Of a stretch of 31,438 nt of DNA, positions 1-31,438 are shown piece after piece. The notes beneath the pieces were generated by a model, which was given only the letters and a program-made list of their open reading frames with translations, was not told the DNA's origin and searched no databases. This stretch comes from a virus: positions 1 through 31,438 of the IMG/VR virus record IMGVR_UViG_3300041402_000899. One strand, written 5' to 3'. How positions within the stretch are numbered: the stretch's first letter is position 1; the number at the start of each line of letters is the position of its first letter. The position numbers and the translations under genes were made by a program.

Positions 1-75
1 CTACAGATCGCACAGGCCGATAGATATGAAATGCGAGTCTATTTGTTAGGGTTTATTCGTGGTTTACACGGGTAA
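1..75 (+). CDS. 3' end of an unidentified upstream gene (partial)
   Basis: Reading from base 1 gives 24 sense codons ending in TAA at 73-75. The tail of the product reads RYEMRVYLLGFIRGLHG. The start lies outside the window. The reading frame is open and looks protein-like, but it is too short to assign a family. It ends 23 bases before the terminase small subunit gene on the same strand, so it may be the last gene of the preceding block. Confidence 0.4.
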   Translation, partial: LQIAQADRYEMRVYLLGFIRGLHG

Positions 76-91
76 AAAAATAAAGTAAACC
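61..91. repeat. Inverted repeat before terminase small subunit gene
   Basis: GGTTTAC (61-67) and GTAAACC (85-91) form a perfect 7-base inverted repeat with a 17-base AT-rich spacer. The right arm ends 7 bases before the terminase ATG at 99. Terminase small subunits often bind DNA near their own gene, so this could be a packaging or autoregulatory site. It could also be chance in AT-rich DNA. No RBS-like purine run directly precedes the ATG. Confidence 0.3.
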
Positions 92-98
92 TAATATT

Positions 99-731
99 AT
101 GAAATTAGTCACTAGGGCAGAGATGGCGCGGCTTTGTGGGGTTAGTAAACCTGGCATAGCCAAGGCCATAAAACTTGGCGTGGTCAATCTTATTGGTGAT
201 GGCCGTTCAGCCAGGATTGATATTACTGATCCTGTGAATGTTGATTACATAAACCGGGAAGAGCACAATTGTGGCGGCAAGAATGATGTCCGCAGTACAC
301 CAGGTACTAAATCTGATAACCCGCTTCCACCGCCACCTTCATCATCTCCAGACAGGCCGGTCATAAACAGCCTTGACGATATCAACGAAACAAACCTGTT
401 CCTTCTCACTAAATCTGATATTGATAAGCTTAAAGCATACGAACAAGCATTGTCTGCCAGGCTGAAACGGGAAGAGTCCAGGGGGAAGCTGATATCCAGA
501 ACACTTGTCCGTTCAATTTTCCACAAACTTTACACGGTAGACAACAATGAATTAAAATCCATGGAGGATAAATTGACCCCTTCGATATGTGGATTATTTG
601 GTGAGCATGATGACTCTGAAAATGCTGTTGCTGTGCGGAAGTTATTAAACAATGAAATCACGAAGGCTTTACGGCATATAAAACGGATTTTAAACGACCA
701 TCTTAAAAAGATTGAAGTTGAAAAAATATGA
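99..731 (+). CDS. Terminase small subunit (DNA-recognition subunit)
   Basis: The small terminase subunit recognises phage DNA and presents it to the large motor subunit during packaging. The 210-residue product starts with a helix-turn-helix-like segment (residues about 3-30, containing MARLCGVSKPGIAKAI), as in Nu1-type packaging proteins. A proline- and serine-rich linker with PLPPPPSSSP follows at about residues 75-85. The rest is a charged helical C-terminal half that probably oligomerises and contacts the large subunit. The ATG of the large subunit at 728 overlaps this stop (ATGA), so the two are translationally coupled. Assignment rests on the HTH start, size and position; no family-diagnostic motif is visible beyond that. 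Confidence 0.75.
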   Translation: MKLVTRAEMARLCGVSKPGIAKAIKLGVVNLIGDGRSARIDITDPVNVDYINREEHNCGGKNDVRSTPGTKSDNPLPPPPSSSPDRPVINSLDDINETNLFLLTKSDIDKLKAYEQALSARLKREESRGKLISRTLVRSIFHKLYTVDNNELKSMEDKLTPSICGLFGEHDDSENAVAVRKLLNNEITKALRHIKRILNDHLKKIEVEKI

Positions 732-2731
732 GTTCTGATATTGAATTTCTCATAAATTGCAACGATGAAAAGCCGACTGATCCACCGCCTGAATTAATAT
801 CAGAGTATATCAACCACCGCCGGGTGCTGCCGCCAGGTTCCCCCATGCCTGGTCCAATTGATGTTTATTACACCCCATACTTTGTGGAAATTATGGATTG
901 CATGTCTCCTTACTCAGGAGTTGATTGCACTTCAGTGATGAAAGGTGTCCAGATTGGTGCAACAGCAAACTGTGCTGAGAATCCTATTGCCTATTTCATG
1001 GACGCTTTCCCCCAGGAAATTCTTTATTGTTCGGCCACAGACGCCCTGCTTGAAAAATGGACGAAACGGCTTGAGCCTCTAATAGATTCTTGTGGGTACC
1101 GTCACAAAATAGCTGCCCAGGTTGAGAATACTAAATCACGCAAGACCGGCGACAAGATGTATTCGAAAGAATATCCAGGTGGATCTCTTTCAATGACCAG
1201 TCTGCAGTCTCCGGCCGGGTTACGTTCTGAATCAAAACGGATATTGATCGTTGATGAGATTGACGGGGCCCCCCCCAAGCTGACAACCGGTGAAGGTTCA
1301 GCCCTGTCTGTCCTTTCTGGGCGTATAGCCGCTTATGGCAGTCGTGGGAAAAAGATGGAGTTTTCCACACCATCAACAATAGAAAAATCTGTAATAAATA
1401 AGCAATATCTTGCGGGCGATCAAAGAAGATTCAATGTGCCTTGCCCGGAGTGCGGCGCTGAACAGGTTCTCGAATTTAAACAACTGCGGCCTGAATATAT
1501 CAATGATATTTTAGATCATGTTTACTATGAGTGCGAGCATTGCCAATATAAAATATTGAATCATCATAAAACCAAGATGCTTGTCAAAGGTATCTGGCGG
1601 CCGACTGCAACTGCACGCAGCAAAAACCACCGCAGCTACCACATTTCTACTCTTTACTCACCTGTCGGCATGATGTCATGGACTGGAATATACCAAAAAT
1701 ACCTTGATGCCTTGGATGACCCTGACCAGATGCCTTCATTTGTCAACTTATATCTTGGCATGCCTTACAAGGAAGAAGGCTCAAGGCCAGATATCAACAA
1801 AGTTATTTCTTTGCGGGGAAATTATAAAGACGGCACCGTACCAAACGGCACAATTTATCTCACTTTAGCCGCGGATGTTCAGCGTGGATCTAAGATATAT
1901 CAGGACATGAGCCCCGAAGAATTGACGGCAGAGATTGCCAGAATGAAATCAGAGGATAAAAACTTATGGAAAAGCAAATTACCAAGGATAGAGATTGAAG
2001 TTTTTGGAATAGGTTTGTCGTACCGGTCTTGGTCAGTTGATTACAAGGTTTTCTATGGACACACCACACATAATGCCCATGTTGGAGCATTCGAGGAGTT
2101 TTATCAATGGGCTGCAGAACATGAGGGAATGAATTATTACCGTGATGATGGTGTTTTGTTTATGCCACAAATGGTTTTTGTAGATGCTTCTGATGGTGAA
2201 ACACAATCATCTGTTTTTGATTTTTGTGATAGATTTGGACCGAATACTTATCCGGTTATAAATTACGATTGGTTGAAAAAGAAAAAAGACCCCGGCATTG
2301 ACGAGGAAACACAACGAAACTTTGACCGGTATCGTATAGCTAAAAAGAGTAAGGGCGGAGCGGAATATATTCAGATTTCAACCAATTTTTATAAGAAAAC
2401 TTTATACTCTCGTTTGAAAATTGAGCGTGATGGACTGGCAGAAACACAGGCACCGGCATTTTGCGAGTTTCCGAGTGATAGGGCTGATTATTATTTTTCT
2501 ATGCTTACCGGGGAAGAATTAAGGCCAAACGGTTCTTTTTATAATTCTGGTAGACCGGTGGAAGCTCTTGATGTGCGTGTTTATAATATGTGTGCTGCTG
2601 ATGTCTGGCTTGAATCTGCAGTCAGGAAGATGCAAGATAATGCGAGGAAAGCCGGTTACTCTGACTTGGATATTGACAAGCATGATAAAAAATATTTTCT
2701 CAATAAACTTGATTTAAAAATAAATAGTTGA
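728..2731 (+). CDS. Terminase large subunit, GpA family
   Basis: This is the ATP-driven DNA-packaging motor and nuclease of the lambda gpA family (Terminase_GpA), which docks on the portal. The 667-residue length is normal for the family. Visible landmarks in order are a degenerate Walker A-like segment (MKGVQIGATA, about residues 71-81); Walker B followed by catalytic acid (RILIVDEIDG, about 171-180); a CxxC...CxxC zinc finger (CPECG near 238 and CEHC near 268); the family's nuclease-domain opening LAADVQRG (about 379-386); FVDASDG (about 484-490); and the C-terminal EALDVRVYNMCAADV motif (about 611-625). The start codon overlaps the small-subunit stop by 4 bases. A run of eight C's (1269-1276) lies just after Walker B and encodes Ala-Pro-Pro in frame. 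The subunit is intact. Confidence 0.95.
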   Translation: MSSDIEFLINCNDEKPTDPPPELISEYINHRRVLPPGSPMPGPIDVYYTPYFVEIMDCMSPYSGVDCTSVMKGVQIGATANCAENPIAYFMDAFPQEILYCSATDALLEKWTKRLEPLIDSCGYRHKIAAQVENTKSRKTGDKMYSKEYPGGSLSMTSLQSPAGLRSESKRILIVDEIDGAPPKLTTGEGSALSVLSGRIAAYGSRGKKMEFSTPSTIEKSVINKQYLAGDQRRFNVPCPECGAEQVLEFKQLRPEYINDILDHVYYECEHCQYKILNHHKTKMLVKGIWRPTATARSKNHRSYHISTLYSPVGMMSWTGIYQKYLDALDDPDQMPSFVNLYLGMPYKEEGSRPDINKVISLRGNYKDGTVPNGTIYLTLAADVQRGSKIYQDMSPEELTAEIARMKSEDKNLWKSKLPRIEIEVFGIGLSYRSWSVDYKVFYGHTTHNAHVGAFEEFYQWAAEHEGMNYYRDDGVLFMPQMVFVDASDGETQSSVFDFCDRFGPNTYPVINYDWLKKKKDPGIDEETQRNFDRYRIAKKSKGGAEYIQISTNFYKKTLYSRLKIERDGLAETQAPAFCEFPSDRADYYFSMLTGEELRPNGSFYNSGRPVEALDVRVYNMCAADVWLESAVRKMQDNARKAGYSDLDIDKHDKKYFLNKLDLKINS

Positions 2732-2892
2732 TTTTTTTATATTAACGATGTATGGTTTATTCTTATTTGCATAAAGTTTCTAACTTTGGTGGAAAATGCG
2801 CCCAGTATGTGATGTGACATACAACAGATTGAACAAAGCCCGGTTGCTGCGCTTCGCGTATCTTCTGGGCTTTTTTGCGTTCGGTAATTAGA
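2732..2892 (+). promoter_or_regulatory. Structured intergenic region, possible attenuator or small RNA
   Basis: This is the longest clearly gene-free gap in an otherwise gapless operon. A weak sigma70-like pair (TTGATT 2728-2733, TATGGT 2751-2756, 17-base spacing) opens it. A perfect hairpin GTATGT-GATGTG-ACATAC follows at 2805-2822, then the terminator-like stem at 2835-2873. GCCCAG (2800-2805) could alternatively pair with CTGGGC (2865-2870), which would disrupt that terminator. The elements fit either an attenuator controlling the downstream head genes or a short terminated RNA of about 110 bases. No recognised riboswitch motif is seen. The promoter call is weak. Confidence 0.35.
2835..2875 (+). 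terminator. Intrinsic terminator-like hairpin after terL
   Basis: AAAGCCC (2835-2841) pairs with GGGCTTT (2867-2873), and the right arm runs directly into a six-T tract (2871-2876). A small GCG-CTT-CGC stem (around 2849-2857) can form inside the loop. This has the hallmarks of a Rho-independent terminator on the + strand. It would stop transcription between terminase and the portal region unless it is antiterminated, which late phage operons commonly achieve. Confidence 0.55.
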
Positions 2893-3189
2893 ATGGGATG
2901 CCTGTCTCCTACACGAGTAACCGAAATTAAAGCGGAAATTGTTAAACTTGACGAATTAATAGCAGTCGCTGAAGCGGCATATCTTTCTGCATTAACAAAT
3001 TCAGAAATTGTTGAATATCGTTTTGATTCCGGCGAAGGAAGTCAACGAACTGAACGCCGATCCCCCAAACAAATCAGAGAAGAAATCGAAGCATTGCAAT
3101 CCACAAAGGGAAGGCTTGAGCGCAAATTGAACGGCACATCAAATGTAAATATGAATTTGAGACGACGTAGGGGTAGATATTATGTCTGA
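2893..3189 (+). CDS. gpW-like head-tail connector (probable)
   Basis: The product is a small basic protein of 98 residues from the ATG at 2893. A TTG 18 bases upstream is also in frame but lies inside the terminator's T-tract and is a poor start. The N-terminal two-thirds is predicted helical with a charged loop (VEYRFDSGEGSQ), and the protein ends in RRRRGRYYV. Lambda gpW sits at the same place between terminase and portal and has the same layout: short helices, a beta-hairpin and a basic RRG...YV end. gpW proteins seal the filled head and form the platform for tail joining. Similarity is by eye only. The gene overlaps the next one by 8 bases. Confidence 0.55.
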   Translation: MGCLSPTRVTEIKAEIVKLDELIAVAEAAYLSALTNSEIVEYRFDSGEGSQRTERRSPKQIREEIEALQSTKGRLERKLNGTSNVNMNLRRRRGRYYV

Positions 3190-3397
3190 ATCTAATGGGG
3201 AAAAAACTGAAAAGATACCATCCCCCGAAAAACTATTACCACCTATTTATTCTAGGCAACTAAAGTTTCTTGGCGTAGTTATTTGGTCTGACACTAGACA
3301 ACTTGACGAAGAGACTTTTTATAATCGTATCTCTAGTCGTATTAATGGCGATCTTGCCAAAGAATTATTAAAACTCAAAGTGAATGAGAGTGCTTAA
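3182..3397 (+). CDS. Small hypothetical protein between connector and portal
   Basis: This 71-residue protein is not recognised. It has a hydrophilic, proline-containing N-terminus (about residues 1-24), a short hydrophobic patch LKFLGVVIWS (about 28-37) and an amphipathic helical end. It is not a convincing transmembrane protein. An AGGGG run lies 9-13 bases before the ATG. It overlaps the connector by 8 bases and the portal gene by 14 bases, so it is almost certainly co-translated with head-assembly genes. A head-completion or portal-associated role is a guess from position alone. Confidence 0.6.
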   Translation: MSESNGEKTEKIPSPEKLLPPIYSRQLKFLGVVIWSDTRQLDEETFYNRISSRINGDLAKELLKLKVNESA

Positions 3398-5021
3398 TAA
3401 TTTAGCTACTGACATAGTGATGGAAAAAGTCGGTGAATCTTTCCGGCCTAAATCACAACATCAAGCAAATTACCCAGGCGGAATAGGTAGCACAGGTGGG
3501 CGTGGGTATTTTGACAGCTCACGGTCTGCCGGGGGCAAGTGGCCTTATTCTCTATCATCTCCAGGATCATCTTTATTTTTAAATCATCATTCCTTACGGC
3601 AAGGCGCGCGTGTGGCCATGCAGGAATCGCCACAGGGCCGGGCTATTGTTGAGCGTAAAGTCGATGCCATAGCTTATACAGGTATGAAACTTGAGCCAAC
3701 GCCAGACGCTTCTGTTCTTGGTCTAACCCAAGAAGCTTTGGCAGAATGGGCGAAAGATGTATCTAGCCGGTTTCATTTGTTTGCTGGTGACAAAAAACAA
3801 CATCGTGCCGAAACGATGACATTTTATCAGTCGCAATGGCTATACTCATATTTTAAAGAACGCGACAACGACATTTTTATTCGGTTGTATTATAGTCCTG
3901 ATCGTTCTTTGCAGAATCCATTACAATTTGAATTTGTTGATCCCGACCAGGTTAAGGGATGCAGTGTCACCGTAAGTTATGGTATTCAATACACTAATGA
4001 CGGTATAGTCAGAGATAGTCGAGGCCGCGAAACTGCCTACAAAATACAAGTAAAAGACGAAAATGGCAGATATAAAGAAGTAACAATCCAGAAAAAAGGC
4101 CCAAAGTCAGGCCGTATATTCATGTTGCATGGTTTCCGTCCGGAATATGCCGGGCAGGGTCGAGGTTTTACTAAACTGGCTCCGATTATTCAGGAACTGG
4201 AGAATTTTACCGATTTTTCAGCAGCACATATAAAGCAAGCTATTAATCAGGCCCAGATTGTCGGTTGGGTGAAACCATCTGACGATGAGGACACCGTACC
4301 TGTTTTTGATGAGAATTTGACAACACATGGGGCTGGGCCAGCTGCCAATAATTTCAGTAATGATTCTGACGAAGCAACAGATAGCATTCCGCTTAATGGG
4401 TTTGAATGCTACGACATGCCTGAATCTACTTTTGGCAACCCTGGCAGCACATTCTTGCAGTCATTGACCAAGGGTGCAGATATAACTCTGGCCAACCCGA
4501 ATGCGCCATCAACAACATACGATAGATTTCAAGATGCTTTTTTAACTTCTCTTTCGGCTTGTTCAGGAACACCGCTGGAAGTAGTTCACATGAAATTTGG
4601 TAATAGCTTTTCTGCCAGCCGCGCAACCCTTCTCTTGTTTCAGCGCATTGTTGAAATTGAACGGGAAGATATGGGGGCTGATTATCTTAATCCAATTTAT
4701 GAAATGTGGATGTCTGGTGAAATTGCGGGTGGTAGAATTTCTGCTCCTGGTTGGTCCGATCCTAGATTGCGTGCGGCATGGTTAAAGAAAACTTGGCGCG
4801 GGGCTCCGGTTCCAGATATTGACCCCGGTAAATTAGCTAAAGCAAGACGAGATAATATTGAAACAGGTGCAACAAATATTGAACGTGAAGCACAGCAACA
4901 TAGCAATATGAGTGCCACTGATAATATAGCCATTAACAACAGGGTTTATGATGATTACAAGCCTCCAGGGTTTATCAGTGATCCAAACGAATCAACTGAA
5001 CAAGACGACAATGAAAAATAA
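3384..5021 (+). CDS. Portal protein, lambda gpB family
   Basis: The portal forms the dodecameric ring at the unique capsid vertex through which DNA is pumped and to which the neck attaches. The 545-residue product has the lambda-type portal layout. An N-terminal segment carries QESPQGRAIVERKVD, a central clip-wing region follows, and a strongly family-like stretch from about residue 395 contains GTPLEVVHMKFGNSFSASRA and an aromatic helix with EMWMSGEIAGG. The C-terminus is acidic and disordered. The first ATG (3384) overlaps the upstream gene by 14 bases with a weak RBS. An in-frame ATG at 3420 is an alternative. The protein is intact and of usual length. Confidence 0.92.
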   Translation: MRVLNNLATDIVMEKVGESFRPKSQHQANYPGGIGSTGGRGYFDSSRSAGGKWPYSLSSPGSSLFLNHHSLRQGARVAMQESPQGRAIVERKVDAIAYTGMKLEPTPDASVLGLTQEALAEWAKDVSSRFHLFAGDKKQHRAETMTFYQSQWLYSYFKERDNDIFIRLYYSPDRSLQNPLQFEFVDPDQVKGCSVTVSYGIQYTNDGIVRDSRGRETAYKIQVKDENGRYKEVTIQKKGPKSGRIFMLHGFRPEYAGQGRGFTKLAPIIQELENFTDFSAAHIKQAINQAQIVGWVKPSDDEDTVPVFDENLTTHGAGPAANNFSNDSDEATDSIPLNGFECYDMPESTFGNPGSTFLQSLTKGADITLANPNAPSTTYDRFQDAFLTSLSACSGTPLEVVHMKFGNSFSASRATLLLFQRIVEIEREDMGADYLNPIYEMWMSGEIAGGRISAPGWSDPRLRAAWLKKTWRGAPVPDIDPGKLAKARRDNIETGATNIEREAQQHSNMSATDNIAINNRVYDDYKPPGFISDPNESTEQDDNEK

Positions 5022-5033
5022 AGGAGATTTATA

Positions 5034-5291
5034 ATGCCTAATCCAGCTATAATTACATGCACAAAAGACACTTGGACAAAAGTTGCAACTAATGTAGCTA
5101 CAGGGGCTATTTATCAACTCACAGTCGGGAAATGCTTTCAAACATATAGGTTGACCGGAGATACGGCCCCTACAAATTTACTAGAAGGTGTAGATTTAAT
5201 TACTCCGGTAGACACTATCCAGGCATCCGCTGGCATTGACGTATATATTTACAGCAAGGGCGCAGATAGGAAAGTGAGGGTGGACACATGA
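5034..5291 (+). CDS. Small unknown beta-rich protein, possible virion component
   Basis: This 85-residue protein has no recognised family. It is rich in beta-forming residues (TWTKVATNVATGAIYQLTVG, then YRLTGDTAP and IDVYIYSKGADRKVRVDT), which suggests a single small beta-sandwich or barrel domain of the kind seen in capsid or spike accessories. A strong AAGGAG ribosome binding site precedes the ATG. It is the first of three tightly linked unknown genes between portal and protease. The last codon overlaps the next ATG (ATGA), so it is translationally coupled to the 190-residue protein. Confidence 0.7.
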   Translation: MPNPAIITCTKDTWTKVATNVATGAIYQLTVGKCFQTYRLTGDTAPTNLLEGVDLITPVDTIQASAGIDVYIYSKGADRKVRVDT

Positions 5292-5860
5292 TCGGCAATG
5301 ACCCGACCGGCACAAGCAAGCTTGACAATGCTGCAACTGATGGTTTGCTTGGTACTCCTGATAGTCTAGCTTATCGTGTCCATGAAATTGAGCGTCATTT
5401 ACACAATCAAGAGAAATGGTTTGGCCTGGCTGGTGTCCCTTCTGGCGAAACACACGTTGCTGATCGTATGGCCGGTGGTATCGCCCCATTTCAATTAGTT
5501 GCTGGTGTTGATGATTTTGGCGCATGGGTGCAAATCTTAGGTTCTGACGATACCCCGGTAATTGCCGGTAATGTGAAAATTGATGGTCATAGATTCATGG
5601 TGATTGATACAAATTCAACAAACCCTTTTATTGTCCAATTTGTGGTAGGTGAGTCTTCGGAAATTGCGGCAAAAATTGCGGCTGAAGAATTTACAGAGGC
5701 ACCGTATATTTCTGCAACAAACAATAACGATTCCGGTATTTCTGATATTATGTCTAGGCGAGCTGATGCGGGATCAAAGGTATGGGCTAGATGTGCATGC
5801 ATTGGTAGTAGTGGTAGCCTGTTTGATTTCTATTTCGGAATACATGAGTATGAGGGTTAA
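5288..5860 (+). CDS. Unknown protein in portal-protease gap, possible virion component
   Basis: The 190-residue product is not recognised. An N-terminal helical segment (about residues 25-45, YRVHEIERHLHNQEKWFGLAG) precedes a beta-rich domain from about residue 65 onward with FGAWVQILGSDDTP, a FMVIDTNS strand and the terminal LFDFYFGIHEYEG. A short helix leading into a beta domain resembles the anchor-plus-head design of capsid fibres or decoration proteins. That is inference. GGGTGG precedes the start and the gene shares ATGA with its upstream neighbour. It lies three bases from the next gene. Confidence 0.7.
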   Translation: MIGNDPTGTSKLDNAATDGLLGTPDSLAYRVHEIERHLHNQEKWFGLAGVPSGETHVADRMAGGIAPFQLVAGVDDFGAWVQILGSDDTPVIAGNVKIDGHRFMVIDTNSTNPFIVQFVVGESSEIAAKIAAEEFTEAPYISATNNNDSGISDIMSRRADAGSKVWARCACIGSSGSLFDFYFGIHEYEG

Positions 5861-5863
5861 TAT

Positions 5864-6400
5864 ATGATTGGTGCAGGTTCACCGATAAATCAATTTGGTG
5901 CAATACCATTCATGACTCTTTCTAATGCAAAAGTTATGGAGGGTATTGCGTTTTCCATGAGAAAGCGTTTTGCCATTGCTAAAAGCACATCAATTGACAT
6001 AGTATTGGACCCAACAGCATTTACAGGCAAAGCATGGGTGGTATTACCAATTGCTTTTGAGGCTATTGCTGGGCCGATATTGGTTGATATTTATTCAGGG
6101 GTAACGGCTAATAATGACGGAACGCTAGTGTCTATGTTTAATCGTAATCTTGTTATTGGGACACCACCAGTGGCCATAGCAAGACTAGATCCAACTAATG
6201 TTATTCTTCCTGGGACCCCACCGATTGAATATTTAATTCCAAGTGATGGGCAGGGTGCCACAGTTCAGGCCGGTACTGGTGGTGATTCCTTGGTGGCTAA
6301 TGTAGATTTTTCAAAAAAACTACTCGTAAGATTTACAAACAGCGATACGGTATCTGATGCTGTTGTCGGTGTAAAAGTTGACTTTTTTGAGGTTCAATAA
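5864..6400 (+). CDS. Unknown beta-rich protein before prohead protease
   Basis: This 178-residue protein has no recognised family. It appears to be all-beta, with alternating hydrophobic strands (WVVLPIAFEAIAGPILVDIYSG at about residues 59-80, and LLVRFTNSDT and VGVKVDFFEVQ near the end). There are no membrane segments or signal peptide. GAGGG lies upstream of the ATG, and the stop overlaps the protease ATG by one base (TAATG). Together with the two preceding genes it forms a three-gene insertion into the standard portal-protease order. An outer-capsid accessory is the simplest guess. Confidence 0.7.
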   Translation: MIGAGSPINQFGAIPFMTLSNAKVMEGIAFSMRKRFAIAKSTSIDIVLDPTAFTGKAWVVLPIAFEAIAGPILVDIYSGVTANNDGTLVSMFNRNLVIGTPPVAIARLDPTNVILPGTPPIEYLIPSDGQGATVQAGTGGDSLVANVDFSKKLLVRFTNSDTVSDAVVGVKVDFFEVQ

Positions 6401-7494
6401 TGGCTAAAAAAATAATTATACGCGGTTTTATTGGTATCAGCGAAAATGCCACACCTCAATTCTTAGAAAAAGAGTTGTTATCGGCTAATGGTGGCGAAAT
6501 TGATCTTGAATTTTCATCAGGTGGCGGATTCGTTTTCCCTGGTTTGGAAATGGCAAATATGGTCAAGAATTACTCAGGTAAAATTGTTGCCAAAATAACT
6601 GGTCTTGCTGCATCAATGTCTAGTTATATTCCGATGATGGCCGATGAAGTAATTGCTGAAGATAATGCCGTTTTTATGATACATAATGTGTCTGGATTCT
6701 CTTTTGGTGATTTCAGGGAAGCAGCGAAGGTTGCAAAACACTTAGAATCTCTTCGTGATGTTCTGGCCAAAGCATATGTTGCGAAAACAGGGAAATCTAT
6801 TGCTGAGGTTCAAGGACTGATGGACGATGAGTCATTTTTTTATGGTGATGAAATCGTTGATGACGGATTTGCAGATAAAATGGTTGAGGCGAAGAGTGGT
6901 GATGATAATGATAAAGATACCGCTGTTGCTTTGGCTCAAGCTGAAATAAAAGAGTGTGCTGCTCAAATGAAATCAAGCAGCATTAATATTAGTGAAGATT
7001 TTGAACGGGCTGTAGCCTATCATGATGAAATTGGTTTTGAATCGGCAAATAGTGCCGACCAAAATAAATCCCCCGCTTCAGCGGGAAAACCCCCACAGGA
7101 GGCCATTATTATGAATTTGAAAGAACTTTTGGCCGCGAATCCCGAAGCAAAGGCCGAACATGATGCATTGATTATTAATGCAAAAAATGAAGCAAGAGCA
7201 GAAGGGGAAGCGGCTGGGAAAGAGACAATGAAAGCGGCGTTTACCGCGGCAATTCCGATTTTGTCAAGTGACAGTTATCCGGAATCAGTTAAAAAACGAG
7301 TCAGCGCGAAGGCGGAGGCCGGTGATGTTGAGGGTCTTGCGGATTTCGTGGCATTGCACGACATGAACACCGAGCAGGCCAATGGCGAAGAAGCAGGAGG
7401 GGAAGAAGGTGATGAAACTCTACCGGACGCCAATGCTGATTCCCAGTCTAATTTTGACAGCAAAAAGCAGCGTTTGTCTGCAATGGGGGCATAG
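6400..7494 (+). CDS. ClpP-type prohead protease fused to scaffold domain
   Basis: The product is a capsid maturation protease of the lambda gpC / S49-ClpP fold group. It cleaves head proteins and is then lost with the scaffold. The N-terminal half (about residues 1-165) is a ClpP-like domain. The nucleophile is probably Ser72 in GLAASMSSY, and the histidine is probably His95 in MIHNVSG. The stretch SFFYGDEIVDDGFADKM matches the family's closing segment. The C-terminal region from residue 238 is a helical, alanine- and glutamate-rich scaffold that can also be made alone from an internal start. The whole protein is 364 residues, shorter than lambda gpC. It is translationally coupled to the preceding gene (TAATG). 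Confidence 0.9.
   Translation: MAKKIIIRGFIGISENATPQFLEKELLSANGGEIDLEFSSGGGFVFPGLEMANMVKNYSGKIVAKITGLAASMSSYIPMMADEVIAEDNAVFMIHNVSGFSFGDFREAAKVAKHLESLRDVLAKAYVAKTGKSIAEVQGLMDDESFFYGDEIVDDGFADKMVEAKSGDDNDKDTAVALAQAEIKECAAQMKSSSINISEDFERAVAYHDEIGFESANSADQNKSPASAGKPPQEAIIMNLKELLAANPEAKAEHDALIINAKNEARAEGEAAGKETMKAAFTAAIPILSSDSYPESVKKRVSAKAEAGDVEGLADFVALHDMNTEQANGEEAGGEEGDETLPDANADSQSNFDSKKQRLSAMGA
7072..7085 (+). promoter_or_regulatory. Hairpin just before the nested scaffold RBS
   Basis: CCCGC (7072-7076) and GCGGG (7081-7085) form a 5-base-pair GC stem with a TTCA loop, ending 11 bases before the AGGAGG at 7097. No T tract follows, so it is not a terminator. It could keep the internal ribosome binding site exposed or modulate ribosomes translating the protease frame. 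Functional meaning is inferred from placement only. Confidence 0.35.
7111..7494 (+). CDS. Nested in-frame scaffold protein (Nu3-like)
   Basis: An AGGAGG (7097-7102) sits 8 bases before ATG 7111, which is in frame with the protease at its Met238. This start gives a separate 127-residue protein identical to the protease C-terminus. It begins MNLKELLAANPEAKAEHDAL, is strongly helical and acidic, and contains a glycine-glutamate-rich stretch (EEAGGEEGDE) before the tail. Lambda makes its scaffold Nu3 from inside gene C in the same way, so the arrangement is expected for this head type. The RBS is stronger than that of the full-length protease, fitting a scaffold made in excess. Confidence 0.75.
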   Translation: MNLKELLAANPEAKAEHDALIINAKNEARAEGEAAGKETMKAAFTAAIPILSSDSYPESVKKRVSAKAEAGDVEGLADFVALHDMNTEQANGEEAGGEEGDETLPDANADSQSNFDSKKQRLSAMGA

Positions 7495-7497
7495 GTC

Positions 7498-8238
7498 ATG
7501 GGAGTACAAGCACGATTAAACATTGATACCACTGGATTTGTCATTTATGAATATCCAGCATCACGCCATGATGACGGAGTTATTGAACAGGACGCAGGCC
7601 GATCGGCAATTCTGGCTCAATATACATTGATGGGAAAAAAAGCAGTCACTATCCCAACAACTGGCACAGTGACCGGAACTGGTAATGGAACATGTACCGC
7701 AGTAGCCGCAGCGCTTGGAGCCGTGCCGATTGTCGGTGATTGGATTCTTACCAATACCCTGGCTGTTGCCGAAGGCGGCGTGTGGAGTCTCACAGACCCT
7801 AATGGCAATGTCGTAGCAACCGAGTTGGCCATGACTGCTGGTTCTGGCCTGGCAACTGTTTTTGTGGCTGGCGGAATGACCTTCACTCTCACCGATGGCG
7901 GAACTGATTTTGCCTTGGCCGATATTTTCACTATCGCCGTTGCGGCAAATGGAAAAACAGTACCATTTGATGTCACTGCCGTTGATGGGTCACAAAACCC
8001 TGACAGTATTTATATGGGTGACGATATTACAGCAGCCGACCTGGTCGCCGGTGATGTTGTTGATACCCCTCTCGTTTACGAGGGTATGAAGTTTGATGAA
8101 GACAAGTTGATTTTTGATGACGGAACAACCACACTTGACACTCTCATGGCTACCGGCAAAACTATCAGGGAAGCGCTTACACTTGTTACCCTTATTCCAC
8201 AGAAAACAGACAGCGGCTCTGCTTACGAGAACGCATAG
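7498..8238 (+). CDS. Head decoration protein (gpD-like) with insert domain
   Basis: Decoration proteins of the lambda gpD family sit on capsid three-folds and stabilise the expanded head. The product is 246 residues, against about 110 for lambda gpD. The N-terminal part (DDGVIEQDAGRSAILAQYTLM, about residues 21-45) and C-terminal part (GMKFDEDKLIFDDGTTTLD, near 197-215) resemble the family core. Between them is an extra region of roughly 100 residues rich in Gly, Thr and Ala. It contains GVWSLTDPNGNVVATELAM and GMTFTLTDGGTDF and looks like a separate beta domain. Position between scaffold and major capsid gene supports the call. The gene follows the protease stop by three bases. Confidence 0.75.
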   Translation: MGVQARLNIDTTGFVIYEYPASRHDDGVIEQDAGRSAILAQYTLMGKKAVTIPTTGTVTGTGNGTCTAVAAALGAVPIVGDWILTNTLAVAEGGVWSLTDPNGNVVATELAMTAGSGLATVFVAGGMTFTLTDGGTDFALADIFTIAVAANGKTVPFDVTAVDGSQNPDSIYMGDDITAADLVAGDVVDTPLVYEGMKFDEDKLIFDDGTTTLDTLMATGKTIREALTLVTLIPQKTDSGSAYENA

Positions 8239-8250
8239 GAGGAATGAATA

Positions 8251-9471
8251 ATGTTAGTACCTCAAAATGAGTATAGCCGCTTGATGGTCGAAAAATTCGA
8301 CGAGCGGAAAACAGTACCAGTCCCCACGGCTTTCCAGGGCGCCTTTTATGGCCGGGAAGAGACAGGGGGTAAAACTATCTTTTCAACTAATGCAAAGTTG
8401 ATCGAGATTGATATTGTCAGAAGCACCGGCAACCGTCTCGCACAGATGGTTAATCGTGGAACCGGCAGTGAAGATACCAGCCGAATCAAAAACCGCAAAG
8501 AAGGTAAATATACCAACATTGGCCGCCAATGGCCATTGGTCGAAACTACCGGAAGCATTGAAAATAGTGAATTGCTTGACCGTCCTGCAGGCATGAATCC
8601 TTATGATACCCAGACCAGACAGGATAGATTGACTGTAAAAGCTATGGATATTCATGCTGAAGACACCAAACGCCATATCAGCACTATTGAGTACCTATGC
8701 CGAGAAGCCCTGTTTACCGGTGAGCATCCGGCAATTTTTGGCACTACAAATAGTAACCTTATCTATGATTTCTACCGTAATTCCGATAACTTCATTCCCG
8801 GTTCAGCCGTCTGGACTAATGCAGCCACCGATATTCTTGGTGATATTGATGATGGCGCAGATGTTATTCAGCAAAACGCATATCTTTTCGGAGATTATGG
8901 TCTTGTTCTTGATGCAGCAGCGTTTGCCGGTTTAAAACTCAATACTGTCATTTCTGGTGATGCGGATAACCGACGATTTCAATTTGTTGCTCTCGGTGGA
9001 GATATCAGGGAATTACCTACAGAGTTTGCAAAATATCGCAATAATGGGTTTAATCCACGCGGTTACCTGGAGACACCAAAAGGGCGTAAGGTTTGGATTT
9101 TCACTTATGACCTTACTTTTATTGATGATTTCAGCACACCAGGAACGGACACAGTGACTCCGTGGATTCCAGCTGGTAAAGCTCTGATGTTCAGTCCAAA
9201 GGCTCGCTGTGATCGTTATTTCGGCCCTCCAGATCGTCTTCCAGTAACTGCACAGGAAGCGCAATGGTATCGTGAAATGTTTGGTTTTGATATGACATCA
9301 ATGCCTCAATTACCTGCAATTCAGAACGCCAGTGTTATTGATTCACGCATGTTCTATTGTGATGCGTATGTCGGCCCTGGTAATAAGGCGGTATTTACCC
9401 GCACGCAATCAGCACCTATTATGCCGACCACACAAACCGATGCGTTTGTTGTGTTCACTGGCTTGATATAA
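8251..9471 (+). CDS. Major capsid protein, lambda gpE family
   Basis: This HK97-fold shell protein is 406 residues long, somewhat longer than lambda gpE. Family-like features include the N-terminal FQGAFYGREETGG (loop region, about residues 28-41), the assembly region with MNPYDTQTRQDRLT (about 114-128), the helix around IEYLCREALFTGE, the E-loop-distal YLETPKGRKVWIFTYD (about 272-287) and a C-terminal PGNKAVFTRTQSAPIMPT strand. A near-consensus AGGAGGA precedes the ATG, as expected for the most abundant virion protein. It lies directly after the decoration gene, matching the D-E order of lambda. Confidence 0.92.
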   Translation: MLVPQNEYSRLMVEKFDERKTVPVPTAFQGAFYGREETGGKTIFSTNAKLIEIDIVRSTGNRLAQMVNRGTGSEDTSRIKNRKEGKYTNIGRQWPLVETTGSIENSELLDRPAGMNPYDTQTRQDRLTVKAMDIHAEDTKRHISTIEYLCREALFTGEHPAIFGTTNSNLIYDFYRNSDNFIPGSAVWTNAATDILGDIDDGADVIQQNAYLFGDYGLVLDAAAFAGLKLNTVISGDADNRRFQFVALGGDIRELPTEFAKYRNNGFNPRGYLETPKGRKVWIFTYDLTFIDDFSTPGTDTVTPWIPAGKALMFSPKARCDRYFGPPDRLPVTAQEAQWYREMFGFDMTSMPQLPAIQNASVIDSRMFYCDAYVGPGNKAVFTRTQSAPIMPTTQTDAFVVFTGLI

Positions 9472-9482
9472 GGGGGTAAAAA

Positions 9483-9926
9483 ATGCCTGATAAATTTTAC
9501 TGGCTTGGTGAAAAAATTGGCAGTCGCAGGGTTGGCAAGGTAAAAATCGACGGAAAGTTTTATAAAATTGGTGATGAGATTCCAATTGCCAAAGTCGATG
9601 AGGCTAAGGGTGAAAAATGGTTTAAAGACGGGAGCATCGGCGTTGCTCAGATTCAGATTGTCTCTAAATCAAAGGTCACTGATCTCACCAAAGCCAATGC
9701 AGCATTAACCGGCCAAGTTGCTGAGCTTGTTGAAGCCAATGAAGCATTGACCGTCAAGGTTTCTGAAATGGCGGATACTAAACTAGATTTGGCCACCACA
9801 GTTCTCGGGCTAACAGAGGCCAATAAATCTCTGACTGCCCAAATTGCCGAACTTACCAAGGCCAAGGAAGATCATATTGCTAAACACAACAATGCGCAAA
9901 AGACCAAAAAAGGTGGTAAGAAATGA
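9483..9926 (+). CDS. Unknown protein with small N-terminal domain and coiled coil
   Basis: The 147-residue product has two parts. The N-terminal 60 residues form a small beta-rich domain (GKVKIDGKFYKIGDEIPIAK and WFKDGSIG). From about residue 65 a long coiled coil follows, built of irregular repeats on the theme LTKANAALTGQVAELVEANEA. The last residues are lysine-rich (KKGGKK). It lies immediately after the capsid gene with a GGGGG RBS. Family is not recognised. Position at the head-neck boundary suggests a minor head or neck accessory. The stop overlaps the next start (ATGA). Confidence 0.65.
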   Translation: MPDKFYWLGEKIGSRRVGKVKIDGKFYKIGDEIPIAKVDEAKGEKWFKDGSIGVAQIQIVSKSKVTDLTKANAALTGQVAELVEANEALTVKVSEMADTKLDLATTVLGLTEANKSLTAQIAELTKAKEDHIAKHNNAQKTKKGGKK

Positions 9927-10075
9927 AACTACCAAAAGGTGTAGCAGTTTACACAAGAGGTAAGCGTTTTGTCGGTGAAGTTCCAGACGGTATTGTTGCT
10001 GGTGATGCAAAAAAACAGGTTAAGGTAGTTGATAAGCCTGGGAAAAAACCCGATACCGCAACCACTAAAAGATGA
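9923..10075 (+). CDS. 50-residue gene with ATGA overlaps on both sides
   Basis: ATG 9923 lies within the stop of the coiled-coil gene, and its own TGA (10073-10075) overlaps the ATG of the following connector gene. The product is 50 residues, begins MKLPKGVAVYTRGKRFVGEV and ends lysine- and threonine-rich. It is basic and probably a single small domain with a flexible tail. Exact 4-base overlaps at both ends and a GGTGG RBS (9912-9916) make this a real gene despite its size. Function is unknown; its neighbours suggest a minor head-neck component. Confidence 0.65.
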   Translation: MKLPKGVAVYTRGKRFVGEVPDGIVAGDAKKQVKVVDKPGKKPDTATTKR

Positions 10076-10443
10076 ACCTACGAGAACTTGCCGAGAGCGA
10101 TTTATTAACAACACTTGAAGGGGAATGGGCTTTGCCTGTGACCCTTATAAGTCCAGATGCGGAAACACAGACAGGTATCATGGGCCAAGTGCTTTATGAT
10201 ACCGTCCGTGTTAATCCTGAAACTGGAGAGGATATGGTTGTTGGTAATCCTGTTGTTTCTCTTCGCAGATCATCTTTGAACCGTGTACCATTGTCCGGTG
10301 AGAATTGGATTGTTAAAATACCAACAATACCAAGCTTCACCGCACCACTTGAAGACTTTGTTATTGATCCTACCAGGCCAATCGAAGGTGGCCGTTCTAT
10401 CGGTTTTATCCGGTTATACCTTCGCAAGGTGGTCCAATGTTAA
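10072..10443 (+). CDS. Head-tail joining protein (gpFII-like)
   Basis: This is a neck or stopper-type connector of 123 residues. It begins MNLRELAESDL, continues with WALPVTLISPDAET (about residues 17-30), a central GQVLYDTVRVNPETG and VGNPVVSLRRSSL segment (about 38-70), and a WIVKIPTI strand. The closing RSIGFIRLYLRKV is the pattern seen in head-tail attachment proteins that sit between portal connectors and tail terminator. Length matches lambda gpFII (about 117). The gene overlaps both neighbours (ATGA upstream, 7 bases downstream). Confidence 0.7.
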   Translation: MNLRELAESDLLTTLEGEWALPVTLISPDAETQTGIMGQVLYDTVRVNPETGEDMVVGNPVVSLRRSSLNRVPLSGENWIVKIPTIPSFTAPLEDFVIDPTRPIEGGRSIGFIRLYLRKVVQC

Positions 10444-11069
10444 AGATGAAATTCAGGTGTATAAAAGATCAAATCATTAACAATGTTCTTGGGCCTGGTG
10501 AGGCTGGACGATTCCGGACTATTGGTTTTCAGCGGCAAGGGAAAAGTGCCGATGAAGTTCTTGATAATTTGCGAATGGTCCAGGTCTATTTTTCTGAAGG
10601 TGAATTTTCAAAACGTGGTGGCCGGTTATCTGGGCCCGTGCAGCATGACATAACTTTCAGGATTGATCTGACTGTTAGCAAGGCGGCATCGGTTGATTTA
10701 CATGTTATTAATGATACTGGTTCAAGCTCAACGGCTGTAACCTTAGCACTGGTCGCGCTCCAGGAAGCATCTGAAAGAGCCGATGATTCTTTTGATGAAT
10801 TGGTTAATATTGTTTATCAGATTCTTATGGATGCTCGTAATATTGATATGGGGTTTGATCAGGGTGTTATTTCCGGCAGATGGATTGACAGGATACAGAA
10901 AGACCAGCCTTTGCCGCGCGGTGAATATGTTGTTTTAACAGGGTCAATGTTTTTAAAATTGCGTGCTGTTGAGCAAGTTTCTGGTGATATCGGTATTGTG
11001 GACGGTATTTTTGATACAACAATTGAAATTGACAGTGATGAAGTCGGGAAAGGCGGCGTTACAGTCTAA
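10437..11069 (+). CDS. Tail terminator / tail completion protein (probable)
   Basis: The 210-residue product has a mixed alpha-beta layout. A helical segment (about residues 95-140, with ASERADDSFDELVNIVYQIL) precedes a final beta part in which ISGRWIDRIQKDQPLPRGEYVVLTGSM leads into LKLRAVEQ. The tryptophan-containing strand followed by a turn and a long strand resembles tail terminators that cap the tube and define tail length. Position directly before the sheath gene fits. AAGGTGG precedes the ATG at 10437, and an in-frame ATG at 10446 is an alternative. Family assignment is by eye and by position. Confidence 0.55.
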   Translation: MLKMKFRCIKDQIINNVLGPGEAGRFRTIGFQRQGKSADEVLDNLRMVQVYFSEGEFSKRGGRLSGPVQHDITFRIDLTVSKAASVDLHVINDTGSSSTAVTLALVALQEASERADDSFDELVNIVYQILMDARNIDMGFDQGVISGRWIDRIQKDQPLPRGEYVVLTGSMFLKLRAVEQVSGDIGIVDGIFDTTIEIDSDEVGKGGVTV

Positions 11070-11086
11070 CATATAAGGAGTAAAGT

Positions 11087-12640
11087 ATGCCACTAACACA
11101 GACATCAATTGCGGCTGCTGTTGGTGCTGGCGTTAAAAACGTCCAGTTTCAGCCAACGGCTGATAATGTACCGCACAAGATTTTGATTATCGGGACTTAT
11201 GATCCGTTGAAAACAGCTGTAACCGATGAGGCAGAAATCCAGATTTTAAGCCCGGAGGATGCTGGAGATCAGTTCGGTTTCGGTTTTATGATTCATCGGT
11301 TAGCTGTCAGGGCTTTTGAAAGTTCAGGCGGCGTTGAGACATGGGTTGTCCCCCAGGCGGAGATCGGTGGCGCTGTTGAAGCTGAGGGAACCATAACTTT
11401 TACTGCTTCTGGAGTTTTGGCCGGTACCGCTCATTTATATATCGCCGGATTACCAGTTCCATTTGTTGTGGCTGATGGTGATGATGAAACAGCAGCAGCA
11501 GTGGCGGCAGCAGCAGCGGTAAACGCTATTAAAGAGTTACATGTTACGGCGTTATCGGCGTTAGGTGTTGTCACTTTGACCGCCAAGACAAAGGGGCCGT
11601 GGGGTGATGACATTTCCATAAAGTTTAATATTGCCCAGGGTGATGTGCTTCCAACTGGCTTGACTGCTGTTGTAGTCGATATGGCAAGTGGCGCAGGTCT
11701 CCCAGATATTGCAGACGCATTGAATGCCACCGGCACTGGTGATGATGCCAATGAGCGTTTCAATACTGAGATGGTTCACGGTTATGGGACAGACACTACA
11801 ACCCTAGATATTATTTCCACTTATGTTGGTGCCGGTAATGATTTTGTTGGACTGTACGATAAACTTGTGGCCAGGCCATTCAGGTCTTTAAATGGTGATG
11901 TTGTGGCAGATTCGGCTGGATTTACAGCGGTTACTGCTATTGGTGATGGACGCAAACTTGATCGGGCCAACGGCATCATCTCTGTTCCAGGTTCCGCAAG
12001 TCATCCGGCGGAGATCGCAGCCCAGGCACTTGGTTTCATGGCCAGGATTAATAACGATCGAGCCGCACAGCATTATGTTGGCATAACGATGATCAACATT
12101 GACCCCGGCGATAAAGCGGATAGATGGACAAGTGATTACGACAGCCGTGATTCTGCGGTAAAGTCTGGCGTATCAACCACCAAGATCGCAAATGGCGTTG
12201 TGACAATGCAGAATATGGTTACTTTTTACCATCCTGATTCTATTCCATCCAGTTCAAATGGATATAGGTCAATGCGTAATATTTCCATTCTTCAAAATAT
12301 CATGTTTAATATCCGGCGCAACTTTGAGCAAGAAAAATGGCAGGGAATTTCAATTGTTGCCGATCTTGCCAAGGTCTCCAATATTGTAGACCGGCAAAAA
12401 ACTCGTGATGTTGATGCGGTAATTGATGATTTGACAACACTTGCCGGGGCATTTGCCGGGAAAGCGTGGCTCTACACTGACACTTTCACCATTGACAAAT
12501 TGCGAGAGGATGGGGCTGTGCAGATTAGGCCTGGCGGCAATGGATTTGATAGCATTTTTTCTGTTATCCTGTCGGGCGAGGGTGGTATCATTGACACTGT
12601 GACAGAATTTGATACTTCAATTGCAGTATTAACTAACTAA
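11087..12640 (+). CDS. Contractile tail sheath protein (Mu gpL-like)
   Basis: The sheath surrounds the tube and contracts to drive it into the host. The 517-residue length is typical. An N-terminal segment (about residues 20-45, with VPHKILIIGTYDPLKT) and the C-terminal region (KTRDVDAVIDDLTTLAGAFAGKAW, about 440-464, then an RPGGNGFDSIFSVILSGEGG ending) are the conserved sheath core. The middle carries an alanine-rich domain near 110-195 (EGTITFTASGVLAGTAHLYI) typical of Mu-like sheaths. A strong AAGGAG RBS precedes the ATG. Its presence shows that the phage has a myovirus-type tail despite a lambda-like head. Confidence 0.9.
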   Translation: MPLTQTSIAAAVGAGVKNVQFQPTADNVPHKILIIGTYDPLKTAVTDEAEIQILSPEDAGDQFGFGFMIHRLAVRAFESSGGVETWVVPQAEIGGAVEAEGTITFTASGVLAGTAHLYIAGLPVPFVVADGDDETAAAVAAAAAVNAIKELHVTALSALGVVTLTAKTKGPWGDDISIKFNIAQGDVLPTGLTAVVVDMASGAGLPDIADALNATGTGDDANERFNTEMVHGYGTDTTTLDIISTYVGAGNDFVGLYDKLVARPFRSLNGDVVADSAGFTAVTAIGDGRKLDRANGIISVPGSASHPAEIAAQALGFMARINNDRAAQHYVGITMINIDPGDKADRWTSDYDSRDSAVKSGVSTTKIANGVVTMQNMVTFYHPDSIPSSSNGYRSMRNISILQNIMFNIRRNFEQEKWQGISIVADLAKVSNIVDRQKTRDVDAVIDDLTTLAGAFAGKAWLYTDTFTIDKLREDGAVQIRPGGNGFDSIFSVILSGEGGIIDTVTEFDTSIAVLTN

Positions 12641-12653
12641 TAAGGAGGCTATT

Positions 12654-13028
12654 TTGGGTGATTTATCAGGAACCCCTAGAAAAGTCACACTTGACGGCCT
12701 CACTTTTGATGTGGCAGCCGATACAAATGTGACAATTAACCCCCCTCGGGCCATTGAGGGAATGCCCACATCAGGAAGGGCTATTTTCAAGCATACAAAA
12801 CAAATTCCAATGCTTGAAAGTTTGCCGATTGTTGCTAATTCTGCTGAATATGAATCAATCAGAGAATTAAACAGCAGACTTGAACCTTTTCCACAGTCTA
12901 TCACCATGGCCGATGGATCAGTTTACCGTGCCACCGGTATGCTGAATATCGAAGGTTATGAATCTGAAGAGTTACGAGCAAATGTCCAATTAATTCCCAA
13001 GACAGATTGGGAAACTTTTGTGGCGTAG
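12654..13028 (+). CDS. Tail tube protein (probable), TTG start
   Basis: A strong AAGGAGG (12642-12648) sits five bases before the in-frame TTG 12654, which supports this non-ATG start. The 124-residue product is beta-rich. It contains KVTLDGLTFDVAADTNVTI (about residues 9-27), a central helix around SAEYESIRELNSRL, and strands ending VQLIPKTDWETFVA. Size and place directly after the sheath match the tube subunit of Mu-like contractile tails (about 118 residues). Detailed sequence similarity to Mu gpM is not obvious, so the call is mainly positional. Confidence 0.6.
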   Translation: MGDLSGTPRKVTLDGLTFDVAADTNVTINPPRAIEGMPTSGRAIFKHTKQIPMLESLPIVANSAEYESIRELNSRLEPFPQSITMADGSVYRATGMLNIEGYESEELRANVQLIPKTDWETFVA

Positions 13029-13033
13029 TTTTT

Positions 13034-13078
13034 CCCCCTGAACCTGGTATTCCTGATATGGGTACTAGGGAATGGGGG
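13034..13078 (+). repeat. Imperfect stem-loop between tube and chaperone genes
   Basis: CCCCC (13034-13038) pairs with GGGGG (13074-13078), and inside it ATTCC (13049-13053) pairs with GGAAT (13069-13073), leaving a 10-base bulge on the left side. A short T run (TATTTT) follows. It could be a weak terminator or an RNA-processing site that lowers chaperone expression relative to tube. The imperfect stem keeps confidence low. Confidence 0.3.
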
Positions 13079-13110
13079 ATATTTTAAAACCCATATCATG
13101 GAGTAACGAA

Positions 13111-13524
13111 ATGTCCGATAAAATTAGTCAACAAGTAGCAGAAGAGCAATTTGGTGTGCTGGAAGATTATTATGATTTAGATGTGAATGATATTGACCAT
13201 AAGGAGCAGAAAGCTGCTGCCAAAATGTCCAAATCTCGAATCATTAAATCAATCCGTAAAGGGCGATTACAAATTGCTCTGCAAGACGGCACTATTGCCA
13301 TTACCCAGACATTGCAAAAACCTCCTGGCGAAGTAGCTACGCTTGAGTATGCTGAATTGTCCGGGCGGCATAAAATCAGTATGAAAGATTCGGAAGATAA
13401 TTATGTGCGAATGTATGCACTTGTTGGGGCAATGACAGGGCTTAACGAAACAGCTATTTCAAATCTCAAAGGCGTTGATTTAAGTTTGGTGGAGTGCCTT
13501 GGTTCACTTTTTTTGCTAGTATAG
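13111..13524 (+). CDS. Tail assembly chaperone, short (0-frame) form
   Basis: The start at 13111 is chosen because GGAG (13100-13103) lies 7 bases upstream. An ATG at 13072 in the same frame falls in the stem-loop and lacks an RBS. The 137-residue product begins MSDKISQQVAEEQFGVLEDY. It contains a basic helix (SKSRIIKSIRKGRLQIAL) and a C-terminal part with ALVGAMTGLNETAISNLKGVD that resembles phage tail chaperones. Its place between tube and tape measure is where every long-tailed phage keeps its chaperone pair. It ends eight codons into a segment holding a slippery heptamer, and a second frame continues the reading. The protein is expected to bind the tape measure during assembly and be absent from virions. 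Confidence 0.75.
   Translation: MSDKISQQVAEEQFGVLEDYYDLDVNDIDHKEQKAAAKMSKSRIIKSIRKGRLQIALQDGTIAITQTLQKPPGEVATLEYAELSGRHKISMKDSEDNYVRMYALVGAMTGLNETAISNLKGVDLSLVECLGSLFLLV
13509..13515 (+). other. Slippery heptamer T TTT TTG for -1 frameshift
   Basis: In the chaperone reading frame the codons are CTT TTT TTG, so T TTT TTG is a canonical X XXY YYZ slippery site. The 0 frame stops at 13522-13524. The -1 frame is open from 13479 to 13667 and ends in TAA at 13668-13670. A site of this type at the end of the first chaperone gene matches the programmed shift that makes gpG-gpT in lambda and the gp41 extension in Mu-like phages. No strong downstream stem-loop is evident by eye. Confidence 0.75.
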
Positions 13525-13670
13525 CCTTTGTCCACCAATGTTTAGGAAATCTTTTTTACCGAAAAGTATCACCATATGAACTTAAAATGATGGGATATAA
13601 AGAGCTTAAATATTGGGATAATTGGCACAAATTATTAATCAAAGAAGAATCTAAACTTTTACAGGAATAA
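13515..13670 (+). CDS. Tail chaperone -1 frameshift extension (gpT-like)
   Basis: After a -1 slip at the T TTT TTG site, translation would read 51 further residues from GCT at 13515, giving a fusion of about 186 residues with the 0-frame chaperone. The extension includes an aromatic helical end with SPYELKMMGYKELKYWDNWH, the kind of segment seen at the end of Mu-like tail chaperones. There is no ATG in this frame until 13587 and no RBS, although a GTG at 13494 exists, so frameshifting is the best explanation. AGGA inside its last codons serves as RBS for the tape measure at 13672. Confidence 0.7.
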   Translation, partial: ASIAFVHQCLGNLFYRKVSPYELKMMGYKELKYWDNWHKLLIKEESKLLQE

Positions 13671-13671
13671 C

Positions 13672-15612
13672 ATGCCAGATTTTGCTGTCAGCACCACATT
13701 CAAAGCAAATGACCGAATAACAAAGACATTCGGGCGCATGGGCCGTGGTGCTGACAAATTTGGCAAATCATCAACCAGGGCGTTTCGTGATGCGTCACGA
13801 GGTGCATCACGCTTTGGCGATATAACCAAAGGCATACTTGCAGCTGGTGCTGTTCAGCGCGGACTTGGCCTTCTCCAAACAGGTCTTTCAGCAACCACAC
13901 TTGAATTTTTAAATTTTGACGATGCAATAACTTCTGCCTCCGCCAAATTCAAAGACCTCGATCTTTCCACTGAACAAGGTATACAGACTCTTCTTGATTT
14001 AAAGGCAGTTGCCCGTACTGTTGGTGCCGATACTCAATTTTCAGCAGGACAGGCGGCAAGCGGTCTTGATTTCTTGGCCATGGCTGGATTTAATGCTGAA
14101 CAATCAATGGCGGCACTTCCTGGTGTCGTTGATCTTGCTACCAATGCAAAGACCGACTTGGCCAGGGCCACAGATATTGCCAGTGATTCACTTGGTGCTT
14201 TCGGTCTGATGACTAAAGATAGCATTAAGCTGCAGGCAAATCTTACTCGGGTAAATGATGTTATGGCTTTGACCATGGCCAGAACTAATACCGGTATTGA
14301 AGATTTGTTTGAGGCTGTCAGATCCGGCGCGGCTGATTTTACTACCGCAGGCCAATCAATGGAAACATTTAATGCTCTTGCTGGCGTTATGGCCAATGCT
14401 GGTAAAAAGGGTGAAGCTGCTGGCACAGTTCTCAGAAACATCATGGTTAGATTAGCCGCGCCGACAAAACAGGCCGGAAAGCTTATTGGTGAAATGGGTA
14501 TAAAAACAAAAGACCAGGCTGGTAATTTTCGTGATGTTGTTGACATTTTGGCCGATCTTGAAAAGGGGTTGAAGGGTAAAGGTTCCGCTGAAAAAACTGC
14601 GATAATCTCTACTATATTTGGATTGCGAGCCCAGGCAGGAGTTAACATTTTGCTGAAAGCTGGGATTGATAATATCCGTGATTTCAGGAAAGAGTTGGTT
14701 AATTCAACTGGTGCAAGTCAGAAAATGGCATCAATTATGCGGCAATCATTAATGAACAGGTTGAAAGCTCTTGGTTCAGCAGCCATTGAATTAGGGTTCA
14801 AATTTTTTACTGCATTTGAAAAAATGGGCGGTGGCGCAATTGACAAACTTACTGCTGCTGTCCGGAATTTTGACCCAACACCGATTATAACCGGCATGAA
14901 GCAGATGGTTATTTTTACAAAAGGCCTGGTAAATGTAATTACCCCGTTTGTTCCACTTCTCGCCACTCTCGTTGGTGGAATGTTGGCGTATAATATCGCC
15001 ATAAAAGCACAAATGGCAATGGGTGCAATTAAACATTTTATTAGTTTTATATCCGTTGTGAGGACTCTCACTGGGGCTCAATTATTGCTTGGCGTGGTAA
15101 TGGCTGCTAATCCACTCGGCGCATTTATCACCGCTGTCACCGTTGCAGTTGGTGTTGTCGCCCTTTTGTGGAAGAAGTCGGCACTTGTCAGGCAATCGGT
15201 AATGAATCTGGTTGACGCTTTCACACCGTTGTGGGATATTATTAAACTTGGCGGGGGGGTAATAGGTAAGGTTTTTGGTGTAGATATGACCAGTGGTTTC
15301 AAGTCTTTTGCAAGCGCCGTTTCAATTAGTATTGATTTAATTGCAGCTTCTGTTTCTGCATTACTCACCCCTCTAAAACTTTATATAAAAGCTGCTCGGT
15401 TTGTTGGTGGAGTATTTGGCGGCAATGAAACACCACCTGCGAAAGCTGCGGCCCCAACGTCCCCCAATGTGACAGAAGTGAAAACCAGGCAACAGCAAAT
15501 AGGATTTAATGGGAAACTGCAAATTGCTGGTGCCCCTGAAGGATCAACATTTGAAAGCGAAACAACCGGAGCTCCACCGATAAATATTGAAATGTTGGGA
15601 GCCAATCCATGA
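13672..15612 (+). CDS. Tape measure protein
   Basis: This protein sets tail length and is injected with the DNA. It has 646 residues, close to Mu's tape measure (about 686). An N-terminal Arg/Ser/Gly-rich part precedes the conserved phage minor-tail core (about residues 100-340), including DTQFSAGQAASGLDFLAMAG, the LARATDIASDSLGAFGL segment and VLRNIMVRLAAPTKQAGKLI. From about 410 to 505 there are several strongly hydrophobic stretches (LLATLVGGMLAYNIAI and AFITAVTVAVGVVALLW) that could insert in the host inner membrane. A run of seven G's lies at 15253-15259. The start has an AGGA RBS, and the stop overlaps the next gene (4 bases). Confidence 0.93.
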   Translation: MPDFAVSTTFKANDRITKTFGRMGRGADKFGKSSTRAFRDASRGASRFGDITKGILAAGAVQRGLGLLQTGLSATTLEFLNFDDAITSASAKFKDLDLSTEQGIQTLLDLKAVARTVGADTQFSAGQAASGLDFLAMAGFNAEQSMAALPGVVDLATNAKTDLARATDIASDSLGAFGLMTKDSIKLQANLTRVNDVMALTMARTNTGIEDLFEAVRSGAADFTTAGQSMETFNALAGVMANAGKKGEAAGTVLRNIMVRLAAPTKQAGKLIGEMGIKTKDQAGNFRDVVDILADLEKGLKGKGSAEKTAIISTIFGLRAQAGVNILLKAGIDNIRDFRKELVNSTGASQKMASIMRQSLMNRLKALGSAAIELGFKFFTAFEKMGGGAIDKLTAAVRNFDPTPIITGMKQMVIFTKGLVNVITPFVPLLATLVGGMLAYNIAIKAQMAMGAIKHFISFISVVRTLTGAQLLLGVVMAANPLGAFITAVTVAVGVVALLWKKSALVRQSVMNLVDAFTPLWDIIKLGGGVIGKVFGVDMTSGFKSFASAVSISIDLIAASVSALLTPLKLYIKAARFVGGVFGGNETPPAKAAAPTSPNVTEVKTRQQQIGFNGKLQIAGAPEGSTFESETTGAPPINIEMLGANP

Positions 15613-16910
15613 CATGGAGCGAGAGATTAAGACCGACAATCGAATTTGTTTCCCCAGCTGGGCAAATTTTCGCTGCTAACTGGTCAGACAATCAAAGAAG
15701 CATTGAAAAGCAGATAGGAATTTTTTCTTATCCGAAAATTAATGGATCAATTACGCAAGATTTAGGCAGTTCTGGCATAACATACCCACTCACTATTTTC
15801 TTTGATGGTCCGGATAATGATGTTGAAGCGGATAAGTTTTTCAGAGCATCAATTGAAACAGGCCTATGGAGAATAACCCACCCTGTCCGTGGTGTTTTAA
15901 ATCTTCAACTGTTAACCATAACTGAATCAATCTCGCCTATCGCATCTGGCGGCGTTACACAATTCATAACTGAGTGGATTGAGCCTATTTCTGATTCTGT
16001 TATTGTAACAGCACCAGAAATTCAGGCAAAAATAGCGAATTTGATTGATGTTGTTAACGATGTTTCTGCAACACAGTTTATTGATAACATAATTCAAACA
16101 TCTGCTGCAGCCACTGAAGCGGTACAGAATGCCGTTGAGGCAGTAGTCAGGGTGGCAGAAACTAATCTTTCACCATTATATGAAAGTGTGAGTGAAATTA
16201 ACGCCAGAGTAACATCCGTTATTTCAGGAATCAGAGACAACATAAGTCAGCCTGTTATTGATATTATTGCATTGGCCGGTCAAGTACAGAATTTAATCGA
16301 ATTGCCATCGCTTGTTGTGACAGATGTTGAGGCCAGACTTGATGCGTATTCAAATTTCATAGATAATGTTTTTGATGATTCTGGAGAGCCTACAGTTGTA
16401 AATAAAAATGCTGTTTTGGTACAGGAAATTTCTGCAACATCTGCCCTTGTCTCATCTGCTCAAATTGCATCAACCATTGTTATTTTGTCAAAAGACCAAT
16501 CATCCGAGTTAACAGCTATTGCCGTGAGAACAAGGGCCAATGCAATAGAAATTGCCGGAACAGTATCAGATTTATTTACGACTGTGACCGATACTCTGGA
16601 TGATATTCAAACAGAATATGCCGCTGAAGATATTGATATCCAATATTTTTCACAATCATCAAGCTTTAACGATACCGCAACGATTATAGCACAGGCCATA
16701 TCTTATATTTTAATTGCCGCCTTTGACTTGGCTATTGAGAAAAGATTTACCCTGAAAAATCCACGTACTCCAATTGATTTGGCCATAACTGAATATGATG
16801 GATTGGGTGAAGATGATTCTAATTTTAATCTGTTTATTGAGTCAAATGGATTGAAAGCAAATGATATTCTACTATTGCCTGCTGGTCGTGAGGTACTTTT
16901 CTATGTCTAA
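15609..16910 (+). CDS. Baseplate/distal tail protein, Mu gpN (DNA circularisation) family
   Basis: The first 130 residues match the family historically labelled DNA circularisation N-terminal domain (Mu gpN). Landmarks are MTWSERLRPTIEFVSPAG, WSDNQRSIEKQIGIFSYPKI, a core near ITYPLTIFFDGPDNDVEADK, and ETGLWRITHPVRGVLNLQLL. Mu gpN is a tail or baseplate protein rather than a DNA-circularising enzyme; it forms the ring at the end of the tube. The remaining 300 residues are mostly helical and alanine-, isoleucine- and valine-rich. The 433-residue product is slightly shorter than Mu gpN (about 490). It overlaps the tape measure by 4 bases and the next gene by 8. Confidence 0.88.
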   Translation: MTWSERLRPTIEFVSPAGQIFAANWSDNQRSIEKQIGIFSYPKINGSITQDLGSSGITYPLTIFFDGPDNDVEADKFFRASIETGLWRITHPVRGVLNLQLLTITESISPIASGGVTQFITEWIEPISDSVIVTAPEIQAKIANLIDVVNDVSATQFIDNIIQTSAAATEAVQNAVEAVVRVAETNLSPLYESVSEINARVTSVISGIRDNISQPVIDIIALAGQVQNLIELPSLVVTDVEARLDAYSNFIDNVFDDSGEPTVVNKNAVLVQEISATSALVSSAQIASTIVILSKDQSSELTAIAVRTRANAIEIAGTVSDLFTTVTDTLDDIQTEYAAEDIDIQYFSQSSSFNDTATIIAQAISYILIAAFDLAIEKRFTLKNPRTPIDLAITEYDGLGEDDSNFNLFIESNGLKANDILLLPAGREVLFYV

Positions 16911-18153
16911 GGCCACACCGGGTAAACAATATACCATAAAAGCCGGAGATACTTTATCCTCTATCGCTTCAAGTGCATATGGGGATCCCGCATTATTTAC
17001 TAGGATTCAAAAAGCAAATCAGTCAACTATCATTTCTGATGAAATAACAACAGGAGAAATTTTAAATATTCCTGTTTTGCCAGAGGACGAGATTTTCAAG
17101 ACTTCTTTGGCAAAGTTGAAGTTATCGAATAAATCGAAAAATGATTTAACGATTTTAGTTGATGATCTTGAAATTCCTATTCTGTCAGCAAGAATAATCA
17201 GAACCATTGATAATGCTGCTGATGCCTGGTCGTCTGTATTATCTTGGAATCCTGGTGAAAATAAAGAACTTGATAAAAGATTGCGGCCTTATGCATACCC
17301 CAAAGCTTCTGTTTATATTGGTGGGGAGCTTGTTATCAATGGGGTGCTTTATACTGTTGAATCAAATTTATCTGCCAGGGGAAGAACGAAGACACTTGCT
17401 GGGTGGAGTTTTACCGCTGATGCTATTGATTCAACATTGCAACCACCATATGAAAAAAACAATGTGACATTGAAGCAAAGAGCTGATGAGCTTGTTGAAT
17501 CGCTTGGCATACGTGCTGTTTTTAACGATGATGTCGGAGGGAAGTTTGACAGAGTGACAGCGGCGGCAACAGATACAGTTTTTAGTCATCTTGCTAAATT
17601 AGCTACACAGAGGGGGTTTTTGATAACATCATCACCTAATGGTGATTTGTTATTTACCAAGGCGTCAAATGATGAACCTGTCGGAACACTGACAGAAGAT
17701 TCCCCCATGGTGCAAAGTTGGGCAGGTAAATTCGATGGGCGGGCAAGATTTAACGCATACAGGGCAATTGGGCAGAGCCCTGGTGATAATGCTAAAGTTG
17801 CCATTGCCAAAGATGATGCTGTGCCAAGGTCAAGATTTATGACATTTACCGCAAAAGATACCATTGCCGGTGATATTCAATCAGCTGCAGACTGGAGGCG
17901 GTCAAAACAAATTGTTGATGCCTTGACTATCTCTTTGCCGGTGAGTTCGTGGTTTTCACCAAATGGCTCATTGTGGAAAGAAAACACACTTGTGACAGTT
18001 ATTTCAGAGACTTTGCATATCCCAGATGGTTTTACTCTTCTTATTCGCTCTGTTGAGTATATTTTTGCTAAAACCGGTCAAACTGCTATTTTGAGCTTAA
18101 TTCCGAAAGAAGCATATACAGGTGAGGCGATAGTTGAACCATGGATAGCTTAA
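16903..18153 (+). CDS. Baseplate hub, Mu gpP-like, with N-terminal LysM domain
   Basis: The start at 16903 (MSKATPGKQYTIKAGDTLSS) is preferred over ATG 16861, which lies deep in the upstream gene and adds an unlikely hydrophobic leader. The product is 416 residues. Residues about 9-57 are a LysM peptidoglycan-binding domain (YTIKAGDTLSSIASSAYGD, then ANQSTIISDEITTGEILNIP). From about 65 on it resembles the Mu gpP/gp44 hub: DDLEIPILSARIIRTIDNAADAW is the domain opening, and the C-terminal RSVEYIFAKTGQTAILSLIP closes it. Mu gpP lacks a LysM domain. Here cell-wall binding is built into the hub that carries the spike, and it may hold the baseplate on peptidoglycan during penetration. Confidence 0.88.
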   Translation: MSKATPGKQYTIKAGDTLSSIASSAYGDPALFTRIQKANQSTIISDEITTGEILNIPVLPEDEIFKTSLAKLKLSNKSKNDLTILVDDLEIPILSARIIRTIDNAADAWSSVLSWNPGENKELDKRLRPYAYPKASVYIGGELVINGVLYTVESNLSARGRTKTLAGWSFTADAIDSTLQPPYEKNNVTLKQRADELVESLGIRAVFNDDVGGKFDRVTAAATDTVFSHLAKLATQRGFLITSSPNGDLLFTKASNDEPVGTLTEDSPMVQSWAGKFDGRARFNAYRAIGQSPGDNAKVAIAKDDAVPRSRFMTFTAKDTIAGDIQSAADWRRSKQIVDALTISLPVSSWFSPNGSLWKENTLVTVISETLHIPDGFTLLIRSVEYIFAKTGQTAILSLIPKEAYTGEAIVEPWIA

Positions 18154-18758
18154 CTTTATCTTCTGGCCGTGTCGTTGGCCGGGCAATTACTAAAAATAAA
18201 GATGGCACTAAAAAAGTGCTATTGATGCAAGTAGAGATAACTGACCCTGACGATATCCAATCTGTTGAGTTGATGAACCATACCGGGGAAGAAAGCAATC
18301 CTGTTGTCAATTCAAGAAGTGTCATTTTGAAAATTGGTGATGCTTGGAAAATAGCTGTTGCCACAGATGATTTAATCGAACCGATAACTGACCCTGGAGA
18401 AAAAAGATTATATTCTACTGATGAAAATGGAAGTGCGGTTGTAGCTCAAATACATTTGAAAAACGATGGTGAAATTTTCATAAGTAATGGAGTTGTGACG
18501 ATAACAGCTAAACCTGATGGAGATTTGATTATTAACACCGATGGAGAATCAATCATAACAAGCTCGAAAACAATTATAAACAACGATGTTGATATTATAG
18601 GGAAATTAACTGTTACCGGTGATGTTGAATGTGCCAAAACAATACGAGCAATTGAAGATGTGCGGACAGGTCCACTCCCTGGAAACCTTAGTTTTAATGC
18701 CCATTTGCACAGCGGTGTAGATTCTGGTCCGAATAACACAGGAGGCCCGGTGGTATAA
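18141..18758 (+). CDS. Membrane-piercing spike, Mu gp45 family
   Basis: The central spike trimer punctures the outer membrane on contraction. The product is 205 residues, the usual size for Mu gp45 and P2 gpV. An N-terminal OB-fold part (RVVGRAITKNKDGTKKVLLM, about residues 9-28, and NSRSVILKIGDAWKIAVATDD) is followed by a repetitive beta-helix-like shaft (NDGEIFISNGVVTITA, then DGDLIINTDGESIITSSKTI). The tip carries His188-Leu-His190 in NAHLHSGVDSGP. An HxH near the C-terminus is the iron-binding apex motif known from P2 gpV and phi92 gp138. The gene overlaps the hub by 13 bases. Confidence 0.92.
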   Translation: MDSLTLSSGRVVGRAITKNKDGTKKVLLMQVEITDPDDIQSVELMNHTGEESNPVVNSRSVILKIGDAWKIAVATDDLIEPITDPGEKRLYSTDENGSAVVAQIHLKNDGEIFISNGVVTITAKPDGDLIINTDGESIITSSKTIINNDVDIIGKLTVTGDVECAKTIRAIEDVRTGPLPGNLSFNAHLHSGVDSGPNNTGGPVV

Positions 18759-19195
18759 TGGCTGATATTTATCAAGGTGATCCAAGATTATTTTTAACCG
18801 CTGATGGTTCAAAGCTTAATTTTGTTGGTGGTCAGCCGACAATGGATAGAGGTTTAGAGAATCTTGTTTTGATATCTCTTTTCACAGCTCCCGATTGGCC
18901 AGGTAATGATTTATTCAATGATGTCAATCAAAGAATAGGTAGCGACTTTGAAGAAATAGCAAATCAACCAATAACAATCCAATCTCTTAACGCCATCCAG
19001 AATGCCGCTGAAAGAGCACTGCAAAGTCCTGTTTTCGGTACAGTAACGGTTGAAGTAAATAACCCATCAGGGTATAGAATAGATATCAGTATATTAATTG
19101 AACCACCTGGTTTTGATGCAAGAGAATTACTTGTAACGAAAAATGGTATCAATTGGACATCTCAAGCCAATGACCCTGCCCACAGGAGAGCATAG
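18758..19195 (+). CDS. Baseplate protein, Mu gp46 (GPW/gp25-like) family
   Basis: This small baseplate component belongs to the Mu gp46 family, related in role to gp25 of T4, and helps initiate the sheath on the baseplate. It has 145 residues, similar to Mu gp46. Visible family features are the start DIYQGDPRLFLTADG, the central LENLVLISLFTAPDWPGND (about residues 33-51), LNAIQNAAERALQSPVFGT and the paired beta strands TVEVNNPSGYRIDISILIEPP. The ATG overlaps the spike stop by one base. It sits in the exact Mu order between spike and gp47. Confidence 0.88.
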   Translation: MADIYQGDPRLFLTADGSKLNFVGGQPTMDRGLENLVLISLFTAPDWPGNDLFNDVNQRIGSDFEEIANQPITIQSLNAIQNAAERALQSPVFGTVTVEVNNPSGYRIDISILIEPPGFDARELLVTKNGINWTSQANDPAHRRA

Positions 19196-19198
19196 AGA

Positions 19199-20383
19199 AT
19201 GCCTTTAACAATCCCTACAACTCAACAGTTAAAAGACAATAATCTTGCTAATCTTGAAGGCCAATTGGGGCAAACCTCCCCTCTTGCCGACAAGGCATTT
19301 CTCAGGGTTTTAGCAGCAATGGAAGCATTGCAGGCAACTGGCCATTATAAATATGCTACCGAAAGATCATTGCAAAATCTTGCATTAACTGCGACTGGCA
19401 CAGACCTTGATAAGTTGGGCTCTGAAATTGGTATTATCCGGAAGCCAGGCGAGGCTGCAATATTAACCATCTCGTTACCTGCCATTACCGGCACAGTTAT
19501 TCCGGCTGGAGTTGACTATATTGGTGATTCTAATGGGGTGAGATATTTCCCCGCGTCTTCTGTTGTTGCTGCCGCCGGTGTGGCAATTTCTACCGTTACC
19601 GCTGAAATAATTGGCGTTAATGGTAATTTGCTTGTTGGCGATACAATGTCTATCAGTTCGCAAGTCCCAGGGGCTGAAACGGTAGCTACCGTAACCGTGA
19701 TTGATAACATTGGTGCTGAGACAGAAACAGATGAGGCATACCGTCAAAGGGTATTATTTGGACTCAGGACCACGAAAGGTGGTGGTAATGCCACAGATCA
19801 TAAAAAATGGGCAGAGGAGGTGGCTGGTGTTTTTAAGGCCTTTCCGTATGCGGGTAAACCAATTGACCCACCTTTAACAGATTATCCTTCCGACAGAACT
19901 GTCTATATTGAAGCTGATACGACTATTGACGCTGACGGTATAGCGCCGGGATCACTGCTTGATGAAGTTAGAGACTCAATTAATACCGATCCAGTCACCT
20001 TACTATCACGGCCAGGTCTTGGTTTTACCGACTCAACCCTGTTTGTTGAATCAATTATCCGTACTGCTTTTATTGTAACCATAACAAATCTAGTTGTTGA
20101 TGCAGCCAAAGAAGCAGATACAAAAACAGCAATATCCCTTGCCCTCGATACATACTTCAGAGCCATTGCCCCATTTCTAACCGGCATTGACCTTGAGCAA
20201 GAAAGAAACGATTTTATCACAAATCTAACCGTGTCCGAAGTTGTCCAAGATATATTAAGTGCCAATGGTGCATCTGGCGAAGATGTATCTTTTGCTGTCA
20301 GCACAGCGCCAGGGACACCACTTGCAAATTATCGTCTTGATCCTGGCGAATTGTCAAAACTTGATAGTGTAGTTTATGTCTAA
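19199..20383 (+). CDS. Baseplate J-like wedge protein, Mu gp47 family
   Basis: This is a main wedge protein of the baseplate rim, of the gpJ/gp47 family. It has 394 residues, near Mu's 360. N-terminal helices contain FLRVLAAMEALQATGHYKYA and a segment TGTDLDKLGSEIGIIRKPGEAA (about residues 63-85). Next comes a beta region typical of the family (AIVTVSLPAITG-like repeats and GAETVATVTVIDNIGAETETDEAYRQRVL around 155-185) and a KGGGNATDHKKWAEEV segment. The C-terminal helical domain ends QDILSANGASGEDVSF. Translation is coupled by a 3-base gap upstream and an 8-base overlap downstream. Confidence 0.9.
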   Translation: MPLTIPTTQQLKDNNLANLEGQLGQTSPLADKAFLRVLAAMEALQATGHYKYATERSLQNLALTATGTDLDKLGSEIGIIRKPGEAAILTISLPAITGTVIPAGVDYIGDSNGVRYFPASSVVAAAGVAISTVTAEIIGVNGNLLVGDTMSISSQVPGAETVATVTVIDNIGAETETDEAYRQRVLFGLRTTKGGGNATDHKKWAEEVAGVFKAFPYAGKPIDPPLTDYPSDRTVYIEADTTIDADGIAPGSLLDEVRDSINTDPVTLLSRPGLGFTDSTLFVESIIRTAFIVTITNLVVDAAKEADTKTAISLALDTYFRAIAPFLTGIDLEQERNDFITNLTVSEVVQDILSANGASGEDVSFAVSTAPGTPLANYRLDPGELSKLDSVVYV

Positions 20384-21131
20384 TATCTCAAGAGCCATAA
20401 TTGATGCGTTATTGCCTAAAGGTTCTTTATGGATCCCTGAATTGGGAGCAGACTTTGATTTGCTGCTGGATGGAATTGCTGATAATGAAGAAGCGACAAG
20501 GGTGTTTCTTGAGAAGCTTGCCACTATCAGAGACCCATTAAACACTTTTATCCTTGATGATCTTGAGAAAGAATTTGGCATAGTAACTGATACTTCGGTT
20601 GCAGAAGCAGACAGGCGTGCCAGACTTCTTGCTGCCAAAACTGATAGGGTTGGTGATGGAACAGATGACTTTTTGCAAAGTAAATTGCAAGACGCTGGGT
20701 TTGATGTTTTTGTTTATGAAAATGAGCCTCTTATTGATCCAAGGATATTTTTAAATCCAACATATCAAACATATTTTCTGGGGCACAATGCTTATATGGG
20801 ATGGCCTACTTCATTTATGCGGTTAAATGATGCCTTATTGATAGCAAATGGTTTAACTCTTGATGTAGATTTCCCCAAAACTATACCGGCTGATCCTGGA
20901 TACTGGCCGCTTATATTTTTTATTGGTGGCCCTGCAACATTTAGCACTGCTGTATTGCCCGCCGGTTCCAGCATATTGCCCGCCGGTTCCAGCATATTAC
21001 CAGCCAGTGGAGAATTATTAACCATTGAAGATGCTGTAATTCCAGAAGGACGCAGGGAAGAATTAGTGAGATTAATTGTTAAATATAAGCCGATCAGAAC
21101 ATGGGCGATTTTAAGAGCACGATATACATAA
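20376..21131 (+). CDS. Baseplate wedge protein, Mu gp48 (YmfQ-like) family
   Basis: This second wedge protein follows gp47 in Mu and bridges the baseplate to the fibres. Family features are ALLPKGSLWIPELGADFDLLLDG-type N-terminus (about residues 11-33), RVFLEKLATIRDPLNTFILDDLEKEFG, AEADRRARLLAAKTDRVGDG and the terminal RLIVKYKPIRTWAILRARY. The product is 251 residues against about 190 for Mu gp48. The extra length includes residues about 190-212, where VLPAGSS is repeated (see the tandem repeat entry) in a linker-like insert. The stop is 9 bases from the fibre gene ATG, with AAGGTG between. Confidence 0.88.
   Translation: MSNISRAIIDALLPKGSLWIPELGADFDLLLDGIADNEEATRVFLEKLATIRDPLNTFILDDLEKEFGIVTDTSVAEADRRARLLAAKTDRVGDGTDDFLQSKLQDAGFDVFVYENEPLIDPRIFLNPTYQTYFLGHNAYMGWPTSFMRLNDALLIANGLTLDVDFPKTIPADPGYWPLIFFIGGPATFSTAVLPAGSSILPAGSSILPASGELLTIEDAVIPEGRREELVRLIVKYKPIRTWAILRARYT
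20953..21000 (+). repeat. Perfect 21-base tandem duplication inside gp48 gene
   Basis: Positions 20953-20973 and 20974-20994 are identical 21-base copies, followed by a degraded third copy beginning TATTAC. They encode the repeat LPAGSSI and keep the frame. Zero divergence between the copies implies a recent slippage or duplication event. Copy number could vary between related phages, lengthening a surface loop. Confidence 0.85.
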
Positions 21132-21140
21132 GGTGAAAAA

Positions 21141-22625
21141 ATGGCAATACGACCTATAGACAAATACGGTGCTTTGGCAGAACCAGCCGATGCTGATTAC
21201 CCGGAAGGGTCTTTTAAAAATGCATCTTCTCCAACTGCAGAAGACGGTTCCCCGCTTGAGAAAGCATGGGCAAATGATATTTATGGATTGCTGCAAAAAA
21301 TTATTAATGCCGCTGATATAACCCCGTCAGGTGTGTCTGATACAGTGCTTGCATCTGATTATTATAACGGGCTACAAAGGATTTTTTCTGGAACCACTGT
21401 TTTTATTGATTCAGGTGGTGCGAATGATTACGAATTGATAAGTGCCACCGGCGCATTTATAACAAGTTATGTAAAAGATCAAGTTATACTTTTTAAAGCT
21501 ACCAATACAAATACAGGGTCATCAACTGTTGAAATTGATGCCCTTGGCGCAACACCGATAACCAATCCAGATGGCACTGATTTGACCGCCAGTGACATCT
21601 TGGATGGGGAATACATATTGCTAGTTAGAAATGACGCAAGTTCTCGTTTTGAATTAATACAATTAGGAGGTGGGCCAGTGATTAAACCCCCCAAATACTC
21701 GACAGAGTTTAATTATGGAGCAGATAATAGTGGCTGGCTGGATGATGTGACATTTGGTAGAAGCCCACATTTACGTGGTCGCACTGTGCCAATATCTGAC
21801 ACTGACCACATTGTGATGAGATTTGATGCTGTATCTATGGCTAGGGCCAGGAAATCTGATGGTTTAGCGTCATGGACCACACTTTATAGCAATATCGTTG
21901 TTGACGCAGCAAAAACGATCCAGCTAATATCAGCTTTTTATTACGACAGTGTTGATGATTTAATTTATTGTGTTGGAAGAGATACGGGGGCAGATTTAGC
22001 GTTCTTTTCTATTGATCCGGCCACTGGCGCATCACTATTTTATCATGAAATTTTGTCCAGTGTTTCAGGGGTTGGCATATACCAAATGATGCTTGATAGG
22101 GTCGGTGGGATTGAGGGTACAGGGGATTTCTTGTTTACTTATAAAACGGATGACTCAGACGATGACACACAATTCTTGAGATTTGACATATCATCTGTAA
22201 CAGACAGCGGAAGTCTCGAAACAACTGACGCTTTCAGTCCCGGTTCGGTCATGTATTACACTGCCGATCGTAAAACTATTGTCACAGGTCTCATTGTCGA
22301 TCAGGCGAATGATAATAACAGTTTTGTGTTTTTATATGTCCGGCGTGGCGGTAATGATCGTTGTATCAGGATTCCATTAGAATACAGTATGGTCGGCGGG
22401 GTAATGGATATATTTATTGACGATACCCGAGACCAGGAGGCTTCTTTTGATTTGTGGGCTGGTGATGTGGCGATTACAACCGCTGATAATAGTACGTCAA
22501 TCTTTTCGGTAAGTAATAAGTGGGGCACCAGCACTGTATATTTTAACCGCACTGATTTAGACAGGTGGATAAATGAATGGTGTGATCATGAGCGTATGAA
22601 TCCTGGCGTTGCCTGGACATTATAA
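21141..22625 (+). CDS. Tail fibre protein with possible propeller-like C-terminus
   Basis: The 494-residue product carries a tail-fibre N-terminal segment (residues about 8-90: YPEGSFKNASSPTAEDGSPL, EKAWANDIYGLLQKII and SDTVLASDYYNGLQRIF) that is typical of proteins attaching to Mu-like baseplates. A second beta domain runs to about 178. The C-terminal 310 residues contain repeated aromatic and aspartate-rich strand motifs (YYDSVDDLIYCVGRDTGADL, FFSIDPATGASLF) reminiscent of beta-propeller blades, which suits a receptor- or glycan-binding head. It has no signal peptide, unlike the fibre genes 2.6 kb downstream. Receptor binding is inferred. Confidence 0.75.
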   Translation: MAIRPIDKYGALAEPADADYPEGSFKNASSPTAEDGSPLEKAWANDIYGLLQKIINAADITPSGVSDTVLASDYYNGLQRIFSGTTVFIDSGGANDYELISATGAFITSYVKDQVILFKATNTNTGSSTVEIDALGATPITNPDGTDLTASDILDGEYILLVRNDASSRFELIQLGGGPVIKPPKYSTEFNYGADNSGWLDDVTFGRSPHLRGRTVPISDTDHIVMRFDAVSMARARKSDGLASWTTLYSNIVVDAAKTIQLISAFYYDSVDDLIYCVGRDTGADLAFFSIDPATGASLFYHEILSSVSGVGIYQMMLDRVGGIEGTGDFLFTYKTDDSDDDTQFLRFDISSVTDSGSLETTDAFSPGSVMYYTADRKTIVTGLIVDQANDNNSFVFLYVRRGGNDRCIRIPLEYSMVGGVMDIFIDDTRDQEASFDLWAGDVAITTADNSTSIFSVSNKWGTSTVYFNRTDLDRWINEWCDHERMNPGVAWTL

Positions 22626-22638
22626 GGAGACTCAGAAA

Positions 22639-23145
22639 ATGAAAATAGTTGAATTACTTTTACCATCTGGAATAATCGACTGGGCACAATTTGACCCATT
22701 ACATACAGATGATAAGCCGTTGTTTGGGGAGATTGTCGGGGTCAAGTCGGACGGAAAATCACTAGTGCAATACAGAGGCGCGCGAACTGATTTAAATGAA
22801 CCAGCTCCTTTACCACATTTTACCGTAACCGATATTACATCCACAGCGGTCATCAAATGGGATAATGTAAAACATACTATAACTGCACGTTATGACACTG
22901 AGCTTGCTATCGTTGGAGACATCGCATTGCCTGATGGTGAATATTTAGCACCTATTATTGACCCTAATGGAAAAACACAGGTTATCTCTGTTGATGTCAC
23001 CGGTGGTGTAATTGATGCTGAATTAAATTTGCCAGTGTCAGGGCGATGGGAAATTCCTGCTAAAATAACTCTTGATACCGGTGATAAAATCACAACCGAT
23101 AATCCAGTTTTCAATGTGACAGTTAGTAAAATTAAGAAAAAATAG
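22639..23145 (+). CDS. Unknown fibre-accessory protein
   Basis: The start at 22639 is chosen because AAGGAG (22624-22629) lies 9 bases upstream. An earlier in-frame ATG lies inside the fibre gene. The product is 168 residues and begins MKIVELLLPSGIIDWAQFDP. It has a second half built of beta strands (VKHTITARYDTELAIVG and GRWEIPAKITLDTGDKI) that resemble an immunoglobulin-like domain, and ends KIKKK. No family is recognised. Position right after a tail fibre suggests a fibre-assembly or virion-surface protein. Confidence 0.6.
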   Translation: MKIVELLLPSGIIDWAQFDPLHTDDKPLFGEIVGVKSDGKSLVQYRGARTDLNEPAPLPHFTVTDITSTAVIKWDNVKHTITARYDTELAIVGDIALPDGEYLAPIIDPNGKTQVISVDVTGGVIDAELNLPVSGRWEIPAKITLDTGDKITTDNPVFNVTVSKIKKK

Positions 23146-23153
23146 GTGTTATT

Positions 23154-23762
23154 ATGTCACTTGGAACCATAATTTGCCCATCTATTGTACCGTATTGCCT
23201 GTGTGATGGCTGCAAGATAACTCTTGGCCGGAATAATTCATTTCGTTTCACATTATTAAACAAAGAAATAAAAGTTGATACTGCAGATGTAACAAAAGTA
23301 TGGGCATATATCTCTGATACTGAAAAATACAATTCAGCTGATAACCCCACCTTCTTTGAATTTCCCAAAAATGCTGATATTATTTTAAAACTCGGTAAGT
23401 CAGGCATGTCCAGTGGGGAAAAAGAAATTGAAATTATATTAATTGACCCGGACAATCCCGACGGTGTTAACTTTGGTACAATAAATTGCACCGCTGTGGA
23501 AGGCGTTGATATTACCGGTGGAGGTACAACAATCGTGCAAAAATTCCCATTGTCTTTTGAAAATTCTGATCTTGATGACGGTGTAACAACCTGGATACTG
23601 TCGGTGCCTCATAACCTTGGTAACGAATTTCCTGCTGTAATCGTTTATGATGAAAACGGAAATGAAACAGATATTCCAAATCACTCAGTCGATGAAAACA
23701 ATCTTACAATGAATTTCGCCGGGCCGATTACCGGCACGTATAACCTCCTCGCGGTTGGGTAA
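23154..23762 (+). CDS. Unknown virion-associated protein with Cys cluster and C-terminal beta module
   Basis: The 202-residue product begins with a cysteine cluster, Cys8-x6-Cys15-x-Cys17-x2-Cys20 (CPSIVPYCLCDGC), that might bind metal. It ends with a module of about 50 residues (NLGNEFPAVIVYDENGNET...ITGTYNLLAVG). The same module ends the 108-residue protein at 29487-29813. The module pattern is widespread at the ends of phage fibre proteins. No signal peptide is present. It sits between the cytosolic fibre pair and the exported fibre cassette. Function is unknown, but a structural or fibre-adaptor role is likely. Confidence 0.6.
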   Translation: MSLGTIICPSIVPYCLCDGCKITLGRNNSFRFTLLNKEIKVDTADVTKVWAYISDTEKYNSADNPTFFEFPKNADIILKLGKSGMSSGEKEIEIILIDPDNPDGVNFGTINCTAVEGVDITGGGTTIVQKFPLSFENSDLDDGVTTWILSVPHNLGNEFPAVIVYDENGNETDIPNHSVDENNLTMNFAGPITGTYNLLAVG

Positions 23763-23773
23763 GGAAAAAAAAT

Positions 23774-26700
23774 ATGAAAAAACTATTATTTGCATCTTTA
23801 ATTGTTCTGCTAAGTGCTCAACTTGCGGGTGCCCAGGGTAAGGAATTTCGCGGCGATGTCGTTATTGAATTTGGTGATCTTGAGATTGCTACTTCTGGTA
23901 AAAAGATCATCGCGGATACCATTGAGGGTAAAACTGACCCAGACAGCGGCGAAATTTACGGGGTTACATTCACGGACGGGAAGTCTGATTCCACATCTGA
24001 TGACCCTTATGATGAAGGGACTTGGAATGGCGACCAAGATGCCGCCACAAAAAACGCTATACGGGATAAAATAGAAACTCTTGCCGGTGGCCACGATCCT
24101 GTAACACTGGGTACACAGAATGGATTATCTCTATCAGCCCAGGAATTATCGTTATCCGCTGCCACAAATTCCGCACCGGGCGCGGCCACTGCTGCCCAGA
24201 TAACCAAACTTGAGGGTGTTGCCACGGGGGCTACAGCAAATAGCCCTGATGCCACTTTACTTAATCGTGCAAACCATACCGGTACTCAGGCTACATCTAC
24301 AATATCTGATTTTGATTCCAGCGTGTCTGCCAATTCGGATGTAGCAGCAAACACTGCAGCAAGTCATGCAGAATCGCACACCGTTACAAGTCATTCAGAT
24401 GTTACAGCTAAATCTGGGGATTCCACGGTGCTGGGGACTACATCGGGATCTTTTACTCCCGGTAATTGTATTGAATCTGACGCAAATGGAAATCATATTG
24501 ATTCCGGCGGGGTTTGCGGTGGCGGGGGAGGTGCTGTTGATTCTGTTACCGGATCTACGTTCATAGACTCTTCCCCCACAACTGGTAGTGTCATTGTAAG
24601 TTTATCTGCGACAGGCACACCCAGTGCTGCTACTTTCTTACGTGGAGATAATACTTGGGCAGTACCGGCAGGATCGGGAGATGTCACAAAAGTAGGCACG
24701 CCGGTTAATGACCAAGTAGGCGTATGGACAGGTGATGGGACTATTGAGGGTGACTCTACACTCACGTATAGTGGTACAACTCTATTCACTCCTAATGTGC
24801 GCGCAACAGGTTCGGTGATTGGTGAGGATCTTGGATTATTAAACGGTGCTTTGGAGTCTGTTACTCTGGCAATGGATAGTGGGACAACCGCCTCTTATAC
24901 GACTTCATTTCCACCAGCTGCACCAGCATCTAATGGGATGATAAGAACATACGACACGGATAATAGTTCTCAGTTTGTCGATTCAATAACTATATCCACA
25001 ATAGATGTCAGCGGTACTTTAAAAGTTGATACGATTGAAGGGTATACTGCTGCTAACGACGGCACTGCTTACGGGGTTCCGTTTACCGATGGGGCTATTG
25101 ATAGTGCTGATGTGAATTATACGGCTGCTGGGGCTGGGGCTGTTGAGAGGACGGTTTATGAGAAATTAGGAGACAAGCAAATCTCTATTCTTGATTTCGG
25201 AGCAGATATAAACGGAACAGAGTATAGCGGTAGCATCACAGCAACACAAGATACCGTAACATTAACAAGCGGCGGTGCTGATTGGGCTGTAGGAGATCAT
25301 GTGTCTATTGCTGATGCGGGCAAAGCAGAAACTACCTGTACAGTGTCTAGTGATTCACTTGTGCTTACAGCTGTTGCCGACCCAACAATTTTTTCTGTTG
25401 GGGATATTACCAGACTTGTTGATGGCGTAATTGCTGTTGCACAAGAGCGAACTATGACTATTGAAGTTGTTGGTGGTATTGGTGAAGTATTCACGATAGA
25501 GTTGATGTCACCTGACATGGAGACATTTGAGTATTTCACCTATACCGTCCAAGGCGGTGATACCACGACAGATGTAGCCGCTGGGCTAGAGACTGCCTCA
25601 GCGGGAGCCACATTAGCAACAATAACAAGTAGTGGTGCTGTTGTAACAATGATAGCAACCACCGCAGGGACACCTTTTTATTATGAGAATGTTTACCCTG
25701 TAAAGCGGGGATTAGTCACTTATGTGATGACTCAACCTAATGTCCCTTTGCAGCATTTCTTGGCAGAAATTACAGCATGCACCGACACAACACCAGCGGA
25801 TAGCTTTTGTGATAGTGGGTCAGATATTACCCTAGAGACACAGGTGGTTGGTATCAAGGCTATGTTTGTATATCCAACAAACACTGGATCTGGAAAAGTC
25901 CTCCAGCATCTTAATAATAGGTTACTAACAACTATTACTGACATAAATGGGGATGTGCTAACACTTAACGATTCGGCAATAACAACTGTATCTGGTGTGC
26001 GTGTAGTTAAAAATGCTCAACCGTCTTTTGAGGCAGCAGTTGCCCAAGCCACAATTGAGAATAAAACCGTTTATGCTCCACCAGGAGAATACTGGATGAT
26101 GTCAAATCCTGCTTCTTTGGGACTCTGTACGGACATGGATGAAGTTGGTATTCTCGGTGCTGGGGTTGGTAAGACAATCTTTAAGACTGTCCCTCGAAAC
26201 TGTGACATGTTTCGGTGGTATGACGCAACAGACGGAGTTGATGATATTGAGGTTGCCCAGTTTACAGTAGAAGTTGATGATATATCATCACGAAGACGAC
26301 TTGACTATGATACGACGTTTTGGTTCGGCTACATAAGCAGTAAACAACCGAACGAGAATATTGAAATACATCATGTCGAAGTGGTTAATGCTGGATACTT
26401 TGCTATTAGGTTATACAACCCTGTCAATGTCAATATCCATCACAATATTATTAACAATGTAGCTGCTGGTATTGATGTTGAAGGGTATTTCACATCTATT
26501 GGGAATAGAGATGCCATTCCGTCCTATGGGCCGCTTAATGTTTCTGATAATACAATCAACAATGTATCTTGGTCTGGAATAAATGTGAAAGGTTTATCTA
26601 ATGGGAATGGTGGGACAACTGTTACTGGTTATGCCAAACATAAAAATGTAGTTATTAGTTCTAATAACATATCACATGCTTATTTATTTGCGATTGAAAT

Positions 26701-28906
26701 ATATGGAAATGAAACCAACGCTGCCATCACTGGCAATAATATGGAGTACGCAGGGCAATACAGTATTTTTGGAGATTCTGAGGCACATGGTGGTATTGTC
26801 ACAAAGATGTCATCTAATGTTAGTGTGACAGGTAATAATGCTCGGCATTGCTGGGTTGGCATAGAAGTTATAGGTGTAGCAGATGATGAAGACCTAACCG
26901 AAGTAACAGACGAAAGATTTGTTGTCCAGCCACACGGAATAACAGTTACAGGTAACACAGCATACGGTATGGGATATAAAGGCATTTCTTCCTTTGCCGG
27001 AGTGAAAGGTTTGATTATCAAAGGAAATGTTATTGAGATAGGCCCACAGGGAATCGGCATAAATGGGTCAACAACTATAGGCGGCACTTTTCAAGAGGAA
27101 GTTTTTGTCCCGACTATTACAGACAATACGATTACTAAAACAGGTCTAGGGTTAGTTTTAGACACGCTTGTTTATCGGGGAATAGTTAAAGACAATACAT
27201 TCATCAATAACAATTATAAAGAAGTGGAATATGTTGATTCAATAGTGGAATGGTTTGGGGCTATAAGGCTTGGCGGTAACGATACTAAAAGGTCAACTGC
27301 TCCGGTTATAGAGAGTAATATATTTATTGATAACAGGGTTGATGCTACATATAACCAGAACCTTGTTGTTATATACTATACTGATGATGCGATTATTCAA
27401 GGTAATCAATGGTTTGGTGAAACTCCGAATAATATAGTAGTTAACCTGACAACTGAGGATACCACAGAACAAGGCAACTCATGGGACGCCGAAGGGTTAT
27501 GGGGGTTGGATGCATTAGTTATAGCACATAGTGAACTAAGCCTGGACGATGGTACTAATCCTCATGGAACTACGGCAAGTGATGTGGGTAATGATACAGC
27601 TCAATGGGATGCAGATAAAATACAAGGAGTAACTGTTGACGATACTGATAAAGCCGATGGAAAGATTCTTCAATTTAATTCTACATCAGGAAATTTAGAA
27701 TATGAATCATTGGCAGCAGGACATACCCAAAACACGGACACAGGGACATCCTCAGATGATTTCGCAATAGGTGATGGCACAGACACAGATAAAACCATCA
27801 CAGCAGCTAATGGAGATGGGAACGAACCTCTGTTAAAATATGATTCAGCAGTAAATAAATGGCAATATTCAAATGATGGAACTACCTTTAATGATATTGG
27901 CTCAGGATCATTTGATCCAAATGGTGTTTCTGGTGGTCAGTCCGTAACAGGTGGAACGGATGCTGGTGACAATCTGGATTTAGAGTCAACGAGTGATGGA
28001 ACCAAAGGCAATCTTACCTTTGGTTCTAGTGTTTATGATGAAGTAAATGATAGACTAGGTATTAATGAAACGGCACCCGATTCAGCAATACATGTTTTCG
28101 GAGATCAACCGGAAATCAGAGTTCAAGACGATGCTGATGTAAGTGCATATTTCTCTTTTGGCGCTCTATCTCAAACGATAGGTGTTTTTAAATTTGTTGC
28201 CCCAGGTGGTGGCATATCACAGATGGACTTTGAGCCTACCCTAATTGGTGGAACCGGTAGTTCTGTCTTACGGTTATTCAGAAATACAATTGCAGATGCT
28301 GTTTCTTTTCAAATATACGCGGGTAATGGTAATAACAGGCAACATTATTTAAGAGGAGATGGCACATCATACCTTTCCGAAAAGTATGGTGATCTTGGTA
28401 TCGGAGCACTTACCACTCCAACAGCTCAGGTGATGATTACTGCAAGAACTAACGAAGGGCTGGCTATTCGTGGTGACGATGTAAATGAAATTCTCGAAGG
28501 GTACGCAGCAGACGGCACAACCAAACTTTTTCAGTTTGCAGAAGATGGAGCACTATCAGCCAAAGCAGAAGAGGTAACCAAAGCTGCAACAGGTGATATG
28601 ACTTCATTAGAGTTTAGTGGTACATTTAGTAATAACTATGGGCAGAGTGCTTTGGCTCTAATTTCACTAGACCCTCTTACCGGTGGTGAAAATGGTTGCT
28701 TTGAGACATCTACAGTAGGCAATCAGATATCAATTGAAACAGACAGCGAAGCTATCTGGCTAGATGGAGTCGATACTGTAACTGATACTTTGGTTAACGC
28801 TACTCCTACAATGGGTGATGAGATTTGTTGCAAGACAGGCCGAGACGGATCAAATAACTTATACCTTAAATGCAAAACTGCATGGGGTTCAGGGTGGGCT
28901 TTCTAA
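23774..28906 (+). CDS. Giant tailspike-like beta-helix protein with Sec signal peptide
   Basis: The 1710-residue product starts MKKLLFASLIVLLSAQLAGA followed by QG: a Lys-Lys n-region, a hydrophobic core and an AGA cleavage site, a textbook Sec signal peptide that virion fibres normally lack. Fibre-type motifs follow (NHTGTQ near residue 168, FLRGDNTWA near 290). Residues about 470-480 (ISILDFGADING) are the tailspike pectate-lyase-like opening, and a right-handed beta-helix rich in NN and GN turns spans about 790-1235. Neck repeats (DADKIQGVTVDD, YDEVNDRLGINETAP) come next, and a Cys-bearing C-terminal knob with NGCFETS occupies about 1639-1710. Twelve cysteines fit an oxidising compartment. 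Probably an exported surface depolymerase or adhesin; no catalytic residues can be assigned. AAGGA RBS. Confidence 0.8.
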   Translation: MKKLLFASLIVLLSAQLAGAQGKEFRGDVVIEFGDLEIATSGKKIIADTIEGKTDPDSGEIYGVTFTDGKSDSTSDDPYDEGTWNGDQDAATKNAIRDKIETLAGGHDPVTLGTQNGLSLSAQELSLSAATNSAPGAATAAQITKLEGVATGATANSPDATLLNRANHTGTQATSTISDFDSSVSANSDVAANTAASHAESHTVTSHSDVTAKSGDSTVLGTTSGSFTPGNCIESDANGNHIDSGGVCGGGGGAVDSVTGSTFIDSSPTTGSVIVSLSATGTPSAATFLRGDNTWAVPAGSGDVTKVGTPVNDQVGVWTGDGTIEGDSTLTYSGTTLFTPNVRATGSVIGEDLGLLNGALESVTLAMDSGTTASYTTSFPPAAPASNGMIRTYDTDNSSQFVDSITISTIDVSGTLKVDTIEGYTAANDGTAYGVPFTDGAIDSADVNYTAAGAGAVERTVYEKLGDKQISILDFGADINGTEYSGSITATQDTVTLTSGGADWAVGDHVSIADAGKAETTCTVSSDSLVLTAVADPTIFSVGDITRLVDGVIAVAQERTMTIEVVGGIGEVFTIELMSPDMETFEYFTYTVQGGDTTTDVAAGLETASAGATLATITSSGAVVTMIATTAGTPFYYENVYPVKRGLVTYVMTQPNVPLQHFLAEITACTDTTPADSFCDSGSDITLETQVVGIKAMFVYPTNTGSGKVLQHLNNRLLTTITDINGDVLTLNDSAITTVSGVRVVKNAQPSFEAAVAQATIENKTVYAPPGEYWMMSNPASLGLCTDMDEVGILGAGVGKTIFKTVPRNCDMFRWYDATDGVDDIEVAQFTVEVDDISSRRRLDYDTTFWFGYISSKQPNENIEIHHVEVVNAGYFAIRLYNPVNVNIHHNIINNVAAGIDVEGYFTSIGNRDAIPSYGPLNVSDNTINNVSWSGINVKGLSNGNGGTTVTGYAKHKNVVISSNNISHAYLFAIEIYGNETNAAITGNNMEYAGQYSIFGDSEAHGGIVTKMSSNVSVTGNNARHCWVGIEVIGVADDEDLTEVTDERFVVQPHGITVTGNTAYGMGYKGISSFAGVKGLIIKGNVIEIGPQGIGINGSTTIGGTFQEEVFVPTITDNTITKTGLGLVLDTLVYRGIVKDNTFINNNYKEVEYVDSIVEWFGAIRLGGNDTKRSTAPVIESNIFIDNRVDATYNQNLVVIYYTDDAIIQGNQWFGETPNNIVVNLTTEDTTEQGNSWDAEGLWGLDALVIAHSELSLDDGTNPHGTTASDVGNDTAQWDADKIQGVTVDDTDKADGKILQFNSTSGNLEYESLAAGHTQNTDTGTSSDDFAIGDGTDTDKTITAANGDGNEPLLKYDSAVNKWQYSNDGTTFNDIGSGSFDPNGVSGGQSVTGGTDAGDNLDLESTSDGTKGNLTFGSSVYDEVNDRLGINETAPDSAIHVFGDQPEIRVQDDADVSAYFSFGALSQTIGVFKFVAPGGGISQMDFEPTLIGGTGSSVLRLFRNTIADAVSFQIYAGNGNNRQHYLRGDGTSYLSEKYGDLGIGALTTPTAQVMITARTNEGLAIRGDDVNEILEGYAADGTTKLFQFAEDGALSAKAEEVTKAATGDMTSLEFSGTFSNNYGQSALALISLDPLTGGENGCFETSTVGNQISIETDSEAIWLDGVDTVTDTLVNATPTMGDEICCKTGRDGSNNLYLKCKTAWGSGWAF

Positions 28907-29448
28907 TGAAAACAATACTAATAACAATCCTGGTCCATTTAATGTGGGTTGGGCAAACCTTTGCATTACCAGTAGTTATGCCACAGTGGTATTGTGGTGA
29001 GGGTTTCACTTGCGACACATGCTCCGTAGAAGATTCACAAAATAGCGAATCTTCGGCCATAAGTCTCGACTGGGCTAGAGGCGATACAATCACTATAAGT
29101 GACGCGGGCAGACTGTGTTCTATAACTGTCTACCTGTCTGGCACGTTAACAGATACCGAAGTGCAGATTGCAACGGGGACAGCGGGAGTGAGTGTGATAG
29201 AGGAGATTGCTAAAGCGTCAGGAGCTTTATCGCAGGGAGAAAACGAATTTCTATCCGTGGCACACCCATACTTACCGGCCGGTACTTATAAAATAAAAGC
29301 CATGTCCGCATCTAGCACAACAGGTATCGCCAGAAATTTCGTAGGTGGTGGAGGTGGGTTTCTGTCTGCGACTGAGGCAGATAGTTGGGATGTTTACGTT
29401 GCCGATACAGATTATGCCTTACGTTATGTTATTAAAATGTGTGATTAA
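28906..29448 (+). CDS. Secreted small jelly-roll-like protein
   Basis: The start at 28906 overlaps the preceding stop by one base (TAATG). An earlier in-frame ATG lies within the upstream gene. The 180-residue precursor begins with a signal peptide (MKTILITILVHLMWVGQTFA, cleavage before LP). The mature N-terminus is Cys-rich (WYCGEGFTCDTC). The rest is a beta domain with DTITISDAGRLCSITVYLSG and PAGTYKIKA, a pattern seen in carbohydrate-binding-like jelly rolls of surface proteins. Five cysteines are in the mature part. A weaker relative of this domain ends the 452-residue protein at 29813. Binding to a surface polymer is inferred. Confidence 0.7.
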   Translation: MKTILITILVHLMWVGQTFALPVVMPQWYCGEGFTCDTCSVEDSQNSESSAISLDWARGDTITISDAGRLCSITVYLSGTLTDTEVQIATGTAGVSVIEEIAKASGALSQGENEFLSVAHPYLPAGTYKIKAMSASSTTGIARNFVGGGGGFLSATEADSWDVYVADTDYALRYVIKMCD

Positions 29449-29486
29449 AGCTAAGGCACAACCGTCGTAGTAAACAAGGAGAACAG

Positions 29487-29813
29487 ATGGCATTTGAAGA
29501 AGAAAAACCAACACCGCCGATAGGTGCAGGGCAACAGTTCGATGCGCTATACAGCATGGTGAACGCTCTTGTCACTGCTGTTTTTGATGAGCTTGCTGGA
29601 CCAGCGTTTAAGTTAGAGTTTGATAGTAACCATGCTGACTTTACCGGAAATATCCTGACAGTTGATCATGGACTAGGAAGACGACCTGGCGGTATTGTTA
29701 TTACGGATAGTTCCGGGCAAGTTATTTTTGTCCCAGCAACAACCACAACAACTCAAATTGTAATTGATTTTGATTCAGCGATTACAGGCACATGGCATTT
29801 GGTGGCGGTATAA
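29487..29813 (+). CDS. Small cytosolic protein with shared fibre C-terminal module
   Basis: This 108-residue protein has a good AAGGAG RBS (29476-29481) and no signal peptide, so it is the exception within the exported cassette. An N-terminal helix (PIGAGQQFDALYSMVNALVTAVFDELAG, about residues 16-43 in two parts) precedes a C-terminal beta module (HGLGRRPGGIVITDSSG and DSAITGTWHLVAV). The same module ends the protein at 23154-23762. The helix-plus-module layout suggests a small trimerising fibre tip or adaptor. It is coupled to the next gene by TAATG. Function is unknown. Confidence 0.6.
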   Translation: MAFEEEKPTPPIGAGQQFDALYSMVNALVTAVFDELAGPAFKLEFDSNHADFTGNILTVDHGLGRRPGGIVITDSSGQVIFVPATTTTTQIVIDFDSAITGTWHLVAV

Positions 29814-31171
29814 TGAAAAACTTACTCTTAACAATTTTGGCTTTTTCGTTGATGACCTGTATAGCCCATGCGGGTAACTCTTATCATCGTGGAAATTGGA
29901 ATGTCAGTGGTGCGGTAACATCAGAGGCCGGTGAATTGGTTGGCACACAGACGGCTCTTGATTTAAAGGCAGACGACGCAGATCTATCAACCCACACAGG
30001 CAACACAAGCGACCCACACAGCGTTACGGCTGCTCAAGTAGGCCTGGGGTCAGCGAATGACACCAGTGACACAGATAAGCCGATTTCCGATGACACCCAG
30101 ACGGCTCTTGACTTAAAAGCCGATGCAGCCGATGTAAGCAACATTGATAATACTTCTGACGATGCAAAACCGGTGTCAACGGCACAGCAAACGGCTCTTG
30201 ATCTGAAAGCCGACATCTTAAATGTGCTGGAATTGGACAACGCCGGATCCTTTACCCCTGATGCTGATTATGAACCAGCTACCAAGAAATATGTTGATGA
30301 CAATGCTGGTTCTGGAACACCGGCCACTTTCCCCCACATAACCGGCGATCAAGATATCACCATTTTTAACAGAACATTCCATTACTTCGATGGCGCATAT
30401 ACTGCGACCATGGACCCGGTGGCCTCGTTCCCCAGTGCCGGCGTAAATTCAAATGGGTGCTTTACCAATAGTGCCGGAGATAATATAATTAAAGTATGTG
30501 CTGATGGTGATGACTATATCTCACTTGATGGTGAGATAGGCAATGATGGAGAATGTATCACAACGCCCACAAAAGGTGCATCAGTATGTATGGGTTACCT
30601 AGGCACTGAGGGTTGGTATGCTTGGGCATCTGTGGGGTGGACATCTGTGTCAAGTGGAACTTACACTTATTATGGGTTCCCAACGGTAGCAGGAGATCCT
30701 ACAGGGCAAGAGATAGGAACTATTCAACCTTATGGGGCCAACACTCCAGGCGATGACCGAGTTTATACTACTAAAGACACGATAACAGCAGATTGTATTG
30801 CTTATGCTATAAACATCTATCTCCACACAATACCTACAAGTAGCGAGTTGTACGCCTGTCTATATAAAGACACAACTCTTATCGGTAAAGTAGATATTAG
30901 CGGAGAAACTACACCTACAGCCTGGACAGGGTATAACCAATTAATTGTAGAAGGCGGCGAATCTTTATCATTAGTTACTACTGATGATGTTTATATTGGT
31001 GGCTGTATTGGGGGTACAAGTACTGCCGAGTACTTTGGAGAAGACGATGGCAGCGCAGAAGATCTTCACTTTGATGATACTTCTTGGACAAGTGGACCTA
31101 TATCTCCAGCTACTTGGTCTGTCAGTGGAACTGCTAACGGCCTAGCTGCGGTGTTGCAATGCGAAAACTAA
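29813..31171 (+). CDS. Secreted fibre-like protein with repeats and Cys-rich C-terminal domains
   Basis: The start at 29813 overlaps the previous stop (TAATG). The 452-residue precursor begins MKNLLLTILAFSLMTCIAHA followed by GN, a canonical signal peptide with an AHA cleavage site. Residues about 45-140 hold three copies of the tail-fibre repeat QTALDLKAD (start nucleotides about 29948, 30098 and 30188). A Cys-containing knob follows (NGCFTNS to WYAWASVGW, about 217-285) that matches the C-terminus of the 1710-residue protein. A final beta domain (ADCIAYAINIYLHTIP and SSELYACLYKDTTLIGKV) resembles the 180-residue neighbour. There are eight cysteines in the mature part. It is a fibre-type protein destined for the periplasm or cell surface. 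Confidence 0.7.
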   Translation: MKNLLLTILAFSLMTCIAHAGNSYHRGNWNVSGAVTSEAGELVGTQTALDLKADDADLSTHTGNTSDPHSVTAAQVGLGSANDTSDTDKPISDDTQTALDLKADAADVSNIDNTSDDAKPVSTAQQTALDLKADILNVLELDNAGSFTPDADYEPATKKYVDDNAGSGTPATFPHITGDQDITIFNRTFHYFDGAYTATMDPVASFPSAGVNSNGCFTNSAGDNIIKVCADGDDYISLDGEIGNDGECITTPTKGASVCMGYLGTEGWYAWASVGWTSVSSGTYTYYGFPTVAGDPTGQEIGTIQPYGANTPGDDRVYTTKDTITADCIAYAINIYLHTIPTSSELYACLYKDTTLIGKVDISGETTPTAWTGYNQLIVEGGESLSLVTTDDVYIGGCIGGTSTAEYFGEDDGSAEDLHFDDTSWTSGPISPATWSVSGTANGLAAVLQCEN

Positions 31172-31438
31172 TACTAACAGTAGGCTTGTTCTTGGCAACA
31201 GCCACTCCGGTACATGCCCTTGACTTTATCCCTGGCCTAAAAGGATTTGGTACTGACACAAGAGGGCCTTTTGGACTTGGTTACGATCCAGATATTTGCA
31301 TCGTAACAAGTACAGGCATTACTGGTGGTTCTCCAGGGGATAGCACGAGAAACGGAGTTAGTGTTAAAATTGGAACCTTGCAGCAATGTGTTGAATATGC
31401 TCCAGCGGCAGACACCGGTAAAATTATTCTTTTTGAAA
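31159..31438 (+). CDS. Pectate-lyase-like secreted protein, 5' part only
   Basis: ATG 31159 overlaps the preceding gene by 13 bases. The visible 93 residues begin with a signal peptide (MRKLILTVGLFLATATPVHA, cleavage before LD). The mature start FIPGLKGFGTDTRGPFGLG, a VTSTGITGGSPGDSTRNGVSV-like stretch and KIILFE closely follow the opening of polysaccharide-lyase-1/pectate-lyase-type beta-helix proteins (GAxGFGxxTxGG...VTxLxDxGPGSLR...IVF). The usual SLR motif is replaced by VKIGTLQQCVE. The rest lies beyond the window, so catalytic residues cannot be judged. It is the fourth exported product of the run. Confidence 0.65.
   Translation, partial: MRKLILTVGLFLATATPVHALDFIPGLKGFGTDTRGPFGLGYDPDICIVTSTGITGGSPGDSTRNGVSVKIGTLQQCVEYAPAADTGKIILFE

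Follow-up and report, generated by a model that had tools for sequence, protein, structure and literature searches.

Why should the last genes of a phage tail-fibre locus open with signal peptides for Sec export, when tailed-phage assembly is taught as being wholly cytoplasmic until lysis? The locus belongs to an uncultured phage, and the window (the whole stretch of DNA that was analysed) comprises the entire IMG/VR record IMGVR_UViG_3300041402_000899, 31,438 bases in length, linear and possibly a fragment. Its gene content is that of a single myovirus late region and runs through terminase, portal, head protease, capsid, sheath, tape measure, baseplate hub, baseplate J and Gp48-like genes to the fibre locus, which comes last. 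Sheath and baseplate J match those of cultured Shewanella, Vibrio, Oceanospirillum, Acinetobacter, Flavobacterium and Cellulophaga myoviruses at about 25–34% identity, that is, as distant relatives only. Downstream of the baseplate J and Gp48-like genes, hence in the tail-fibre slot, a leaderless fibre and two further leaderless proteins are followed by the leadered set (Table 1). The latter of these two proteins begins MSLGTIICPSIVPYCLCDGCK, a dense cysteine cluster that is unusual among the leaderless virion proteins of this phage.

Table 1. Genes of the tail module and fibre locus and the predicted Sec leaders, with positions in the window.
Feature	Position	Strand	Details
Baseplate J protein, tail-module marker	19199..20383	+	Pfam Baseplate_J, E=1e-30
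Mu Gp48-like baseplate protein	20376..21131	+	phrog_4920, phrog_203
Leaderless proximal fibre/adaptor-type protein, 494 aa	21141..22625	+	phrog_26525 tail fiber protein, E=3e-19
Leaderless fibre-locus protein	22639..23145	+	phrog_31598
Leaderless fibre-locus protein, N-terminal Cys cluster	23154..23762	+	phrog_21918
Leadered tailspike/fibre, 1710 aa	23774..28906	+	Fibre modules, right-handed beta-helix, Cys-containing C-terminal domain
Predicted Sec leader 1	23774..23833	+	MKKLLFASLIVLLSAQLAGA, then QG; motif AGA; score 11.0; 0/2000 shuffles
Leadered small Cys-rich protein, 180 aa	28906..29448	+	5 Cys in mature part
Predicted Sec leader 2	28906..28965	+	MKTILITILVHLMWVGQTFA, then LP; motif TFA; score 8.2; 1/2000 shuffles
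Leaderless fibre-distal-domain-like protein, between second and third leadered genes	29487..29813	+	
Leadered fibre, 452 aa	29813..31171	+	QTALDLKAD repeats, TKKYVDDN module, Cys-rich C-terminal part
Predicted Sec leader 3	29813..29872	+	MKNLLLTILAFSLMTCIAHA, then GN; motif AHA; score 9.3; 1/2000 shuffles
Leadered protein, cut by contig end, 93-aa fragment	31159..31438	+	
Predicted Sec leader 4	31159..31218	+	MRKLILTVGLFLATATPVHA, then LD; motif VHA; score 10.2; 0/2000 shuffles

Leaders were called with a home-made scorer that evaluates n-region charge, core hydrophobicity and the −3/−1 rule, and on which seven textbook E. coli leaders reach 7.0–11.2. The initial annotation held that four genes open with Sec-type leaders ending in small-x-Ala motifs and that the chance of artefact is low, and both statements withstood scrutiny: the four leaders score 8.2–11.0, each with a charged n-region, a hydrophobic core and a small-x-Ala site at residue 20, and permuting residues 2–40 of each leader 2000 times, with a count of the permutations reaching the observed score, gave at most one. 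The core rule of the scorer was relaxed to permit His (under the stricter rule the leader of the 28906 gene was rejected, afterwards it scored 8.2), and cut-offs ranged from 6.5 to 8.3 across analyses. Leaders are found in four of the last five genes of the window versus none of the 28 others (32 genes scored), against a background in genes of relatives of 16/1227 (1.3%) at a cut-off of 8.2. At least four leadered genes among the last five would have a probability of 1.4e-7 if genes were independent; leaders cluster, so that this figure is a guide only. That the four leaders arose by copying of a single one was considered and rejected, the leader DNA being identical at 24–33 of 60 positions with no sign of recent duplication. 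Leaderless starts near the mature N-termini were likewise rejected, as none has a good Shine-Dalgarno sequence; among the four leadered genes themselves a clear one (AAGGA) is present only ahead of 23774. The genes had been described as a tight, mostly overlapping row, which holds for the TAATG overlaps in which 28906 and 29813 begin and for the 13-bp overlap of 31159 with the preceding gene, and fails where the leaderless gene 29487–29813 intervenes.

The proteins behind these leaders are in part plainly fibre proteins. The NHTGTQ and FLRGDNTWA modules and the QTALDLKAD repeats reported earlier were all found, and fibre modules or a tailspike beta-helix are confirmed for the 23774 and 29813 proteins, with the right-handed beta-helix at residues 921–1101 of the former (Pfam Beta_helix, E=1e-6). 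The 29813 protein has 20 PHROG matches, tail fiber phrog_35419 included, and shares a module with leadered proteins of five other viral loci or genomes (G001, L002, L010, L018 and L033); in a search of viral_contigs its matches were mostly short fibre modules such as TKKYVDD, and the same collection held no direct homologue of the 23774 or 28906 protein. Profile searches gave neither a family match of weight nor a fibre module for the 28906 protein. For the 93-aa fragment at 31159 there was no Pfam, NCBIfam, PDB or fibre-module match, so that its label as pectate-lyase-like, given by eye, is unsupported by these searches. A PDB sequence search returned no match, and single-sequence AlphaFold models (pLDDT 39 for the 28906 protein, 34 for the C-terminus of the 29813 protein) gave no usable fold or disulfide geometry. 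Assignment as defence proteins was rejected, a PADLOC model match being absent. The mature leadered proteins contain 1.15% cysteine versus 0.27% for the other virion genes of the window (p=4e-6), and in the relative G001 the corresponding values are 0.77% and 0.26% (p=0.008), an enrichment that fits folding in an oxidising compartment.

Relatives were sought with the baseplate J protein as query. The nearest with a complete locus, IMGVR_UViG_3300033149_002658 (G001), shares 41–53% identity in core proteins (portal 46%, capsid 41%, baseplate J 53%) and encodes, at the position of the window spike, a 629-aa leadered Beta_helix spike directly after a 177-aa orthologue of the window adaptor fibre. 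Because this orthologue is only 177 aa long, receptor binding at that position would most obviously fall to the leadered spike; a search for homologues of the spike returned the spike alone. Two more leadered proteins lie between portal and protease in G001, one with the TKKYVDD fibre module and a similarity to a phage cement protein too weak to reach the Pfam cut-off, the other carrying a Laminin_G_3 lectin domain. The head protease is of a different type in the same gene slot of the two genomes, S49/phrog_53 in G001 (L092, 7486–8823) and phrog_94 in the window (6400–7494), a swap between otherwise related phages. The 5.8-kb contig L095, with an equally similar baseplate J, has no leadered gene on the tail-gene strand; at about 4527–5681 on its minus strand a 384-aa lipoprotein-like ORF (MKQLFFLLIIALTLFACPNPADEPW...) adjoins the fibre genes in opposite orientation. 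No leadered fibres were found in the less similar L096–L098 and more than 60 further loci, in which a few matches resemble spanin or membrane segments. Since G001 is leadered and these loci are not, the trait is sporadic within the group, and leaders as a general family trait were rejected. Relatives such as Shewanella SppYZU01 and Vibrio 1.086.O share with the window the slot after baseplate J and Gp48-like genes, the adaptor N-terminus and the fibre modules, but their fibres are leaderless. A related phage contig of 16.6 kb (L354, G012 contig C131; 52% identity in baseplate J, 48% in portal) sits in a Desulfobacteraceae MAG bin, possibly by wrong binning, and ends inside the first fibre gene, so that any leadered genes would be missing from it. 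The MAG also encodes a DsbA-family protein.

Fibres are normally leaderless, as the initial annotation assumed, and in that background leaders have in places been grafted with precision. Of 68 viral loci with the tail-protein family that starts M(A/G/S)-VPNTTTF, 64 encode a plainly leaderless member. In two related contigs (L286 and L320) a leader is fused to a member of this family as MKSRLLIILLIVGLNVFA followed by Q-VPNTTTF, and in L002, where the scorer missed the leader and it was assigned by eye, as MKKIIFILLFNIAAFS followed by Q-VPDTTTF; the predicted cleavage restores the usual N-terminus within one or two residues. The 19-codon leader of L286 and L320 differs at four nucleotides and at no residue, and later regions of the protein have strongly diverged. 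Because the nucleotide changes are silent while later regions of the protein diverge, this comparison suggests that the leader is under selection. The fibre attachment domain GTN..PIVP..YPTH had a leader in none of the 80 loci fetched, whereas L018 has one just before the domain (...MIQA, then QQISGTQVTSPIVP, where homologues begin MSLIPGTNIAAAVVP). Leaders occur together on adjacent genes in the window, G001, L018, L002 and L286/L320. Further leadered or leader-like genes were seen in passing: two small proteins in a structural gene block of the G003 contig (L363/L364; reverse complement 6132–6584 and 7495–7953), which also has a leadered GTN-domain fibre; three consecutive leader-like starts in L057 (6651–9486), the first with a fibre motif and a weak-looking leader; and, on the viral contig L063 (13605–14264), a collagen-like protein with a leader (MKLLLTLLLMATMALATSLEDHIPQGPKCEQGPVGPQGPQG).

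A precedent in architecture comes from cultured Cellulophaga phages, for which virion status is given by the depositors' database annotation ('based on experimental MS/MS proteomics analysis') and leaders are predicted. Twelve of the 35 checked Cellulophaga phage proteins annotated as MS/MS virion components score as leadered, mostly in runs of three or four genes: phi10:1 gp091-094 (four consecutive genes), phi19:1 gp101-104, phi18:3 gp085-087 and, with the weakest score (6.8), phiSM gp08. As in the window, consecutive leadered genes thus lie in the fibre loci of phi10:1, phi19:1 and phi18:3 (Assiduviridae, Pachyviridae) and of phiSM, which by baseplate J (27%) is distantly related to the window phage. 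In phi10:1 and phiSM the leadered genes follow a small protein without a leader (gp090 and gp07, respectively, both short, MS/MS-annotated and immediately upstream); in the window the leadered run comes after the leaderless adaptor and is interrupted by one leaderless gene. The leadered genes of phiSM lie between portal and protease, as in G001. Next to the MS/MS runs, phi10:1 and phiSM also have leadered 'pectate lyase' genes (that of phiSM with a GDSL lipase domain), which carry no MS/MS annotation themselves. The Cellulophaga phages differ in having Bacteroidota hosts and a virion annotation by MS/MS. No BLASTP match at E<0.01 was obtained between the leadered window proteins and the MS/MS-annotated Cellulophaga proteins, so that these phages serve as architectural precedent and not as a family assignment. 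The leaders are not mentioned in the Cellulophaga phage records or open papers checked, and the term 'signal peptide' is absent from Bartlau et al. 2021 (PMC8776804), PMC13288928 and PMC11946311 on flavobacterial and Cellulophaga phages.

These observations suggest that some tail fibres may undergo maturation beyond the cytoplasm and be added to the virus particle late. Sec export with late addition is the simplest reading, because it accommodates the position in the fibre locus, the fibre modules, the grafted leaders and the MS/MS virion annotations, and for the window we consider it evenly balanced that the cluster consists of distal tail-fibre and tailspike proteins that are exported by Sec, mature in the periplasm and are docked on virions at lysis. 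Leaderless adaptor proteins would assemble onto the tail in the cytoplasm, and the leadered receptor-binding or sugar-processing parts would cross the inner membrane via Sec with cleavage of the leader, fold in the periplasm, probably with disulfides, and attach to virions upon cell lysis; these steps, from export to docking, we infer for the window phage as for the others. A wider proposal, put forward tentatively, is that of an assembly in two compartments, in which Sec-exported distal fibres would trimerise and form disulfides in the periplasm before docking at lysis on leaderless adaptors of virions made in the cytoplasm, the trait having arisen or spread repeatedly, in Bacteroidota phages and at least one other lineage, by grafting of leaders onto whole fibre gene sets. 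Several points count against Sec export and docking in the window phage. To our knowledge no tailed phage adds Sec-exported fibres, docking after lysis must compete with dilution, and most relatives have no leaders. The window proteins lack sequence similarity to the MS/MS-annotated Cellulophaga proteins, the MS/MS detection may in part reflect envelope proteins that co-purified with the particles, and the leaderless 494-aa fibre of the window phage could itself be the receptor binder.

The initial annotation had set maturation in the periplasm beside action in the host envelope. The former has gained indirect backing from the Cellulophaga MS/MS runs and from grafts that spare the tail-protein N-terminus, and the latter still stands, as an unlikely alternative in which exported self-fibres would engage receptors from within the periplasm or the outer membrane, so preventing superinfection or the loss of progeny to cell debris. 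The leaders would be just as real in that case, and the separate leaderless fibre at 21141–22625 could serve the virion; but the leadered window proteins have no lipobox Cys or membrane anchor, the fibre locus of G001 yielded no large receptor-binding protein without a leader, and the leadered Cellulophaga proteins are annotated in virions. Phage-coded superinfection-exclusion lipoproteins that are exported do exist (Llp of T5, Cor of phi80 and N15), and these are small, whereas the window proteins have fibre architecture. Somewhat doubtful, too, and to be rated rather unlikely, is that the leadered beta-helix, lectin and lyase-like proteins are released as depolymerases or lectins, free of the virion, and degrade the capsule or matrix that surrounds the cell. 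In favour of such a role are the Beta_helix domains of the window and of G001, the Laminin_G_3 domain of G001 and the 'pectate lyase' genes of phi10:1 and phiSM outside the MS/MS annotation, yet leadered fibre-module proteins without enzyme domains (the 29813 protein, the TKKYVDD proteins) fit it poorly and the architecture of the gene runs matches that of virion proteins.

That the N-terminal hydrophobic segments are membrane tethers or virion-attachment segments instead of cleaved leaders we regard as highly improbable: leader scoring was by a simple home-made method alone, but the small-x-Ala site at residue 20, the charged n-regions and the near-zero shuffle matches recur in all four, and the grafted leaders stop at, or close to, the usual start of the tail protein. 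The least probable reading is display of fibre-derived adhesins on the host by a prophage in lysogenic conversion, to which the binning of a relative's tail genes with the Desulfobacteraceae MAG would lend some colour; that contig may be free phage, however, the window genes are packed in a late tail operon with overlapping starts, and the window shows neither an integrase nor lysogeny control. Filamentous phages, the pIII and pVIII virion proteins of which carry Sec leaders and mature at the inner membrane and periplasm, are extruded through the envelope and lack a tail, a capsid and a lysis step.

Neither fibres nor Sec leaders are unusual by themselves; their combination as a recurring tailed-phage design is not described in the open literature searched, in which no report of phage fibres with signal peptides was found. 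If fibres are indeed exported and added late, receptor-binding proteins could make use of disulfide bonds and of the wider chemistry of the periplasm, the export and Dsb machinery of the host could bear on host range, and part of assembly would fall at or after lysis. Leaders on fibres offer a simple criterion by which genomes can be mined for such phages, and the cultured Cellulophaga phages give a test system.
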